Assembly (NCBI GenBank): GCA_040752835.1
Contig: JBFMGG010000005.1
Coordinates: 62,001-126,000 of the forward strand
Direction: 5' to 3'
DNA: 64,000 bases
Source: Campylobacterota bacterium
GTDB lineage: Bacteria > Campylobacterota > Campylobacteria > Campylobacterales > Sulfurimonadaceae
Shown here: positions 1 to 64,000 of the stretch, piece after piece
Layout: the number at the start of each line of letters is the position of its first letter
Position numbering within the stretch: position 1 is the stretch's first letter
Translations under genes and position numbers: made by a program
The notes under the pieces: generated by a model
What the model was told of the DNA's origin: nothing
The model's input: only the letters and a program-made list of their open reading frames with translations
Database searches by the model: none

Positions 1-8
1 CGCTGGGG

Positions 9-725
9 ATGTTGCTGGCGCTCGGATTCGTAGTCGGGTATACGACGCCGCTGATGCTCTATCTCTTCGGCAACCAAAGCCGCCTGCATCTGGCCGTCGG
101 GCTGGCGATTTCGTATGCGGCGGGGACGGCGTTTTACACCTATCCCTTCGGTGAACGCGACGTCATTGCCGTGGTGTTGCCGGCGATTTCCGTCGCAGCG
201 CTTTTTTTCGCCCGAACCGGGGCGATTCACCGCCCCAAGTCGCACGCCTTCGACTGGCCCGGAGTCGGGGTGATGATGTTGTGGATCTTTGCCGATTCGG
301 CATTGTTTGAAACCCTCAGCCGCTCGGGGGATATGGACATCTGGAGCGAATACACGCTGCTCATCGTCACGTCCCATCTGCTGGGGGTTTATCTGGCCTA
401 CCGCTACGGGCAGGAACTGATGTCGCAGACCCGCACGGTCTGGCTGCTGTTCGCGCTGAGCTACCTGCTTTACTGGATCCGGCAGCCGATCGTACTGGCG
501 ATTGTTTATCCGGTCGTCATTTCGTACTATAATGTTCTTTTGTTTCAAAAACTGGTTGCGATGCGGGACGTTCGGCTGATCGCCCTCTCGATGGTGGGTG
601 TGGGCTGGATCGCCGCTTCGGCGGCAAACGGCGTGGCTTTGGCCCAGCAGCTCTGGATCGCCGCGGTTGTGTTGGGGCTTTTCGCCCTCGTTTATCCATT
701 TATTTTCAGGAGGTATGCATTATGA
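9..725 (+). CDS. Multi-pass membrane protein of unknown function (5' end probably outside window)
   Basis: The frame is open to the window edge, and the ATG at 9 lacks a well-spaced ribosome site, so the true start may lie upstream. The 238 visible residues are mostly hydrophobic and form about seven or eight membrane segments, including residues 1-20, 26-47 and 53-68 and a C-terminal pair after residue 195. I recognise no catalytic motif and cannot name a family. The stop codon overlaps the yceI start in an ATGA junction, so the two genes are probably co-transcribed and translationally coupled. This protein may therefore act in the same membrane or periplasmic process as the YceI protein; that link rests on position alone. 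Confidence 0.6.
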   Translation: MLLALGFVVGYTTPLMLYLFGNQSRLHLAVGLAISYAAGTAFYTYPFGERDVIAVVLPAISVAALFFARTGAIHRPKSHAFDWPGVGVMMLWIFADSALFETLSRSGDMDIWSEYTLLIVTSHLLGVYLAYRYGQELMSQTRTVWLLFALSYLLYWIRQPIVLAIVYPVVISYYNVLLFQKLVAMRDVRLIALSMVGVGWIAASAANGVALAQQLWIAAVVLGLFALVYPFIFRRYAL

Positions 726-1249
726 AAAAACTGTTGTTTGGGACGCTCGTACTGGCCGCATCGCTCTACGCCGGGAATCTCGGGTTCGAATCGGGGGTGA
801 TCAAAGCCCATACGGAAGTTTTCGGGGACAGCTCGATCGACCCGATGTTCAAAAAAGCCCATTCGAAACTTTCGATGGACGCTGACCCTTCGACTTTGCG
901 CGGCACGATCGAAGTGAGCATCGGCGATTTTATCAGCGACAACAAAAAACGCGACGCCAACATGTACGAAGCGATGGAATCGGACAAATTCCCCAAAGCC
1001 TCGTTTGAGATCAAAGAGGTTGTCGCCAAGGGAGGAGACAACTACCTTCTTAAAGGGACGATGAATCTGCACGGCGTCGCGAAAGCGATGAATTTCGAGG
1101 GAACCGTCGCCGAGGAAGCGGGCAAGGTGCGTATCAAGGCCAAAAGCGCGATGAAAATGTCCGATTTCGGCATTCAGCCGCCGAAAATGGTGTTTCTCGT
1201 CGTTCGCGATCAGGTCGATTTGAACGTCGACGTCGTCTTGAAACGGTAA
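722..1249 (+). CDS. YceI family periplasmic protein
   Basis: A 175-residue protein with a typical N-terminal signal peptide: Met-Lys-Lys, a hydrophobic core, and likely cleavage after the Ala near residue 17. The mature part fits the YceI family, a lipocalin-like beta barrel that binds isoprenoid lipids in the periplasm. Fitting features are the early HTEVFG-type stretch, the SxxDADPSTL region, the repeated F-E-I-K strand near residue 98 and the LHGVAK segment that follows. Length is normal. A strong AGGAGG lies ahead of the ATG at 708-713. The start overlaps the upstream membrane protein by 4 bases. The 3' end overlaps the convergent hydrolase gene by 40 bases. Confidence 0.85.
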   Translation: MKKLLFGTLVLAASLYAGNLGFESGVIKAHTEVFGDSSIDPMFKKAHSKLSMDADPSTLRGTIEVSIGDFISDNKKRDANMYEAMESDKFPKASFEIKEVVAKGGDNYLLKGTMNLHGVAKAMNFEGTVAEEAGKVRIKAKSAMKMSDFGIQPPKMVFLVVRDQVDLNVDVVLKR

Positions 1250-2121
1250 ATCTCCCCGATTGCGAGGACTCGCGCCGCGTCGGCCGCCCCTTCGCGTTCG
1301 ATCAACTCTTTGAACCACGCCGCGGGTTCGTCCAGCGGTTCATCCGAGAGACGGAACGTCCCGTAATGGATCGGGATGAGCGTCGCGGCCCCCAGATCGC
1401 GAAACGCCCGGATCGCTTCGGGGGGGTTGAGATGGTTGGGCCGCATGATCGCTTCGGGGCGATAAGCCCCGATCGGCAGAAACGCTTCGTCGATCGCAAA
1501 CCGTTCCGAAATCTCGCCGAAATGTTCCCCATACCCCGTGTCTCCGGCATGGTAGAGGGTGTGCTCGGCATTTTGGATCACGTATCCTCCCCACAGTGCC
1601 TTGTTGGTGTCAAAAGGGGTCCGTTTGCTCCAGTGCAGGGCGGGGACAAGGGTGATGAAAAGTCCCCCGACCATCAGCGATTCCCACCATTCCAGCTCAA
1701 AACACCGTTCCCTCGTCATCTCGTTTTTCAAATAACGCCAGAACCCCTGGGGGGCGACGACGATGGTTTCGGGATTGCGCCGCAGCAGCTCGATGACCGA
1801 ACGTTTGTCGAAATGGTCGTAGTGGGCGTGGGTGATGAGGACCAGGTCGGCGGCGAGACGCTCACGCGGCACCGGAAGGGGTGTGTGGCGCCCATACATC
1901 GGGATCCCGCCAAAAACCGGATCGATCGCGACGGTCGTGCCGCCGATATTCAGCCATAACGTGGCATGCCCCATCCACATCGCGTATTCGCCCTGCGGAA
2001 GCGCGTCTAGGAAGTCGATCGGGGTGGGAGCTTCGTCTACGGGTGCGGATGCGAAGCGTTTGGAAATCTGCCACTTGAGAATCGTACGCAGCGAGATGCG
2101 CGGCGAGGTATAACGCTCCAT
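1210..2121 (-). CDS. MBL-fold metal-dependent hydrolase
   Basis: A 303-residue metallo-beta-lactamase-fold protein. The metal-binding signature THAHYDHFD is intact, followed by the HAGDTGYG strand and a late IPIHYGTF segment that supplies the last metal-binding histidine. The arrangement resembles the UlaG/NAPE-PLD-like branch, whose members cleave phosphodiester or lactone substrates; the substrate here cannot be read. The open frame continues 207 codons upstream through the transporter gene on the other strand. I start it at the ATG at 2121, which has an AGGGG just upstream and begins a normal-length family member. There is no signal peptide, so it is probably cytoplasmic. It diverges from the AEC transporter. 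Confidence 0.85.
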   Translation of the reverse strand: MERYTSPRISLRTILKWQISKRFASAPVDEAPTPIDFLDALPQGEYAMWMGHATLWLNIGGTTVAIDPVFGGIPMYGRHTPLPVPRERLAADLVLITHAHYDHFDKRSVIELLRRNPETIVVAPQGFWRYLKNEMTRERCFELEWWESLMVGGLFITLVPALHWSKRTPFDTNKALWGGYVIQNAEHTLYHAGDTGYGEHFGEISERFAIDEAFLPIGAYRPEAIMRPNHLNPPEAIRAFRDLGAATLIPIHYGTFRLSDEPLDEPAAWFKELIEREGAADAARVLAIGEIYRFKTTSTFKST

Positions 2122-2196
2122 TGTGCCCCTTTTTGTTTGGTTTAATTGTACCAAAAGGCGCAAGGGAATAGTATTCTCCGCAAAAAAGGGGTGGAG

Positions 2197-3084
2197 ATGG
2201 AGCCGTTTGCGTTTATCGTCGCGCTGCTGCTGATCGGGATGGCGCTCCAAAAAGCCGATGCTCCCGCCGATTTCTCCAAAAGCCTCAACTTTTTCGTCAT
2301 CTACGTCTCCCTCCCCGCGACGGTGCTGCTGCAGGTCCCCAAGATCCATTTCGATCTCTCGGCGCTGGGGATCGTCCTCGTTCCCTGGCTGCTGCTGCCG
2401 ATCACGGCAATGATCGTGATCGCGATGACGCGCAACCGGCCGCTCCACGTCCGTGCGGCACTGCTGCTGGTGATCCCGCTGGGAAATACCTCGTTCGTGG
2501 GTATTCCGATCGTTCAGACGCTGCTGGGGGAAAGCGCGATTCCCTACGTCTTGATGTACGACCAGTTCGGAACGTTCCTGATGCTTTCGCTCTACGGGAG
2601 CGCCGTGATCGCCCGTTACGAGAGCGGGGTCTTTCACAAGCGGCTGATCCTCAAAAAGCTGCTTCTTTTTCCCCCTTTTCTGGTACTTCTTTTTGCCCTT
2701 GGGTGGGGAGAGATGCCGGTGCACGCGCAACCCTACCTTCAAACCCTCTCCTCGACGCTCGTTCCCCTCGCGCTGGTGTCGGTGGGGTATTCGCTCAAAC
2801 TTCGGGGGGAGATCGATTATCCCCTATTCGCCAAGGCGCTCGCCCTGAAGCTGCTTCTGATGCCGCTTATCGCATTCGGGCTGCTGTGGGGGATGGGGAC
2901 GGCGTCTCCCGCGCTTGAGACGGGGGTGCTCGAATCGGGAATGCCTTCGATGATTACGGCGGGAGCGCTGGCGATCGCGGCGGGGTTCGCCCCGGCGCTA
3001 AGTGCCGCACTGGTGGGATACGGCATTATCGTATCGCTTGTTACGCTGCCGATGATTGCGTATCTGATGGAGGCAATGCGTTAG
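2197..3084 (+). CDS. AEC family transporter (auxin efflux carrier type)
   Basis: A 295-residue membrane protein with about ten hydrophobic segments in the two five-helix halves typical of the AEC (auxin efflux carrier) family. The first half has the NTSFVGIPIV segment and the second half the SGMPSMITAGALA segment, the paired broken-helix regions of this family. Bacterial members export or import small organic acids; the substrate is unknown. The open frame begins at 2146, but I chose the ATG at 2197 because AAGGGG lies just upstream and the N-terminus then begins directly with helix 1. It diverges from the MBL-fold hydrolase gene across about 75 bases. Confidence 0.85.
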   Translation: MEPFAFIVALLLIGMALQKADAPADFSKSLNFFVIYVSLPATVLLQVPKIHFDLSALGIVLVPWLLLPITAMIVIAMTRNRPLHVRAALLLVIPLGNTSFVGIPIVQTLLGESAIPYVLMYDQFGTFLMLSLYGSAVIARYESGVFHKRLILKKLLLFPPFLVLLFALGWGEMPVHAQPYLQTLSSTLVPLALVSVGYSLKLRGEIDYPLFAKALALKLLLMPLIAFGLLWGMGTASPALETGVLESGMPSMITAGALAIAAGFAPALSAALVGYGIIVSLVTLPMIAYLMEAMR

Positions 3085-3133
3085 ATGCGTAGGCGTCAGG
3101 GCCGTTAGAAACGGCGTTCATCGAAATGTTCTC

Positions 3134-3364
3134 TTATTGTTGGTGCGATCCGTCGCAAAACGGTTTACGTCCCGAACGTCCGCAGCGGCAAAGCCATTTG
3201 TCGGTATCGGCGTCGACCGAAAAAAGGATCGGCTCTTTTCCCGTCCCCTTGTGGTTCCCGTTGCAAAACGGGAAACTCTCCGAAAGGCCGCAGGTACAGT
3301 ACGCGTACTCAACCCCCGCATCGAGCGACGCTTTGAACGGTGCGTTTTGAAATTTGGTTTCCAT
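3134..3364 (-). CDS. Dual CDGSH iron-sulfur domain protein
   Basis: A 76-residue protein with two CDGSH zinc-finger-like motifs, each expected to bind one [2Fe-2S] cluster through three Cys and one His. The first set is Cys23, Cys25, Cys34 and His38; the second is Cys59, Cys61, Cys70 and His74. Two motifs on a short chain without a membrane anchor match the CISD3/Miner2-like class found in bacteria, thought to act in redox or iron-sulfur homeostasis. It stands alone, with a 377-base gene-free region upstream on its own strand. The motifs are complete; the physiological partner is unknown. Confidence 0.9.
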   Translation of the reverse strand: METKFQNAPFKASLDAGVEYAYCTCGLSESFPFCNGNHKGTGKEPILFSVDADTDKWLCRCGRSGRKPFCDGSHQQ

Positions 3365-3469
3365 GGGATGCTCCTTTGGTCGGTGAAACTGACCTTACGG
3401 ACTTCGTCTTGACAGGGGCCATCAGGGCAGTTTGTTTCCCGTATCCGGAAGATGCGGGAAGCATGTAGA

Positions 3470-3495
3470 GGAACGGACGGATATCCGTCCGTTCC
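3470..3495. repeat. Perfect 26-bp palindrome
   Basis: The left arm GGAACGGACGGAT is mirrored exactly by the right arm ATCCGTCCGTTCC, with no spacer. Perfect symmetry of this length suggests a dimeric regulator site or a cruciform/hairpin element rather than chance. It is about 106 bases upstream of the minus-strand CDGSH gene start. Confidence 0.8.
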
Positions 3496-3513
3496 CTTTT
3501 CCGGGCTCGCGCA

Positions 3514-3540
3514 CCCGTTTCGGGCATTGTCCGAAACGGG
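3514..3540. repeat. Inverted repeat with 7-base loop
   Basis: The 10-base arms CCCGTTTCGG and CCGAAACGGG are exact complements around a GCATTGT loop. No run of T follows on either strand, so a simple terminator is unlikely. It lies 18 bases after the 26-bp palindrome. Confidence 0.75.
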
Positions 3541-3668
3541 GATAACATCAGAAATAATGATAACACGTTTTTTCGGTTTAGTCTCCCCGTTTAGCAATTG
3601 CCCCGAAAATGCAAACCTGCTCCAAGGAGGTACCCGTGAAGTGCTCGGGACGGGTGATGACTATTTAA

Positions 3669-3693
3669 GCGCTTTTTTGTAATAAAAAAGCGC
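3669..3693. terminator. Bidirectional terminator-like hairpin
   Basis: The 10-base arms GCGCTTTTTT and AAAAAAGCGC surround a GTAAT loop, giving a hairpin that carries a T run on both strands. It separates the gene-free stretch from the promoter of the 134-aa gene and would stop plus-strand transcripts arriving from the structured region. Confidence 0.65.
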
Positions 3694-3705
3694 CACCTCA
3701 GATGG

Positions 3706-3711
3706 TATAAT
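3706..3711 (+). promoter_or_regulatory. Putative -10 box for the 134-aa gene
   Basis: A perfect TATAAT lies 31 bases ahead of the GTG start at 3742. There is no clear -35 box, which is common in Campylobacterota. Confidence 0.5.
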
Positions 3712-3741
3712 TTCACATTTGATTTGTGAAAAGGGGACGCG

Positions 3742-4146
3742 GTGGATATTGTCGAGAGAGTCGAAGTGCTCGTGAAAAAAACCTATTACACCTACGAGCG
3801 CTACGAGCTCGACGCGACGTTTGCGATGCTGTACCACGAGCAGCCCATCACGTCCGCCGAACTGGGGCAGTATGTCCGCATCTCCGACCACCTGGTACAG
3901 CTTGATGCGAATCACTGCTTCATCATTTTCGCCTACACCGAGCACGACAGCGCCGTCAAGGCGTGCCAGAACCTCGTCCATAAACTCGACCACCATTTCA
4001 ACGACCGTACCAGCTGCATCGCACTGGACAGTTTCAATCCTGCCAAATCGGCCAAAATCGTCCTCAAACGGCTCCAGGCCATCCTGGACGAAACCCGCGC
4101 GCGTTCCTACACCCGCGTCGAAACCGAAGAGATTCTCGACCACTGA
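3742..4146 (+). CDS. Conserved-looking hypothetical protein, 134 aa
   Basis: I do not recognise this protein. It is soluble, with no signal peptide or membrane segment. It starts at GTG 3742, with AAGGGG about 8 bases upstream and a TATAAT further up. Residues 55-85 (HCFIIFAYTEHD, then a helix with paired His) and the FxxRTSCIALD strand give an alternating alpha-beta pattern that faintly recalls a degenerate GGDEF/cyclase-like half-domain. No GGDEF motif or metal site is present, so that resemblance is speculation. It is a single-gene unit between a terminator hairpin and the tRNA cluster. Its codon pattern resembles its neighbours. Confidence 0.65.
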   Translation: MDIVERVEVLVKKTYYTYERYELDATFAMLYHEQPITSAELGQYVRISDHLVQLDANHCFIIFAYTEHDSAVKACQNLVHKLDHHFNDRTSCIALDSFNPAKSAKIVLKRLQAILDETRARSYTRVETEEILDH

Positions 4147-4237
4147 CGACGCACGCTTCGGCGTCAAAAAACATCATAACATTCTGGATGAAAAAATAAA
4201 AAGTCGTTGCTTTGAAAAAAGGGGAGTTTCAATGAAG

Positions 4238-4326
4238 TGGCGGGCAGACTGAGATTCGAACTCAGGGACCTGTTACAGTCGCCGGTTTTCAAGACCGGTG
4301 CATTCAACCGCTCTGCCATCTGCCCG
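4238..4326 (-). tRNA. tRNA-Ser (UGA)
   Basis: An 89-base cloverleaf with acceptor arms CGGGCAG and CTGCCCG and an encoded CCA. The anticodon loop reads CTTGAAA (anticodon TGA). An extended variable arm, expected for serine, precedes the T arm with GTTCGAATC. It is the last of four tRNA genes on this strand. Confidence 0.95.
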
Positions 4327-4349
4327 TATAAGAATTGAGTGTATTTTAG

Positions 4350-4423
4350 TGGAGGCGGCACCCGGATTTGAACCGGGGATCGAGGCTTTGCAGGCCCATG
4401 CCTTACCACTTGGCTATGCCGCC
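4350..4423 (-). tRNA. tRNA-Cys (GCA)
   Basis: A 74-base cloverleaf with acceptor arms GGCGGCA and TGCCGCC, discriminator T and an encoded CCA. The anticodon loop is CTGCAAA (anticodon GCA). The T loop GTTCAAATC is standard. It lies 5 bases after tRNA-Leu. Confidence 0.95.
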
Positions 4424-4428
4424 GTCTA

Positions 4429-4516
4429 TGGTGCCCGAAGCCGGACTTGAACCGGCACAGTGTTACCACCGAGGGATTTTAAGTCCCTTGCGTCTACCGA
4501 TTTCGCCATCCGGGCA
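4429..4516 (-). tRNA. tRNA-Leu (UAA)
   Basis: An 88-base class II tRNA with acceptor arms TGCCCGG and TCGGGCA and an encoded CCA. The anticodon loop is CTTAAAA (anticodon TAA), with a long variable arm typical of leucine tRNAs and the T loop GTTCAAGTC. A terminator-like hairpin separates it from the upstream tRNA-Gly. Confidence 0.95.
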
Positions 4517-4523
4517 ACGGACA

Positions 4524-4572
4524 CAAAAAAATACCCCAGCTCAAACATCGTCGGACGATATTTCAACTGGGG
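4524..4572 (-). terminator. Strong terminator-like hairpin between tRNA-Gly and tRNA-Leu
   Basis: On the minus strand an 18-base arm beginning CCCCAGTTGAAA pairs with an arm ending GCTGGGG around a 3-base loop, with one mismatch and two G-U pairs. TATTTTTTT follows directly. It starts 3 bases after tRNA-Gly and precedes tRNA-Leu by about 8 bases. Confidence 0.75.
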
Positions 4573-4575
4573 TTA

Positions 4576-4650
4576 TGGAGCGGGAAACGAGGTTCGAACT
4601 CGCGACCCCAACCTTGGCAAGGTTGTGCTCTACCACTGAGCTATTCCCGC
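4576..4650 (-). tRNA. tRNA-Gly (GCC)
   Basis: A 75-base cloverleaf with acceptor arms GCGGGAA and TTCCCGC, discriminator T and an encoded CCA. The anticodon loop is TTGCCAA (anticodon GCC). It is the promoter-proximal tRNA of the group, about 20 bases downstream of a good -10 box. Confidence 0.95.
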
Positions 4651-4669
4651 ATTGTTTTTGTGGACTGGA

Positions 4670-4698
4670 AGTATAGCAAAAAATTTTCGGCGTGTAAA
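4670..4698 (-). promoter_or_regulatory. Sigma-70-type promoter for the tRNA genes
   Basis: On the minus strand TTTACA (4698-4693) and TATACT (4675-4670) are separated by 17 bases, close to the sigma-70 consensus. It lies just upstream of tRNA-Gly. It is the best promoter match seen in the window. Confidence 0.75.
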
Positions 4699-4760
4699 GA
4701 GTGCGGAGAAAATTTTTGCGTTTTTTGCAACCGGAAAAGGTTTTTAGAGTATCGGTGCGG

Positions 4761-4766
4761 TATAAT
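4761..4766 (+). promoter_or_regulatory. Putative -10 box for ilvD
   Basis: A perfect TATAAT lies 45 bases ahead of the ilvD ATG, divergent from the tRNA promoter. No convincing -35 is visible. Confidence 0.55.
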
Positions 4767-4810
4767 CGCGCCATTTAAACCATAACTATTGACGAACAAA
4801 GGAAACCCCT

Positions 4811-6499
4811 ATGCGCAGCGATACGATCAAAAGAGGATTTGACAAAACCCCCCACCGGAGTCTCCTCCGTGCCACAGGTCTCAAAGACGAAGACTTCAAC
4901 AAACCGTTCATCGGGGTGGCGAATTCGCACATCGACATTATCCCGGGGCATTTTTTTCTCCAGGAGTACGGCCGCATCGTCAAAGAAGCGATCCGCGAAG
5001 CGGGCGGGGTCCCGTTCGAGTTCAACACCATCGGCGTCGACGACGGGATCGCGATGGGGCACGACGGGATGCTCTACAGCCTTCCCAGCCGCGAGCTGAT
5101 CGCCGATTCGATTGAGACGGTGATGAACGCCCACAAACTCGACGGCCTCATCTGTATCCCCAACTGCGACAAGATCGTTCCGGGGATGCTGATGGGCGCA
5201 CTGCGGGTCAACGTCCCGACGATCTTCGTCTCGGGCGGTCCGATGAGGGCAGGACACAAGAAAGACGGTACCCCGATCGACCTGGCCACGGCGTTCGAAG
5301 CGGTCGGCAAACATGCCGATGGCAAAATGTCCGACGAGGAGCTCTACGAGATCGAGTGCGAGGCCTGCCCGAGCGGCGGGTCGTGTTCGGGGATGTTTAC
5401 CGCCAACTCGATGAATACGCTGTGCGAAGCGATGGGGGTAGCGTTGCCGGGGAACGGGACCGTTTTGGCGATGACGCCGGAGCGGATCGAAATGGTCAAA
5501 ACCGCGGCACGCCGCATCGTCGAGATGGTTAAAGACCAGAACCCCGAAAAATGGAACATGCGCAACATCCTCAACGAAAAAGCGGTCCACAACGCGTTCG
5601 TCGTCGACATGGCGATGGGGGGCAGCTCGAACACGGTTCTGCACATGCTGAGCATCGCCAAAGAGGCGGGGGTCGATTTCGACATCACCCAGATCAACAA
5701 AATCAGCGAGAACGTCGCCCACATCGCGAAAATCTCCCCATCGCTCTCGACGGTTCACATGGACGACATCAACCGCGCGGGCGGCGTCAACGCGGTCATG
5801 AAAGAGGTCTCCCGTCGCGGCGGAATCCTCCATACCGACGCGATGACCGTGACGGGCGAGACGATCGGCGAACGGATCAAAGACGCGGTCATCAAGGACC
5901 CGAACATCATTCACACGAACGAAAACGCCTACTCTCCCGTCGGCGGTCTCTCGATCCTCTTTGGTAACCTTGCCGAAGAGGGAGCCGTCGTCAAAACGGC
6001 GGGGATCGCCCCGGGAATGCGTCAGTTCAAAGGGACGGCGATCTGTTTTAACAGCCAGCAGGAGGCGATCGCCGGGATCGTCGGCCACAAGGTCAAGGCG
6101 GGCAACGTCGTCGTTATCCGTTACGAAGGGCCCAAAGGGGGACCGGGAATGCAGGAGATGCTCGCCCCTACTTCGCTCATCATGGGGATGGGACTGGGCG
6201 AGAGCGTCGCCCTCATCACCGACGGCCGCTTCAGCGGCGCGACCCGCGGCGCCTCGATCGGTCACGTCAGCCCCGAAGCGGCGGAAGGGGGGCTGATCGC
6301 CCTGATCGAAGACGGTGACGAGATTGAGATCGACGTCGATGCGCATCTGCTGCAACTCAACGTCAGCTACGAAGTGCTCGAACAGCGCCGCCTCCACTGG
6401 AAACCGATCCAAAAAGAGATCCCTTCCAAATGGCTCAAACGCTACAGCCTCCTCGTCTCCAACGCCTCCAACGGCGCCGCCCTCAAGACGGAATTGTAA
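4811..6499 (+). CDS. ilvD: Dihydroxy-acid dehydratase
   Basis: A 562-residue enzyme for the third common step of branched-chain amino acid synthesis: dehydration of 2,3-dihydroxy-isovalerate and -methylvalerate to the 2-keto acids. Cluster-binding cysteines are visible in [12 protein letters not shown] (Cys119) and [14 protein letters not shown] (Cys192). The first ligand region reads IIPGH rather than a Cys-containing TPCN-type motif, so a [4Fe-4S]-type enzyme is more likely than the [2Fe-2S] type of plants and mycobacteria; that is inference. The late [15 protein letters not shown] motif is intact. It is monocistronic, cytoplasmic and preceded by a TATAAT at 4761. It converges on the end of the glycan operon. 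Confidence 0.97.
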
Positions 6500-6514
6500 T
6501 CCTTCTCTTTTCCC

Positions 6515-6529
6515 CCGGCCTCAGGCCGG
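6515..6529. terminator. Short GC hairpin between convergent ilvD and pglF
   Basis: CCGGCC-TCA-GGCCGG forms a 6-base-pair hairpin in the 54-base gap between two convergent genes. It could serve both directions, but only short T-rich stretches follow, so the terminator role is tentative. Confidence 0.45.
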
Positions 6530-6553
6530 ATTCTTCGGTAACTGATCCATCGT

Positions 6554-8347
6554 TTAATTGTGTTTGGCGTGCTCGAATTCGGGGACGATCTTCTTGAGCC
6601 CCTCGACGACGTTATCGGTATGTTCGAGGGCGTCGATGTCGCGGACGAGGGCGTCGATCGGGTAGCGGGTGGAGCGGGCGATCATGATCGATTCGAACGC
6701 CGTTTTCTGTTCGCTCTCATCGATCAGCAGCTCTTCGTAAAGTTTTTCGCCCGGACGAAGTCCCGTGTAGACGATTTCGATCGGGCGGGCGGCGTAGAGA
6801 CGGATCATCGTTTCGGCCAGGGTACGGATCTGCACCGGCTGCCCCATGTCGAGGATGAAAAGTTCCCCCCCGCGCGCGATCGCGGCGGCCTGGAGTACCA
6901 GCTGGCACGCTTCGCTGATCAGCATGAAATAGCGGGTGATTTCGGGGTGGGTGATCGTGATGGGCCCTCCCGCTTCGATCTGGGATTTGAATTTGGGGAT
7001 GACGCTGCCGCTGGAGCCCAGGACATTGCCGAAACGGACCGAGACGATTTCGCTGTTGCGCGGATCGACGTTTTGGGCGTAGAGTTCGACGACCCGTTTC
7101 GTCGCTCCCATGACGTTGGTCGGGCGGACCGCTTTGTCGGTTGAGATGATGACGATCTTGGGGACGTCGTGCGCGATCGCGCAGTCGATGAGGATGCGGC
7201 TGCCCAGAATGTTGTTCCGCACGGCGGCACGGGGATTGGACTCGCACAGCGGGACGTGTTTAAACGCGGCGGCGTGGATGACGATCTGCGGACGGGTTTG
7301 GGTAAAAATCTGTCCGAGGGTTTCGCGGTCGGTGATGCTGCACAGGTAGAGGTCGGCCCGGGGAATCCGTTCGCCGATCTGGTAGAGGTTGTATTCACTG
7401 TGGTCGATCAGCACGAGGCGTTCGGCTCCGAAACGGCGGCATTGCAGCGAGATTTCGCTGCCGATGCTTCCCCCGGCCCCGGTGATGAGGACGGTTTTCC
7501 CCCGGATGAAGCTTTCGATGGTTTGGGTATCGAGGTCTTTGGGGTGGCGGGCGAGGAGTTCCTCCACTGACAGCGGGGCGACCGTTTCGGCCCCGTCGGC
7601 GAGAAGGGCCGAGCGTTTGATTTCGTCCACCCCCGCTTTGGTGAGGAGTTCGTAGGCGAGGCGGAAATCGTCGTTGCCCAGCGAACCGTCGATGATCGCG
7701 GCGCTGACGTTGCGTTCCCGGACGGTCTTTTCGAGACGTTCGGGGGCGATCACTTTGATGTTCTGGACGCTGGAGCCGACCATGTGGCGGCTTGCGGGAT
7801 CGATGGCGACCACGGCGACGGGATAATAGGGGATGGAGCCTTCCAGGGCGCTTTGGATCAGGTGGGCGCTTCCGGGGGAGATTCCGACGATCACGGTTGT
7901 GCGAAGATCCTCATGCGGCGCGGAGAAACCGAACACCAGCCGTTTCAGCAGACGCAGGCCCCCCAAAAACAGGATCGAGAGGATCAGGTCGATGACGATG
8001 ACGCTTCGGGGAAAGGGGGCGAAAAAATCGGCAAAGAGGGTGTGGATGAGGGTGAACAGCGCGTAGGCCCCCGCAAGGGCGTAGACCAGTTTTTTTCCCT
8101 CTCCCAGGCCGTAGTAACGCCAGATGACGCGGTAGTTTTGCGAGGCGTAGATGAACGCGAGTTTGAGGGTGATCAGCGTCAGCGCGACCGATACGAACGG
8201 TTCCATGAACCGTTCGGGGACCGCAAAATTGAACCGCAGCAGGTAGGCGCCATAGAGAGACGCGAACGAGAGGAGGATGTCGAAGAGGACGAAAAAGGCG
8301 ATCCGCCGCGCGGTCGTGGGGCGGAAGAATCTTCGTACACGGCTCAC
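6554..8347 (-). CDS. pglF: UDP-GlcNAc 4,6-dehydratase, PglF/WbpM-like
   Basis: A 597-residue membrane-anchored short-chain dehydrogenase, last gene of the glycan operon. About four membrane helices fill residues 15-135, a CoA-binding-like Rossmann domain follows, and the catalytic domain begins at the ITGAGGSIGSE nucleotide motif (about 288-298). The STDKAVRPTNVMGATKR segment is the active-site region of this dehydratase group. It should oxidise and dehydrate UDP-GlcNAc to the 4-keto-6-deoxy sugar, the first step to UDP-diacetylbacillosamine. The open frame begins 54 codons earlier inside pglE; I start at GTG 8347, whose GTGA overlaps the pglE stop and gives family length. WbpM-like enzymes share the architecture, but the adjacent aminotransferase and phosphoglycosyltransferase favour PglF. 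Confidence 0.85.
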   Translation of the reverse strand: MSRVRRFFRPTTARRIAFFVLFDILLSFASLYGAYLLRFNFAVPERFMEPFVSVALTLITLKLAFIYASQNYRVIWRYYGLGEGKKLVYALAGAYALFTLIHTLFADFFAPFPRSVIVIDLILSILFLGGLRLLKRLVFGFSAPHEDLRTTVIVGISPGSAHLIQSALEGSIPYYPVAVVAIDPASRHMVGSSVQNIKVIAPERLEKTVRERNVSAAIIDGSLGNDDFRLAYELLTKAGVDEIKRSALLADGAETVAPLSVEELLARHPKDLDTQTIESFIRGKTVLITGAGGSIGSEISLQCRRFGAERLVLIDHSEYNLYQIGERIPRADLYLCSITDRETLGQIFTQTRPQIVIHAAAFKHVPLCESNPRAAVRNNILGSRILIDCAIAHDVPKIVIISTDKAVRPTNVMGATKRVVELYAQNVDPRNSEIVSVRFGNVLGSSGSVIPKFKSQIEAGGPITITHPEITRYFMLISEACQLVLQAAAIARGGELFILDMGQPVQIRTLAETMIRLYAARPIEIVYTGLRPGEKLYEELLIDESEQKTAFESIMIARSTRYPIDALVRDIDALEHTDNVVEGLKKIVPEFEHAKHN

Positions 8348-9450
8348 GCGCGTACCGATTTGACGATTTCGCAGACGCGGTGAACGTCGTCGCGGCTCAT
8401 GCGGGTTCCGCTGGGGAGGCACAGCCCGGTTTCGAACAGCCGCTGCGATGTGCCGTTTTCGACGCAAAGCGCCTCTGTGAACAGAGGCTGAAGGTGCATC
8501 GGTTTCCACAAAGGGCGGCTTTCGATGTTTTGAGCTTCGAGGGCGAGGCGGACCCGTTCGGGATCGGTACGCTCAAAGGTGAGCGTCGTAAGCCACCGGT
8601 TGCCTCGGGTATCTTTGAGCTCGGGCATGAATGCGATTTCATCAATCTCTCCCAGCTCTTCGCGGTACCACTGGAAAATCTGCCGGCGTGCCGCAATCCG
8701 CTCATCCAGCACTTCCATCTGCCCCACCCCGATGGCGGCGAGGATGTTGCTGAGCCGATAGTTGTAGCCGAATTCGGTGTGCTCGTAATGGGGGGCGTCA
8801 TCGCGCGCCTGCGTCGAATAGAAGCGGGCTTTGTCGATGAATTCCTTGTGTCCCGATACGAGCATCCCTCCCCCCGAAGTGGTGAGGATTTTGTTGCCGT
8901 TGAAACTGTAGGCGCCGAAGAGCCCCAGCGTCCCGCTTTGACGACCGTGATACAGCGCTCCGAGGCTTTCGGCGGCGTCTTCGATCAGGGCGATGCCGTG
9001 ACGGTCGCAGATGTCGAGGATACGTTCCAGGTCGGCGCACTGGCCGTAGAGGTGGGTCAGAATCAGCGCTTTGGGTTTTTTGGGTGCGCGTGCGATCGCC
9101 TGTTCGAGCAGTTCGGGGTCAAGATTCCAGCTTGCGCGGTCCGAATCGACGAAAACGGGGATCGCGTTTTGGTAGAGGATCGGCGCGACCGAACCGATAA
9201 AGGTGAACGAAGAGGCCAGAACGACATCCCCCGCTCTGACGCCCAGAACCCGCAATGCCAGATGGATCGCGGCCGTCGCCGTCGAGAGTGCGAGGGCGTT
9301 GGGGGTTTGGGTGTAGGAGCGGATGCTCTGCTCGAACCGCTCGACCATGGGACCCAGGGGGGCGATGTAGTTGCTTTCGAAGGCTTCGGCGATGTACGCC
9401 TGCTCCCGGCCGCTCATGTGCGGCGGAGAGAGGAAAAGACGGGGGTTCAT
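8344..9450 (-). CDS. pglE: DegT/DnrJ/EryC1 aminotransferase, PglE-like
   Basis: A 368-residue PLP-dependent sugar aminotransferase. The PLP lysine lies in FGAYSFNGNKILTTSGGG, and the cofactor Asp-Ala pair in IEDAAESLGA. It probably transfers an amino group from glutamate to C4 of the keto sugar made by PglF, as in bacillosamine synthesis. The frame extends upstream through pglC; I start at ATG 9450, overlapping the pglC stop by 4 bases and beginning with the typical [15 protein letters not shown]-terminus. It is clearly different from the operon's two other DegT-family genes, LegC-like and WbpE-like. Substrate assignment rests on the neighbours. Confidence 0.85.
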   Translation of the reverse strand: MNPRLFLSPPHMSGREQAYIAEAFESNYIAPLGPMVERFEQSIRSYTQTPNALALSTATAAIHLALRVLGVRAGDVVLASSFTFIGSVAPILYQNAIPVFVDSDRASWNLDPELLEQAIARAPKKPKALILTHLYGQCADLERILDICDRHGIALIEDAAESLGALYHGRQSGTLGLFGAYSFNGNKILTTSGGGMLVSGHKEFIDKARFYSTQARDDAPHYEHTEFGYNYRLSNILAAIGVGQMEVLDERIAARRQIFQWYREELGEIDEIAFMPELKDTRGNRWLTTLTFERTDPERVRLALEAQNIESRPLWKPMHLQPLFTEALCVENGTSQRLFETGLCLPSGTRMSRDDVHRVCEIVKSVRA

Positions 9451-10043
9451 GGGAAAACGGTCCTCCAGATGTAGCCGATGTCCCCCCAAAACGACCATTC
9501 GTGCAGGTAACGGCGGTTGAGGCGGACTTTGTCGGGCCAAATGATTTCGTCATTATACCGTTTCGGGTCGGGCTGGGCGGCAAGGATCTGCTCTTCGTCT
9601 TTGTACTTAAGGGTCGCGGGACCCGTGATCCCCGGGCGGAGGGCGAGGATTTCGGCATCTTCGCCGCTGAGGCGGTCCATGTAGCCGCTGACGTCCGGAC
9701 GCGGCCCGACGAGGCTCATCTGCCCCAGCAGGACGTTGATGAGCTGGGGGAGCTCGTCGATTTTGGTGCGGCGGAAAAAAGCGCCGCTGCGGGTGATGCG
9801 GGGATCGGCGGCGGTGGTTACCGTGGTGGTGTAATCGGTGAGGGGGCGCATCGTTTTGATCTTGATGACGGGAAACGGTTTGCCCCAGCGGCCGATGCGC
9901 GTCTGGATGAAAAAACCGTTGCTGCGGGTGTCGATGGAGGCCGCGACGAAAGCTATCAGGATGATCCACCATGTGGCGGCAAGGCCGAGGGCCGAGACGA
10001 CAAGGTCGAAACTCCGTTTGAGGAAACGCTGGTACAGGGTCAT
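9447..10043 (-). CDS. pglC: Monotopic phosphoglycosyl transferase, PglC-like
   Basis: A 198-residue bacterial sugar transferase. One N-terminal hydrophobic stretch (about 15-35) anchors it in the inner membrane. The catalytic core has the family hallmarks [18 protein letters not shown], the [11 protein letters not shown] stretch with the Asp-Glu dyad, and MSLVGPRP. PglC-type enzymes move a phospho-sugar from a UDP-sugar to undecaprenyl phosphate, starting lipid-linked glycan assembly. Lack of the large N-terminal membrane domain of WbaP-type enzymes, and a position beside pglE, pglF and pglB, favour a bacillosamine-type substrate. It lies 1 base after pglB and overlaps pglE by 4 bases. Confidence 0.88.
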
Positions 10044-10044
10044 G

Positions 10045-12141
10045 TCAAAGCTTCAGCCGGTAGATTTTGGTGAGCGGGTCGAGGATGACCGGTTCGAACA
10101 GCTTGGGATCGTAGCGTTCGAACACCGCCATCTGGATAAACGTCGAGTTGAGGTAAAAATCGTCCAGCACCAAAAAACGTCCGTAACTGGGGAGATAGAT
10201 CAGGTTGATCCCCTCGGAGGCGAATTGCTGGCGGGTCACCTGCAGTTTGTTGTTGCCGTCGTATCCGGCCTGGTAGAACTCTTTGATGGGGACGTCCCGA
10301 TCACCGATTTTGACGATGTTGCGCTCTTTGAGGACCGATACGCCGTTGCCCAGATCGAGCGTTTTGCCCGTATCCTGAACGGAGGCGGTCATGTAAAAAT
10401 AGGGTTGCGGCCGATTGTCGGGGGCATTGAGATCGAGGTTGGAGAAGAGCGTTACGGTCGGGAGGATGTCGATCATCCGCCAGGGGAGATAGAGATAGAC
10501 TTCCCGCGTCTTCGCCGGCAGCGCGACGTTTTCGCTGTAGCGGAGGGTGTCGAGGTAGTCGGCGACGTTTTCGGCCGTGCCGTCCTTGCGGATGAAGAGG
10601 GTGTCGGCGATCTCTTTGTAGCCCGAGGAGACGTAGGTCTCGACGGCGATCCGCGAGAGGCGGGCCGCTTCGAGCGCTGAGGAGGTGGTCAGGATCTCGC
10701 TGACGATAAAGTTGTCGTGATGGTGTTTTCCCCCGTCGATAAGGGTGTTGGTATGGGTATAAAACCACAGCGGGTAGCCGTAATCCCACCACGCGACCGT
10801 ATAGTCTTTGCTCGAGGCGATCGATTTGAACTGATCGAGTGCCGCCGCCTCTTTGGCGGTCATCACCGTGGGGACCTTGTATTCGACGATGTGGACGATA
10901 TGGGCTAGAAGGAGCACGGCACTCGAGACGCCGATGATCGCGTAGCGGATTTTGCGCGAGGCCACGCCGGCGGTGATGAAATAGAGGAGATAGACCGCTC
11001 CCAGTGCGGCGACGGGGACCGCATAGATGGTAAAGCGCAACCCGCCCCAAAAAGCGAAGAGCCCGATTCCCAGCAGCGGAAGGGTAAGGACAAACGCCTT
11101 ATGCCGGACGATCAGGGCGATGTAGCCCAGCGAAGCGGCGATCAGCGCCGCCGTGTTGCCGCTGATGCGGTTGGCGATTTCCGAAAAGGGGATTTTGCCC
11201 GCTTCGCGCACCGTCTGGGTTACCTGGAAGAAATGAAGCGACCCCTCCGTCGCGGTCCCTTTGGCGGTGTAGCTGAGGATTTTCGCCCAGATGAGCGAGA
11301 CGACGTTTCCGTTGACGAGAAAAACGGCAAAGGCGAACGCCGCAAGGACGAGCAGCACCCGCAACGAGAGCATCCCGCGGCTGTAGGCGAGACTCAGCGC
11401 GCCGATGAGAAGGAGTTTGATCCCTAAGGGAAGGAGAAAGAGGGCGACCGAGAGGAGCGCGATCGAATAGTAGGTAAAGGGCTCTTTACGGTGGAAGAGG
11501 AGCATATACCCCATGTAAAAGAGGGAGACGGCGTATATGACCGAAAGTCCCTGATCGTACAAAAACGGGTAGGCGAGGATCGAGAGGGCGCTGAGCAGCG
11601 CCCATGTGACGTTCTCCCTGATCGTCGTGGCCATGAGAAAGTAGACGATGAGCATCGGCGCCATCGCCGAGAACATGTCGGTATCGTAGTACCCCGCCAT
11701 GGTGCGGTTGTAGTAGCTCCAGGCAATGGACGCGATGAGGGCGGCGAAAAATCCGAAATAGGCGGCGTTGAACAGCCGGCCGATGAGGATCAGCGGGACG
11801 ACGACGAGCGAGGAGACGAACACGGGAAGATAGAGGATGACGCTTTCCAGGGGGAAAAATTGTGCGGCAAGCGCGGTGAGGGTGATCGTTGCCGAACTCC
11901 ATGCTTCGGCAACGCGGGGGTTGTGTTCGAAGATCCCGGTGAGCGAGTTCTGGGCGGCGGCGGCAAAATAATAGCCGTCGTTGGTGTTGATCATCAGGCT
12001 GCCGTTCCAGTGAAATTCGGGGATTCCCGACGCCCAGTCGATCCAGATCAGACGCATGCCGACGCTGAACGCGTAGGCGAAGAGGATCAGGAGGATGACG
12101 TGCAGGGTCGAGGTTCGCTCGTTGGGGAGTGAAAAGTTCAT
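10045..12141 (-). CDS. pglB: STT3-type oligosaccharyltransferase, PglB-like
   Basis: A 698-residue inner-membrane enzyme expected to transfer a lipid-linked glycan to asparagine in D/E-X-N-X-S/T sequons in the periplasm. About a dozen helices occupy residues 14-415, then a periplasmic domain. Diagnostic residues match Campylobacter PglB: the NDGYY segment (Asp55), the YYDTD metal motif (Asp153, Asp155), a probable catalytic-loop Glu313, the acceptor-binding WWDYG at 451-455 and DGGK at 469-472. The open frame runs 169 codons further into the GT2 gene; I start at ATG 12141, which overlaps the GT2 stop by 4 bases and gives the usual length (C. jejuni about 713). This is the key evidence that the operon serves protein N-glycosylation rather than only surface polysaccharide. 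Confidence 0.93.
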   Translation of the reverse strand: MNFSLPNERTSTLHVILLILFAYAFSVGMRLIWIDWASGIPEFHWNGSLMINTNDGYYFAAAAQNSLTGIFEHNPRVAEAWSSATITLTALAAQFFPLESVILYLPVFVSSLVVVPLILIGRLFNAAYFGFFAALIASIAWSYYNRTMAGYYDTDMFSAMAPMLIVYFLMATTIRENVTWALLSALSILAYPFLYDQGLSVIYAVSLFYMGYMLLFHRKEPFTYYSIALLSVALFLLPLGIKLLLIGALSLAYSRGMLSLRVLLVLAAFAFAVFLVNGNVVSLIWAKILSYTAKGTATEGSLHFFQVTQTVREAGKIPFSEIANRISGNTAALIAASLGYIALIVRHKAFVLTLPLLGIGLFAFWGGLRFTIYAVPVAALGAVYLLYFITAGVASRKIRYAIIGVSSAVLLLAHIVHIVEYKVPTVMTAKEAAALDQFKSIASSKDYTVAWWDYGYPLWFYTHTNTLIDGGKHHHDNFIVSEILTTSSALEAARLSRIAVETYVSSGYKEIADTLFIRKDGTAENVADYLDTLRYSENVALPAKTREVYLYLPWRMIDILPTVTLFSNLDLNAPDNRPQPYFYMTASVQDTGKTLDLGNGVSVLKERNIVKIGDRDVPIKEFYQAGYDGNNKLQVTRQQFASEGINLIYLPSYGRFLVLDDFYLNSTFIQMAVFERYDPKLFEPVILDPLTKIYRLKL

Positions 12142-13142
12142 CGTTGGCCTTGACGCAGGATTTTTTTCAGAATCGTTATTATACCGCCTATGCTCCCAAA
12201 GCCGTAACTGAAATGGAGCACCGCAAACGCGGCGATCTGCCGCAGCCACGTCGTGTTTTTCCCGATCTGTGCCGAACGGATGCCGATCGCTGCGAGATAC
12301 AGCCCCAGTATGGCGGCGCTGAGGCCTAGAAACGGGGGGTAAAGGGGGGAGAGGAGGGGCGGAACGATCAACCCCAGCACAAAGAGCAGCGGGACGAAAT
12401 GGCGCAGGCTCAGCGAGCGGAACGTCCGGGTGTAGTAGGGGGTCAGGATGTTCCAGTAGCCGTTTTGGTAGTTGTTGCGCCAGAGTTCGCGGTACGTTTC
12501 GCGGGCGAAATAGGTGCAGGTGACGTCGGGGATCAGGTAAATTTTCCCCCCTCCCCGGGCGATCCGCTTGTTGAACTCGATATCCTGGTTGCGGATGAGC
12601 CGTTCGTCGAAGAGGCCGTATTGCTCGAAAGTATCGCGCCGGAAACACCCGAACGGAACCGTATCGGCTTCGACGATCTCCGAAACGCCGGTGCGAAACG
12701 AGGAGTTTCCGACCCCGAAACGGTCGCTGAGGACGTTTTGGATGGCGTTGGCGGTCGGGGTTTTGCTCATCGTTTCGGTACGGCAGACGGCACCCACGTT
12801 GGCGGCGCCGAGCCGGATGCTCGCATCGACGAGACGTTCGAAGTAGTCGTGCGGATACTCGGTGTGGGCATCGAGCCGGATGATGTATTCCCCTTTTGAT
12901 GCGCTGACCCCGAGGTTCAAAGCGGCGGGGGCGATTTTTTTGGGGTTGTCGATGAGCCGGATGAAAGGGTGGCGCGCGGCGTAGCTTTCGACGATGGCGC
13001 GGGTGGCGTCTTCGCTTTGGCCGTCGATGACGATGACTTCGAGCCGGTCGTGCGGGTAGGTGGTCCGCAGAACCGAATCAAGGCACCGCCCGATGTAGCG
13101 TTCCTCGTTGCGGCAGGGGATGATGATCGAAAGCGATTTCAT
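12138..13142 (-). CDS. GT2 family glycosyltransferase with C-terminal membrane helices
   Basis: A 334-residue GT-A glycosyltransferase. The N-terminus has the GT2 signature SIIIPCRNEERYIGRCLDS, followed by VIDGQSEDAT and the metal-binding region around RLDAHTEYP (residues about 94-102). Two or three hydrophobic helices (about 240-330) anchor the C-terminus in the membrane, as in ExoA-like enzymes. It probably adds one sugar to the lipid-linked glycan on the cytoplasmic face; donor and acceptor are unknown. I start at ATG 13142, overlapping the acyltransferase by 4 bases, because the longer frame runs through that gene. Confidence 0.85.
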   Translation of the reverse strand: MKSLSIIIPCRNEERYIGRCLDSVLRTTYPHDRLEVIVIDGQSEDATRAIVESYAARHPFIRLIDNPKKIAPAALNLGVSASKGEYIIRLDAHTEYPHDYFERLVDASIRLGAANVGAVCRTETMSKTPTANAIQNVLSDRFGVGNSSFRTGVSEIVEADTVPFGCFRRDTFEQYGLFDERLIRNQDIEFNKRIARGGGKIYLIPDVTCTYFARETYRELWRNNYQNGYWNILTPYYTRTFRSLSLRHFVPLLFVLGLIVPPLLSPLYPPFLGLSAAILGLYLAAIGIRSAQIGKNTTWLRQIAAFAVLHFSYGFGSIGGIITILKKILRQGQR

Positions 13143-13639
13143 GCAGGTTGCCCGGCGTGTCGGATTTTTGCGGGGACGCCGTAGGCGGTCGCTCCCTCGG
13201 GGATCGAACGGTTGACGAGACTGGCTGCGCCGATGAGCGCTCCCCGCCCGATCACGATCCCCGAACGTCCCGAGAGGACGGTGCAGCGCATCCCGAGGTA
13301 GGCCCCCTCTTCGATCCGGATCGGGGTATGGGTCTGGTTTCGGCCGTGGCAGGCGAAATAACAGCCGTACGAAATCGTGACGTTGTCTTCGATGAGGGTG
13401 AGTGAAGGGTCCATGTCGTCGAGATAGCATTTCATCCCGATGAAGACGTTTTTGCCGATTTTGAATCCGATTGCGCGGTAGAGGAGGATACGCAGGGTGT
13501 TGAAAGGGAGCGCGGGGATGACGACGACATTGATAAATTTGCGCAGCGGTTTCCAGAAGATCAGCCAGAGGGGGTAATGGGCGTAATAGGGGGGAGTGCG
13601 CCGCAGTATATAGGCGTAAAAGAGCCGTACGAGGAACAT
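13139..13639 (-). CDS. Hexapeptide-repeat acyltransferase (LbetaH, WcaF-like)
   Basis: A 166-residue protein with a left-handed beta-helix made of hexapeptide repeats (residues about 60-160) and a C-terminal GVPAKIR motif typical of sugar O-acetyltransferases. A hydrophobic, aromatic N-terminus (1-45) may associate with the membrane. It probably acetylates a sugar of the operon's glycan; it lacks the Rossmann N-terminus of PglD, so it is not an obvious PglD. I start at ATG 13639, where TGATG joins it to the upstream glycosyltransferase stop. It sits between two glycosyltransferases, so a glycan substrate is likely, but the acyl group is unproven. Confidence 0.8.
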   Translation of the reverse strand: MFLVRLFYAYILRRTPPYYAHYPLWLIFWKPLRKFINVVVIPALPFNTLRILLYRAIGFKIGKNVFIGMKCYLDDMDPSLTLIEDNVTISYGCYFACHGRNQTHTPIRIEEGAYLGMRCTVLSGRSGIVIGRGALIGAASLVNRSIPEGATAYGVPAKIRHAGQPA

Positions 13640-14775
13640 CAGCGCCCCTCCCCTTTGTTCAGCAGGGTTTCGTAGAGGGCGAAGAGTTTTTGTTTTTCGC
13701 ACTCCCAGTTGTAGGTACTCACGACCGCTTTTTTACCGTTTTCCCCCATTGCGCGGGCCCGGTCGGGATGGTCGATGAGGTAGGTGATCGCCTCGGCAAT
13801 CGCTTCGGGATCGAGTGGATCGACGAGAAGACCGCACTGCGCGTTGTCGACGATCGAGCGCCACAGCGGAAAATCCGACGCGATGACGGGGATCCCCGCA
13901 GCCATGTATTCGAACATTTTCACCGGGAGGGCATCGACGTAGTTTCGGGTCGGGTGGAGGGTCACCAGCCCCGCTTTGGAACGGCTGAGGACGTCAGCTA
14001 CTTCGGCGCGGCCCAGAAAACCGAGCATGTTGACCTTTTCCCATCCCGCGGTCTGCTCCGCTTTGTTCCGGAGCTCGGCGGTTTCGAATTTGCCGCCCAG
14101 GTTCAACCGCACGTTTACGGTGCGGTTCATCGCGGCGATGATTTCGAAAACCCCCCGGATGGTCGAAATCCCCCCGATGTAGCACACTTCATTGAGGCGG
14201 TTTTCCCATGCCGTGTCGTTGGAAAGTTCCCCCAGAACGGGGAAATTGTTGATGTCCACGCTTCGGGGGTTGATCGGGAGGAATTTTTCCCGGATATAGG
14301 GGGTGGCGGTAACGACGGCGTCGAACCGCGAACACGCATGCCGCTCGTAGGCGGCGGAGGCCTTGGAGAGGAGGAATTTGGACGTTTTGCCCAGATACGC
14401 CTTGCTGAGGATCTGTTTGGGGAGGTCTTCGTGGGCGTCGAAGATCACTTTTTTCCCCAGTTTTTTGAGTTTCAGCCCGATGGGCATCAGTTCGGGATCG
14501 TGCAGGTGGTACAGATCGGCATCCAGCGCGCGTGCCTTGTCGAATACCGCGTGTACGGTACGGGTGAAACGGCTGAGGCGGCCGCCGGAGGGGGCACCGG
14601 CATCCAGGATATTGACGCCGCCGTGCTTTTCGTCCCCTTTGCCGTCGGCAACGATGAGATAGACCTCGTATCCCTCATGCGTCGCCAGGGAAGCGCACTC
14701 TTTGACGAAAATGCGGGTGTCGTAACGGGGGTGAGCCGAGGTGAGGTGGGCAATTTTATGTAAGTTTGACGTCAT
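13639..14775 (-). CDS. GT4-like glycosyltransferase
   Basis: A 378-residue GT-B fold glycosyltransferase. The N-terminal domain opens with HKIAHLTSAHPRYDTRIF and contains DLYHLHDPELMPIG. The C-terminal domain has GFLGRAEVADVL, then the donor-binding stretch PVKMFEYMAAGIPVIASDFP, typical of GT4 enzymes. It should transfer a sugar to the growing lipid-linked oligosaccharide on the cytoplasmic side. The open frame runs 84 codons into the asparagine synthase gene; I choose ATG 14775, leaving a 20-base overlap with that gene. A slightly later start is possible. The HPRYDTRIF-type N-terminus resembles surface-polysaccharide enzymes; the donor is not readable. Confidence 0.85.
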   Translation of the reverse strand: MTSNLHKIAHLTSAHPRYDTRIFVKECASLATHEGYEVYLIVADGKGDEKHGGVNILDAGAPSGGRLSRFTRTVHAVFDKARALDADLYHLHDPELMPIGLKLKKLGKKVIFDAHEDLPKQILSKAYLGKTSKFLLSKASAAYERHACSRFDAVVTATPYIREKFLPINPRSVDINNFPVLGELSNDTAWENRLNEVCYIGGISTIRGVFEIIAAMNRTVNVRLNLGGKFETAELRNKAEQTAGWEKVNMLGFLGRAEVADVLSRSKAGLVTLHPTRNYVDALPVKMFEYMAAGIPVIASDFPLWRSIVDNAQCGLLVDPLDPEAIAEAITYLIDHPDRARAMGENGKKAVVSTYNWECEKQKLFALYETLLNKGEGR

Positions 14776-16564
14776 AGATCCGCTCCCATTCGGCGATATT
14801 GAAAAGTTTCCATCGGGTTTTCGCGTCCAGTTTCGAGTAGTCGTAGGCTCCGCACAGGGTCCGCAGAAGCGGGCTGTTGCGAACGGAGGTCTCCATTGCC
14901 GGGGCGAGCGCTGCGAGCCATGTCGCGCTGGGGGCCTCGAACCCGATCTTGTCCCGACGCCACACGATGTCGGCGGGGAGGAGCTTTTCAACCCCCCGGC
15001 GCAGCAGGTATTTCGTCCACCCTTCATGGATTTTCAGCCCGTTTCGGATCGCGAGGGCGTTTTCGACGTTCCGGTAATCGACGAACGGTAACCGCGCCTC
15101 GACCGAGTGGCACATCGAATTTTTGTCTTCGTATTTAAGAAGATGGGGCAGTTGGGTGGAGGTGATCTCCAGAAGCTGCAATCCCAGAATGTTACCATAG
15201 TTTCGGGCCGAATCGCGGAGGGTTCCGAGGCTGAGGCGGTCGAAATATTCGGGTTTGATGAACGAGAGTTTCTTTTTAAGCCGCGCCAGCCGTATGGACG
15301 CGTTCGTAAAATAGACGAAATACTGCAGAAGCTTCCACGGGGTGAGTTTGGAGTGCTTGAAGCTCAGCCAGAACCCCCGGATTTTTTCGGAGCCTTTGAG
15401 GCTGAGGAGGTAGGCGGGGAGGTAGCGTTCGTACCCCATGAGGGTTTCGTCGCCCCCCTGGCCGTCGAGCATCACTTTGCACCCCAACCGGTTGGCTTCT
15501 TCGAAGACGAGGTACTGCATGATGATCGAGGGGCTTCCGAAGGGTTCTTCCTGAATGCGGATGACGTGTTCCACACAGGCGCGAAAGGCCTCGGCATCGG
15601 GTTCGATGATGCTCAGCTCAAGGGCGCAGTGGTCGGCGACTTTTCGGGCCCACCGGCTTTCGTCGTTGGCCGATTCGGTCGATTTGGCATGAACGGCGCT
15701 GAGCGCGCGATCTTGGGTATTGTACATCTTCGCCGCAATCGCCGCGACGCTTGAGCTGTCAAGGCCGCCGCTGAGGCAGGTTCCCACCTTCACGTCGGAG
15801 CGGAGGCGGATTTTGACGGCGTCTTCGAGCGAGGCGGCATAGGTGCGGACCGCTTCGGCTTCGTCCAGCGTCCCGAGCTTTTCGTCGATGCGGATCGCGT
15901 AATAGCGCCGCAGGGAAAATTCCCCCGTTTTGAGATCGTAGAGGAGATTGTGCGAGGGGGGAAGTTTGAGAACCCCCTCAAAAAACGTTTCGTCGGTGTG
16001 CTCTTCGTAGCTGAGCACGAGGTAGTCCATTAGGATTTTCGTATTGACCTTCCGCTCGTCCAGGAAGGGGAGAAGCTGTTTGATCTCGGAGCCGAAGGCG
16101 AACCGTCCGGGGGCCTGGACGTAATAAAACGGTTTGACCCCGAAACGGTCGCGACTGCAAAAGAGGGTCTCTTTTTCGCGGTCGTAGAGGGCGAAGGCCC
16201 ACATCCCGTTGAAGCGCGAAACGCACCCTTCCCCCCATTCTTCGTAAGCGGCGAGGATCACTTCGGTATCGCTGTGGGACGTGAACGAATGCCCCGCGGC
16301 GATCAGCTCGTCGCGCAGTTCGAGGTAATTGTAGACCTCCCCGTTGTAGACGATGACGTAGCGCTGTGCGCGGTGCATCGGCTGGTGTCCCTCGGGGCTG
16401 AGGTCAAGGATCGAGAGCCTCCGGTGTCCGAGGGCGATATTGTTTTCGAGAAAAAAACCTTCATCGTCGGGCCCCCGGTGGCGGATGCGGCCGTTCATGG
16501 CTTCGATTTCGCCTCGGGGGATGGGGGTGTTGTTTCGGTCAATGATTCCGCTGATTCCGCACAT
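14756..16564 (-). CDS. Asparagine-synthase-type amidotransferase (AsnB-like) in glycan operon
   Basis: A 602-residue glutamine-hydrolysing amidotransferase. Cys2 of MCGISG is the N-terminal nucleophile of the class II glutaminase domain (about 1-200), with RHRGPDDEG and NGEVYNY intact. The synthetase domain carries the pyrophosphate loop SGGLDSSS. Such enzymes make asparagine, but relatives inside O-antigen or capsule operons amidate uronic acids. Its place between glycosyltransferases in an operon that also makes a diacetamido uronic acid favours glycan amidation; that is inference. A second, full-length AsnB-like gene lies at 31.0-32.8 kb. It starts 3 bases after the upstream gene. Confidence 0.85.
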   Translation of the reverse strand: MCGISGIIDRNNTPIPRGEIEAMNGRIRHRGPDDEGFFLENNIALGHRRLSILDLSPEGHQPMHRAQRYVIVYNGEVYNYLELRDELIAAGHSFTSHSDTEVILAAYEEWGEGCVSRFNGMWAFALYDREKETLFCSRDRFGVKPFYYVQAPGRFAFGSEIKQLLPFLDERKVNTKILMDYLVLSYEEHTDETFFEGVLKLPPSHNLLYDLKTGEFSLRRYYAIRIDEKLGTLDEAEAVRTYAASLEDAVKIRLRSDVKVGTCLSGGLDSSSVAAIAAKMYNTQDRALSAVHAKSTESANDESRWARKVADHCALELSIIEPDAEAFRACVEHVIRIQEEPFGSPSIIMQYLVFEEANRLGCKVMLDGQGGDETLMGYERYLPAYLLSLKGSEKIRGFWLSFKHSKLTPWKLLQYFVYFTNASIRLARLKKKLSFIKPEYFDRLSLGTLRDSARNYGNILGLQLLEITSTQLPHLLKYEDKNSMCHSVEARLPFVDYRNVENALAIRNGLKIHEGWTKYLLRRGVEKLLPADIVWRRDKIGFEAPSATWLAALAPAMETSVRNSPLLRTLCGAYDYSKLDAKTRWKLFNIAEWERIYDVKLT

Positions 16565-16567
16565 GGG

Positions 16568-17929
16568 TCAATTCCGTATTTCGTGTTGGATGAAGGCTTC
16601 AAGCCGTTTTGTGTGCGGCGTCGTCCAAAGGGGCGAGGTTTCCTCCCCGAAGGGGGATTCCGCCGCTGCCGCAAACTCTTGCGCATCGCGGACAATCCGG
16701 ATATTCGGGCTTTTCATGTCGCCCATGAATTTCGTCGCCAGAGCGTCGATGTCGGCCAGGATCGCGATTTTGCCGAAAAACAGCGCCTCCTGGGCGCAGG
16801 TCGAATAGCAGGTCATGTGGATGTCCGAAGCGCGCATGACATCGTAACACGAATATTCGTCTTTGAACAGGTAGACGTTGGGTCCCATGCCGAATTCTTC
16901 GTAATAATCGCGACCGAAATGCCGCAGCGAGAACATAAACGCGATGTCGCGGTGGATGCGGGCGAGGTCGCGGATGAAAAGGGCGAGCTCTTTTTCGACC
17001 GTGTACTGGGTCGAGACGGAGACCCTCAGGCGGTATTTGTCCCCGAGGTCGAGGAGCTCTTCGGGGATCGGTTCGCGGGCGATGAGCTCGAGCTGGTAGC
17101 GGCCGACCGGGTAGATTCGCGCGATGGGGTTGTTGGGGGTATTTTCGAGCTCGCGCCGGTCGTATTCCCCGAAGGCGAGGAGGACGTCGGGAAAATAGGA
17201 AGGGTCGAGGGGCTTGAGCAGGTTATAGGCGAAATGTTCGGGGCCGATGGCGGAATGTTGCGCTTCGATGGTTTTGATTCCCCGCTCCGATGCCGCCTTG
17301 AGGATCGCCTGGTCGCTGTCGTAGCAGCTCACAAAGATCGCTTTGGGGCGGTAGAGGGCGAAGAGGAGGCGGTAGACCCTTTTGCGGACGTTGAACGCAC
17401 GGATGAAGGAGGCGTAGTCGAACGCGGTGGCGTTGTCGCGGTTGATCGTATCGAGCAGCGGGATCTCGATGCTCGGCCCGAACCGTTTTGCGGCGAGGAG
17501 GAGCAGCCCCGCGACGAGATCGAGGAGCCGTTTTGAGACGATCCGTTTCGTCGAGATCCGGTTTCGGGGGAGATGAAGGGGATTGGGGAGGTCGATGTAG
17601 AGACATTTCTCCTCCCCGAGCAGCCCGATCAGCTCTTCGAACGCTTTTTCGCGGTAGATCCCGTGGTAGGGGAAGCGTGACTGGGTGTTGGAAAAAACGA
17701 GGTAGTCGTAGCGGTGAAACCAGTTGCCGAAACCGTAGAACGCTTCGCGCAGGGCTTTAACCCCTTTTTTGACGAGGCTTTGGCGGTTTTGGAGGGCGTA
17801 TTCGTCGGTCATGTTCCGGATACTGTGCCAGAAATAATAGGTTCTCAGGTACGACCACACTCTCTCGCCGCCGTAGAGGAGGGTTTCGACGCCGTAATCG
17901 CGTTCGGTCCGTTTAAACGTGCTGTTCAT
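16568..17929 (-). CDS. Unrecognised protein, possible GT-B glycosyltransferase
   Basis: A 453-residue soluble protein that I cannot assign to a named family. The C-terminal half looks like the donor-binding domain of a GT-B glycosyltransferase: a beta-alpha pattern with IEAQHSAIGPEHFAY (about 222-236), YRLRVSVSTQYTVEKE, and late YDVMRASDIHMTCYSTCAQE then ALFFGKIAIL (about 370-402). That last region resembles the conserved end of CDP-glycerol and capsule-type transferases. No membrane segments are obvious apart from one short hydrophobic stretch near residue 138. It lies between the flippase and the amidotransferase and close to the CMP-legionaminate synthetase, so it is a candidate legionaminic acid transferase. 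Function is inferred from context only. It overlaps the flippase gene by 17 bases. Confidence 0.65.
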   Translation of the reverse strand: MNSTFKRTERDYGVETLLYGGERVWSYLRTYYFWHSIRNMTDEYALQNRQSLVKKGVKALREAFYGFGNWFHRYDYLVFSNTQSRFPYHGIYREKAFEELIGLLGEEKCLYIDLPNPLHLPRNRISTKRIVSKRLLDLVAGLLLLAAKRFGPSIEIPLLDTINRDNATAFDYASFIRAFNVRKRVYRLLFALYRPKAIFVSCYDSDQAILKAASERGIKTIEAQHSAIGPEHFAYNLLKPLDPSYFPDVLLAFGEYDRRELENTPNNPIARIYPVGRYQLELIAREPIPEELLDLGDKYRLRVSVSTQYTVEKELALFIRDLARIHRDIAFMFSLRHFGRDYYEEFGMGPNVYLFKDEYSCYDVMRASDIHMTCYSTCAQEALFFGKIAILADIDALATKFMGDMKSPNIRIVRDAQEFAAAAESPFGEETSPLWTTPHTKRLEAFIQHEIRN

Positions 17930-19178
17930 GGTTTCTCCAAAAGACCCAGGGCATGGGATAGAGGCGGTGGGCCAAAAACCATCCGAGGATAAAAATCGTT
18001 CCGTATCCGCAGACGAGGGCGTATGCCGAGCCGATCACCCCGTAGCGGAGGATAAAAAAGTAGTTCAGACCCCACAGCAGCAGGAGCGAGAGGGTGGTCA
18101 CGATCGAGAGGAGGTAGGTTTTTTTGACGTAAAAAATGTAGTTGGTCACGATGAAATAAAACCCCTGGAGCAAGAACGCGACCGAGAGAACCTGCGAAAG
18201 GACGACCCCCTCCCGGAAGTTCCCGCCGATGAAAAAACGGTACACCAGAGGGAGAAGGGCGATAAAGACGAGGGTGAAAGCTGTCATCGCCAGGGCGACT
18301 TTGTAGGTTTGGCGGACGATGAGGGCTTTGGCGCCCGCCGAGGGGGAGGCGTTGAGCTGTTCGTAGAGGTGGGGCATCCATGCCTGGTTAACGGAGGTCA
18401 TCACGATCAAAATCCCCCCCGCGACCTGAAACGCGACGCTGTAAAGACCCACTTCGCGCACCCCCATCATGTTGGCCAGAAAGAGTTTGTCCGACATCGC
18501 CAGCAAAATCCCCGCCAGGGTATGGGGGAGGAGCGGGATGCCGAAGCGCAGCGCCTCTTTGAGGGTGTCGCGCGAAACGTACAACTGAAGGTAGCCCAGG
18601 GTACGAAGCACGGCCAGCCCCAGGAGGGTGAAGAGGGCATATGCGGCGGCGATCCCCAGGATGCGCCCTTCCCATCCCATTCCCAGCGAAACGACGAATA
18701 CGAGGGTGAAGGCGAAGTTGGCGAGCGTCAGGGAGATTTTGAATTTGGCGTAGTTGAGCGGCTCTTTTTTGGCCTGGAAAATGACCGGCAGCATCGTCGG
18801 GATCGATTGCATCAGGGCGAACAACGGGACGCACACGACCCAGTCGGAGGGAATCTTGAACGATGCGGACAAAGGGGTCTGGAAAAGGATGAAAAGAAGT
18901 TCCAAAAAGGCGAAAGCGCCGAGGGGTATCCATATCATCGACGAAACGAACCGGCTGAACCCCTCCGGGGAGAGTTTTGAGTATTCCAGGATGAAAAGGC
19001 TGTGGATGTTCAGCAGGATAAAGGGGAACGAGAGGCTCATCAAAAGCTGCACCAGCGAGAGTTTTCCGTAATCGCCGGGGCTCAGGTACGACGTGAGGAG
19101 CGGCAGCAGCAAAAAAGGGAGTGCGGCATTGACCATGTTGGCCGCCGAATAGGAGAAGATGTGTCTGCGCAGGCTCAC
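17913..19178 (-). CDS. Wzx-type oligosaccharide flippase
   Basis: A 421-residue integral membrane protein with about twelve helices and the layout of the MOP/PST (Wzx) exporter family, including the N-terminal PFLLLPLLTSYLSPGDYG segment typical of these proteins. It should flip an undecaprenyl-linked oligosaccharide from the cytoplasmic to the periplasmic face, where PglB could use it. Campylobacter pgl loci use the ABC flippase PglK instead, and no ABC transporter gene is present here. ATG 19178 overlaps the preceding CMP-sugar synthetase by 4 bases. Confidence 0.85.
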   Translation of the reverse strand: MSLRRHIFSYSAANMVNAALPFLLLPLLTSYLSPGDYGKLSLVQLLMSLSFPFILLNIHSLFILEYSKLSPEGFSRFVSSMIWIPLGAFAFLELLFILFQTPLSASFKIPSDWVVCVPLFALMQSIPTMLPVIFQAKKEPLNYAKFKISLTLANFAFTLVFVVSLGMGWEGRILGIAAAYALFTLLGLAVLRTLGYLQLYVSRDTLKEALRFGIPLLPHTLAGILLAMSDKLFLANMMGVREVGLYSVAFQVAGGILIVMTSVNQAWMPHLYEQLNASPSAGAKALIVRQTYKVALAMTAFTLVFIALLPLVYRFFIGGNFREGVVLSQVLSVAFLLQGFYFIVTNYIFYVKKTYLLSIVTTLSLLLLWGLNYFFILRYGVIGSAYALVCGYGTIFILGWFLAHRLYPMPWVFWRNHEQHV

Positions 19179-19852
19179 AGGTACAATCCGGCGATTTTGA
19201 AATCGATCTCTTCGTCGATGTCGACCGAACTTTCGCGGTCCATCGGATAGGCGTAGATGTTCGCGTTCAGGAAAAAGCTTTTCTGCTCGAGCAGGGGGAC
19301 GGTTTTGCAGACGTAGACGGCGCCGTTGATCCGGTAGTACTTCTCAAGGTCCTGGCTCCGTTTGTTGCGGACCTCCTCGCGCAGAAAATGGCGCATGTCC
19401 CCATCCTCGGGAAGGGTGTTGCTCCACAGCGGGCTGTGGTCGTTCTCACACACCGAAATGACGGCGTCGGCGTTTTTCGCCACCGCTTTCTCCAGCGCTT
19501 CGTCGATGTGGTGCGCTTTGCGCAGCGGGCTGGTCGGCTGGAGCAGCACGATCCAGTCGCTGCGCGGGGAGTGCCCGATCGCGTGTTCGACCGTCTCGAA
19601 CGTTCCGGCGGTGTCGGTCGCGAGGTCGTCCGGGCGCCGGAGCGCCTCTATCCCGTAGCTTTGCGCGATCGCAAGGATTTCCGCATCATCGCTGGTGACC
19701 ACGATGCGGTCGATGTAGCGGCTCTTCATCGCCGCTTCGATCGTCCATCCAATGAGCGGTTTGCCCCCCAGCGGAAGGAGGTTTTTCCGGGGGAGGCGTT
19801 TGCTCCCGCCGCGTGCGGGGATGATGGCCAAAACGGTGTGATTCTTAATCAT
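19175..19852 (-). CDS. legF: CMP-legionaminate (CMP-nonulosonate) synthetase
   Basis: A 225-residue cytidylyltransferase. The CTP-binding motif ARGGSKRLPRKN lies at residues 13-24, with LLQPTSPLR and the ending SVDIDEEIDFKIAG matching the NeuA/LegF/PseF family. It activates a nonulosonic acid to its CMP form. Company with LegB, LegC, LegG, LegI and PtmE homologues favours legionaminic over sialic or pseudaminic acid. The 5' end overlaps the acyltransferase gene by 8 bases. The family is certain; the exact sugar is inferred from the pathway set. Confidence 0.85.
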   Translation of the reverse strand: MIKNHTVLAIIPARGGSKRLPRKNLLPLGGKPLIGWTIEAAMKSRYIDRIVVTSDDAEILAIAQSYGIEALRRPDDLATDTAGTFETVEHAIGHSPRSDWIVLLQPTSPLRKAHHIDEALEKAVAKNADAVISVCENDHSPLWSNTLPEDGDMRHFLREEVRNKRSQDLEKYYRINGAVYVCKTVPLLEQKSFFLNANIYAYPMDRESSVDIDEEIDFKIAGLYL

Positions 19853-20918
19853 GTCGGGCTCTCCGGGATAACAGGGATCGGGTCAGCGGACGTTCGTAGC
19901 GTTCGTAAACGAAATGCGATGCGACGAGGGTTGCGAGGATCATGAAAGCGATCTGTGCTTGAGGAGGAATATCGCTGCCATTGAACCATACGACGTTGCA
20001 GACGAGAAAAACGACGGGGTGGAGCAGGTAGAGGGTGTAGGAGATATTGCCGAACCGCTCGAACGCTTTTGCCGTCGGACTTTGGTGCGCGACGTGCGGG
20101 TTCAGTGCCGTAAACAGGTAAAACAGGATCAGTGCGACCGCCGAGAGGATCAGGCGGTCAGTCTCGTAGATGAGGGCGACGATGCCCCCCTCGACCGGGT
20201 AGAAAACCGCCGTAAGGGCCGTTGCGCCGATCAGGAACCAGACCGTCCGTTTCGGAAGCGCAAAAAAGGAGCTTTTTTCGAGGTAGAGCACCCCCCCGAG
20301 GATTCCGAAAAGAAAAAAGTAGACGTGGTTGACCGGGTTCATGTAGATGGGCCAGTACTCCGCCGTTTCGGGGGAATCGAACATCCCGAACGCCGAGACG
20401 CCCAGCGCCGAGAAGGCGAGGATCAACAGTGCGGCCGAAGCCGTTTTTTTCGCTTTTCGGACGGCGTAGAGGGCAAGGGGGAGGAGCAGGTAAAACGCGA
20501 TCTCCATCCCGATCGACCAGCTCCCCGCCGTAAAGCCCGTGTGGTGCCCGAAGAGGACGAAGCTGACGGTGAGGTTCAGAAGGATCTGCTCCATCGGGGG
20601 GAGCGTTTTCCCCCCCACGAGAAGTGCCAGCAGAAAGAGTGCGACGACGAGCCAGTAGAGGGGATAGATCCGGGCAAAACGCTTGAAAAAATAGTCTTTG
20701 AGGAGCGGGGCGTCGAAACGCTCGAATTTTCGATAGTAGCTCAGCGTCAGCGAAAAACCGCTGATGATGAAAAAGAGCGAGACGCCATACAGGGCGTTAC
20801 GCGTCAGCGCCGATGCGGCATCGGGAGTAAAGAGTTTTTCCCAGATCGAATAGTGGTAGACCATGACGAGCAGGGCGAGTATCCCCCGCAGGTAGTCGAT
20901 CGTGTAGACTCTCCCCAT
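19845..20918 (-). CDS. Acyltransferase 3 family membrane protein (OafA-like)
   Basis: A 357-residue integral membrane protein with about ten helices. The N-terminus IDYLRGILALLVMVYHY contains the family's R-G and catalytic-type His, and FFIISGFSLTL is the following signature of the acyltransferase 3 group that O-acylates surface sugars. The start may be ATG 20921 or ATG 20918; the second gives the ATGA overlap with ptmE seen across the operon. Its position between the legionaminate activation and guanylyltransferase genes suggests it O-acetylates legionaminic acid or another residue of the glycan; the target is inference. Confidence 0.85.
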   Translation of the reverse strand: MGRVYTIDYLRGILALLVMVYHYSIWEKLFTPDAASALTRNALYGVSLFFIISGFSLTLSYYRKFERFDAPLLKDYFFKRFARIYPLYWLVVALFLLALLVGGKTLPPMEQILLNLTVSFVLFGHHTGFTAGSWSIGMEIAFYLLLPLALYAVRKAKKTASAALLILAFSALGVSAFGMFDSPETAEYWPIYMNPVNHVYFFLFGILGGVLYLEKSSFFALPKRTVWFLIGATALTAVFYPVEGGIVALIYETDRLILSAVALILFYLFTALNPHVAHQSPTAKAFERFGNISYTLYLLHPVVFLVCNVVWFNGSDIPPQAQIAFMILATLVASHFVYERYERPLTRSLLSRRARHD

Positions 20919-21964
20919 CAAAAGAACTCGTGATATTCGACGTTGGCGCGTTCGTATTCTTCCATTCGGCCGATGTCGAGCCAGTATTCGCGAATCGGGA
21001 AGGAGATCGTTTTCTCCCCCTCGGCGATCAGGGTTTCAAAGAGGGTCGGCATGTCGTAGAACCGGTTTTTCGGAATCCGTTCGAGGGCCTTGGGGCTGAG
21101 CATGTAAATTCCCGCGCTGACGAAAAATTTGTGGACCGGTTTTTCGACGATCGAGAGGATCCGGTTCTCTTCGACGTTCACGACGCCGTAGGGGACCTGA
21201 AAGTCGTATTCGCGGACGCACATCGTGGCTGTCGCGTCCTGATCGGTGTGGTAATCGAGAAGATGGCCGAAATTGGCGTTGGTGAGCAGATCGCCGTTCA
21301 TGACGAAAAACGGCTCTTCGGGGAGGGGGGAAAGGAGGCTGAGCGCTCCGGCAGTCCCCATCCGTTCCTCTTCGAGGAGATATTCGATGTTCACGCCGAA
21401 CGCGCTGCCGTCGCCGAAATAGTTGCGGATGACGTCGGATTTGTAGTTGACGCACATGATGATGTCGGTAAACCCGTATTGAGCGAACGTCTCGACAATC
21501 GTCTGCAAAATCGGTTTGTTCCCCACTTTGAGCATTGGTTTTGGGGTCTCTTCGGTGAGGGGACGCAGACGGGTTCCCAGCCCTCCGACCATCAAAACGA
21601 CCTTGTTGGGTTTGCGGTGGGGGCGGACCAATTCTTCGATCGCCCGGATCCCGATGACCCGGTTCTCCTCGTCCACGACGGGCATCTGGCGCAGTTTTTT
21701 GCTCAGCGCTTTTTGGAGGATCTCCTCTTTGGAGTCGGTCAGTCGCGCGACGGTGGGGGTCTTGAAGACGATGCTCTCAATCTTGTCGTCGAGTGTCAGG
21801 TTGTTCAGCAGCCCCCGACGGATATCGCCGTCGGTGAGGGTGCCCAGAAGGCGGTCGTTTTCGTCGACGACGATGGCGATCTGCATGGCTCCCTGGTCGA
21901 TAAGGCGCAGCGCTTCGCGGACGGTCGACGTGGGAAGGAGTTTAATTCGGTCGATCGGTGTCAT
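20918..21964 (-). CDS. ptmE: CBS-domain sugar nucleotidyltransferase, PtmE-like
   Basis: A 348-residue protein with two N-terminal CBS domains (about 1-115) and a C-terminal nucleotidyltransferase domain beginning MVGGLGTRLRPLTEETPKPM (about 126-146). This fusion matches PtmE of Campylobacter, which converts glucosamine-1-phosphate and GTP to GDP-glucosamine, the first committed step of the GDP-linked legionaminic acid route. The other precursor enzymes (PtmA, PtmF, PgmL) are not in the window. It overlaps the next gene upstream by 4 bases. The family is clear; GTP preference is known of the family, not read here. Confidence 0.85.
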   Translation of the reverse strand: MTPIDRIKLLPTSTVREALRLIDQGAMQIAIVVDENDRLLGTLTDGDIRRGLLNNLTLDDKIESIVFKTPTVARLTDSKEEILQKALSKKLRQMPVVDEENRVIGIRAIEELVRPHRKPNKVVLMVGGLGTRLRPLTEETPKPMLKVGNKPILQTIVETFAQYGFTDIIMCVNYKSDVIRNYFGDGSAFGVNIEYLLEEERMGTAGALSLLSPLPEEPFFVMNGDLLTNANFGHLLDYHTDQDATATMCVREYDFQVPYGVVNVEENRILSIVEKPVHKFFVSAGIYMLSPKALERIPKNRFYDMPTLFETLIAEGEKTISFPIREYWLDIGRMEEYERANVEYHEFF

Positions 21965-23124
21965 GGCGTTTCCTTCAGGTCGTAAAACGATTTTTTCAAT
22001 AGCCCCGAAAAGTCGGTTTGTCGGAGAATTTCAAGTATCCGTTTGCTCGCGTTCCCTTCCCCGTAGGGGTTCGTGACGCTGCGGAGAGTTTCCCGAAACG
22101 GCGCCGAATAGAGCCGGGAAAGGGCATCCAGGATCGATTCTTCGGTCGGGGCGCAGTCGATGACGCTGGCGGCTTTGAGCCGTCCTTTCTGGCGGTCACC
22201 GATATTGATCGTTCCGATACCGAAACTGGGGGCTTCGATCAGTCCGCTCGAGCTGTTGCCGACGACCCCGTCGACGTATTGCAGCGCGCTGAGGTAGCGC
22301 AGCTGCCCCAGCGAGGCGAAAGCGGCCGAAGTGTCGGGATGAGCGGCGACGTAATCGTCGATCATCTTGTTGATGATCCGCCCGTCGGTGTCGCTGTTGG
22401 CTTTCGTAAAGAGGATGCGGGTCTCTTCCAGGGTCGAAAGGGCACCCAGGAGAGCGCTGAACTGTTCCTGCGCGGTCGCGTTTTCGAGGGTGGCGGGGTG
22501 AAACGTCACAAGGAGGTTTCGGGGGGCGAGGGAAACCCCGACGCTCTCTTCGAACGCCTCTTTGGAGAGGAGCGCAAGGCGACGGATGTTTTCGATCCCC
22601 ATCCCCCCGACGTTGAAGACGCGGTCCGGGTGTTCTCCGAGCTGGATGACGCGGCGACGGTAGGGTTCGGCCGCCGTAAAGTGCAGATGGGCCATTTTGG
22701 TGATGCCGTGGCGCATCGCTTCGTCGTATGCCCCTTCGGTCGTTTCTCCCCCGTGGAGGTGGGCGATGGGGATCCTCGCGATCGTCGCGGCGCTGGCGGC
22801 GCAGAAGATTTCGTAGCGGTCTCCGAGCACCACCAGAAGGTCGGGCCTGAGCTCGTCAAAACATTCGGCGAACGAGATTTGCGCGAGTCCCATCGATTTG
22901 GAGATCCCTACGGGGGTGTCGCTGGAGAGAAGCATTTCGACTTTTTTGTCGATGACGAACTCTTTTTCGATGTCGCGGTAGGTGAGACCGAACTCGGGGC
23001 TCAGATGCATCCCCGTGACGACAAGCTGCAACTGCAGCCGGGAATCGGCCTCGATCTCTTTCATAAGCCAGTAGAGCAGGCCGTACTCGGCCCGGGTCCC
23101 GGTGACGACGCAGATTTTTTTCAT
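21961..23124 (-). CDS. legG: Hydrolysing NDP-N,N'-diacetylbacillosamine 2-epimerase, LegG-like
   Basis: A 387-residue GT-B-like epimerase of the NeuC/LegG group. The N-terminus MKKICVVTGTRAEYGLL, the HLHGGETTEGAYDE segment and the late VVGNSSSGLIEAPSFG motif are family hallmarks. In legionaminic acid synthesis it removes the nucleotide and epimerises C2 to give 2,4-diacetamido-2,4,6-trideoxymannose. NeuC for sialic acid is the main alternative; the flanking 4,6-dehydratase and aminotransferase favour LegG. ATGA junctions join it to both neighbours. Confidence 0.88.
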   Translation of the reverse strand: MKKICVVTGTRAEYGLLYWLMKEIEADSRLQLQLVVTGMHLSPEFGLTYRDIEKEFVIDKKVEMLLSSDTPVGISKSMGLAQISFAECFDELRPDLLVVLGDRYEIFCAASAATIARIPIAHLHGGETTEGAYDEAMRHGITKMAHLHFTAAEPYRRRVIQLGEHPDRVFNVGGMGIENIRRLALLSKEAFEESVGVSLAPRNLLVTFHPATLENATAQEQFSALLGALSTLEETRILFTKANSDTDGRIINKMIDDYVAAHPDTSAAFASLGQLRYLSALQYVDGVVGNSSSGLIEAPSFGIGTINIGDRQKGRLKAASVIDCAPTEESILDALSRLYSAPFRETLRSVTNPYGEGNASKRILEILRQTDFSGLLKKSFYDLKETP

Positions 23125-24116
23125 AGGGGTTCGTCCTCATCGTAATCTCTGGCCGCGCGTTGTCCCACAACTTCGTCGTAACGCATCGGGCTGATCCCGT
23201 TACCGGGACGTTTGATGGCGATGTTCTCGGAGGTAAAAACCTCCCCCGCGCGGATGGGACGGGCGGCAACGATGCTTTTGCGGGCGACGGCCATGTTTTT
23301 GCGTTCGCTCTGGGAGGGTTTTTTGACCCCGTCGCCGAGGGCCTGCTCGATGTTGCGGATCGCGCTTACCATCGCGCACAGCTCGCCCGGCTCGAGGCTC
23401 GCCTTGTGATCGGGTCCTTCCATCGTCCGGTCCAGGGTAAAATGCTTTTCGATGACCGAGGCTCCCATTGCCACCGCCGCAATCGGCACCTCAATCCCCC
23501 TGGTGTGGTCCGAATAGCCCGCGCGCACCCCGAACGCCGAAGCGATCGTCCCCATCGCTTTTAGGTTTACTTCCCCCATCGGGCAGGGGTATTCGGTCGT
23601 CGCGTGCAGCACGGTGATTTTTTCTTTTGGAGTTCCCGAAGCGTTCAAAACATCCAGTGCGTCTTCGATTTCACCCAGATCGGCCATGCCGGTCGAGAGG
23701 ATCACCTCTTTGCCCAGCTCCCCGATGCGGCGGAGATAGGGGAGGTTGGTGATCTCCCCGCTGGGGATTTTAAATATCTCCATCCCCAGTGCATTCAGCA
23801 GCTCGATGCTCTCGTGATCGAAGGGGGTCGAGAGGAAACGGATCTTTTTGTCGTTGCAGTAGCGGATGAGTTCGCGGTGCGCCGCTTCGTCCAGTTCAAG
23901 TTTTTTGATCATGTCGTACTGCGATTCGGCCGCGTCGGTCGTTTGTTTTTGGTAGTCCGCTTTCTGCGCGTTTTTGGCGACGAGCTTTTCGGCTTTGAAA
24001 GTCTGGAATTTCACGGCGTCGGCCCCGGCAAGAGCGGCGACGTCGACCAGTTTTTTGGCGAGCTCGAGGCTTCCGTTGTGGTTGACCCCCGCTTCGGCGA
24101 TGATGAAAGTACTCAT
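23121..24116 (-). CDS. legI: N,N'-diacetyllegionaminate synthase (NeuB family)
   Basis: A 331-residue synthase of the NeuB family. The N-terminal TIM barrel has IAEAGVNHNGSLELA (residues 6-20), VKFQTFKAEKL, LSTPFD and ILSTGMADL. The C-terminal SAF-like antifreeze domain (about 270-331) carries IKRPGNGISP. It condenses a 2,4-diacetamido hexose with phosphoenolpyruvate to form the nine-carbon acid. Legionaminic acid is the likely product given the LegB/C/G set; sialic and pseudaminic synthases share the fold. It overlaps both neighbours by 4 bases. Confidence 0.9.
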   Translation of the reverse strand: MSTFIIAEAGVNHNGSLELAKKLVDVAALAGADAVKFQTFKAEKLVAKNAQKADYQKQTTDAAESQYDMIKKLELDEAAHRELIRYCNDKKIRFLSTPFDHESIELLNALGMEIFKIPSGEITNLPYLRRIGELGKEVILSTGMADLGEIEDALDVLNASGTPKEKITVLHATTEYPCPMGEVNLKAMGTIASAFGVRAGYSDHTRGIEVPIAAVAMGASVIEKHFTLDRTMEGPDHKASLEPGELCAMVSAIRNIEQALGDGVKKPSQSERKNMAVARKSIVAARPIRAGEVFTSENIAIKRPGNGISPMRYDEVVGQRAARDYDEDEPL

Positions 24117-24694
24117 GTAACGATGCTCCCCGCTTTGATGAATGACGCTTCCGCGATCAACGCCCCCTCTTTCGAGACGGCGTTACTCCCGACGAAAGTA
24201 CCCTCTCCGACGACGGTGGCGCCGTTGAGGATCGCCCCGGTCGAGACGTGACAGTGGTCCCCCACGCGGCAGTCGTGCTCGATCAGGGCCTTGGTATTGA
24301 TGATGCAGTTGGCCCCTACGCGTGCGTGGGCGTTGATCAGCGCATCGTGCATGACGACGCTTCCCCGTTCAATCCGGGCATGGGGAGAAACATAGGCCCG
24401 CGGCGATACGATGGAGGGGATGACGTATCCTGCGCGTTCGAGCAGCGCGAAGAGTTTTTTGCGCAGGTCGGGGGTTCGCACCTGCCCTACGCTGACGATC
24501 GCGTTGGGGTAGCGCGAAACGAGAGACGCCAGGTCGTCATCGCATCCGATCACGTCGTATCCCAGGAGTTTTCCCCCGATGAGCTCGGGACGGTCGATGA
24601 TTCCGGCGATCGTGTATTCTCCCCCCGATTCGATGACGTCGATGAGGGCTTTGCAGTGCCCCCCTCCGCCGACCAAAAGGATTTCGGGTTTCAT
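24113..24694 (-). CDS. legH: PglD/LegH-like sugar N-acetyltransferase
   Basis: A 193-residue protein with the PglD architecture: an N-terminal Rossmann-like domain (ILLVGGGGHCKALIDVIES, about 5-23) that binds the nucleotide sugar, and a C-terminal left-handed beta-helix (about 95-193) that binds acetyl-CoA, with IEHDCRVGDHCHVS carrying the catalytic-type His. By position between legC and legI it should acetylate the 4-amino group of the legionaminic precursor. It is the only PglD-type protein in the window, so it could also serve the bacillosamine branch. The frame extends into legC; I start at ATG 24694, overlapping the legC stop. Confidence 0.82.
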   Translation of the reverse strand: MKPEILLVGGGGHCKALIDVIESGGEYTIAGIIDRPELIGGKLLGYDVIGCDDDLASLVSRYPNAIVSVGQVRTPDLRKKLFALLERAGYVIPSIVSPRAYVSPHARIERGSVVMHDALINAHARVGANCIINTKALIEHDCRVGDHCHVSTGAILNGATVVGEGTFVGSNAVSKEGALIAEASFIKAGSIVT

Positions 24695-25830
24695 GGGCGC
24701 ACGCTGCTGGGGAGATTGACCACCCTTTCGCACAGAAAGAGGGCGTTGGAGAGATCACCGCATCGGCAGTGTTCGAACATCGGGAGGCGGTTCATCAGCT
24801 TCCAGATCGGCCGTGTCATGACGCCGTTGGCATTGGTGTATTCCAAAAACGCATCCCGTTGTTCGATATTTTCCAGCACGATGGCGTTGAGCCAGTAGTT
24901 CGAGCGTCCGTGGGGCGGTTCTGCCGCAAAATGGATCCCCAGGCCGGCAAAAAAACGGTGGTAGGTTTCGGCGAGATCGCGTTTGTTTTCCAAAAATCCC
25001 TCCAGCTGCTCGAGCTGCGCGCACAACAGTGCGGCATTGAGGTTCGGAAGGCGGTAGTTGTAAGCGACTTCATCGTGCGCATACTCCCACGGATGGGGAA
25101 TTTTTGCGGTTGTCGTGATGTGCTTGGCCCGCTTGGCGAGCGCTTCGTCGTCGGTGACGATGACCCCGCCGCCGCCGCTGGTGATGATTTTGTTTCCATT
25201 GAAGCTGAACGCACCGAGGCGGCCGAAAGTTCCGGTATGGCGTTCCTTGTAATAGCTGCCGAGCGATTCGGCGGCGTCTTCGACGAGGACGATGTTCCAT
25301 GCGTCGCAGAGCGCTTGGATTTCATCGATGCGGCAGGGATGGCCGAAGGTGTGCATCGGCACGCACGCTTTGATGGTTTTTCCGGTTGTCCGGTTGACGC
25401 ACCGACCCTCGATCCGTGAGCACTCCTCCTCCAGGAAAGCTCTCAGAGCGTCCGGACTCAGTCCCATCGTATCGCGGTCGACGTCGAGGAAAACGGGATC
25501 GGCGCCGCAGTAGGTGATGGCGTTTGCCGTCGCGATGAACGTCAGCGGCTGGGTGATCACTTCATCTCCCCGTTCCACTCCCGCCACGAGAAGCGCGATG
25601 TGCAGTGCAGCGGTTCCGTTGACGGTCGCGACGGCATATTTTGCCCCTACGGTACGGGCGAATTCGGTTTCGAAGCGGTCAACGAACTGCCCGACGCTGG
25701 AGACGAACGTCGAGTCGATGCATTCGTTCAGGTACGCTTTTTCGTTTCCGCCGAAACGGGGTTCGTGGAGCGCGATGAACCCTTCGTTTCGGTACAGGGT
25801 ACGGATGAACTCTACGGTTTGCGTCTGCAT
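24691..25830 (-). CDS. legC: LegC-family PLP aminotransferase
   Basis: A 379-residue DegT/DnrJ/EryC1 aminotransferase. The PLP lysine is in LGAFSFNGNKIITSGGGG, the cofactor Asp in LVEDAAESLG, and HEPRFGGNEKAYLNECIDS is the N-terminus typical of LegC. It should add the C4 amino group to the keto sugar made by the LegB-type dehydratase. Cys residues around EECSRIEGRCVN form a small insert also seen in LegC-like enzymes. Its start directly follows the legB stop with no gap. Confidence 0.88.
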   Translation of the reverse strand: MQTQTVEFIRTLYRNEGFIALHEPRFGGNEKAYLNECIDSTFVSSVGQFVDRFETEFARTVGAKYAVATVNGTAALHIALLVAGVERGDEVITQPLTFIATANAITYCGADPVFLDVDRDTMGLSPDALRAFLEEECSRIEGRCVNRTTGKTIKACVPMHTFGHPCRIDEIQALCDAWNIVLVEDAAESLGSYYKERHTGTFGRLGAFSFNGNKIITSGGGGVIVTDDEALAKRAKHITTTAKIPHPWEYAHDEVAYNYRLPNLNAALLCAQLEQLEGFLENKRDLAETYHRFFAGLGIHFAAEPPHGRSNYWLNAIVLENIEQRDAFLEYTNANGVMTRPIWKLMNRLPMFEHCRCGDLSNALFLCERVVNLPSSVRP

Positions 25831-27018
25831 TTACATTTTCCCGTCCAGGTATTTCCCGGTCTCTTTATGCCCAAAATCGGGGATCATCTCGAAAAAGAGG
25901 TTGACGATCTCCTCTTTCGACCAGGAGCGCCCCGCTTTCATCTTCCCGATCGTTTCGGTGAAGTGGCGCAGTTTCGCCTCTTCGTAGAGGGGATCGTTTT
26001 TGATCACCCCGAGGTTGTGGAAACGTTTCATGTCGAGCGTTTCCCTGTCGGTAAAAAACTCTTCGAAATCTTTTTCTCCCGTCGTATCGCTGGCGGTGAA
26101 AAGGCAGGGCCATTTTCCCTCATCCGGGAGTGTTTTGGCCAGTTCCCTGGCTTCGTCTTCGGTTGCGCACAAGTAAGGCTCGTATCCGAGCGCTTCGAGG
26201 TATTTTACCGCGATGTCGGCAAATGTGACGAGATGGAGCTCTTCGCTCAGTTTCGGGAAAAAGATGTCGCGGTTTTCGCCGAAGATGCACGACATCAGGC
26301 ACAATTCGCCCGATTCCTCGGGGGTGACGAAATAGCGTTTGATGTCGTTGGGGGCGACGATGGGCTGGCGTTTCTGGATCCGCTGGTTAAACCCGTGGAG
26401 TAACGATCCGTCGCTGAAGGCGACGTTGGCGAAACGGGCGGTGGAGATCGGCATTTCGAGGCTGCGGCGCATCAAAAACATCTCCATGATCCGCTTGCTC
26501 GCCCCCATCATGTTGACGGGATTGGCCGCTTTGTCGGTCGAGACGCAGAAATATTTCCGGCTCCCTTTCGCGATCGACTGCCGAAGGGTTTTGTCGGTAT
26601 TGAAAATATTGACGTCGCACATCCGCATCAGGGTGAACGGGTCTTTTTCGCTCCGGACGTGTTTGAGGGCCGAGAGGTTGAGGACGTAGTCGTAACGGCC
26701 GTCGGCTTCGATGAACGCGTCGTATTCGACCGAGCCGATATCGAGGGCAAACGTCTGGAAATCGCCGTCGATGTATCCGAACGAACTGCGGATGTCCCGT
26801 ACCAGCTCGACCATGTTGTTTTCGCTGATGTCCACGACGTGGAGTTTGCGCGGACGGCGCTTGAAAATCTCTTTCGTCACCGCCTGGCCGATCGATCCGG
26901 CGCCGCCGATGACGAGGAACGTCGAGGAAGAGACGATCCGGGAGAGTTCCTCCTCATGCTCGGAAATGTCTTTGCCGAAGAGCTCCTTGTTCCGTCCGAT
27001 CAGAGAGAGGATATTCAT
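25831..27018 (-). CDS. legB: NDP-GlcNAc 4,6-dehydratase, LegB-like
   Basis: A 395-residue short-chain dehydrogenase of the polysaccharide biosynthesis group. The nucleotide motif is VIGGAGSIGQAV (about 35-46), and VSTDKAANPVNMMGASKR is the active-site stretch. Unlike PglF in the same operon it is soluble, lacks N-terminal helices and carries a roughly 100-residue C-terminal extension. It should form the 4-keto-6-deoxy sugar that LegC aminates. The frame runs 43 codons into wbpE; I start at ATG 27018, which overlaps the wbpE stop by 4 bases. Confidence 0.87.
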   Translation of the reverse strand: MNILSLIGRNKELFGKDISEHEEELSRIVSSSTFLVIGGAGSIGQAVTKEIFKRRPRKLHVVDISENNMVELVRDIRSSFGYIDGDFQTFALDIGSVEYDAFIEADGRYDYVLNLSALKHVRSEKDPFTLMRMCDVNIFNTDKTLRQSIAKGSRKYFCVSTDKAANPVNMMGASKRIMEMFLMRRSLEMPISTARFANVAFSDGSLLHGFNQRIQKRQPIVAPNDIKRYFVTPEESGELCLMSCIFGENRDIFFPKLSEELHLVTFADIAVKYLEALGYEPYLCATEDEARELAKTLPDEGKWPCLFTASDTTGEKDFEEFFTDRETLDMKRFHNLGVIKNDPLYEEAKLRHFTETIGKMKAGRSWSKEEIVNLFFEMIPDFGHKETGKYLDGKM

Positions 27019-28097
27019 AACGCACCTACCGTGTAGTCGATTTCCGCGTCGGTGAGAAACGGGTTCATGGGGAGGCTCATGATTTCGTTTGCGACCGTTT
27101 CGCTGATGGGGAAATCCCCCTTTCGGTACCCAAGATAGGCAAAGCACTCCTGCAGATGGAGCGGCATCGGGTAGTGGACCGCCGTGGGGATGCCGCGGCC
27201 TTTGAGCTCCTCTTGGAGCGCATCGCGGTTACGGACCCGGATCGAGTACTGCGCGTAGACCGATGTGCGTTCGGGAGCGACGAAGGGAACGGAATGTTTG
27301 CCTCTCAGCGCGGCGTCGTATTTGCGGGCGACCTCTTGGCGCAGCGCCAGATCGGTTTCGTAATGGCGGAGCTTGACCAGCAGCACCGCCGCCTGGATCG
27401 TGTCGAGCCGGCCGCCGATACCGATGTAGCGGTGATGGTAACGCTTGCTCTGGCCATGGACGCGTAGGGAACGGATCTTTTCGGCCAGCGCGTCGTCATC
27501 GGTAAAAAGGGCCCCGCCGTCGCCGAAGCATCCCAGCGGTTTGGCGGGGAAGAAACTGGTGCAGCCGATCGGGCTCAGGGCACACGATTTTTTGCCTTTA
27601 TAAGTCGCCCCGAAGCTCTGCGCCGCATCTTCGATGACGACCAGGCCGTGTTTGGAAGCGATGGCGTTGATCTCATCCATATCGGCGGTCTGCCCGTAGA
27701 GGCTGACGGGGATGATCGCACGGGTTTTGGCGGTGATTTTCTCCTCGATTTTCGAAGGGTCGATCGTGTACGTCGTTTCGTCGATGTCGACGAAGACGGG
27801 GACGGCCCCCAGGTGGGCGATCATCTCGGCGGTGGCGATAAAGGTGAAAGGGGTCGTGATTACTTCATCCCCCGGTGCGATGCCGATCCCCATCAGGGCA
27901 AGCTGCAGCGCGTCGGTTCCGCTGGAGCAGGTGATGGCGTGCTTGACGCCGACGTAGGAGGCGAGGGCGCTTTCGAGCTGCGCGACCTCTTCGCCCATGA
28001 TGAAGTTGCATTTGGCCATGACGGCGTGCACCGCCGCATCGATCTCCTCTTGATAGAGGCGGTAGTGTTTTTGGAGGTTGGCGAAATCGATCGTCAT
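27015..28097 (-). CDS. wbpE: UDP-3-keto-GlcNAcA aminotransferase, WbpE-like
   Basis: A 360-residue DegT-family aminotransferase. The PLP lysine sits in TSFFPAKPLGCFGDGGA and the cofactor pair in VIEDAAQSFGA; both are closest to WbpE/WlbC. It should place the C3 amino group on the 3-keto uronic acid made by WbpA and WbpB, using glutamate. Its pairing with WbpA-, WbpB- and WbpD-like genes directly upstream makes the assignment firm. It overlaps wbpD and legB by 4 bases each. Confidence 0.88.
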   Translation of the reverse strand: MTIDFANLQKHYRLYQEEIDAAVHAVMAKCNFIMGEEVAQLESALASYVGVKHAITCSSGTDALQLALMGIGIAPGDEVITTPFTFIATAEMIAHLGAVPVFVDIDETTYTIDPSKIEEKITAKTRAIIPVSLYGQTADMDEINAIASKHGLVVIEDAAQSFGATYKGKKSCALSPIGCTSFFPAKPLGCFGDGGALFTDDDALAEKIRSLRVHGQSKRYHHRYIGIGGRLDTIQAAVLLVKLRHYETDLALRQEVARKYDAALRGKHSVPFVAPERTSVYAQYSIRVRNRDALQEELKGRGIPTAVHYPMPLHLQECFAYLGYRKGDFPISETVANEIMSLPMNPFLTDAEIDYTVGAL

Positions 28098-28669
28098 GCG
28101 AGTTCCTTCAGGGAGTCGTTTTCGAGAAGGTAGCGGCTGCCGTCGAAAGGGTCGACGGCGATGTTGTTTTCATCGAAAGCCAGGGTATTGCCCGCGCGGC
28201 TCACCCATCCGATCTGTTTCGCGGGGACCCCCACCATCAGGGCGTAAGGTTTGACGTCGCGGTTGACCACCGCACCGCTTCCGATGAGGGCGTATTCGCC
28301 GATCGTGACGCCGCAGACGATCGTCGCGTTGGCCCCGACGCTGCATCCGCGCTTGAGGAGGGTTTTTTTGAACTCGTCGCGACGGACGATGAAGGCTCTG
28401 GGGTTAACGACGTTGGTAAACACCATGCTGGGACCCAGAAATACGTCGTCTTCGCACTCCACCCCTTCGTACACGCTGACGTTGTTCTGCACCTTGACGC
28501 CGTTGCCGATTTTCACCTTCGGCCCCACGACGCAGTTTTGGCCGAACGAACAGCTTTCCCCGATGACGCTTCCCGATAGGATATGGCTGAAATGCCAGAT
28601 TTTGGTGTTGTCGCCGATGGTGACGTTCTCGTCGACGTAGCTGGACTCATGGGCGAAAAACGGCGCCAT
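28094..28669 (-). CDS. wbpD: UDP-GlcNAc(3NH2)A N-acetyltransferase, WbpD-like
   Basis: A 191-residue acetyltransferase built almost entirely of left-handed beta-helix hexapeptide repeats (about 10-145), with the GSGAVVNRDVKPYALMVGVP ending typical of WbpD/WlbB. It should acetylate the C3 amine made by WbpE, completing UDP-2,3-diacetamido-2,3-dideoxy-glucuronic acid. The frame runs 92 codons upstream through wbpB; I start at ATG 28669, where TAATG shares one base with the wbpB stop. It overlaps wbpE by 4 bases. Confidence 0.88.
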   Translation of the reverse strand: MAPFFAHESSYVDENVTIGDNTKIWHFSHILSGSVIGESCSFGQNCVVGPKVKIGNGVKVQNNVSVYEGVECEDDVFLGPSMVFTNVVNPRAFIVRRDEFKKTLLKRGCSVGANATIVCGVTIGEYALIGSGAVVNRDVKPYALMVGVPAKQIGWVSRAGNTLAFDENNIAVDPFDGSRYLLENDSLKELA

Positions 28670-29628
28670 TATCCCAGTACCTTCCGGCAAAAAGGGTGGT
28701 ATTCCCCTTCCAGCCCCAGTGCGGGAAGCTTGCGGATCGTCGAGACGATGTTGATCGAGTTGCGCGCCTCCTCCAGGCCGAAACCGCCCCCTTGCAGGAT
28801 ATGGCGGTAGCTCGTGGTGTGCAGGTCGGTGAACCCTTCGCTGAACTCGAACTCCTCTCCGTCTACCGTGATGCTGCGGTAGGTCGTTTTCCCCGAGGCT
28901 TTGACCTCTTCGGGGATATAGTCGTAGTTGACGCTCAGAAACCACCGTACCCGGGCGTTTTTGAGTTTCATGTACCCCGCGTTGGCGTCAGGCTGTTTGA
29001 GGTGGACGAGGTTCTCCTCGATAGGACCGAAGATCCAGCTGAGCATGTCGAAGAAATGGACCCCGATGTTGCTGGCAATTCCGCCGCTTTTGGCTTCGTC
29101 GCCTTTCCAGCTGACGAAATACCACCGCCCGCGACTCGTAAGGTAGGTAAGATCGATGTCGTACATTCGGGTCGGATCGGCTTCGAGCTCTTTGGAAATC
29201 TTGTTTTTCAGGGCAATGATCGAATCGTGCAGCCGCAGCTGGAGGATGTTGTAGACTTTTTTCCCCGTCTCCTCCTCGATCACTCTGAGCTGGTCGAGGT
29301 TGTGGGGGTTGAGGACGAGCGGCTTTTCGCAGATAGCGTGGGCGCCGCTTTTGAGGGCGAAGCGGATATGGCTGTCGTGGAGATAATTGGGGGTGGTGAT
29401 CGCGATGTACTCGATCCGTTTGTCGTGTTCGCGGTGCCATTTGTCGATGAAGCGGTCGAACCGCTCGAATTCGGTAAAAAAATGGGCCTGAGGGAAATGG
29501 CTGTCCATGATCCCGATCCCGTCGTATTTGTCGAGCGCGGCGATGAGGGTGTTGCCCGTCTCCTTGATCGCCTTCATGTGGCGCGGAGCGATGTACCCCG
29601 CCGCTCCGATCAGGGCGAAGTTTTTCAT
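28669..29628 (-). CDS. wbpB: Gfo/Idh/MocA-family UDP-GlcNAcA 3-dehydrogenase, WbpB-like
   Basis: A 319-residue NAD-dependent oxidoreductase. The N-terminal Rossmann fold begins NFALIGAAGYIAPRHMKAI (residues 3-21), with the family's EKPLVL motif (about 100) and a C-terminal Gfo/Idh sheet domain. WbpB oxidises C3 of UDP-GlcNAcA before amination by WbpE. The N-terminal IAPRHMKAI and the adjacent wbpA, wbpD and wbpE genes support this over other MocA-type enzymes. ATG 29628 lies 2 bases after the wbpA stop. Confidence 0.88.
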   Translation of the reverse strand: MKNFALIGAAGYIAPRHMKAIKETGNTLIAALDKYDGIGIMDSHFPQAHFFTEFERFDRFIDKWHREHDKRIEYIAITTPNYLHDSHIRFALKSGAHAICEKPLVLNPHNLDQLRVIEEETGKKVYNILQLRLHDSIIALKNKISKELEADPTRMYDIDLTYLTSRGRWYFVSWKGDEAKSGGIASNIGVHFFDMLSWIFGPIEENLVHLKQPDANAGYMKLKNARVRWFLSVNYDYIPEEVKASGKTTYRSITVDGEEFEFSEGFTDLHTTSYRHILQGGGFGLEEARNSINIVSTIRKLPALGLEGEYHPFCRKVLG

Positions 29629-29630
29629 CG

Positions 29631-30908
29631 TCACAGCCTCCACGTGGGATCGGGAACGATCCCTTTGACGTCGATGATGACCGGTTCGCCCGAACTGATG
29701 GAACGGTAATCGTCCATCCCGAGGGCCTTGAACTGCCGGTGGCCGACGGCGACGATGATCGCGTCGTAGCGTTCGCCGCTTTGGAACGGGTCGGCAATGA
29801 TGCCGTGGCGGTAATGGTGTTTCTCTTCTTCGGGATCGACCCAGGGGTCGTAGACGTCGACCGCGCACCGGTACGATTTCATCTCCTCGATGATGTCGAC
29901 GACTTTGGTGTTGCGCAGGTCGGGGCAGTCTTCTTTAAAGGTGACCCCCAGTACCAGGACGCGGGCATTTTTGATCTTTTTGTCCGCATCGATCATGCAT
30001 TTGACCGTTTTCTCGGCGATGTATTTTCCCATCCCGTTGTTGATCTGGCGTGCGCCGAGGATCAGGTTGGGTTTATAACCCAGCTCTTCGGCCTTGAACG
30101 TGAGGTAATACGGGTCGACCCCGATGCAGTGGCCGCCGACGAGCCCCGGCTTGAGCTTGATGAAATTCCATTTGGTGGCGGCCGCCTCGATCACCTCGTT
30201 CGTATCAATCCCCATCGTGTCGAAAATCAGGGCGAGTTCGTTGATGAGGGCGATGTTGACGTCGCGCTGGGTATTTTCGATCACCTTGGAAGCTTCGGCG
30301 ACCTTGATGCTGCTGGCGAGATAGGTCCCGGCGGTAATGACGCTTTGGTAGAGCTCGTCAACCTTGCGGGCGATTTCGGGGGTGCTTCCCGAGGTGACTT
30401 TGAGAATTTTTTTGACGGTATGCTCTTTATCGCCGGGATTGATCCGCTCCGGGGAGTAGCCGCAGAAAAAATCGACGTTGAACCGCAGCCCCGAAACCTT
30501 TTCGAGTTCGGGGACGCACACCTCTTCGGTCACGCCCGGGTAGACGGTGCTCTCGTAAATGACGATGTCCCCTTGTTTGAGTACCTTTCCGACGGTCTGG
30601 GACGATTTGATCAGCGGGGTAAGATCGGGGCGATTGCTCTCGTCGATCGGAGTGGGGACGGTGACGACGTAGACGTTCGCATCGGCGATATCGCGGATGT
30701 CGCAGGTATAGCTCAGACGTTCGGAGGCGGCTTTGAGCTGCGCTTCGTCGAGTTCGAGGGTGCGGTCGTAACCGCTTTGGAGCTCTTCGATCCGTCTGGG
30801 GTTGATGTCGAAACCGACAACCCGGTATTTTTCGGCAAACGCGGCCGCGAGCGGGAGCCCGACGTAACCTAATCCGATGATGGAGATGTGCAAATTTTCG
30901 GTCGCCAT
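29631..30908 (-). CDS. wbpA: UDP-N-acetylglucosamine 6-dehydrogenase, WbpA-like
   Basis: A 425-residue UDP-sugar dehydrogenase and first gene of the 22-gene glycan operon. The NAD site is ISIIGLGYVGLPLA (residues 8-21). YESTVYPGVTEE, the FFCGYSPERINPGD stretch and the catalytic Cys in LVGGHCIGVDPYYL are all intact, as is the UDP-binding C-terminal domain with LGVTFKEDCPDLRN. It oxidises UDP-GlcNAc at C6 to UDP-GlcNAcA, feeding WbpB, WbpE and WbpD. A TATAAT lies about 36 bases upstream. Confidence 0.92.
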   Translation of the reverse strand: MATENLHISIIGLGYVGLPLAAAFAEKYRVVGFDINPRRIEELQSGYDRTLELDEAQLKAASERLSYTCDIRDIADANVYVVTVPTPIDESNRPDLTPLIKSSQTVGKVLKQGDIVIYESTVYPGVTEEVCVPELEKVSGLRFNVDFFCGYSPERINPGDKEHTVKKILKVTSGSTPEIARKVDELYQSVITAGTYLASSIKVAEASKVIENTQRDVNIALINELALIFDTMGIDTNEVIEAAATKWNFIKLKPGLVGGHCIGVDPYYLTFKAEELGYKPNLILGARQINNGMGKYIAEKTVKCMIDADKKIKNARVLVLGVTFKEDCPDLRNTKVVDIIEEMKSYRCAVDVYDPWVDPEEEKHHYRHGIIADPFQSGERYDAIIVAVGHRQFKALGMDDYRSISSGEPVIIDVKGIVPDPTWRL

Positions 30909-30943
30909 ATGTACTCTGTTTCGTTGTGTTTAAAATAATGCTC

Positions 30944-30949
30944 ATTATA
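30944..30949 (-). promoter_or_regulatory. Putative -10 box of the glycan operon
   Basis: On the minus strand TATAAT lies 36 bases ahead of the wbpA ATG, with an A/T-rich stretch where the -35 would be. With 22 tightly packed genes downstream it is the only clear promoter seen for the operon. It is back-to-back with the promoter of the second asparagine synthase. Confidence 0.55.
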
Positions 30950-30984
30950 GTCTTTTCGGACTTCATTTATTCTAAAAAAAAGGC

Positions 30985-31014
30985 TGGTCAACGGGGGACG
31001 ATCTGGCGTATAAT
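30985..31014 (+). promoter_or_regulatory. Putative promoter of the second asparagine synthase
   Basis: TGGTCA (30985-30990) and a perfect TATAAT (31009-31014) are 18 bases apart, 24 bases ahead of the ATG at 31038. Confidence 0.5.
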
Positions 31015-31037
31015 GGCGAAAACCAAAAAGGGACGGA

Positions 31038-32840
31038 ATGTGCGGCGTATTCGGGATCATCGGCGACTATTCTCCCCATCAGGCGCGCGCGGCCCTGGCG
31101 CGGATTTCCCATCGCGGCCGCGATCACTGCGGCACCGTCGAAGAAGCGGGGGTGTTTTTCGCCCATCAGCGCCTCTCGATCACCGACCTGCACCCGCGTG
31201 CCCGCCAGCCGATGCGGCGCGGGAAGGTGCTGGTCAGTTTCAACGGCGAGATTTACAACCATGCGCGGCTGCGGGAAAAACTCGGGGGAGAGTGGGAAAC
31301 CCGCAGCGATACGGAGGTGCTGCTGCGCGCTTACGAGGCATGGGGGATCGGATGCCTTGAACATCTGGAGGGGATGTTCGCGTTTGCCCTCCTCGATGGG
31401 GAGAAACTCTATCTTGTCCGCGACCGTTTCGGCAAAAAACCCCTCTTTTACCATCGGGGGGAGCGGGGCTTTTTTTTCGCTTCGGAGATCAAGGCGCTGA
31501 AACCTTTTCTCCCCTCGGTGCGGCTTAATTCCGAGGCGCTTCACTCGTATCTCTCCTTTCTCGCCCCCGTCGCGCCGCATACGTTTTACGAGGGGATAGA
31601 GAAGCTCGGGGCGGGGGAATGGCTGTGTTATGAGCAGGGGGAGGTGACCCGCCGGCGCTATTACACCCTGCTTGATGCCCCTTCTTCGGCGCTGAGGTCG
31701 CTGGACGAAGCGGTTGATACGCTCGACGCGCACCTTCACCGTTCGGTTGCGATGCGCCTCCCGCGCGAAGTTCCCGCCGCCGCGCTCCTTTCGGGGGGGC
31801 TCGACAGCGCCATGATCTGCGCCGTGGCGGCGTCGCAGGGGACGAAACTCCCCGTGTTTACCCTCGGCTACGACGAATACGGTGCCTACGACGAACGCTC
31901 CAATGCCGCTCAAACCGCGCGGTATCTGGGGCTGGAACACACCGAGGTGGTAATGTCGCAAAACGATTTTGACACCCACCTCGACGACATGCTCGATCAT
32001 ATGGACGAACCGCTCAACGACCCCGCCGCTTTGCCTCTGTACCTGCTGATGCGGCGGATTTCTTCGGAAGGATACAAAGTGGTTCTCAGCGGGGAGGGGA
32101 GCGACGAACTGTTTTTGGGATACCGGCAGTATTTCGAATACCTCGACATCGAAAACGCCGCTTCGCTGCACCATAAAAACTGGCTCAAAAAATATTTTCA
32201 CGCCCACTTTTCGATGAACCGCGAGTGGGAGTGGTACAAACGGGTGTTCGACGATACGCTGCTTTTCCGCACGTCGGGGGAAAAGTTCACCGACCTGCAG
32301 CAGAACATGTTGCTGCGGCGCAATGTCCGCGACAACGAGTCGCTGCGCTTCCTCCGCCTTTACCGGGAGCTTTTCGAGGGGAGTGCCCACACCCATCCGG
32401 CGCAGTGGTACGGGTACGTCGATCTCCAAGTGTTCGTCGCCGAACATTTTCTTGCCAAACTCGACCGGGTGTCGATGGCCCATACGCTCGAAGCGCGCAC
32501 GCCGTTTCTCGATCACTGCCTGGCGGAGGCGGCGTTTTCCGTCGATCCGTCGGTGAAAATCGGGGAGGGGAAAACGAAAGGGCTGCTCAAAGCGGCGGCC
32601 CGCCGCTATCTACCCGACGAAGTGATCGACCGGAAGAAAAAAGGATTTTCGAATCCCTACATGGAGTGGCTGATCGCCTCGGGGAGGATCGGCCTTATCG
32701 CCGAAGTGAACGACCAGACGGGGCTTTTCCGCCCCGAAGTGGTGGAAAAATACATCGATATGGCGCGCCGGGGACGCTTCAAGCAGCACGTCTGGGGGCT
32801 TTATGTCCTTTCGCACTGGCTGAAACGGGAGATGTTATAA
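31038..32840 (+). CDS. asnB: Asparagine synthase (glutamine-hydrolysing), second copy
   Basis: A 600-residue AsnB-type enzyme. Cys2 of MCGVFG is the glutaminase nucleophile, SHRGRDH and FNGEIYNH are intact, and the synthetase domain has the SGGLDSAM pyrophosphate loop and SGEGSDELFLGYRQY. It makes asparagine from aspartate, ATP and glutamine, or amidates a related carboxylate. It is distinct in sequence from the glycan-operon copy and has its own promoter, divergent from wbpA. Which copy is the housekeeping enzyme cannot be read. Its stop overlaps the convergent GAF gene by 6 bases within TTATAA. Confidence 0.88.
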   Translation: MCGVFGIIGDYSPHQARAALARISHRGRDHCGTVEEAGVFFAHQRLSITDLHPRARQPMRRGKVLVSFNGEIYNHARLREKLGGEWETRSDTEVLLRAYEAWGIGCLEHLEGMFAFALLDGEKLYLVRDRFGKKPLFYHRGERGFFFASEIKALKPFLPSVRLNSEALHSYLSFLAPVAPHTFYEGIEKLGAGEWLCYEQGEVTRRRYYTLLDAPSSALRSLDEAVDTLDAHLHRSVAMRLPREVPAAALLSGGLDSAMICAVAASQGTKLPVFTLGYDEYGAYDERSNAAQTARYLGLEHTEVVMSQNDFDTHLDDMLDHMDEPLNDPAALPLYLLMRRISSEGYKVVLSGEGSDELFLGYRQYFEYLDIENAASLHHKNWLKKYFHAHFSMNREWEWYKRVFDDTLLFRTSGEKFTDLQQNMLLRRNVRDNESLRFLRLYRELFEGSAHTHPAQWYGYVDLQVFVAEHFLAKLDRVSMAHTLEARTPFLDHCLAEAAFSVDPSVKIGEGKTKGLLKAAARRYLPDEVIDRKKKGFSNPYMEWLIASGRIGLIAEVNDQTGLFRPEVVEKYIDMARRGRFKQHVWGLYVLSHWLKREML

Positions 32841-33338
32841 CGTTTTCTTTTGCTCCATCAGCAAAGCGAGTTCGAGGGTTCCGCTGATGTAATTGGCGAA
32901 AAAAGTCATGATCCCCTCGTCGGTTTCGGCGAAATCGCCGCTGTATTTGTTCAAGAGCTGGATGACGCCGATCACTTCCTGCATCGAACTGAAAATCGGG
33001 ACGGCGAGGATATTGCGGGTCACGAAGCCGCTTTTTTCATCGATTTTGACCAGAAAATTGGGATGTTCGTACGGATCGTTCACCCGCTGGGCCGCCTTGG
33101 CCCTCACCGTCTCTCCCACGATGCCCGCATCGATGCCGATGGCGATCCGCCCGATGCCGTCGGAGAGCTTCGTCCAGAGCATTTTCGCGTCGTAATCGAC
33201 GATGAAGATTGAACAGCGTTCCGCCCCCACGATCGCCTTGGCCTCTTCGGCGATGGTGGGGAGGGTATTCTCGATCTGCTCGAGCGAAGAGAGTTTTTTG
33301 CCGAAATCGGCGATCCGTTTGTACATTTCCAGGCTCAT
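32835..33338 (-). CDS. GAF domain protein (second of tandem pair)
   Basis: A 167-residue protein made up almost entirely of one GAF domain (about 15-155): AIVGAERCSIFIVDYDAKML, VNDPYEHPNF and LAVPIFSSMQEVIGVIQLLNK are typical GAF elements. There is no output domain, so it is a stand-alone sensor or a partner of a separate effector. The Cys next to Arg-Ser-Ile-Phe also occurs in its neighbour. The frame extends upstream through the first GAF gene; I start at ATG 33338, overlapping that gene's stop by 4 bases. Ligand unknown. Confidence 0.85.
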   Translation of the reverse strand: MSLEMYKRIADFGKKLSSLEQIENTLPTIAEEAKAIVGAERCSIFIVDYDAKMLWTKLSDGIGRIAIGIDAGIVGETVRAKAAQRVNDPYEHPNFLVKIDEKSGFVTRNILAVPIFSSMQEVIGVIQLLNKYSGDFAETDEGIMTFFANYISGTLELALLMEQKKTL

Positions 33339-33856
33339 TCGATCCCCTTTGCCAGCAGTGTCGCTTCGTCGTCGAACAAAATGGCCAGTTCGAGGTAACC
33401 GCTGATGTAATGGGCGAAAAAGATCATGAAACGGGCATCTTCGCGGTCGAATCCCCCCTCTTTGTTCAGGAGCTGGAACACCCCGATGATTTGGCGGTTC
33501 GAATCGAAAATCGGGATTGAAGCGATGTTTTTCGTCACGAAACCCGTTTTTTTGTCGATCAGGGGGAGAAACCGGGGATCCTCGTAAGGATCGTTGACGA
33601 GCAGAGGCTTGCCCTCTTTGACCGTATGGCCGACGATCCCGTCGTCTTTGTGAACCATGATCTTCCCCGTTCCGTCGGAGAGGGTGGTCCAGAGCATCTG
33701 GATTTTGGGATTGTAGACGAAAATCGAGCACCGTTCGGCACCGATGGCCTGCTTGGCGTATTCGGAGATCATCGGAAGCCCCTCTTGCAGGGAAGGGCGG
33801 TTGAGCAGCGCACGGCCGAATTCGGCAAGCGCGCTGTACGACGGTGCTGGGGTCAT
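33335..33856 (-). CDS. GAF domain protein (first of tandem pair)
   Basis: A 173-residue stand-alone GAF domain protein, clearly paralogous to the following gene: AIGAERCSIFVYNPKIQMLW, the VNDPYEDPRFLPLIDKKTGF region and IASIPIFDSNRQIIGVFQLL align directly with it. No kinase, cyclase or DNA-binding domain is attached. The pair looks like a recent tandem duplication with translational coupling, perhaps acting as a heterodimer. Ribosome site AAGGAGC precedes ATG 33856. Function unknown beyond small-molecule or redox sensing typical of GAF domains. Confidence 0.85.
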   Translation of the reverse strand: MTPAPSYSALAEFGRALLNRPSLQEGLPMISEYAKQAIGAERCSIFVYNPKIQMLWTTLSDGTGKIMVHKDDGIVGHTVKEGKPLLVNDPYEDPRFLPLIDKKTGFVTKNIASIPIFDSNRQIIGVFQLLNKEGGFDREDARFMIFFAHYISGYLELAILFDDEATLLAKGIE

Positions 33857-33971
33857 GCATGCTCCTTGGGTAAACGTTGGTAATCGTATCAGGACGAAGC
33901 TAAAAAAAAACTCAATGGGTAAGACAGAAAAACGGGAGAGACGAAAAATCAGGTTGGGAAAAGACGAATGT

Positions 33972-33999
33972 CGCCGAAGGAGCTTCGGCCCCTTCGGCG
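33972..33999. terminator. Hairpin between GAF genes and YdcH-like gene
   Basis: The arms CGCCGAAGG and CCTTCGGCG pair around a 10-base loop. It lies 13 bases beyond the stop of the minus-strand YdcH-like gene, so it probably ends that transcript. Only a short T-rich run follows. Confidence 0.45.
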
Positions 34000-34012
34000 T
34001 CGAAAGAATATC

Positions 34013-34249
34013 TTAGAGGTTGTGCGCTTTTTTGTACTCGACGATCATCGCGTACGCTTCGTCTTTGAGAAGCAGTTTCTCTTTTTTGAGTTTTTCGATT
34101 TCGAGATCACTCATCGGAACTTCGCCGTTTTCGGCTTTGGCGATCTGGTCGTCAAGTTCGTTGTGGCGGTCGAAAATTTTCAAAAAGTGGGCATTCGCCG
34201 CATCGTTTTGTTTCATATGGGTGATGATGTCGCGGTATTCGTGTAGCAT
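34013..34249 (-). CDS. YdcH family (DUF465) small protein
   Basis: A 78-residue, highly charged, helical protein matching the YdcH/DUF465 family: an N-terminal helix with HMKQNDAANAHFLKIFDRHN, then HNELDDQI, and a second helix with IEKLKKEKLLLKDEAYAMI. Such proteins form short helical hairpins of unknown function. It has no signal peptide. It lies between dcd and the GAF pair on the same strand, separated from the latter by a hairpin. Confidence 0.85.
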   Translation of the reverse strand: MLHEYRDIITHMKQNDAANAHFLKIFDRHNELDDQIAKAENGEVPMSDLEIEKLKKEKLLLKDEAYAMIVEYKKAHNL

Positions 34250-34291
34250 CGGGATTCCTTATCGGATGGATTTTCGAAATTTTACCACTTC

Positions 34292-34852
34292 TTATTTTAA
34301 AATACGCGGAAGGGTGATCCCCTCTTGCCCCTGATACTTTCCGCTTTTGTCTTTATAGCTCGTTTCGCACATTTCGTCACCCTGCAAAAACAGTACCTGG
34401 GCGATCCCCTCGTTGGCATAGATTTTGGCGGGAAGCGGGGTCGTGTTGGAGATCTCGATCGTGATGTGCCCTTCGAATTCGGGTTCGAAAGGGGTTACGT
34501 TGACGATGATGCCGCAGCGGGCGTAGGTCGATTTCCCCAGACAGATCGCCAGGACGTCGCGGGGGATTTTGAAATACTCCACCGTGCGGGCGAGGGCAAA
34601 CGAGTTGGGGGGGACGATACAGACGTCGCCGGTGAAATCGACGACGTTCGCATCGTCGAAATGTTTGGGGTCGACGACCGTCGAGTTGAGGTTGGTAAAG
34701 ATCTTGAACTCGTTGCTCACCCGGATGTCGTAACCGTACGAACTAAGCCCGTAACTGACGACGCCGACGCCGACCTGATCTTCGCAAAAAGGGGTGATCA
34801 TCTCCTCTTTGAGCGCTTTTTCCCGAATCCATCCGTCGCTTTTAAGACCCAT
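34292..34852 (-). CDS. dcd: dCTP deaminase
   Basis: A 186-residue enzyme that deaminates dCTP to dUTP for thymidylate synthesis. Family hallmarks include the SYGYDIRV segment near residue 38, the [10 protein letters not shown] motif with its Arg near residue 106, and the catalytic-type Glu in GHITIEISN. Length equals the usual bacterial enzyme. The frame has 14 extra upstream codons; ATG 34852 gives the normal [10 protein letters not shown]-terminus. A TATACT lies upstream on this strand. It diverges from accB. Confidence 0.93.
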
Positions 34853-34862
34853 GCTATATCCG

Positions 34863-34890
34863 TTGTTAAAATAATTTGTGGTAGTATAGC
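34863..34890. promoter_or_regulatory. Overlapping divergent promoters of dcd and accB
   Basis: On the plus strand TTGTTA (34863-34868) and TATAGC (34885-34890), 16 bases apart, precede accB. On the minus strand TATACT (34888-34883) precedes dcd. The two -10 boxes overlap, so the promoters may exclude each other. Confidence 0.4.
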
Positions 34891-34924
34891 ACATCTCTTA
34901 CCCTACTTTTAGGAGCTTTTTTCG

Positions 34925-35389
34925 ATGGATATGAAACAAATCAAAAGCCTTTTGCAAGAGTTTGACGCCAGTACTCTTTCAAAATTGAAAATCACTCAGG
35001 ACTCTTTTTCAATCGAACTGGAAAAAAACACGGGTGTCGTTGCGGCACCGGTTATGGCGGCCGCTCCCGCGGCGGTTGCGGCGGCTCCGGTTGCGGCGGT
35101 TGCCCCTTCGGCACCGGCTGAAGCGGCGGCTCCGGCGGCGGCCCATACGGGCGACATGATCGTTTCTCCGATGGTAGGGACATATTACGCGGCCCCTTCG
35201 CCCGATTCGGCTCCGTTTGTCAAAGTCGGCGACCGCATCAAAAAAGGGCAGGTCATCGCAATCCTCGAAGCGATGAAAATCATGAACGAGCTCGAAGCCG
35301 AATTCGATTGCAAAATCGTCAGCGTCCTCGTTTCCGACGGTCAGGCGGTTGAATACGATATGCCACTTTTCGCGGTCGAGAAACTCTAA
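34925..35389 (+). CDS. accB: Biotin carboxyl carrier protein of acetyl-CoA carboxylase
   Basis: A 154-residue carrier subunit. An N-terminal helix (1-34) is followed by an Ala/Pro/Val-rich flexible linker (about 38-75) and a biotinyl domain whose LEAMKIMNE motif holds the biotin lysine, Lys118. Working with AccC it carries carboxybiotin for malonyl-CoA formation at the start of fatty acid synthesis. AGGAG lies 10 bases ahead of ATG 34925. It is 2 bases from accC, giving the usual accBC operon. Confidence 0.95.
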   Translation: MDMKQIKSLLQEFDASTLSKLKITQDSFSIELEKNTGVVAAPVMAAAPAAVAAAPVAAVAPSAPAEAAAPAAAHTGDMIVSPMVGTYYAAPSPDSAPFVKVGDRIKKGQVIAILEAMKIMNELEAEFDCKIVSVLVSDGQAVEYDMPLFAVEKL

Positions 35390-35391
35390 TC

Positions 35392-36732
35392 ATGGCGGAA
35401 ATCAAACGTATTCTTGTGGCCAACCGGGGTGAAATCGCCCTGCGTGCCATCCGTACCATCAAAGAGATGGGTAAAGAAGCGGTCGCCGTCTATTCGACGG
35501 CCGATAAAGACGCCTCTTACCTGAAGCTTGCCGACGCGGCGATCTGCATCGGGGGGGCACCCAGCTCCCAGAGCTACCTGAACATCCCCTCCATCATCGC
35601 CGCCGCCGAAATCAGCGGATGCGACGCCGTTTTCCCCGGATACGGGTTTTTGAGCGAAAACCAGCACTTCGTCGAAATCTGTACCCATCACGGGATCAAA
35701 TTTATCGGACCGACCCCCGAAGTCATGGTGATGATGTCGGACAAATCGAAAGCCAAAGAGGTGATGATCGCCGCGGGCGTTCCGGTTGTTCCGGGGTCTG
35801 ACGGTGCGATCAAAGACATCGCCGAGGCCAAGGTGCGTGCCAAAGAGGTCGGTTACCCGGTCATCCTCAAAGCCGCCGCCGGCGGCGGCGGGCGCGGAAT
35901 GCGGGTCGTCGAAGACGAGAGCTATATCGAAAATGCGTTCCTTGCGGCCGAAGCCGAGGCGATCAGCGCCTTCGGAGACGGCACGATCTACATGGAGAAA
36001 TTCATCAAAAACCCCCGTCACATCGAGGTGCAGGTGATCGCCGACAGCCACGGCAACGTTCTGCACATCGGGGAACGCGACTGTTCGATGCAGCGCCGCC
36101 ACCAGAAGCTCATCGAGGAGTCCCCCGCGATCGCCCTGACTCCCGAAGTGCGTGCGGAGCTTCACGCCTCGGCGGTTCGCGCGACCAAGTACATCAAATA
36201 CGAAGGGGCGGGTACGTTCGAATACCTCCTCGATGCCGATAAAAACTTCTATTTCATGGAGATGAATACGCGCCTTCAGGTCGAGCACTGCGTCTCCGAG
36301 ATGGTCAGCGGCCTCGACCTGATCGAGATGATGATTCGTGTCGCCGAAGGGGAGGCACTCCCTCCGCAGGAGAGCGTCGTGCTCACCGGCCATTCGATCG
36401 AGTGCCGCATCACGGCGGAGGACCCCGTCAAATTCCTCCCCTGCCCCGGAAAGATCACGCAGTGGATTGCCCCGGGAGGACGCAACGTGCGGATCGACAC
36501 CCACGCGCATGCGGGATACATCGTTCCCCCGACGTATGATTCGATGATCGGAAAACTGATCGTTCACGGCAAAGACCGCAATGATGCGATCGAGCGGATG
36601 CACCGCGCGCTGAGCGAGTTTACCATTACCGGGATCAAAACGACAATCCCTTTCCATCTCAAAATGATGAAAAACCCCGATTTCGTATCGAACAACTTCG
36701 ATACCAAATACCTCGAGCGCTACAACGGCTAA
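35392..36732 (+). CDS. accC: Biotin carboxylase subunit of acetyl-CoA carboxylase
   Basis: A 446-residue ATP-grasp enzyme that carboxylates biotin on AccB. The N-terminal ILVANRGEIALRAIRT, the glycine-rich KAAAGGGGRGMRV ATP loop, ERDCSMQRRHQKLIEE and EMNTRLQVEH are all intact. Length matches AccC (about 445). It directly follows accB. The carboxyltransferase subunits accA and accD are not in this window. Confidence 0.96.
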   Translation: MAEIKRILVANRGEIALRAIRTIKEMGKEAVAVYSTADKDASYLKLADAAICIGGAPSSQSYLNIPSIIAAAEISGCDAVFPGYGFLSENQHFVEICTHHGIKFIGPTPEVMVMMSDKSKAKEVMIAAGVPVVPGSDGAIKDIAEAKVRAKEVGYPVILKAAAGGGGRGMRVVEDESYIENAFLAAEAEAISAFGDGTIYMEKFIKNPRHIEVQVIADSHGNVLHIGERDCSMQRRHQKLIEESPAIALTPEVRAELHASAVRATKYIKYEGAGTFEYLLDADKNFYFMEMNTRLQVEHCVSEMVSGLDLIEMMIRVAEGEALPPQESVVLTGHSIECRITAEDPVKFLPCPGKITQWIAPGGRNVRIDTHAHAGYIVPPTYDSMIGKLIVHGKDRNDAIERMHRALSEFTITGIKTTIPFHLKMMKNPDFVSNNFDTKYLERYNG

Positions 36733-36840
36733 CGCCGGCGCCCGCTTTTCCTCACCCCTTTTTTACTCTTTTTTACGTAAATTTTACAATTTTGCAGTAA
36801 CCTGATAGGATAGATTATGATTCTTGAATAAAGGGTGTCA

Positions 36841-38970
36841 ATGAAGAACTGGAGTATCTCCCAAAAGGTCCATATTCCGCTTGTGGCGTCGATTGCGATC
36901 GGGTTTGTGATCGTACTGCTCAATTACTGGGTATCGGTCGATCAGATCCGCGAAAACGTCTACGCGGCGCAGAGCAAAGAGATGACGACCGTGTATGAAG
37001 AAGCGATCGAAGCGAAGAAAAACGTCGGGATCACCAATGCGATCAGCATTTCCAAAAACAGTGCGGTCGTCGGCGGCCTGGCCTCGGAAAATCGCGAACA
37101 GACGTTGGCGAGCCTCAAATCGCTTTCCAAAGAGTTCAAGGAAAACACCAAGTTCGGCAACATCAAGATACACGTCCATGACCGTGACGTGCGCAGCTTC
37201 CTCCGGGCGTGGAAGCCTGACAAATACGGCGACGACCTTTCGGGATTCCGTAAAACGATCCTAGCCGTCAAGGAGACGCGCAAGCCTCTGGTCGCAATCG
37301 AGATCGGGGTTGCGGGACTCGAGCTTCGCGGGATCGCTCCGATCACGTCCAATGGCGAGTACATCGGCTCGGTGGAGTTCATGCAGGGGCTTAATTCGGT
37401 GGTCAAGGACCTGCGCCAGAACTTCGGAACCGAAGTGATCGTCGCGATCGACAACCGACATCTCGATACCGCCAACGAGCTTGAAAAAGCGCCTAAGGTG
37501 GGCAGTGCCCATACCCTGGCGGTGAAAGAAGACGTTGTCGACAAATCGTTTCTCGCCGAGCTTGGATCGGCTACGTTCGACCCTGCCTCAGGTCCTTTCG
37601 TGACCGAAGGCTATTACGTCACCCCGATCGCGATCAGCGATTTTTCGGGGGAGCGGATCGGGTATGCGTTTTCGGGCAAAAAACTCGAAACGGTCGAAGC
37701 GCTGGTCAATGAATCGGAAAATTCGCTTCTGCGGCAGGTCGTCATCATGGCGCTCGTCGACGTCGTGATCCTCTTTTTGCTCATCGCGATCATCCGTCGC
37801 GCCGTTACGGGACCGATCGAGCACCTCGATGAGATCGCGCAGGAACTTGCCAGCGGCGATGCGGACCTGAGCAAACGGCTGCGCGTCACCTCGCGCGACG
37901 AGATCGGCAAGGCGGCGGAGAGTTTCAACGTCTTTATCGAAAAAGTCGAGGCGATCGCGCGCGAAGCTCAACAGCAGGCGGCCGAAGCCTCCGAGGCGAA
38001 AGCCCGTACCGAAGAGCAGGTGCGCAAGATTCAGATGTCGCTCGCACTTGCGCACGGCATGATCGGCGGAACGATCGACAATGCCGGAAGTCTGCGCAAC
38101 AGCCTCGAGAGCAGCATTGAAGATCTCAACGACGTCAATGCCCTCAATGCCGAAACCGGGGTGGTCGTCGATCAGGTGAGTGCGCAGACCGATGCGATTA
38201 TGGCGAGTATGACCGACATTACCGAAATGATCAACGACTCGCGGGAGAATTCCGAACAGCTCAACCACAATGTCAGCGAAATCTCCAACGTCATCACCCT
38301 GATCAAGGATATCTCCGACCAGACGAACCTTCTGGCGCTTAATGCCGCGATCGAAGCGGCGCGTGCCGGCGAGCACGGCCGCGGATTCGCCGTCGTCGCC
38401 GACGAGGTGCGCAAACTGGCCGAGCGGACCCAGAAAGCGACCAGCGAGGTGGAAGCGAACATCAGCGTCCTCAAGCAAAATTCGGTCGGGATGCTCGAAA
38501 ACAGCGAACGGGTCGAGGAATATGCCGTCGATTCCGCCCGCAGACTCGACGAGTTCAAACAGGTGATGACCCGCCTGATCGAAAACGTCGAAAAAATCAA
38601 GCAGGACAACCAGACGATCAGTCACGAGATTTTCACCAATATGGCCAAAATCGATCATATGATCTTCAAGGCGCATGCTTACGAAGCGGGATTCGAAGGG
38701 AAATCTTCACACGCTTTCGGGGACCACCACGGATGCGCGCTCGGGCAGTGGTACGAACAGGGGGACGGGAAAACGGTCTTCGGCGGTACCGATGCGTACG
38801 GACGCATGAGCGGTCCGCACAAAAAAGTTCACGACGAAATCCGAAAAGCGATGGAACTGCTGGAAAAAGAGAGCGAGGGACGGGATGAAAAGATCATCGC
38901 CTGCTTCGAGGAAGCCGAAAAAGCAAGCCGCGAACTCTTCGCGATACTCAACGACATGGTGAAGGGGTAA
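36841..38970 (+). CDS. Methyl-accepting chemotaxis protein with C-terminal CZB domain
   Basis: A 709-residue chemoreceptor. A membrane helix (about 14-32) leads to a periplasmic sensor domain (about 35-295), a second helix follows (about 300-320), then HAMP (about 320-375) and the cytoplasmic signalling region with the hairpin tip [20 protein letters not shown]. The C-terminus is a CZB zinc-binding domain: His, then [10 protein letters not shown], then HKKVH, a zinc-dependent sensor of oxidants or protons in related receptors. The start may be GTG 36835 or ATG 36841; the second has better spacing to AAAGGG. It is a single gene, convergent with the SurA-like gene. Confidence 0.92.
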
Positions 38971-38982
38971 ACCCCCTTCGCG

Positions 38983-39819
38983 TCATTCGGGAAGGCGGAG
39001 CACCTTGATGTCGGCGCTGAGGCGCAGCCGGGTGAAATAGTCGTTGAGGACCTGGTTCCGTTTTTCGGCCAGGATCGCGTTGGCGATTTCGGGGCGGACC
39101 GAATCGAGGTTTTCGGTCACGACGTTGATTTTGTCTTTCATGTAAAACGCCATAAAGCCGTTTTTGCCGTTGGGGAGGATCGGCCCGAAATGCCCTTCGG
39201 GGATTTTGTTGAGGATCTGGGCCAGCTGGGGGTGTATTGCCCCAAAAGCGATCGTTTCGTCTTTGCTGCGGACGTTGGGCACTTCGCGCATCGGATCGGC
39301 AATTTTGGCCTGCAGCGACTGCTGCGAATCGGCGACGTAGGTCGTCACTTCGAAACTTTCGGGGCGGGAAAACTCATCCAGGTGCAGCTGGTAGTATTCG
39401 GCCTCTTCCTCACTCGTGGGTTGACCCATTTTCGAAAAAGCGATGCTCTGATAGAGTTTTTGCCCTTTGAGCGTCTCTTCCACTTTCGTTTTGAGCTCTT
39501 TCTCACCGATTCCGCGCACCGTCTGCATCGCGTTTAGAAACTGCTCCACCGAAAGATTGTTCTGAGCCGCCATGCGGGCGATCTCTTCGCTGACTTCGGC
39601 CGGGGTGACCGTGATTTTTTTCTCCTGCGCTTCGAGCTGTTCAAGTTTTTTGCGGATCAGGGTGTCGGCACTTTGTTTGGCATTTGTGCCGCTTTGTTTC
39701 ATCTCCTGTTCGATCTCATAGAGGGTGATCGGGCTGTTTTTGACCAAAACGCTCACGCCCCCGACGGGAGCGCTCCATAAAAAGGTGGCCAACACTGCCG
39801 AAAGGGTAAGGGAACGCAT
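38983..39819 (-). CDS. SurA-like periplasmic chaperone/peptidyl-prolyl isomerase
   Basis: A 278-residue exported protein with a signal peptide ending near residue 21. The SurA N-terminal helical domain (about 25-150) contains NSPITLYEIEQEM and VEQFLNAMQ. A parvulin-like segment follows (about 155-245), with the FGAIHPQLAQILNKIPEGHFGP stretch broken into two recognisable parts typical of rotamase domains. PEB4-type proteins of Campylobacter share this layout and help outer-membrane proteins fold. It lies alone between two convergent or divergent genes. A general SurA/PEB4 assignment is safe; a specific client is not known. Confidence 0.85.
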   Translation of the reverse strand: MRSLTLSAVLATFLWSAPVGGVSVLVKNSPITLYEIEQEMKQSGTNAKQSADTLIRKKLEQLEAQEKKITVTPAEVSEEIARMAAQNNLSVEQFLNAMQTVRGIGEKELKTKVEETLKGQKLYQSIAFSKMGQPTSEEEAEYYQLHLDEFSRPESFEVTTYVADSQQSLQAKIADPMREVPNVRSKDETIAFGAIHPQLAQILNKIPEGHFGPILPNGKNGFMAFYMKDKINVVTENLDSVRPEIANAILAEKRNQVLNDYFTRLRLSADIKVLRLPE

Positions 39820-39908
39820 CGAATCTCCTGGGTCAAAGTTGTTCTATTTTACCCGCTTTTAACATAGCCTTAACTAAAATCTCGCCATTGTTTCAAAAAG
39901 GATTGTCG

Positions 39909-41291
39909 ATGGTTGTGACCAGATTTGCCCCCAGCCCCACCGGATATTTGCATATCGGCGGTTTGCGCACCGCGTTGCTCAGCTACCTGTGGGCGCGACG
40001 CAACAACGGAAAGTTTCTGCTGCGGATCGAAGACACCGATTTCAGCCGTAACGACGAAGCGGCGGCGCGTGCCATCGTCGAAGCATTCAAATGGGTCGGA
40101 TTGGAGCATGACGGGGAGATCGAATACCAGTCTTCGCGCCTCGCGATCTATCAGGAGTATGCCCAGAAACTTCTGGACGAGGGGAAAGCCTATCGCTGCT
40201 ACATGTCCAAAGAAGAGCTCGAAGCGCTTCGCGAAGAGCAGACCGCACGCAAAGAACGGCCTAAATACGACAACCGTTACCGCGATTTTACCGGCACCCC
40301 TCCCGAAGGGCGCGAAGCGGTCATCCGGATCAAAGCCCCGCTGAGCGGAACCCTTACCGTGCGTGACGGGGTCAAAGGGGATGTCGTCTTCAACGTCGAA
40401 GACATCCTGGACGATTTCATCATAGCCCGTGCCGACGGAACGCCGACGTACAATTTCGTCGTCGCGGTCGACGACGCGCTGATGGGGGTCACCGACGTCA
40501 TCCGCGGGGACGACCATCTCTCCAATACCCCCAAACAGATGGTGGTTTACGAGGCACTGGGGTTTGCCGTTCCGAAGTTCTACCACGTTCCGATGATCCA
40601 CAACAGCGAAGGGAAAAAACTCTCCAAACGCGACGGTGCGACCGACGTCATGGCGTATAAAGATCTGGGGTATCTTCCCGAAGCGCTGCTTAATTTCCTC
40701 GTCCGGCTGGGATGGAGCCACGGGGACCAGGAGATCTTCTCTCTCCCGGAGATGCTGGAACTCTTCGATCCCAGCGACATCAACCGTTCGGCATCGGTCT
40801 ATAACGTCGAAAAACTCGACTGGCTCAATGCCCACTACATCAAAAACACCCCCAACGACAAGCTGTGCGAGCTGCTTGAATTCCACGGGGTGATGCTGGT
40901 CAGCCACGACAAGCGCGAAATTCTCCTCGATGCGGTCAAAGAGCGTTCCAAAACCCTCGTCGAGATGGCGGCTCTCATCAACGAGATCATCAACCGTCCG
41001 GCCGACTTCGACGAAGCGGCGATGAAAAAAGCCTATAAGGAGGAGAGCCCCGAAATCCTCCGTACGTTCGCCGCCGCCCTTAAAGCCTCCGAGGCGCTCC
41101 ATCTCCCCAGCGACTACCACCACGTGATGGATCAGGTGGTCGCTCAGATGGGGATCGGATTCGGCAAAATCGGTCAGCCGCTTCGCCTGGCGCTGATGGG
41201 ACGCCTGGCGGGCCCGGGTCTGGACAGCGTGATGGCGATCATCGGGCTGGACGAAACCCTCGCGCGCATCGACGCGCTTCTTCAGCGGTAA
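39909..41291 (+). CDS. gltX: Glutamyl-tRNA synthetase
   Basis: A 460-residue class I tRNA synthetase. The HIGH-type motif is in FAPSPTGYLHIGG (residues 5-17) and the KMSKS-type motif reads KLSKRDGATDV. The anticodon-binding domain fills the last third. It charges tRNA-Glu; Campylobacterota often carry two GltX copies, one acting on tRNA-Gln, and which one this is cannot be told. The frame begins 7 codons earlier; ATG 39909, after AAAGGA, fits better. The 3' end overlaps convergent mqnA by 10 bases. Confidence 0.94.
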   Translation: MVVTRFAPSPTGYLHIGGLRTALLSYLWARRNNGKFLLRIEDTDFSRNDEAAARAIVEAFKWVGLEHDGEIEYQSSRLAIYQEYAQKLLDEGKAYRCYMSKEELEALREEQTARKERPKYDNRYRDFTGTPPEGREAVIRIKAPLSGTLTVRDGVKGDVVFNVEDILDDFIIARADGTPTYNFVVAVDDALMGVTDVIRGDDHLSNTPKQMVVYEALGFAVPKFYHVPMIHNSEGKKLSKRDGATDVMAYKDLGYLPEALLNFLVRLGWSHGDQEIFSLPEMLELFDPSDINRSASVYNVEKLDWLNAHYIKNTPNDKLCELLEFHGVMLVSHDKREILLDAVKERSKTLVEMAALINEIINRPADFDEAAMKKAYKEESPEILRTFAAALKASEALHLPSDYHHVMDQVVAQMGIGFGKIGQPLRLALMGRLAGPGLDSVMAIIGLDETLARIDALLQR

Positions 41292-41968
41292 CGAATCTCC
41301 CGCAGGCTGGGGGAGAGGTTTCTCTCCTTCGCTTCCTTCACAAACCTTTTCAAGCCTCTTTTCTCTTTTTCGCCGACGCGGTAGCTGATGTAGGTCAGAT
41401 AATGGGTGATCTGTTTGGGCGTCAGCCCGCTTTTGCGGGCGGCTTCGTTCAAAATGTAGTACGGAATGCGGATTCTGGTTTTGACGAATGCGCGACTGAG
41501 GCGCTTGAGCTCGTCGGGGTGCTCATGGGTGCATAAAAGGGCAAAGACAAAAGGGAGCCCCGTTTTCTCGTGCCAGAGCCCGCCCAGATCGGAGTGTTCG
41601 CCGCCGCCGTAGTAATAGCGCAGCGCCTTGTCCCCGATCAGCACTTCCCCGTCGGTTCCGAGTATCTGGGAAAGACGGTTGGAGGTCGCCGAATCGGCAT
41701 CTTTTTTGAGGGTGTTCGAGGGGAGGGAGAGGACGCTCAACACCTCTTTTTGCGCCACGATCCCGACGCCGAAATGGCGACAGTTTTTGGCGGTGATGCT
41801 CGAGATGAACGCCGCGTCGATCCGCCGCATGGCAAAATCGCGGTTAAGGGCCGAGGGGACCCCCCGGTGGTAGTGGAGAATCTGATGGAACCGGAGCGTC
41901 CGTGCGTAGCGTTTGATAAAAACGTGGAAGGGCAAAAGGTTCAAAAAATCGATTTTTCCGAAGATCAC
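41282..41968 (-). CDS. mqnA: Chorismate dehydratase (menaquinone via futalosine)
   Basis: A 228-residue periplasmic-binding-protein-fold enzyme of the MqnA family. Supporting features are FGKIDFLNLLPFHVF at the N-terminus, GVPSALNRD and the RRIDAAFISSITA segment, plus EVLIGDKALRYYYGG. It dehydrates chorismate at the entry to the futalosine route of menaquinone synthesis, used by Campylobacterota. It starts at GTG 41968. A TATAAT about 30 bases upstream lies back-to-back with the moaD promoter. Confidence 0.85.
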   Translation of the reverse strand: MIFGKIDFLNLLPFHVFIKRYARTLRFHQILHYHRGVPSALNRDFAMRRIDAAFISSITAKNCRHFGVGIVAQKEVLSVLSLPSNTLKKDADSATSNRLSQILGTDGEVLIGDKALRYYYGGGEHSDLGGLWHEKTGLPFVFALLCTHEHPDELKRLSRAFVKTRIRIPYYILNEAARKSGLTPKQITHYLTYISYRVGEKEKRGLKRFVKEAKERNLSPSLREIRYR

Positions 41969-41997
41969 GGGGGTCCCTCTTGTGGAATCAAAAAAAT

Positions 41998-42049
41998 ATT
42001 ATACTAATCCAAGGCTAACAAAGCTCTGTTAGCTCTCTTTCGATATAAT
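41998..42049. promoter_or_regulatory. Symmetrical divergent promoters of mqnA and moaD with central inverted repeat
   Basis: A TATAAT for mqnA lies on the minus strand at 42003-41998 and one for moaD on the plus strand at 42044-42049. An inverted repeat, GCTAACA (42014-42020) and TGTTAGC (42027-42033), sits exactly midway, and both -35 positions fall on its 6-base spacer. Confidence 0.5.
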
Positions 42050-42085
42050 TGGCCCCAAACGATACCGCCCAAAAGGGAAATCATC

Positions 42086-42307
42086 ATGGTCACCATCGAA
42101 TTTCTAGGACCCATCGCAAAGGCTCCGCTGAGTCTTGAGGCCGCATCGCTGCGCGACGTCGCCGATGCGCTGAAAAACGACGCGGATGTTTCGGACTGGC
42201 TCGAATCATGTGCCGTTGCGGTCAACGACGCCCTCGTCGCAACGCTGGATACGCCGCTTCAGCCGGGAGACAAAGTGTCGCTTCTCCCGCCGGTTTGCGG
42301 AGGCTGA
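42086..42307 (+). CDS. moaD: Molybdopterin synthase sulfur carrier subunit
   Basis: A 73-residue ubiquitin-fold protein ending in the Gly-Gly required for thiocarboxylate formation (LLPPVCGG). It delivers sulfur to MoaE for molybdopterin synthesis. The N-terminal VTIEFLGPIAK strand and late GDKVSLLPP match MoaD. It starts a moaD-moaE-moeA operon preceded by TATAAT at 42044. It overlaps moaE only at the junction region, with the moaE GTG two bases past the moaD stop's first G. Confidence 0.92.
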   Translation: MVTIEFLGPIAKAPLSLEAASLRDVADALKNDADVSDWLESCAVAVNDALVATLDTPLQPGDKVSLLPPVCGG

Positions 42308-42308
42308 T

Positions 42309-42755
42309 GTGCTCGAACTCTACGACGGTCCTCTCAACGTTCCCGAAATCCTGACCCGCTGGTATGCGGAGGAATCGGCAAACAATTACGGCGCCTACAT
42401 CCCTTTTGTCGGAACGGTGCGCGAAGAAGACGGTATCGAAGGACTCAGTTTCGACGTCTACGAACCGATACTCGCATCGTGGTTCGATGCGTGGAGAGCC
42501 AAAGCCGCTCCGATGGGGGCAACCCTCAAAATGGCCCACAGCCGGGGGGACGTGATGGTACACGAATCGTCCTACATCGCCGCCGTGTTTTCCCCTAAAC
42601 GCCGCGTCGCGCTGGAGACGATCGAAGCGTTCGTCGAAGACTTCAAGGCTTCCGCGCCGATCTGGAAATACGATCTTAAAAACGGCGAACGCCTCTACGC
42701 CCGTGACCGATCGACCCCGATTCAGGGTTCGGGCCTTCTGGGGGGAAAATCGTGA
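42309..42755 (+). CDS. moaE: Molybdopterin synthase catalytic subunit
   Basis: A 148-residue MoaE. The segment YIPFVGTVREEDGIEGLSFD and the active-site stretch RGDVMVHESSYIAAVFSPKR, then the WKYDLKNGERLY segment with the catalytic-type Lys, are all present. The longer frame starting at 42186 overlaps moaD; I start at GTG 42309, 6 bases after a GGAGG inside the moaD end. It joins two sulfurs to precursor Z with MoaD. The stop overlaps the moeA start in GTGA. Confidence 0.9.
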   Translation: MLELYDGPLNVPEILTRWYAEESANNYGAYIPFVGTVREEDGIEGLSFDVYEPILASWFDAWRAKAAPMGATLKMAHSRGDVMVHESSYIAAVFSPKRRVALETIEAFVEDFKASAPIWKYDLKNGERLYARDRSTPIQGSGLLGGKS

Positions 42756-43957
42756 GTATGATCTCGTACGAGACGTCGCAGAACATGCTCTCGCTGCTGG
42801 GAGTGGGGAGCGTTCGGAGCGAGCGGGTTTTTCTCAGTCATGCGCTGGGCCGCATTCTGGCCGAGGACATTGTAGCGTCTGAGGATTATCCCGCCCATCC
42901 GACCTCGGCGATGGACGGTTATGCGATCCGGCATGCCGATCTGGCCGAATTCGACACCCTTGTAATCGAAGGGGACAATCCGGCCGGTAGCGAAAAAATC
43001 GGCAGCGTGATCGCCGGGATGTGCATCAAGACGTTTACCGGTTCGTTGATGCCCGAAGGTTCCGATACCCTGATCCCGATCGAAAACGTACGGGTGAGCG
43101 AAGGGGAAATCGTGATCGAAAAACCGGTTCCGATCGGGTTTGCCGTTCGTCCGGTAGGGGAAAGTTACCGCTGCGGTGAAACCCTTATCGAACGGGGGAC
43201 CCGTCTGGGATTTGCCCAGATCGGTGTCCTGGCGGGAATCAACCGTGTGATGGTAAGCGTCGCGCAGCGCCCGAAAGTGGCCGTATTGGCCACCGGAAGC
43301 GAAATCCTCGATATCGGGGAAGAGTCGCGTCATGCCGGGCAGATCCGCAGCTCCAACAGTTATACCCTCCAGGCCCTCATCGAGCAGTCCGGGGGAGAAT
43401 GCGTTCAGCTGGGAATCGTAGGGGATGACAAAAAAGCGATTGAGCAGCGGTTCGAAGAGGCGCTTCGCTCTGCCGATATCGTCGTGACGACGGGGGGAGT
43501 GAGCGTCGGGGATTACGATTTTGTCAAGCATATCATCCCTCGGCTGGGAGCCGATGTGATCTTCAAGGGGGTCAACATCAAGCCCGGACAACACGTGCTG
43601 GTCGCGCAGCGCGGCGAGAAATTCATCGTCGCACTCCCCGGCTTCGCCTACTCCTCGACGGTGACGTTCATCCTGTACGCCGCTCCGCTGATTGCGCGGA
43701 TGAGCGGGGTCGAAAACCCGTTCGAGCCGATTGAGGCGACCCTGAAGACCACGTTTGCGAAGCGTTCGAACAAAAGCGAATTTGCCGCATGCAACCTGAC
43801 TTTTTCCGACGGGCGCTACTGGGTCGATTTCGAAGGGAAAAAGAGCGGAAGTTCGGCGATTCTGACCAATCTGCTTGGGAATTCGGGACTGATGATCTGC
43901 GGTGAAGAGGACAGCGAACTCGAAGCCGGAACGCAGGTCCGCGTTATTAAACTCTAA
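42752..43957 (+). CDS. moeA: Molybdopterin molybdenumtransferase
   Basis: A 401-residue MoeA that inserts molybdenum into molybdopterin. Signature stretches are PTSAMDGYAIR (about 48-58), FTGSLMPEGSDTLIPIE, VAVLATGSEI and TTGGVSVGDYDFVK. GTG 42752 overlaps the moaE stop by 4 bases; ATG 42758 is an alternative. It is the last gene of the molybdenum cofactor operon, and hairpin-forming sequence follows before the convergent MFS gene. Confidence 0.93.
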   Translation: MSMISYETSQNMLSLLGVGSVRSERVFLSHALGRILAEDIVASEDYPAHPTSAMDGYAIRHADLAEFDTLVIEGDNPAGSEKIGSVIAGMCIKTFTGSLMPEGSDTLIPIENVRVSEGEIVIEKPVPIGFAVRPVGESYRCGETLIERGTRLGFAQIGVLAGINRVMVSVAQRPKVAVLATGSEILDIGEESRHAGQIRSSNSYTLQALIEQSGGECVQLGIVGDDKKAIEQRFEEALRSADIVVTTGGVSVGDYDFVKHIIPRLGADVIFKGVNIKPGQHVLVAQRGEKFIVALPGFAYSSTVTFILYAAPLIARMSGVENPFEPIEATLKTTFAKRSNKSEFAACNLTFSDGRYWVDFEGKKSGSSAILTNLLGNSGLMICGEEDSELEAGTQVRVIKL

Positions 43958-43978
43958 AGCGCTCACCCGGGTCAATCC

Positions 43979-44011
43979 GGGCATCAACGCGTTGAGAAAA
44001 GGGCGATGCCC
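43979..44011. terminator. Possible terminator after moeA
   Basis: GGGCATC (43979-43985) pairs with GATGCCC (44005-44011), and a shorter GGGC-GAT-GCCC alternative lies inside. The T/C-rich run TCCTCCTTTATTT follows on the plus strand, just before the convergent MFS gene's stop. Confidence 0.45.
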
Positions 44012-44018
44012 TCCTCCT

Positions 44019-45341
44019 TTATTTGACGATCTTCATTTTAATCTCTTCTTCATTCACCTTGTCTTTGCGATATTTTACCGCTACGACGTTTTCGGTTTCG
44101 TTGATGTACCATTCGGCGATATGCTCATGCTCCAGCGCGTTCAGTTTCTCCATGTCGACCTGACCGGCGGGGAGAAAAAGGTGTGAATAGCGGTGTGGAT
44201 TGGCCATTTTAAAGGTCCACAGCAGCCACAGCGTCGTGACGACGACGAGTGCCGCCGCAAACGTTTCGCGACCGCCGTACTGCAGCGCGAGCCCCGCGAC
44301 CGCCCCCCCGATGAACGTCATCAGGTAGGCAAACCCGTTGGCGATCCCCAGTGCGGCCCCTTTTTGGTGGACGCGGGCAAATTTGCTGATCATCGACTGC
44401 ACCAGCGGTTCCATCATGTTGAAGGCGATGAAAAACGCCACGACGCCCAGAACGAATTCCCACCCTTTGGTCGCGAATCCCATAAGGGTGAACGAAACGA
44501 TGAACAAGACGATCGAGACCAGAAAGATTTCACGGGGTTTGTTGTGCTTTTCGCCGAAAACCGCCGCAGGTCCCATAGCCACGAGACCCGCCAAGAGTGC
44601 CGGGAGATAGACTTTCCACAATTCGGCCTTGTCCCATTCGAATCCGTAGCCCTTCTGGGTCAGGAGAATCGGGATCAGAACGAACGCGACGGTCATCAGC
44701 CCTTTTTGCATCCCGTTGATAATGATCATATTGAGGAGATTCTTGTCGCCGAGGATGTCGCGCGTCGTCGTTTTGGAGTGATAGATATGGCGTATGCGCG
44801 GCGGTGTGGGAACCTTGGTGAAGAGGATCACCATCGAAACGATCGCGAGGGCCGCCGTGATCCAGAAAAGGGAGGCGAACCCCGCCTGCGCGGCGATGAC
44901 GGGTCCAAGCGCCATGGCCGCGGCAAAACTGATCGCAATGGTCCCCCCCATCAGTGCCATCGCTTTCCCGCGCTGCTCTTCGTGTACCAGGTCGCTGATC
45001 ATGGCGGGGATAACCGCGCCGATCGCGCCCGCTCCCTGGAGAAAACGTCCGATCATCAGGGTATAGATGTCGGTGCTGACCGCACAGATGATCGATCCGA
45101 CCAGAAAGATCACCAGCCCCAGCAGAAGGGTCGGTTTGCGTCCCAGCCGGTCGCTCATTGTCCCGAAAGGGATTTGGAAAATCGCCTGCGTCAGGGCGTA
45201 TCCGCCGACGATGACCCCGATCAGAAACGGGGTAGCCCCTTCAAGATGAAGGGCATAGGCCGAGAGGACCGGCAGGACGAGAAAAAGACCGAAAAAGCGC
45301 AGGGAGAGAATTGCCGAGAGGGGTAAAACCGTTTTAAACAC
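44019..45341 (-). CDS. MFS transporter with C-terminal cytoplasmic domain
   Basis: A 440-residue major facilitator protein with twelve membrane helices. The loop 2-3 motif GTMSDRLGRKPTLLLG (about 60-75) and the GRFLQGAGAIGAVIPAMI helix are typical of drug-type MFS exporters. After the last helix (about 375) a soluble tail of some 65 residues with alternating strands follows, an extension seen in some Proteobacterial and Campylobacterota MFS proteins. It starts at GTG 45341. Substrate unknown. A TATAAT on the minus strand lies 33 bases upstream. Confidence 0.87.
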   Translation of the reverse strand: MFKTVLPLSAILSLRFFGLFLVLPVLSAYALHLEGATPFLIGVIVGGYALTQAIFQIPFGTMSDRLGRKPTLLLGLVIFLVGSIICAVSTDIYTLMIGRFLQGAGAIGAVIPAMISDLVHEEQRGKAMALMGGTIAISFAAAMALGPVIAAQAGFASLFWITAALAIVSMVILFTKVPTPPRIRHIYHSKTTTRDILGDKNLLNMIIINGMQKGLMTVAFVLIPILLTQKGYGFEWDKAELWKVYLPALLAGLVAMGPAAVFGEKHNKPREIFLVSIVLFIVSFTLMGFATKGWEFVLGVVAFFIAFNMMEPLVQSMISKFARVHQKGAALGIANGFAYLMTFIGGAVAGLALQYGGRETFAAALVVVTTLWLLWTFKMANPHRYSHLFLPAGQVDMEKLNALEHEHIAEWYINETENVVAVKYRKDKVNEEEIKMKIVK

Positions 45342-45373
45342 GTTATGACCTTAGTTCCGCTAAAATTTTTGCC

Positions 45374-45379
45374 ATTATA
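45374..45379 (-). promoter_or_regulatory. Putative -10 box of the MFS gene
   Basis: A perfect TATAAT on the minus strand, 33 bases from the GTG start. No clear -35 is seen. Confidence 0.4.
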
Positions 45380-45442
45380 GTACATTTGCGGATGAGGCGA
45401 ATCGCACCGCTCTCATCGCTAAGTCTTCTCTAAGGAATCGGA

Positions 45443-46045
45443 ATGAAAATCGTTTTGGCTACCTCGAACAAAGGAAAAGTGCGCGAAATCGTCGAACTGC
45501 TGCACGATCGCGAAGTGTTCCCCTATACCGATCTCATGGAAGGGTTCGAGATCGTCGAGGACGGTGAAACGTTTGCCGCCAACGCCCTGATCAAGGCACG
45601 CGCGGTCTATGCGGCGCTGGGCGATGCAGACGCCGTCGTGATCGCGGACGACAGCGGGATCAGCGTCGATGCGCTGGGAGGGGAGCCGGGAATTTACAGT
45701 GCCCGCTACGGCGGCGAAAACGCCACGGACAAAGATAACCTGAACAAGCTGGTCGAAGCGCTCCGGGCCAAAGGGATCGGCGAATCCAAAGCCCACTACA
45801 CCGCCGCCATCGCCGTCGTCTCCCGGGAGGGGGAGCGATGTGTGCACGGGTGGATGCACGGCCGCGTCATTACCGCGCCGCGGGGAGAGAACGGGTTCGG
45901 ATACGATCCGATGTTTATCCCCGAAGGGTTCGGCCAAACGCTCGGCGAACTCCCCGATGACGTCAAGAAAGGGCTGTCACACCGCTCGCAGGCGCTTTCT
46001 TTGGCAAAGATCCTGATCGATCAGATCAAATTCCTGAGACGTTAG
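45443..46045 (+). CDS. rdgB: XTP/dITP diphosphatase (RdgB/HAM1)
   Basis: A 200-residue house-cleaning nucleotidase that hydrolyses ITP, dITP and XTP. The N-terminal LATSNKGKVREI (residues 5-16), the VIADDSGISVDALGGEPGIY active-site stretch and the late FGYDPMFIP plus LSHRSQAL motif are all intact. Length is normal. It diverges from the MFS gene and ends with a 4-base overlap with convergent uppP. Confidence 0.95.
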   Translation: MKIVLATSNKGKVREIVELLHDREVFPYTDLMEGFEIVEDGETFAANALIKARAVYAALGDADAVVIADDSGISVDALGGEPGIYSARYGGENATDKDNLNKLVEALRAKGIGESKAHYTAAIAVVSREGERCVHGWMHGRVITAPRGENGFGYDPMFIPEGFGQTLGELPDDVKKGLSHRSQALSLAKILIDQIKFLRR

Positions 46046-46821
46046 GCCGGAAGCTCCGTAATCAGATAGAAGAAAACCAACCCGACGACGATCCGGTAAA
46101 TCGCAAAGGGGACGAAGGTGTGGCGACTGACAAAGGTGACGAACGCCTTGACGGTCGCCAGTGCGAAGACGAACGCCGTGATAAACGCGATCGAGAGCAT
46201 CGACCAGTCCTCGACGACCATTTCGTTGCGGTGTTTGAGGAGGTCGTAGGCGGTGGCGATCACCATCGTCGGGATCGCGAGCAAAAACGAAAACTCCGCC
46301 GCGCTTTTACGGCTCAGCCCCATAAAAAGGCCGCCGATAAGGGTGGCACCCGAACGGCTCGTCCCGGGAATCATTGAAAGGCTCTGGAAAATCCCGATCG
46401 TAAACGCCTCTTTAAAGGTGAGTTCCGAGACATCTTTTCCCGCATCGATCGGTTCGTTCCGGCGGAGGTATTCGATGATCAGGAAGACGATTCCCCCCGC
46501 AACGAGCATGATACTGACCGTTTCGACCCCGAAAAGGGCCTTGATCTGTTTGTAGAACAAAAACCCCAAAACCCCCGCGGGTAAAAACGCGACGGCGATT
46601 TTGAACCAGAGCATCCGGTCTTGCAGGAGGCGCTGGGTGTAGAGGAATAAAACGGCGAGGATGCTGCCCAGCTGAATCGAGACTTCGAACGCTTTATGGG
46701 CGTTCGTCTGCTCGAGACCCAGCAGGTGCGAAGCGAGGATCAGGTGTCCGGTCGAAGAGATCGGAAGGAACTCGGTCACCCCTTCGAGGGCTCCGAGCAA
46801 AAGTGCGTCAAACAGTGTCAT
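46042..46821 (-). CDS. uppP: Undecaprenyl-diphosphatase
   Basis: A 259-residue inner-membrane phosphatase with about eight helices. The two conserved repeats are present: EGVTEFLPISSTGHL (about 13-27) and MIPGTSRSGAT in the second half. It dephosphorylates undecaprenyl diphosphate to recycle the carrier lipid used in peptidoglycan and glycan assembly, and so would support the PglC-PglB pathway in this window. It is on its own, convergent with rdgB. Confidence 0.93.
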   Translation of the reverse strand: MTLFDALLLGALEGVTEFLPISSTGHLILASHLLGLEQTNAHKAFEVSIQLGSILAVLFLYTQRLLQDRMLWFKIAVAFLPAGVLGFLFYKQIKALFGVETVSIMLVAGGIVFLIIEYLRRNEPIDAGKDVSELTFKEAFTIGIFQSLSMIPGTSRSGATLIGGLFMGLSRKSAAEFSFLLAIPTMVIATAYDLLKHRNEMVVEDWSMLSIAFITAFVFALATVKAFVTFVSRHTFVPFAIYRIVVGLVFFYLITELPA

Positions 46822-46883
46822 TCAAACTCTTTCATTTCTTTTGAGGGAATTTTAGCTTAAACCTCCCCTAACTTCCCTTTGGC

Positions 46884-46889
46884 TATAAT
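46884..46889 (+). promoter_or_regulatory. Putative -10 box of the class V aminotransferase operon
   Basis: A perfect TATAAT lies 35 bases ahead of ATG 46925, at the head of a run of closely spaced plus-strand genes. No clear -35 is seen. Confidence 0.5.
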
Positions 46890-46924
46890 ATCGCTATTTT
46901 GCACTCCGAGTAAGGATAGACTCT

Positions 46925-48031
46925 ATGTTACTTTTTACCCCCGGCCCAACCCCGGTACCCGAATCGGTACGTATCGCGATGGCGGGCGAAACGCTCCACC
47001 ACCGAACCCCTGAATTCGAAGCGATTTTCGAACGCACCCGCGCACTGCTGTTCGAGCTTATGGGGATGGATGAGGTCTTGATGCTCGCTTCTTCGGGAAC
47101 GGGCGCGATGGAGGGGGCCGTAATCAACCTGGCCCACTCCAAACTCCTCTCGATCAACTCCGGAAAATTCGGTGAGCGTTTCGGGAAAATTGCCCTCGCC
47201 CACGGGATTGCGAACGTCGAGATAAAACACGAATGGAATACCCCCGCGAGCGTCGAGGAAGTAAAAGCGGCACTCGCCGCCAACCCCGATATCGACGCCA
47301 TCGCGATCCAGATCTGTGAGAGTGCGGGCGGTCTGCGCCACAGCGTCGAGGAGATCGCCGCGGCGGTCAAAGCACACAACCCTTCCATCATGGTGATTGC
47401 TGATGGCATCACGGCGGTCGGGGTTGAAAAAATCGACGTAAGCAATATCGACTGTCTCATCTCGGGCAGCCAGAAAGCGTTGATGCTCCCTCCGGGACTT
47501 GCCATCATGGGGCTCTCTAACGCCGCCATCGAAAAAATCGGTGCGGGCAAAGGGTACTACTTCAACCTCGCGACCGAGATCAAGAACCAGCGTAAGAATA
47601 CCACCGCATGGACGGCGGCGACAACGCTGATTATCGGGCTCGAAAGCGTCCTCAACCGTATCAAGGCCGAGGGGGGACTAGAGAAGCTTTACGCCGATAC
47701 CGCCGCACGCGCGAAAGCGACCCGCGCCGCGATGGAAGCGATCGGGCTGCATCTGTACCCCGCACGTCCGGCCGATTCGATGACGACGGTGGACGATGCG
47801 GAGGCCAAAACGATCCGCTCGATCCTCAAAAAAGAGCTCGGGGTCAACGTAGCGGGCGGACAGGACCATATCAAGGAACTGATTTTCCGTATCAACCACA
47901 TGGGGCTGATCGCCCCGTACGAAGCGGCATGGGTCGTCAACGGCGTGGAACTTGCACTGGCCAAAATGGGCCGCCGCCCTTATGACGGAACGGCCAACCG
48001 TGTTTTCAATACCGTTTACTTCGGGCTCTGA
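46925..48031 (+). CDS. Class V aminotransferase (alanine-glyoxylate/serine-pyruvate type)
   Basis: A 368-residue PLP enzyme of the alanine-glyoxylate/serine-pyruvate/aspartate aminotransferase group. FTPGPTPVPESVRIAM and LHHRTPEFEAI at the N-terminus, SSGTGAMEGAV and ISGSQKALMLPPG with the PLP lysine are diagnostic. In this phylum such genes may make serine, glycine or phosphoserine-related products; the amino donor and acceptor cannot be read. It lies 5 bases before hisZ, first in a run with hisZ and purA. Confidence 0.87.
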   Translation: MLLFTPGPTPVPESVRIAMAGETLHHRTPEFEAIFERTRALLFELMGMDEVLMLASSGTGAMEGAVINLAHSKLLSINSGKFGERFGKIALAHGIANVEIKHEWNTPASVEEVKAALAANPDIDAIAIQICESAGGLRHSVEEIAAAVKAHNPSIMVIADGITAVGVEKIDVSNIDCLISGSQKALMLPPGLAIMGLSNAAIEKIGAGKGYYFNLATEIKNQRKNTTAWTAATTLIIGLESVLNRIKAEGGLEKLYADTAARAKATRAAMEAIGLHLYPARPADSMTTVDDAEAKTIRSILKKELGVNVAGGQDHIKELIFRINHMGLIAPYEAAWVVNGVELALAKMGRRPYDGTANRVFNTVYFGL

Positions 48032-48036
48032 TCGTT

Positions 48037-50143
<2,107 letters not shown>

Positions 50144-50164
50144 CGACCGCGACAAGGAGCCGTT

Positions 50165-50587
50165 ATGGGAAAATCGCGTTACGAGCCTCTGGTCAAACTG
50201 AAAAAAAAGAATCTCGAAGAGGCCGAACGCGCCCTGATCGCGGCGAATAACGAAGTCGCTGGGGCCAGCCACAGCCTCAACCGCGCTTATGAAATCCTTG
50301 CCACCCTCCACCTCCCCCAAAGCGGCTCCGTCCGCGACCTTTCCCAGGCCAAACTGATGATCCGGACCCAGCACGAGACTATCGAACGGTGTAAAACGGC
50401 TCTGCAGGAGGCTGAGGAAAAACAGCGTATGATGCGCGAACGGTTTAACGTCTCACGGATCGAATTCGAGAAGTTCAGCTATCTCGAAGTGCAGGAAGTA
50501 AACGCCAAGATCAAAAAAATCAAGGCGCAAGAAGCTAAAATGCTTGACGAAATCGGCACACTAACCTATAAAAGAGATAACAAATGA
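50165..50587 (+). CDS. FliJ-like coiled-coil protein
   Basis: A 140-residue, largely helical protein. It starts MGKSRYEPLVKLKKKNLEEAE and continues in long heptad stretches (about 18-60 and 75-130), the outline of FliJ, the soluble coiled-coil chaperone and ATPase-stalk protein of the flagellar export apparatus. Sequence identity in this family is low, so the call depends on pattern and on the next gene, a MotE-like protein, with which it overlaps by 4 bases. It could be a general coiled-coil partner instead. Confidence 0.65.
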   Translation: MGKSRYEPLVKLKKKNLEEAERALIAANNEVAGASHSLNRAYEILATLHLPQSGSVRDLSQAKLMIRTQHETIERCKTALQEAEEKQRMMRERFNVSRIEFEKFSYLEVQEVNAKIKKIKAQEAKMLDEIGTLTYKRDNK

Positions 50588-51108
50588 AACCTTTCTGGAT
50601 CGTATCGATACTCGCATCAGCGGTATTCGCCGCCCCGAATACCAAGTCGTACGAGTGTACGAAAATCTTTGAAGACCGTAAAAACGAACTGCTCGTCGAA
50701 CTCGAGCGGATCGACGAGCAGCGCCAGTCGCTCGACGCGCTCAAGCGGGCGACCGAAGACCTCCTCCGTAAAAAAGAGGCGATGATCAAAGGGAAAGACA
50801 CCAAGGTGGACCAGAAACTGGCCGAGATCAAGGCCAAGGAAGCCTCGGTGAAAAAGATGCTCGAGCAGAACAAAAAAGTGCTCGACGAGATCAAGCAGCT
50901 CAAAGCCGACAAAGTTTCCCAGACATTTGCCAAAATGAAGCCCGCCGCATCAGCGCAGATTCTATCGCAAATGAGTGCCGACGAAGCCGCCGGGATCATG
51001 AGCACGCTCAATACGAAAGTGGTAGGGCAGATTCTGGCGAAAATGGATCCGAAAAAAGGGTCCGAAATTACCGCGAAACTCAAGGCTATTCCCGAACCAA
51101 AGCCCTAA
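50584..51108 (+). CDS. MotE-like periplasmic protein (MgtE-N-type domain)
   Basis: A 174-residue exported protein. It has a signal peptide (about 1-16), then a long coiled coil (about 27-110) and a C-terminal segment of repeated short helices, with KMKPAASAQILSQMSADEAA (112-131) and AKMDPKKGSEIT, typical of the MgtE N-terminal/MotE domain. MotE-type proteins act as chaperones for a flagellar motor component. The overlap with the FliJ-like gene suggests a motility pair. There is no flagellar structural gene nearby, so context support is limited. Confidence 0.75.
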   Translation: MKPFWIVSILASAVFAAPNTKSYECTKIFEDRKNELLVELERIDEQRQSLDALKRATEDLLRKKEAMIKGKDTKVDQKLAEIKAKEASVKKMLEQNKKVLDEIKQLKADKVSQTFAKMKPAASAQILSQMSADEAAGIMSTLNTKVVGQILAKMDPKKGSEITAKLKAIPEPKP

Positions 51109-51147
51109 TCCCACTGCCGCCTAAGCCATTTTAGAGGTGTTTTGGGA

Positions 51148-51153
51148 TAAAAT
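51148..51153 (+). promoter_or_regulatory. Putative -10 box ahead of DUF507-carA
   Basis: TAAAAT lies 27 bases ahead of ATG 51180, in the 71-base gap after the MotE-like gene, with TTTTAG upstream as a possible -35. Confidence 0.3.
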
Positions 51154-51179
51154 GGCAAAAATTCCACTCAGGGCAGGCA

Positions 51180-51731
51180 ATGAAGGTTTCACTGACACAC
51201 GTACCCCACATCGCAACGCGTATTGCCGTTGATCTAAGCCGCAGCGGGCTGGTCACGATGACCAAAGGGCTGGAAAGTGCCGCAAAAGAAGCGGAATCGG
51301 TCTTGGCTGCCAACATCAAAAAAGAGATGGCCCTCGAAGAGAAAGTCAAAGAGATCGTCAACGCCAACGAAGAGCAGATCGATTTCTACCTTGCCGACGA
51401 ACGCCAGCTTTTTTTCATGATCAAAAAGAAACTGGCTCCGGAATTCGGCGTCATCCTTTCGTACGAAGACCGTTATTCGGACATTGCCCACCAGATTCTC
51501 GACGCCCTTTATGAAGAAGACCTGATCCGTTACGACGTCAGCGAAAACCGGATCAAAAACGTCATTTACGACGCGATCACCGCATCGATCGCCGATACGG
51601 CCGAGATCGAATCGGCCGTATTCCAGAAAATCAAAAGCTACAAGCGCCATCTCATTCCCGGGACCGACGAGTTTGAGATCGTTTACGACAAACTCTACAA
51701 AGAAGAGCTGGTACGAAGGGGGATCGCATGA
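51180..51731 (+). CDS. DUF507 family protein
   Basis: A 183-residue soluble protein matching DUF507 in two tandem similar halves. Residues 1-90 (SLTHVPHIATRIAVDL to KKLAPEFG) and 95-180 (YSDIAHQILDALYEEDLI to YKEELVRRG) share a helical pattern with conserved acidic and basic positions. Function of the family is unknown. It overlaps carA by 4 bases, an order I associate with Campylobacterota genomes, and this coupling may hint at a role in nucleotide metabolism or simply shared transcription. Confidence 0.82.
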   Translation: MKVSLTHVPHIATRIAVDLSRSGLVTMTKGLESAAKEAESVLAANIKKEMALEEKVKEIVNANEEQIDFYLADERQLFFMIKKKLAPEFGVILSYEDRYSDIAHQILDALYEEDLIRYDVSENRIKNVIYDAITASIADTAEIESAVFQKIKSYKRHLIPGTDEFEIVYDKLYKEELVRRGIA

Positions 51732-52858
51732 TGCGCGACGTATGGATTTATCTTGAAAACGGCACTTACCTGCAGGGGAAGAGTTTCGGTGCCGACACCA
51801 CCGCCGTCGGTGAAATCGTTTTCAATACGTCTATGAGCGGATACCAGGAGATCATCACCGACCCTTCCTACGCGGGGCAGTTTGTGACCTTCACGATGCC
51901 TGAAATCGGGAATGTCGGGGTCAATGCCGAAGATATGGAAAGCACCCGTGCCCACTGCAAGGGGATCATCGTCCGTCAATACCAGGCGCGATACTCGAAT
52001 TTCCGCGCCGAAGAGGCTCTGCACACTTTTCTCGAAAAACACGGTATTATCGGGATCTGCGAAGTCGACACCCGTTTCATCACGAAAATGCTCCGTACCG
52101 AAGGGGCGATGATGATGATCGCTTCTACAAAGGTAAGCGACAAGGGCGAACTCAAAAAAATGCTTGAAAGCTCTCCGCGCATCGAAGAGATCAACTACAT
52201 CGAGGAAGTGAGCACGAAGAGCCCCTACAAACACCGTGACGGCGTCTACGATCCCGTAACGTTCCGCTACAACGACGCCTCTGAAGCCAAAGCGCGTCTT
52301 GCCGCGATCGATTTCGGGGTAAAACGCAACATCCTCAACGAACTCACCGAAGTGGGATTCGAAGTGGAAGTGCTTCCCAACACGTTCAATGCAGACGATT
52401 TGATCAAGCGCTATGAAGCCGGAGAGATCGACGGCGTGTTCCTCTCCAACGGCCCCGGAGACCCGCTGGTCCTGAAAAAGGAACAAGCCGAGATCAAAAA
52501 ACTGATCGAGCGTAAAGTTCCGCTGTGCGGCATCTGCCTCGGGCACCAGCTGCTCAGCATCGCCCACGGGTACGATACCCACAAACTCAAATTCGGCCAC
52601 CACGGCGGGAACCACCCCGTTAAAAACGTCAAAACGGGAATGGTCGAGATCACGGCGCAGAACCACAACTACAACGTTCCCGAATCGGTGCGCGAAATCG
52701 CCGACGTGACCCATATCAACCTCTTCGACAATACGATTGAAGGGCTTCGCTACAAAACGGGTCCCGTCTTCTCGGTGCAACACCACCCCGAATCGAGCCC
52801 GGGACCGAAAGAGGCCCGCACCATTTTTACCGACTTCCTTCAGCTCGTTCAGCGCTGA
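51728..52858 (+). CDS. carA: Carbamoyl-phosphate synthase small subunit
   Basis: A 376-residue glutaminase subunit that passes ammonia to CarB for carbamoyl phosphate, precursor of arginine and pyrimidines. The N-terminal domain has GEIVFNTSMSGYQEIITDPS. The class I glutaminase domain has the nucleophile Cys in CGICLGHQLL and the His-Glu pair in VQHHPESSPGP. ATG 51728 overlaps the DUF507 stop; a second ATG follows at once. The gene for the large subunit is not in this window. Confidence 0.96.
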   Translation: MMRDVWIYLENGTYLQGKSFGADTTAVGEIVFNTSMSGYQEIITDPSYAGQFVTFTMPEIGNVGVNAEDMESTRAHCKGIIVRQYQARYSNFRAEEALHTFLEKHGIIGICEVDTRFITKMLRTEGAMMMIASTKVSDKGELKKMLESSPRIEEINYIEEVSTKSPYKHRDGVYDPVTFRYNDASEAKARLAAIDFGVKRNILNELTEVGFEVEVLPNTFNADDLIKRYEAGEIDGVFLSNGPGDPLVLKKEQAEIKKLIERKVPLCGICLGHQLLSIAHGYDTHKLKFGHHGGNHPVKNVKTGMVEITAQNHNYNVPESVREIADVTHINLFDNTIEGLRYKTGPVFSVQHHPESSPGPKEARTIFTDFLQLVQR

Positions 52859-53018
52859 TTCGGAGCGGCAGCGACCGCCCCATCAGCGATTTCTTCCCCC
52901 GGATATCTCTCTGTGTTACTTTTTTTCTCCTTATTCTGTATAAAACCTTAAATTTATCGTTAAGTTTTCATATGGCGAAAAACCTTTAAAAATTTAAGAT
53001 TCCTTAAATACTGCGATT

Positions 53019-53042
53019 GCTATTATTAGAGTGTCTAATAGC
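53019..53042. repeat. Inverted repeat in ccoN upstream region
   Basis: GCTATTA and TAATAGC are exact complements with a 10-base spacer. The left arm overlaps a possible -10 (TATTAT at 53021). Confidence 0.55.
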
Positions 53043-53044
53043 CT

Positions 53045-53061
53045 ACTTTTGTTACAAAAGT
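53045..53061. promoter_or_regulatory. 17-base palindrome, possible operator of ccoN
   Basis: ACTTTTGT and ACAAAAGT form a perfect palindrome around one central T. It lies about 90 bases ahead of ccoN and just before the large hairpin. It has operator-like size and symmetry but is not an FNR consensus site. Confidence 0.5.
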
Positions 53062-53065
53062 GTTA

Positions 53066-53110
53066 AGGGCACCCCTGAAAATCGGCTTTTACGGTTTTCA
53101 GGGGTGCCCT
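53066..53110 (+). promoter_or_regulatory. Large stem-loop in the ccoN leader
   Basis: AGGGCACCCCTGAAAATCG pairs with CGGTTTTCAGGGGTGCCCT around the loop GCTTTTA, a 19-base-pair stem with one G-U pair. No T run follows, so it is not a standard terminator. It lies 41 bases before the ccoN ATG, within the likely 5' leader. Confidence 0.65.
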
Positions 53111-53150
53111 AATCAGGCTCTTATGCTTTGAATCTTTAAGGAGGTCGTAA

Positions 53151-54632
53151 ATGGAGAATCGTCCATTGGAGTATGATTACACGGTCGCTAAGATGTTTAT
53201 GCTTACTACTGTGTTACTCGGAATCGTCGGAATGCTCGTCGGTGTTATTTTGGCATGGCAAATGGCATTTCCGGCAGTAAATCTTATGCTGGGTGAAGGG
53301 TTGGCGGAGTACACCAACTTCAGCCGTCTTCGTCCGTTGCATACCGACGCGGTAATCTTCGGGTTTACCCTGAGCGGTATTTGGGCTACATGGTATTATG
53401 TAGGTCAGCGTGTTTTGAAAGTATCGATGGCGGAATCTAAATTCCTCATGTTCCTCGGTAAACTGCACTTCTGGCTCTATCTGCTCGTTGTTGTAGCGGT
53501 TGTCGGTTCACTCTTGATGGGTATCACTACCTCGAAAGAGTATGCGGAATTCGAATGGCCGATCGACATCGCTGTCGTAGCGGTATGGGTTATCTGGGGT
53601 ATGAGCGTTTTCGGTTTGATCGGTATCCGCCGTGAAAAATCGCTTTACATCTCTATCTGGTATTACATCGCTACGTTCCTCGGTATCGCTATGCTTTACC
53701 TGTTCAACAACATGGCTATCCCTACGTATTTCGCTTCCGGCGGTATCGGTAACTGGTACCACTCTGTTTCGATGTATGCGGGAACCAACGACGCTCTGGT
53801 ACAGTGGTGGTACGGACACAACGCGGTTGCATTCGGTTTCACCGTTCCCATCGTTGCGATGATCTACTACTTCCTCCCGAAAGAATCGGGCCAAGCGGTT
53901 TATTCGTATAAACTCTCTTTGCTTGCGTTCTGGGGTCTGATGTTTGTTTACCTCTGGGCCGGCGGACACCACCTGATCTACTCTACTGTACCCGACTGGA
54001 TGCAGACTATGGGTTCTGTTTTCTCGGTAGTTCTGATTCTTCCTTCATGGGGTTCTGCGATCAACATGCTCTTGACCATGAAAGGTGAATGGCAGCAGGT
54101 AGCGGCAAGTCCGTTGATCAAATTCATGATCCTTGCGTCAACATTCTACATGTTCTCGACTCTTGAAGGTCCGATCCAGGCGATCAAATCGGTCAATGCG
54201 CTGGCTCACTTCACAGACTGGATCGTCGGTCACGTACACGACGGTGTTCTGGGATGGGTTGCGTTCATGATCATGGCCGCTCTTTTCCATATGGCTCCAC
54301 GTGTTTTCAAACGCGAGATCTATTCTAAATCACTGATGAACACGCAGTTCTGGATTCAGACTCTGGGTGTTGTTCTGTACTTCACGTCTATGTGGATCGC
54401 AGGTATTACACAGGGTATGATGTGGCGTGCTCACGATGAGTTCGGTAACCTAGCTTACTCGTTCATCGATACGGTTTCTGTATTGCACCCGTATTTCACT
54501 ATCCGTGCAGTTGGTGGTACATTGTATCTGATCGGTATGTTCTTGTTCGCGTACAACATGTACAAAACAATGACAAGCGCTCGTCGTGTTGATGAGAGCG
54601 AACTTCAAACCGCATCGCCTATGGGCGCTTAA
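53151..54632 (+). CDS. ccoN: cbb3-type cytochrome c oxidase subunit I
   Basis: A 493-residue integral membrane protein with about twelve helices, the catalytic subunit of the high-affinity terminal oxidase. Haem and copper ligand regions are visible: RPLHTDAVIFGF (His64), YGHNAVAFGFTVP, AGGHHLIYSTVPDWMQ and the HVHDGVLGW pair in the late helix. It reduces oxygen to water with haem b, haem b3 and CuB. Codons are biased to T-ending forms, unlike the glycan operon, as expected for a highly expressed gene. AAGGAGG precedes the ATG. Confidence 0.97.
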   Translation: MENRPLEYDYTVAKMFMLTTVLLGIVGMLVGVILAWQMAFPAVNLMLGEGLAEYTNFSRLRPLHTDAVIFGFTLSGIWATWYYVGQRVLKVSMAESKFLMFLGKLHFWLYLLVVVAVVGSLLMGITTSKEYAEFEWPIDIAVVAVWVIWGMSVFGLIGIRREKSLYISIWYYIATFLGIAMLYLFNNMAIPTYFASGGIGNWYHSVSMYAGTNDALVQWWYGHNAVAFGFTVPIVAMIYYFLPKESGQAVYSYKLSLLAFWGLMFVYLWAGGHHLIYSTVPDWMQTMGSVFSVVLILPSWGSAINMLLTMKGEWQQVAASPLIKFMILASTFYMFSTLEGPIQAIKSVNALAHFTDWIVGHVHDGVLGWVAFMIMAALFHMAPRVFKREIYSKSLMNTQFWIQTLGVVLYFTSMWIAGITQGMMWRAHDEFGNLAYSFIDTVSVLHPYFTIRAVGGTLYLIGMFLFAYNMYKTMTSARRVDESELQTASPMGA

Positions 54633-54647
54633 TCAGGAGGGAGAAAT

Positions 54648-55340
54648 ATGTTTCACTGGTTAGAAAAACACCCGTTCTTTTTCGCGGTTGCTGTATTCGT
54701 CGTCATTTCATTCGCAGGGCTCATCGAGATTCTGCCAAACTTCGCGCAGGCGTCTCAGCCGGTTGTCGGGACAAAACCCTACAGCACGCTGGAACTTGCG
54801 GGTCGTCATGTTTACATTAAAAACAGCTGTAACGCGTGTCACTCGCAGCTGGTTCGTCCGTTCAAATCTGAAACCGACCGTTACGGTCACTACAGCCTGA
54901 GCGGTGAATACGCTTACGACCGTCCGTTCCTTTGGGGTTCAAAACGTACAGGTCCTGACTTGATGCGTGTAGGTAACTACCGTACAACCGACTGGCACGA
55001 AAACCACATGTGGGAACCTTCAGCGGTTGTCCCTGGTTCGATCATGCCGGCGTACCGCTGGATGTTCAAAAATACGGCGGATATCGATACGGCGTATGCT
55101 GAGCAGGTAACGGTCAATAAAGTATTCGCGGTTCCTTACAACCAAGAGATCCCGATGGCTGACGGTACAAAAGCGACCGTTAAATTGGGTGCGACGTTGG
55201 AAGAAGCAAAAGCCGAAGCGCTTGAAGAAGCCAAAGCGATTGCAGCGGATATGAAAAACCAAGACGTCAAAGATGCGGTAGCGGCGGGACAGATTCCTGA
55301 AATCGTTGCGCTTATCGCATACATGAACAGCCTGAAATAA
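54648..55340 (+). CDS. ccoO: cbb3-type cytochrome c oxidase subunit II (mono-haem)
   Basis: A 230-residue membrane-anchored cytochrome c. One N-terminal helix (about 10-27) is followed by a periplasmic domain with the haem motif CNACH (61-65) and an axial-type Met in the VPGSIMPAYRWM segment. It passes electrons from CcoP to CcoN. An acidic, Ala-rich helix near residues 185-212 (EEAKAEALEEAKAIAADM) is an extension common in this phylum. It lies 15 bases after ccoN with its own AGGAGG. Confidence 0.96.
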   Translation: MFHWLEKHPFFFAVAVFVVISFAGLIEILPNFAQASQPVVGTKPYSTLELAGRHVYIKNSCNACHSQLVRPFKSETDRYGHYSLSGEYAYDRPFLWGSKRTGPDLMRVGNYRTTDWHENHMWEPSAVVPGSIMPAYRWMFKNTADIDTAYAEQVTVNKVFAVPYNQEIPMADGTKATVKLGATLEEAKAEALEEAKAIAADMKNQDVKDAVAAGQIPEIVALIAYMNSLK

Positions 55341-55350
55341 GGGGCAGAGC

Positions 55351-55566
55351 GTGGATATCGGTACGATTCAGGCGTATGCGTATTTTTTCTTCACGGCGTT
55401 TTTGGTGGTGGTGCTGTACGCGTACATCTACCACCTCTACAGTTCGCAGTGGAAAGGGAAGCGCGATTATGAAAAGTACGGAAATATCGCGCTTCACGAC
55501 GAGATCACGGACAAACCTGTCGAAGAGATCTCCAAAAACGATGAGATAAATAAGAAGGAGCCATAA
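55351..55566 (+). CDS. ccoQ: cbb3-type oxidase small subunit IV
   Basis: A 71-residue protein with one membrane helix (about 8-30) and a charged tail, of the size and place of CcoQ/FixQ, a small stabilising subunit of the cbb3 oxidase. It starts at GTG 55351 and its stop TAA shares one base with the ccoP ATG. Sequence identity in this family is low, so position carries much of the evidence. Confidence 0.85.
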   Translation: MDIGTIQAYAYFFFTAFLVVVLYAYIYHLYSSQWKGKRDYEKYGNIALHDEITDKPVEEISKNDEINKKEP

Positions 55567-56477
55567 TGAATAAGTTGATGGTATTCGGTGTCGTCTTCGT
55601 CGCTGCGCTGCTCGGCCTTACCTGGGTAATCGCCGGCGGCAACATGGGTGATGACATCGTCAACAAATTGGCAATGCTCGGTGCGGTCGCAACTGCGACC
55701 ATCGCTATCTTCGTAGCATTGAAATACATCCGTCAGATGCAGACGGACAAAGCGGGCGGTAAGCTTGCGGACGAAAACTGGGACGGTATCGGTGAATATA
55801 AAAACGAACTTCCTTTCGGATGGGCGGTTATTTTCCTCGGTCTCAACATCTGGGCTATCTGGTACTTCCTCGCGGGTTATCCCGTCAACGCGTATTCGCA
55901 AATCGGTGAATACAACGAAGACGTAGCGGCGCACGATGCGAAATTCGAAGCGCAGCATGCGAACATGGACGAAGAGACGCTCAAAGAGATGGGCGGATCG
56001 ATCTTCATCGTTCAGTGTGCTCCGTGTCACGGTCTGCAGGCCGACGGTATCGACGGCAAAGCGGCGAACCTGACGGTGCGTCTGGAAGAGAAAACGGTTA
56101 AACACGTTATCAACAACGGCCAGGGAATGCTCGGATATCCGGCGCCGATGCCTGATCGTAACGGTTTGATGAACGCCAACACGGGTGCCCTGATCACCGA
56201 CGCTGAAATCGATGCAGTCGCAAAATACGTTGCGGGCGGAATGAAAGGTACCGAAGGTGCCGATGTATTCGCCGGAACGTGTGCGGCATGTCACGGACCT
56301 GACGGTAAAGGTATGGAAATGGTTGCGCCAAGCATCGCCGAGTTCAATCCTACTTTGGTTGCCGACGTTCTCAAACACGGTAAAAAAGGTGCGATCGGTG
56401 CAATGCCTGCATTCAACAACTTGACCGAAGTTCAAGTCAAAGCGCTTGGTGCGTATGTCACCGGCCTCAGCAAATAA
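55566..56477 (+). CDS. ccoP: cbb3-type cytochrome c oxidase subunit III (di-haem)
   Basis: A 303-residue di-haem cytochrome c. Two N-terminal helices (about 4-22 and 33-55) and a further hydrophobic segment (85-103) precede two cytochrome domains with CAPCH (151-155) and CAACH (239-243). It accepts electrons from soluble cytochrome c and hands them to CcoO. Axial Met candidates lie in QGMLGYPAPMP and AIGAMPAFNN. It overlaps ccoQ by one base. Confidence 0.96.
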   Translation: MNKLMVFGVVFVAALLGLTWVIAGGNMGDDIVNKLAMLGAVATATIAIFVALKYIRQMQTDKAGGKLADENWDGIGEYKNELPFGWAVIFLGLNIWAIWYFLAGYPVNAYSQIGEYNEDVAAHDAKFEAQHANMDEETLKEMGGSIFIVQCAPCHGLQADGIDGKAANLTVRLEEKTVKHVINNGQGMLGYPAPMPDRNGLMNANTGALITDAEIDAVAKYVAGGMKGTEGADVFAGTCAACHGPDGKGMEMVAPSIAEFNPTLVADVLKHGKKGAIGAMPAFNNLTEVQVKALGAYVTGLSK

Positions 56478-56487
56478 GGAGAGTCTT

Positions 56488-56694
56488 ATGGAAAATCGTA
56501 GCATTTTTGCATTGGACGGCATCACCGGGATGTTGATTGCAACAGTATTGTTGCTCTCCATCCTTGCTTTCCTCACGGTTTTGGGACTCGGCGCGCAGCA
56601 AAACAATGCCGCCAACTTCTACAAAATCGAAAATGAAAAAGAGATCAAGATGATTAGCACCGATAACGCTAAGCATCGGGTCAACGTAGAGTAA
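56488..56694 (+). CDS. DUF4006 family small membrane protein
   Basis: A 68-residue protein with one membrane helix (about 13-33: MLIATVLLLSILAFLTVLG) and a polar tail. It matches DUF4006, a family I know from cbb3 oxidase clusters of Campylobacterota; its role is unknown but assembly or stability is likely. AAGGAGAG precedes ATG 56488. A longer frame from 56446 would overlap ccoP and lacks such a site. Confidence 0.8.
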   Translation: MENRSIFALDGITGMLIATVLLLSILAFLTVLGLGAQQNNAANFYKIENEKEIKMISTDNAKHRVNVE

Positions 56695-56704
56695 GGGGTT
56701 TAGT

Positions 56705-56806
56705 ATGGCAAGTATCATGGATAAACTCATCACTTGGACATTGGTGATTTCCGCAGCGGTAACGCTGTGGGCGGTTGTTACGCCCAATCACCTGTTCGTC
56801 GGGTAA
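56705..56806 (+). CDS. 33-residue single-helix protein in cbb3 cluster
   Basis: A short gene easily missed. ATG 56705, 9 bases after AAGGGG, opens a 33-codon frame ending in TAA at 56804. It encodes Met-Ala-Ser-Ile, a hydrophobic helix (about 8-26) and a short NHLFVG tail. It fits exactly in the gap between the DUF4006 gene and the next gene, with T-ending codons like its neighbours. It could be a small subunit or assembly factor of the oxidase. No family is recognised. Confidence 0.6.
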   Translation: MASIMDKLITWTLVISAAVTLWAVVTPNHLFVG

Positions 56807-56816
56807 AGGGTAACGT

Positions 56817-57518
56817 TTGTTACTCTCGCGAGGGCTGGCGGCCCTCACCTTCATTTGTATCTTCGCATTTTCTCTTCATGCAGAATTCTTATATAAAGAC
56901 GATGTTGTCAAAAATCCGGCATTTACCGAACAGATTAACGCGATCGGCACGGAGCTAAAAGCCAAAACGGGCGTTTCGCTCTACCTTGTCATGGTTCGTG
57001 ACCTCGACGGCAACCAGAGCATCGCCGACTTCGAAAAGCAGCTGGCCCGGGAAATCAAAGAGCCCGCCGTCATCATGACTTTTATCGAGCTGGAACAAAA
57101 AGTCGATATCCTGGCGCGTCCCGTCTCTTTATATGAGCATTTTAACAAACAGCAGGTCCTCAGTCCCAACGCAACGTTTATCGGTGCGGTGGTGAGCGCG
57201 GTGATGTTCGCCCGCAGCTACGACGAAGCCAAAGAGCTGATAGCCAACCGCGGCGGTACGATCCTCCCGATCCTGGCCGAAAAAGCCAAAGGGGACGATA
57301 TCGTCTCAAAATACTCGGTTGCCATGTACAACGGCTATGCCGACGTCGCCGAGCAGATTGCCGCGCATCAGGGGGTGAGCCTCAGCTCATCCGCCGGAAG
57401 CGGCAGCAAAAATTTCATCGATATTTTACGCGTCATTTTTTACGGTATCATTCTTTACGCAATTATCCTCTATATTCGGGGAAAATATTTTCGTAAAGAA
57501 GGTAAAAAGGATGAATAA
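56817..57518 (+). CDS. Exported TPM-like domain protein in cbb3 cluster
   Basis: A 233-residue protein starting at TTG 56817, 7 bases after AAAGGG. It has a signal peptide (about 1-22), a soluble periplasmic domain, and a C-terminal membrane helix (about 202-222) with a short basic tail. Residues 30-115 (INAIGTELKAKTGVSLYLVM, IADFEKQLAREI and VDILARPVSLYEHF) resemble the TPM/phosphatase-like fold, though no catalytic acidic cluster is obvious. Its place between oxidase genes and fixH suggests a role in oxidase assembly or protection. It overlaps fixH by 8 bases. Confidence 0.7.
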   Translation: MLLSRGLAALTFICIFAFSLHAEFLYKDDVVKNPAFTEQINAIGTELKAKTGVSLYLVMVRDLDGNQSIADFEKQLAREIKEPAVIMTFIELEQKVDILARPVSLYEHFNKQQVLSPNATFIGAVVSAVMFARSYDEAKELIANRGGTILPILAEKAKGDDIVSKYSVAMYNGYADVAEQIAAHQGVSLSSSAGSGSKNFIDILRVIFYGIILYAIILYIRGKYFRKEGKKDE

Positions 57519-58017
57519 AGACGCCGGCCGCAAATGGCCGATCATCATCGCCCTATCGATCCTCGGGATCATCGGTGCGTGTGTCGTAACGATCAAAGTC
57601 GCCCTCAATAACCCCGTTCAGATGTCCGATTACGGGCTCCAAAGCTACCACGATTACGATGCGAACGTCAATGAGATAATCGAGGCAAAAATCGCGTTCG
57701 ACCGGAAATACGACGTTGCTTTGCTGACTCCGAAGATCGTTGAAAAAGGGACGGTAATCACTTACCGCGTGAGCGACAAATCGGGCAAGGCGGTCGAGAA
57801 CGCAACAATCGAAGCGGTTTTGACGCGTCCGGATACGAGAGAGTTCGACATCACCCTCTCTCCTGAAACACCAAAAGACGGGAACTACACGTTTAAAGCG
57901 GTTGATCTGCCCAAACCGGGTCGCTGGGACATTCTGGCCAAAGTCAGCGTCGGCGGCGATACCCGCTATTACAACCTCAAAGCCGATACCCGAAACCCCA
58001 GCACGTTCGAATTTTAA
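57511..58017 (+). CDS. ccoH: FixH/CcoH-like cbb3 oxidase assembly protein
   Basis: A 168-residue protein with one N-terminal helix (about 10-31) after RKWP, then a periplasmic beta-rich domain. The N-terminus GRKWPIIIALSILGIIG, the early VALNNPVQMSDYGLQSYHDY stretch and the late KPGRWDILAKVSVGGDTRYY strand match FixH/CcoH, which assists assembly of the cbb3 oxidase. It ends the cluster 2 bases before addB. ccoG, ccoI and ccoS are not in the window. Confidence 0.85.
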   Translation: MNKDAGRKWPIIIALSILGIIGACVVTIKVALNNPVQMSDYGLQSYHDYDANVNEIIEAKIAFDRKYDVALLTPKIVEKGTVITYRVSDKSGKAVENATIEAVLTRPDTREFDITLSPETPKDGNYTFKAVDLPKPGRWDILAKVSVGGDTRYYNLKADTRNPSTFEF

Positions 58018-58019
58018 CG

Positions 58020-60371
58020 ATGTTCTCCCGAGAGTGCGTCGTTTACCCCACCACCCGATGCATCCGTAACGCGCTGGAATCGGCGAGCGAGGGGATGCTT
58101 CCCCGCCACATGAGCATGGGGGAGTTCCTGAGCCGATGCAGCATTGCTCCTGGGCGGATCGTTCCCGATGAAGATCTCCGGCTGCTCGCACTGCACGAAG
58201 CGAGCGACTTCAAAGCGTTCGCATCCTTAGAGATCGAACGCAGCTTCTTTAGTTTTATCCAGAACGCACAGTATATTTTCCGCTTTTTCGAAGAGCTCGC
58301 CTCCGAGCAGGTCAGCGTCGATACTCTCCGCGACGTCGACGTTTACGGTGAATACGAAGAACACATCGCCATATTGATCCGTCTGCGTGAGCGTTACCGT
58401 GAAATCTGCGAGCGAAACGGCTGGGCGGACCCCATATTCGCCGCTGAGACGATGGATGTCGACACGGCATTTCTGAGCCATTTCGATTCGGTGCGCATCG
58501 AGGTGGAAGGTTACCTGAGCCGGCGGGAGATCGATATCCTCAGAGAATGTGCCCGTACGGTCGAGCTTCAGATCGTCTACAACGCGACCCCTTATAATCG
58601 TAAAATGAGCTCGCGTCTTGCCGAAATGGGATTCGATATCTCCGAGGGGAAACATTACCGTCTCTCGCTCAGCCAAAACCGCGTTCTCGAGGAATCAGAA
58701 CTGCGCCAAAACCGTGCGCTCGTATGCGATACTTTCCAAAGCCGCCTCGCGCAGGTGGGATACGTCAAGGCGACGGTCGAAGCGTTCGTCCTGGAGGGGA
58801 TCCCTCCCGAACGGATCGCCGTCGTACTGCCCGATGAATCGTTTGCCCCTTTGCTGGGGGCGTTCAACGATGAAGGGAATTTCAACTTCGCGATGGGGAG
58901 AAGTTTCGAGACGGCGCAAGCGTACCGCGACGTCGAAAGCGTCATGCTGTATCTCGACGAGCCCAACGTCCTCAACCGTGCTCGGATCCGCCATGTCGGC
59001 GCCGAGCGGATTGAATGGATCAAATCGCGCTATCCGAGGCCTTTTGCGATGGAAGAGCTCGTAGAGCTGTGGGAGACGGCGTCGGAAGACCAAAAGGATG
59101 ACGATGAGCGCGAGATCGTTCGCGAGGAGCTGCGCCGCTTTTCCCACCTCGCGTCGGCGCTGGAGAACCTCGATTTCAAAAGCGTCCTGCGTATTTTTAT
59201 GAACCGGCTGCGCAACCGTACGTTTGATGACGTGCGCGGCGGAAAAGTGACGGTCATGGGGCTATTGGAGACGCGGGGCAGCGCGTTTGATGGGGTGGTC
59301 GTGGTCGATTTCAACGAAGGCTACGTCCCCCACAAGAGCGACAAAGATCTCTTTTTGAATACCCAGACCCGCAAATTCGCAGGATTGCCGACTTCGGGTG
59401 ACCGCGAATCGCTCCAGAAGCATTACTACGCGATGCTGTTCAATCGGGCAAAGCGGGTTGCGATCGCGTGTGTCCAGAATGCCGAATCGGTCCCCTCGCG
59501 CTTTTTGCTGCAGATGAAGATACCGCTGCGAAGTGCGCAGTACCGCTACGAAGAGGCGCTTTTCCCGTCGTTTGCGCCGAAAGAACGTATCCGGGCCGCC
59601 TATGAGGGGGAGTACGACTTTACCGCCCATCCCCTCTCGGCCAGTTCGCTCAAGAGCTTCCTTACCTGTCGGCGGCAGTTTTATTACCGATACGTCCTCC
59701 ATCTCGTTCCGCATGAACTGCCGCGAGACCTCTCCGAGGAGAGGGACATCGGCAATGTCCTGCACGCGTCGCTCGAAGCGCTTTACCGCGAACGTGACGC
59801 CTACCGTGCCCCCTCGGAGATCAAAAACGCCCTCGAAATCCTATGGGAAGATCACAACGGCGACGATGCGCTCCAACGCCACATGAAGCGGCTGTGGCTT
59901 GAAAAGCTCGAAGGATTTTACCGTTCCGAAATCCGCCGTTTCGAAGAGGGGTGGCGGGTCGCGTACCGTGAAAAAGAGCTTTCGGCAACGATCGAGGGGA
60001 TCAAGCTGGTCGGGAGGGTCGATCGGATCGACGTGCGCGAAGGGGACTTCGAAGTGATCGATTACAAAAGCGGCAACTATCCCGACGTCGACCGCGAGCC
60101 CAAAGAGGAGGATACCGATTACCAGCTCAGCGTGTATTCCTTTTTGGCCGCCACGCTCGGGCAAGTGCAGGGATGCGGTTATTATGATCTGGGGCGCGGG
60201 GAACTGTTTCGGGAGCGCTTTTTGGAGGCTAAAAACGCTCGGCTCCGGGAGATCCTGAAAACCCTCTCCGAAGGGAAAACGTGGGTCTGGGAGATGTGCG
60301 ATGATCCGGGGCGCTGCCGCAATTGCGCCTACGTCTATCTGTGCAACCGGGAGGCGATGCGTGGCGTTTGA
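58020..60371 (+). CDS. addB: AddB-like exonuclease subunit with iron-sulfur nuclease domain
   Basis: A 783-residue protein. The N-terminal two-thirds look like an inactivated helicase, with VVYPTTRCIRNAL and no Walker A motif, as in Campylobacterota AddB. The C-terminal PD-(D/E)XK nuclease has GNVLHASLEALY, then FEVIDYKSGN with the catalytic Asp-Lys. Cluster cysteines are in FLTCRRQFYYRY and the ending CRNCAYVYLC, so a [4Fe-4S] is expected. With AddA it processes double-strand breaks for RecA. It overlaps addA by 11 bases. Confidence 0.87.
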   Translation: MFSRECVVYPTTRCIRNALESASEGMLPRHMSMGEFLSRCSIAPGRIVPDEDLRLLALHEASDFKAFASLEIERSFFSFIQNAQYIFRFFEELASEQVSVDTLRDVDVYGEYEEHIAILIRLRERYREICERNGWADPIFAAETMDVDTAFLSHFDSVRIEVEGYLSRREIDILRECARTVELQIVYNATPYNRKMSSRLAEMGFDISEGKHYRLSLSQNRVLEESELRQNRALVCDTFQSRLAQVGYVKATVEAFVLEGIPPERIAVVLPDESFAPLLGAFNDEGNFNFAMGRSFETAQAYRDVESVMLYLDEPNVLNRARIRHVGAERIEWIKSRYPRPFAMEELVELWETASEDQKDDDEREIVREELRRFSHLASALENLDFKSVLRIFMNRLRNRTFDDVRGGKVTVMGLLETRGSAFDGVVVVDFNEGYVPHKSDKDLFLNTQTRKFAGLPTSGDRESLQKHYYAMLFNRAKRVAIACVQNAESVPSRFLLQMKIPLRSAQYRYEEALFPSFAPKERIRAAYEGEYDFTAHPLSASSLKSFLTCRRQFYYRYVLHLVPHELPRDLSEERDIGNVLHASLEALYRERDAYRAPSEIKNALEILWEDHNGDDALQRHMKRLWLEKLEGFYRSEIRRFEEGWRVAYREKELSATIEGIKLVGRVDRIDVREGDFEVIDYKSGNYPDVDREPKEEDTDYQLSVYSFLAATLGQVQGCGYYDLGRGELFRERFLEAKNARLREILKTLSEGKTWVWEMCDDPGRCRNCAYVYLCNREAMRGV

Positions 60372-63063
60372 ACCCTTTTTGGCGTACGAGGCGAGCGCGG
60401 GGAGCGGCAAGACTTTCAACCTCGTCGTACGTTATCTGAGTCTGCTGTTTCTGGGAGAAGACCCCCGAACGATCGTGGCCCTTACCTTTACGAACAAGGC
60501 GGCCAACGAGATGCTCGAACGGATGGTGCAGACGCTCGAACATCTGCACGAGAGGGGGGAGCTGCAGGCGATCGCCGAAGTGTGCGGCATCCCGGCCGGG
60601 GAGATCCTCGCGCGGCGGAGCGAAGTGTTGCGCCGTTTTTTGCACGCCGACGTACAGATTTCGACCATTGACAAGTTTTTCGGGCGGATTTTACGTAAAT
60701 TCGCCCTCAACGCCGGATTGATGCCGACGTTCAGGACGACCCAGAACCATCATGAAGTGCGGCTTCTGGAGCGGTTTTTGAACGAGGTGGAAGTCGCGCG
60801 CTCCACCCCGGCGCTGGTTCATCTGTCGATACTGAGCGAAAAGCGGCTGGGTGCGCTGTTTACGCTGCTCTCGCAGCTGTACGCAAAGCACAAGGAGTTC
60901 GACCTCGACGCGTACGCCGGCGTCGAAGCGGGGGAAGAGAGGAGCGCGCAGATCATGGAGTACGCCTTCGCACTGCGTTCGATGCTGATCGCCAAACCCC
61001 TGAGCGATCGTTCCCGTGCCACGATGGAGTTTAGCGACCTGGCGTCGTTACTGGAGAAGACGTGGGTCTTCAAAGAAACTCTCGAATACTGGGATTTCAA
61101 AAAACATTACGAACCGGCGATGGACGATCTCCTCCGCAAGCTCCAGTCGGCTCTTCAAGAGCATTTCCGACGGCGCGAAGCGCTCTATTTCAAAGAGCTT
61201 TTCACCCTTTTGAAGCTCTATATAAAAAGCCGTCGCGCGATCGCGCTTCAAAGCAACGAACTTTCGTTCGACGACATCACGCTCAACGTTCACACGCTTC
61301 TGCGTGAAAAGCTGGAGAGCGAATTCCTCTATTTCCGCCTGGATGCGCATCTCAAGCACCTGCTGCTTGACGAGTTTCAGGATACGAGCGTGATCCAGTT
61401 CGACATCCTTCGCCCGCTGATCGAGGAGCTGCGTGCGGGTTCCGGGGTCAAAGAGGGGGGCAGTTTCTTTTTCGTCGGCGACGTCAAACAATCCATTTAC
61501 CGCTTCCGCGGAGGGGTGAGCGCGCTGTTTCACCGGGTCGCGGAGCTTTTTGACGTCCGGATCGAGCCGCTGCGGGTCAACTACCGCTCGCGCAGCACGA
61601 TCGTCGAATTCGTCAACCGGACGTTTGCGGAGAAAATCGCGGGGTACACCCCGCAGCAAAGTCCCGAAAAGCTCGCCGGAGGATACGTGGAGACCCTCGC
61701 AGGCGCCGATCCGCTCGAATCGCTTTTGGGGTGCGTGGAACGGCTGATCGGCAACGGCTCCGCACCCGAAGAGATCGCCGTTTTGACGGTCACCAACAGC
61801 GACGGGGGGGCGGTCGAGGAATACCTTTCGCAGCGGGGGTATGAGGTGGTCACCGAAACGACCGCGAAACTGGTGTCGCAGAGGAGTGTGCGTGCAGTCA
61901 TCGAGTATCTGCGCTACTGCTATTTCGATGCGCCGATTTACCGGTTCAACGCCGCCGCGCTGCTGGGGGTCGGGGCCGACGATGTCCAGCGCGTCCTTCT
62001 CGCCGATCCCGTGGAGGCGGCGATCGGTTTCGTGCGCCGTTACGAAATCGCCGACAAAAGCGCGCTGATGTTCATCGAGGCGCTGCGGGGTTACCGCGAT
62101 CTGGAAGAGGCGGTGTTCGAGGTCGACCGGCTCGAAACCGCTTCGCCGCAAAGCGATCTGCGGGGGATACGGATCATGACCGTCCATAAATCCAAGGGGC
62201 TGGAATTCGAGCATGTGATCGTCCTCGACCAGCTGGGGCGTCCGCGCGCGAAAAACGATCCCATCGTGTACGAATACGACGGTGCGTCGCTGATCGGGCT
62301 GCATTACCGGATTAAAGAGCGTGAAAAGCTCGATCCCCGTTATGCGGCGGCGCTCGAAAAAGAGAAAAAAGCGGCCGAAGAAGACCGTCTCAACGCTCTG
62401 TACGTGGCGCTGACCCGTGCTGTCGAATCGCTCCACATCATCGCGAAGGAAAAAGGGTCGTGGTTCGAACCTCTCGGGCTGGTTCCGGCGCAATGGGGGG
62501 AGCTGCGGCGGCGGGAAACGGCGCCCAAAACGCCGCAGACGCTGGAGAGCCTTTCGTACCGGGGAATGCGGTTCGGCACGCAGGAGGAAGCCGCTTCGCT
62601 CCCGCGTGAAGAAGCCTTCGACTACGATGCGGCGCAGTTTGGAACGGCGTTGCATTACGTTCTTGAAATGCTGGGGAGTTTTTCGGCCGATGCCCTCGGC
62701 GACGCTCTCGAAGCGGCCCGAAACCGCTACGGCGCGACGCTGCGTCCCGGAGCGATCGACGAGATCGCCCAGAGGGCCGGACGACTGCTGGCCGATCCGT
62801 TTTTCCTCCGCATCACGCGGGGGGAAGTGCGCAAGGAACAGACGTTGCGCCATCGCGGCGCGATTCACGTAATCGATCTGCTCATCCGCAGCGAGGAGGG
62901 GTGGATCGTCGTTGATTACAAATCGGGGCGGGAGGATGAGGGAAAATACCGTGCCCAGGTCCTCCGCTACGCCGACGCGGTCGCTGCGGCGACGAACCAA
63001 AAGGTCCGCGGCTATCTGTGTTATCTCCTCTCCGAAGGGATCGAATGGGAAGAGTGCTTATAA
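60361..63063 (+). CDS. addA: AddA-like UvrD/RecB helicase-nuclease
   Basis: A 900-residue superfamily 1 helicase. Walker A is YEASAGSGKTFN (about 8-19), motif Ia TFTNKAANEM, motif II LLLDEFQDTS, motif III GDVKQSIYRFRGG, motif V TVHKSKGLEFEH, and motif VI NALYVALTRA. The C-terminal RecB-type nuclease has VIDLLIRSEEGWIVVDYKSG. It unwinds and degrades DNA at breaks with AddB. The frame begins 20 codons earlier inside addB; I start at GTG 60361, the only start there that leads directly into the FEPFLAYEASAGSGKT N-terminus. Confidence 0.9.
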   Translation: MAFEPFLAYEASAGSGKTFNLVVRYLSLLFLGEDPRTIVALTFTNKAANEMLERMVQTLEHLHERGELQAIAEVCGIPAGEILARRSEVLRRFLHADVQISTIDKFFGRILRKFALNAGLMPTFRTTQNHHEVRLLERFLNEVEVARSTPALVHLSILSEKRLGALFTLLSQLYAKHKEFDLDAYAGVEAGEERSAQIMEYAFALRSMLIAKPLSDRSRATMEFSDLASLLEKTWVFKETLEYWDFKKHYEPAMDDLLRKLQSALQEHFRRREALYFKELFTLLKLYIKSRRAIALQSNELSFDDITLNVHTLLREKLESEFLYFRLDAHLKHLLLDEFQDTSVIQFDILRPLIEELRAGSGVKEGGSFFFVGDVKQSIYRFRGGVSALFHRVAELFDVRIEPLRVNYRSRSTIVEFVNRTFAEKIAGYTPQQSPEKLAGGYVETLAGADPLESLLGCVERLIGNGSAPEEIAVLTVTNSDGGAVEEYLSQRGYEVVTETTAKLVSQRSVRAVIEYLRYCYFDAPIYRFNAAALLGVGADDVQRVLLADPVEAAIGFVRRYEIADKSALMFIEALRGYRDLEEAVFEVDRLETASPQSDLRGIRIMTVHKSKGLEFEHVIVLDQLGRPRAKNDPIVYEYDGASLIGLHYRIKEREKLDPRYAAALEKEKKAAEEDRLNALYVALTRAVESLHIIAKEKGSWFEPLGLVPAQWGELRRRETAPKTPQTLESLSYRGMRFGTQEEAASLPREEAFDYDAAQFGTALHYVLEMLGSFSADALGDALEAARNRYGATLRPGAIDEIAQRAGRLLADPFFLRITRGEVRKEQTLRHRGAIHVIDLLIRSEEGWIVVDYKSGREDEGKYRAQVLRYADAVAAATNQKVRGYLCYLLSEGIEWEECL

Positions 63064-63099
63064 AAAACTTAATTTAAGCTATCTATAAGAATAAACAGG

Positions 63100-63105
63100 T
63101 ACAAT
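63100..63105 (+). promoter_or_regulatory. Putative -10 box of rplM-rpsI
   Basis: TACAAT lies 40 bases ahead of the rplM ATG in the 81-base gap after addA. No clear -35 is seen. Confidence 0.4.
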
Positions 63106-63144
63106 TGCGCCACTATTTATAGAGACTTTAAAAGGAGGCTCGTG

Positions 63145-63567
63145 ATGAAATTTACAAAAATTGCCACACCAGAGCAAATCGAGCGTAAATGGGTTTTGAT
63201 CGATGCGGAAGGGAAAACGTTCGGTCGTCTCATGACAGAAATCGCTACCCGTCTTCGCGGAAAAGACAAACCGTATTTCACCCCAAACGTTGACTGCGGC
63301 GACTTCGTCGTCGTCATCAACGCGTCAAAAGCGGTTATCAACGGTAACGGTAAAAACGCGACCAAAACATACCACCGCCACACCGGTTACTTCGGTAACG
63401 TCAAAAGCGAAAAGTTCGTCGAACTGATCGCGACAAACCCCGAGAAAGTATTCAAACTCGCGGCTCGCGGTATGCTTCCCAAAACGAAACTGGGCCGCGT
63501 AATGCTCAAAAAACTCAAAGTCTATGCAGGTGGAGAACACCCACACTCTGCGCAGATCGCTAAGTAA
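63145..63567 (+). CDS. rplM: 50S ribosomal protein L13
   Basis: A 140-residue large-subunit protein. The segment ERKWVLIDAEGKTFGRLMTE, then RLRGKDKPYFTPNVDCGDFV and the TYHRHTGYFGNVK stretch are typical of L13. GTG 63142 lies in frame just before ATG 63145; I choose the ATG because GGAGG at 63134-63138 is then 6 bases away. T-ending codons are common. It is followed 9 bases later by rpsI, the usual L13-S9 pair. Confidence 0.97.
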   Translation: MKFTKIATPEQIERKWVLIDAEGKTFGRLMTEIATRLRGKDKPYFTPNVDCGDFVVVINASKAVINGNGKNATKTYHRHTGYFGNVKSEKFVELIATNPEKVFKLAARGMLPKTKLGRVMLKKLKVYAGGEHPHSAQIAK

Positions 63568-63576
63568 GGATAAACG

Positions 63577-63966
63577 ATGGCAAAAACGTATGCAACCGGC
63601 AGAAGAAAAACTTCGATCGCAAAAGTATGGCTTGCTCCGGGTACAGGTAAAATCACTGTAAACGGTCTTTCACTCGACGCTTGGCTCGGTGGTCTCGAAG
63701 CGAAAAAACTGCGTGTTACGCAGCCTCTTTCACTGACAAAACAGGATACATCGGTCGATATCGTCGCGACAACGCTCGGCGGCGGTTTTTCAGGACAGGC
63801 CGATGCGCTTCGCCACGGGATCTCTCGTGCACTCTGCACTTTCGATCCTTCGTTCCGTGCGATTCTCAAACCTTTCGGTATGCTTACCCGCGACTCTCGT
63901 GTCGTCGAACGTAAGAAACCGGGTAAACGCAAAGCGCGCCGTTCTCCTCAGTTCTCGAAACGTTAA
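63577..63966 (+). CDS. rpsI: 30S ribosomal protein S9
   Basis: A 129-residue small-subunit protein. [20 protein letters not shown] at the N-terminus, [15 protein letters not shown] and the basic C-terminus [17 protein letters not shown], which reaches the P-site tRNA, are all intact. It is complete and in the standard rplM-rpsI order. AAGGAT lies 6 bases ahead of its ATG. Confidence 0.97.
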
Positions 63967-63975
63967 TCGTTTCTT

Positions 63976-63991
63976 TCTCTCTTCGGAGAGA
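63976..63991 (+). terminator. Possible terminator hairpin after rpsI
   Basis: TCTCTC and GAGAGA pair around a TTCG tetraloop, 10 bases after the rpsI stop. The following bases are T/C-rich up to the window edge, so the T run cannot be judged. Confidence 0.45.
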
Positions 63992-64000
63992 GCCCCTCTT

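Follow-up and report, generated by a model that had tools for sequence, protein, structure and literature searches.

The stretch analysed, referred to below as the window, comprises 64,000 nucleotides of contig JBFMGG010000005.1 (assembly GCA_040752835.1) from a Campylobacterota bacterium of the family Sulfurimonadaceae, whose genome amounts to 2.13 Mb in 11 contigs. It contains two genes for full-length AsnB-type proteins, named AsnB1 and AsnB2 here, with glycan genes between and around them (Table 1).

Table 1. Features of the window discussed in the text, in order of position.
Feature	Position	Strand	Description
pglC, pglE, pglF-like	6554..10043	-	PGT, aminotransferase, 4,6-dehydratase
PglB-type oligosaccharyltransferase	10045..12141	-	NF050801, E 1.5e-139, below model cut-off
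gt2	12138..13142	-	GT2 glycosyltransferase
gt4	13639..14775	-	GT4 glycosyltransferase; conserved partner of the AsnB1 clade
AsnB1	14756..16564	-	602 aa; Ntn glutaminase + PP-loop synthetase; DGQGGDE (residues 367-373) and Y478; candidate amidotransferase for a sugar carboxylate
gtX	16568..17929	-	453 aa, no Pfam match, weak BFO_1060-family GT match
Flippase-like membrane protein, Wzx-type	17913..19178	-
Nonulosonate (legionaminic-type) genes	19175..27018	-	legB, legC, legH, neuB, neuC, ptmE-like, acyltransferase, neuA-like CMP-transferase; rival carboxylate source
wbpE	27015..28097	-	aminotransferase; top PDB match WbpE 3nu7, E 1.4e-126
wbpD	28094..28669	-	hexapeptide N-acetyltransferase; top PDB match 3mqg, E 4.9e-65
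wbpB	28669..29628	-	Gfo/Idh oxidoreductase; top PDB match WbpB 3oa2, E 1.8e-113
wbpA	29631..30908	-	UDP-HexNAc C6 dehydrogenase, by family and position
AsnB2	31038..32840	+	600 aa; SGEGSDE at residues 351-357; adjoins dcd-accC; at edge of variable glycan island

Two AsnB-type genes and the surrounding operon

AsnB1 is encoded on the minus strand; in the same interval the plus strand is interrupted by internal stops. The AsnB2 frame begins with MCG and includes SGGLDS. Both proteins have two domains, GATase_7 (PF13537) and Asn_synthase (PF00733), and score far over the cut-off of each model. A third PF00733 match was found in the genome and, judged by its sequence, is GMP synthase. Six glutaminase positions, for which we take the numbering to be that of E. 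coli without Met, were checked and all are retained in both proteins, as is the PP-loop; in AsnB1 they are Cys1, Arg49, Asn74, Gly75, Glu76 and Asp98. The two copies are 34% identical over 570 columns. An earlier sequence-only reading of this DNA had described two full-length, clearly divergent copies with intact Cys2 and SGGLDS loops, which agrees with both reading frames; it placed them within 17 kb, and they are indeed close, but they span 18.1 kb from outer end to outer end, with 14.5 kb between the facing ends.

Only three bases lie between AsnB1 and the stop of the gene upstream, and gt4 begins within AsnB1, 20 nt before its end; therefore, AsnB1 belongs to an operon. The same operon encodes the Wbp uronic acid pathway, as the sequence-only reading proposed, and the top PDB matches of WbpB, WbpD and WbpE are solved Wbp-type enzymes. 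AsnB1 had also been placed between glycosyltransferases; this is clear for the GT4 downstream, but the upstream gene has the weak glycosyltransferase match given in Table 1. None of the papers listed in a literature search on BFO_1060 contains the term. AsnB2 is divergent from the operon, as had been stated, and faces wbpA across 129 bp.

Acceptor-pocket motif and predicted structure

The alignment contained 155 AsnB-like rows: AsnB open reading frames shorter than 480 aa and exact duplicates were dropped (189 to 154) and E. coli AsnB was added, which is hence included twice. E. coli AsnB and AsnB2 both read SGEGSDE at the aspartate-site motif, where AsnB1 has DGQGGDE. Gln369 of AsnB1 is invariant in 22/22 aligned relatives, which were picked from the AsnB1 group itself. 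Twenty of the 21 DGQGGDE rows have Tyr at the site matched to human Arg-403, where the alignment contains large gaps; the match of this site (Y478 in AsnB1) to Arg-403 is our assumption from spacing.

The human ASNS variants E364A, E364Q and D367A show no activity towards L-aspartate, and a computed model has Glu-364 contacting the aspartate alpha-carboxylate via water and Ser-362 binding ribose, according to the excerpted text of PMC6748925. Since DGQGGDE replaces SGEGSDE, AsnB1 carries, as judged from the alignment, natural equivalents of E364Q and S362D, and it is without the motif Glu needed for L-Asp activity in the human enzyme. The effect of E364Q is known from human ASNS only, and S362D and R403Y could compensate in AsnB1. 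AsnB2 has the SGEGSDE motif expected of an asparagine synthetase.

The AlphaFold model of AsnB1 (pLDDT 93.8, pTM 0.93) has an AsnB fold end to end. Its closest structures were TsnB9 (7ylz; Z 38.9, rmsd 2.6, 537 aligned) and E. coli AsnB (1ct9; Z 38.5, rmsd 2.6, 474 aligned), which are tied, followed by human ASNS (6gq3; Z 35.8, rmsd 2.6, 473 aligned). TsnB9 shares the AsnB fold and is by its title a hydroxyamidotransferase, thus serving another task, presumably outside glycan synthesis; unlike AsnB1, it keeps the motif Glu. The predicted model confirms the fold only and does not decide the substrate.

Phylogeny and model scores

In the tree of the 155 rows, built by a quick method with SH-aLRT support only, AsnB1 belongs to a clade of 20 (support 100) and AsnB2 to a clade of 27 (support 100). 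The AsnB1 clade is apart from AsnB2 and also from the WbpS-like rows with SAD/SSD motifs, which come mostly from unlabelled genomes and were chosen by TIGR03108 score; the identity of AsnB1 to the 27 rows of this kind does not exceed 34%. A distant DNA search for E. coli WbqG gave no result. The sequence-only reading had treated the two copies as equals, which they are not in motif, clade or synteny, and had named as an adverse outcome of such a phylogeny that both would group with housekeeping AsnB; this did not occur, AsnB1 being in a separate clade.

AsnB1 scores 463.9 bits with the general AsnB model TIGR01536, over the cut-off of 267.1, and 393.2 with TIGR03108, so that TIGR03108 is not its best NCBIfam model. 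The order is reversed in a WbpS-like protein (L145), with 546 for TIGR03108 and 454 for TIGR01536. Passing TIGR01536 says little, because this WbpS-like protein passes as well; for TIGR03108 only the rank is informative, its cut-off of 816.9 being passed in 0/397 genomes of the class. AsnB1 was considered as a WbpS orthologue by sequence, and this was set aside on the TIGR03108 rank and the identity to WbpS-like rows. Its nearest named relative is from Sulfuricurvum sp. MLSB (88%; locus L007). Literature searches listed no publication on the AsnB1 clade, and Sulfuricurvum is not mentioned in the ten matching papers shown by one of them.

Distribution and synteny of AsnB2

AsnB2-like proteins were found in 39/41 genomes of the genus, two of the matches being partial (G034 and G455). 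All 22 same-genus loci with long flanks have dcd-accC adjoining AsnB2, and a similar arrangement recurs in other families, at three loci (L120, L130 and L132). The other flank is variable, with WbpB (at least 60% identity) present there in 5/22 (L102, L106, L110, L114 and L189); a variable glycan island has its edge at AsnB2. Because the dcd-accC synteny is fixed while the other side varies, AsnB2 is most simply explained as an asparagine synthetase, and probably an ordinary one. GatB and AspRS are both encoded in the genome, in which PF00152 matched two proteins only, AspRS and LysRS. Hence tRNA-dependent amidation presumably supplies Asn-tRNA, and asparagine auxotrophy is a poor test here.

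Distribution and genomic context of AsnB1

Among the 41 genomes of the genus, WbpB occurred in seven, gt4 in four and AsnB1 (at least 88%) in three, each set nested in the previous one. The chance of falling only in WbpB genomes would be 0.003 for AsnB1 and 0.0003 for gt4 if the genomes were independent, which they are not. The three genomes with AsnB1 are close relatives sharing one inherited locus. One further genome (G012) has Wbp genes, gt4 (60%) and AsnB2 without AsnB1, which suggests that GT4 accompanies the Wbp sugar, AsnB1 being an optional modifier.

Outside the genus, gt4 (at least 40% identity) lies directly downstream in 9/15 assessable loci of the AsnB1 clade and in 0 of the other AsnB loci compared. 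This count excludes four truncated loci (L008, L019, L022 and L032), the genus locus L007 and the outlier L027, and includes L018, which is short, since gt4 is visible there. A conserved upstream partner was also sought and rejected; the gene preceding AsnB1 belongs to several unrelated families.

Wbp-type sets were found near relatives in Mucilaginibacter (L021) and Paenibacillus (L023), the WbpB-like Gfo/Idh proteins there being 23-24% identical to that of the window. An Azospirillum plasmid encodes an AsnB1 relative with 43.5% identity and the motif DGQGADE, and near it a sugar dehydrogenase, a WbpE-like aminotransferase and a protein in which one part matches the WbpB type and another the WbpD type. 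The plasmid matches among those listed, where named as features, are all called asnB. At least two Wbp genes within 10 kb were detected in 4/15 GQG-type loci versus 0/13 others (one-sided p 0.067); the genus locus L007 is not among the four, its wbp genes lying just outside the 10-kb flank, and the 13 comparison loci omit L059 and L064, in which no motif was readable. In 4/18 genomes a sugar-dehydrogenase gene was located together with AsnB1, by our matching of contig numbers to loci; such a gene is present somewhere in the genome in 18/18 (controls 13/14). The Wbp count weakens the idea that the GQG group as a whole is tied to Wbp genes.

Proposed function of AsnB1 and alternatives

We consider it fairly probable that AsnB1 amidates a sugar carboxylate with glutamine as the nitrogen donor, the likeliest acceptor being the Wbp diacetamido-uronic acid, and that AsnB2 is a separate asparagine synthetase. 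AsnB1 would probably work like WbpS from another clade, on a substrate that we infer. Its Ntn glutaminase, with Cys2 intact by sequence, would release NH3, and its PP-loop domain would adenylate the C6 carboxylate of UDP-2,3-diacetamido-2,3-dideoxy-uronic acid made by WbpA, WbpB, WbpE and WbpD; NH3 would then attack the adenylated carboxylate to give an uncharged uronamide. The overlapping GT4 may add the uronamide residue, or AsnB1 may act just after transfer, on the lipid-linked glycan, which PglB would put on protein. AsnB2 would only abut the glycan island as a separate conserved enzyme. It had been suggested that one or both copies may amidate the uronic acid; for the operon copy a role as a non-aspartate amidotransferase is well supported by the pocket motif, the clade, the mobile glycan context and the nesting, and for AsnB2 the motif and the dcd-accC synteny, fixed independently of wbp, speak against it.

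Counting against the Wbp diacetamido-uronic acid as substrate are the proportions for Wbp proximity (4/15) and dehydrogenase co-location (4/18), the origin of the genus nesting in one inherited locus, and the nonulosonate carboxylate made by the same operon. AsnB1 may amidate another glycan carboxylate, either the nonulosonic (legionaminic-type) acid or a different uronic acid, which we regard as rather unlikely. The leg/neu genes of the operon are consistent with it, and so are the many Bacteroidota members of the clade without Wbp genes within 10 kb. For the nonulosonate as acceptor, however, the neighbour listing gave no NeuB match at AsnB1-clade loci outside the genus, and leg genes lie beside AsnB2 in genomes without AsnB1 (L105, L106, L108 and L109), whereas WbpB is in all AsnB1 genomes.

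It is improbable that AsnB2 amidates the Wbp sugar in place of AsnB1 or together with it: its divergent position from wbpA and the genome with Wbp genes and AsnB2 but without AsnB1 would fit, but AsnB2-like proteins are present in 39/41 genomes against seven for WbpB, and AsnB2 has the canonical motif and the same dcd-accC neighbours in all 22 loci. An equally improbable role is that of an amide ligase, in which AsnB1 would join a sugar carboxylate or an amino acid to a non-ammonia amine, like lasso-peptide cyclases; the lasso isopeptide cyclase model gave 335 bits for AsnB1, more than for AsnB2 (198) or a WbpS-like protein (203), but this is far under the cut-off of 525, and the checked glutaminase residues, all retained in the clade, point to ammonia. 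Least probable of all is that AsnB1 is itself an asparagine synthetase that was recruited into the operon or stayed there by chance, as its TIGR01536 score might indicate; a WbpS-like protein passes that model too, and the E-to-Q and S-to-D changes in the pocket, the separate clade, the mobile glycan context and the presence of a canonical AsnB2 argue against it.

Comparison with known systems

WbpS makes uronamides from uronic acids (PMC3684757, in excerpt). In P. gingivalis, PGN_1234 (WbpS), located by wbpE and wzx genes, is needed for conversion of the Wbp uronic acid to the uronamide in the cargo linking sugar, and its deletion gave a mass shift of +1 Da; it lies nearer to the TIGR03108-family proteins P. 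aeruginosa WbpS and E. coli O121 WbqG (PMC7468200, in the portion available). AsnB1 resembles WbpS, WbqG and PGN_1234 as a two-domain AsnB-type amidotransferase in a glycan locus, PGN_1234 acting on the Wbp diacetamido-uronic acid (PMC7468200), but has DGQGGDE and Tyr in place of SADGGDE and Lys of the WbpS-like proteins.

A second likeness is to the H. pullorum system, in which the glycan on Asn is HexNAc-HexNAcAN-HexNAcA-HexNAcA-HexNAc and a wbpS mutant yields a disaccharide, according to the available part of PMC6025236. This too is a PglB N-glycan of Campylobacterota with a HexNAc uronamide dependent on an AsnB-like gene, but, as compared by description, the sugar is made via WbpO (mono-acetamido) and the WbpS is 63% identical to P. 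aeruginosa WbpS (PMC6025236). With E. coli AsnB and human ASNS, AsnB1 shares the full-length fold and the glutaminase residues; it differs from them in the pocket, altered at Glu and Ser, and is 29% identical to E. coli AsnB over aligned columns.

The uronamide chemistry is thus already known, even in an N-glycan of Campylobacterota, and what may be new is the separate clade with its pocket signature. We tentatively suggest, as a possibility somewhat short of probable, that the DGQGGDE proteins form, separately from WbpS, a second sugar-acid amidotransferase family, occurring in Campylobacterota, Bacteroidota, Bacillota and Pseudomonadota (the DGQGADE relative), recognisable by the E-to-Q switch and linked to a single GT4; in the present strain it would serve an N-glycan that carries a neutral diacetamido-uronamide next to a nonulosonic acid. 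The pocket signature is a testable refinement and no new principle. Databases name AsnB1-like proteins asparagine synthase, and in glycan loci the contrast of DGQGGDE with SGEGSDE could tell sugar amidases and true asparagine synthetases apart. The signature could also predict glycans with neutral uronamides, and with them a changed surface charge and antigen structure.

Genes around AsnB1 and its relatives

Directly upstream of AsnB1, the proposed sugar-carboxylate amidotransferase, lies a gene for a 453-aa protein that gave no Pfam match and only weakly matched a BFO_1060-family glycosyltransferase model (27.9 bits, cut-off 200). Among the loci fetched, this protein was present in the genus only and not found outside it.

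In another family of the same order, an AsnB-like protein with the motif GGQGGDE (locus L125) was located near a WbpA/B/D/E run, whose proteins showed 66-82% identity with the diacetamido-uronic acid pathway proteins of the window. A Chitinophaga MAG (L062) contained two AsnB1-clade paralogues, with 43% and 51% identity to AsnB1, separated by a single gene, and L019 showed the same arrangement. The Azospirillum ramasamyi plasmid (L186) encodes an apparent WbpB-WbpD fusion, judging from its matches: the first 319 residues match the UDP-GlcNAc 3-dehydrogenase model, and the frame also matches WbpD (53%).

Features at the compared loci
Feature	Locus	Position	Strand	Match
Variable glycan island of the genus, ilvD to asnB2	window	4811-31038
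tRNA genes, cluster of four (Ser, Cys, Leu, Gly)	window	4238-4650	-
453-aa protein	window	16568-17929	-	BFO_1060-family glycosyltransferase (weak)
AsnB-like protein, GGQGGDE	L125	9452-11335	-
AsnB1-clade paralogue	L062	7017-8804
AsnB1-clade paralogue	L062	9983-11791
534-aa protein	L186	3306-4910		UDP-GlcNAc 3-dehydrogenase model; WbpD

Glycan island

The tRNA cluster lies just outside the island. Near 9181-10644 of L110 (genome G034), the frame of AsnB2, the probable ordinary asparagine synthetase, is short (488 aa) and lacks the N-terminal part, reflecting either a frameshift or an assembly error. Gene-order comparison of the AsnB2 loci revealed that the left flank of asnB2 differed between most of them; the ilvD-asnB2 interval is a variable glycan island in the genus.
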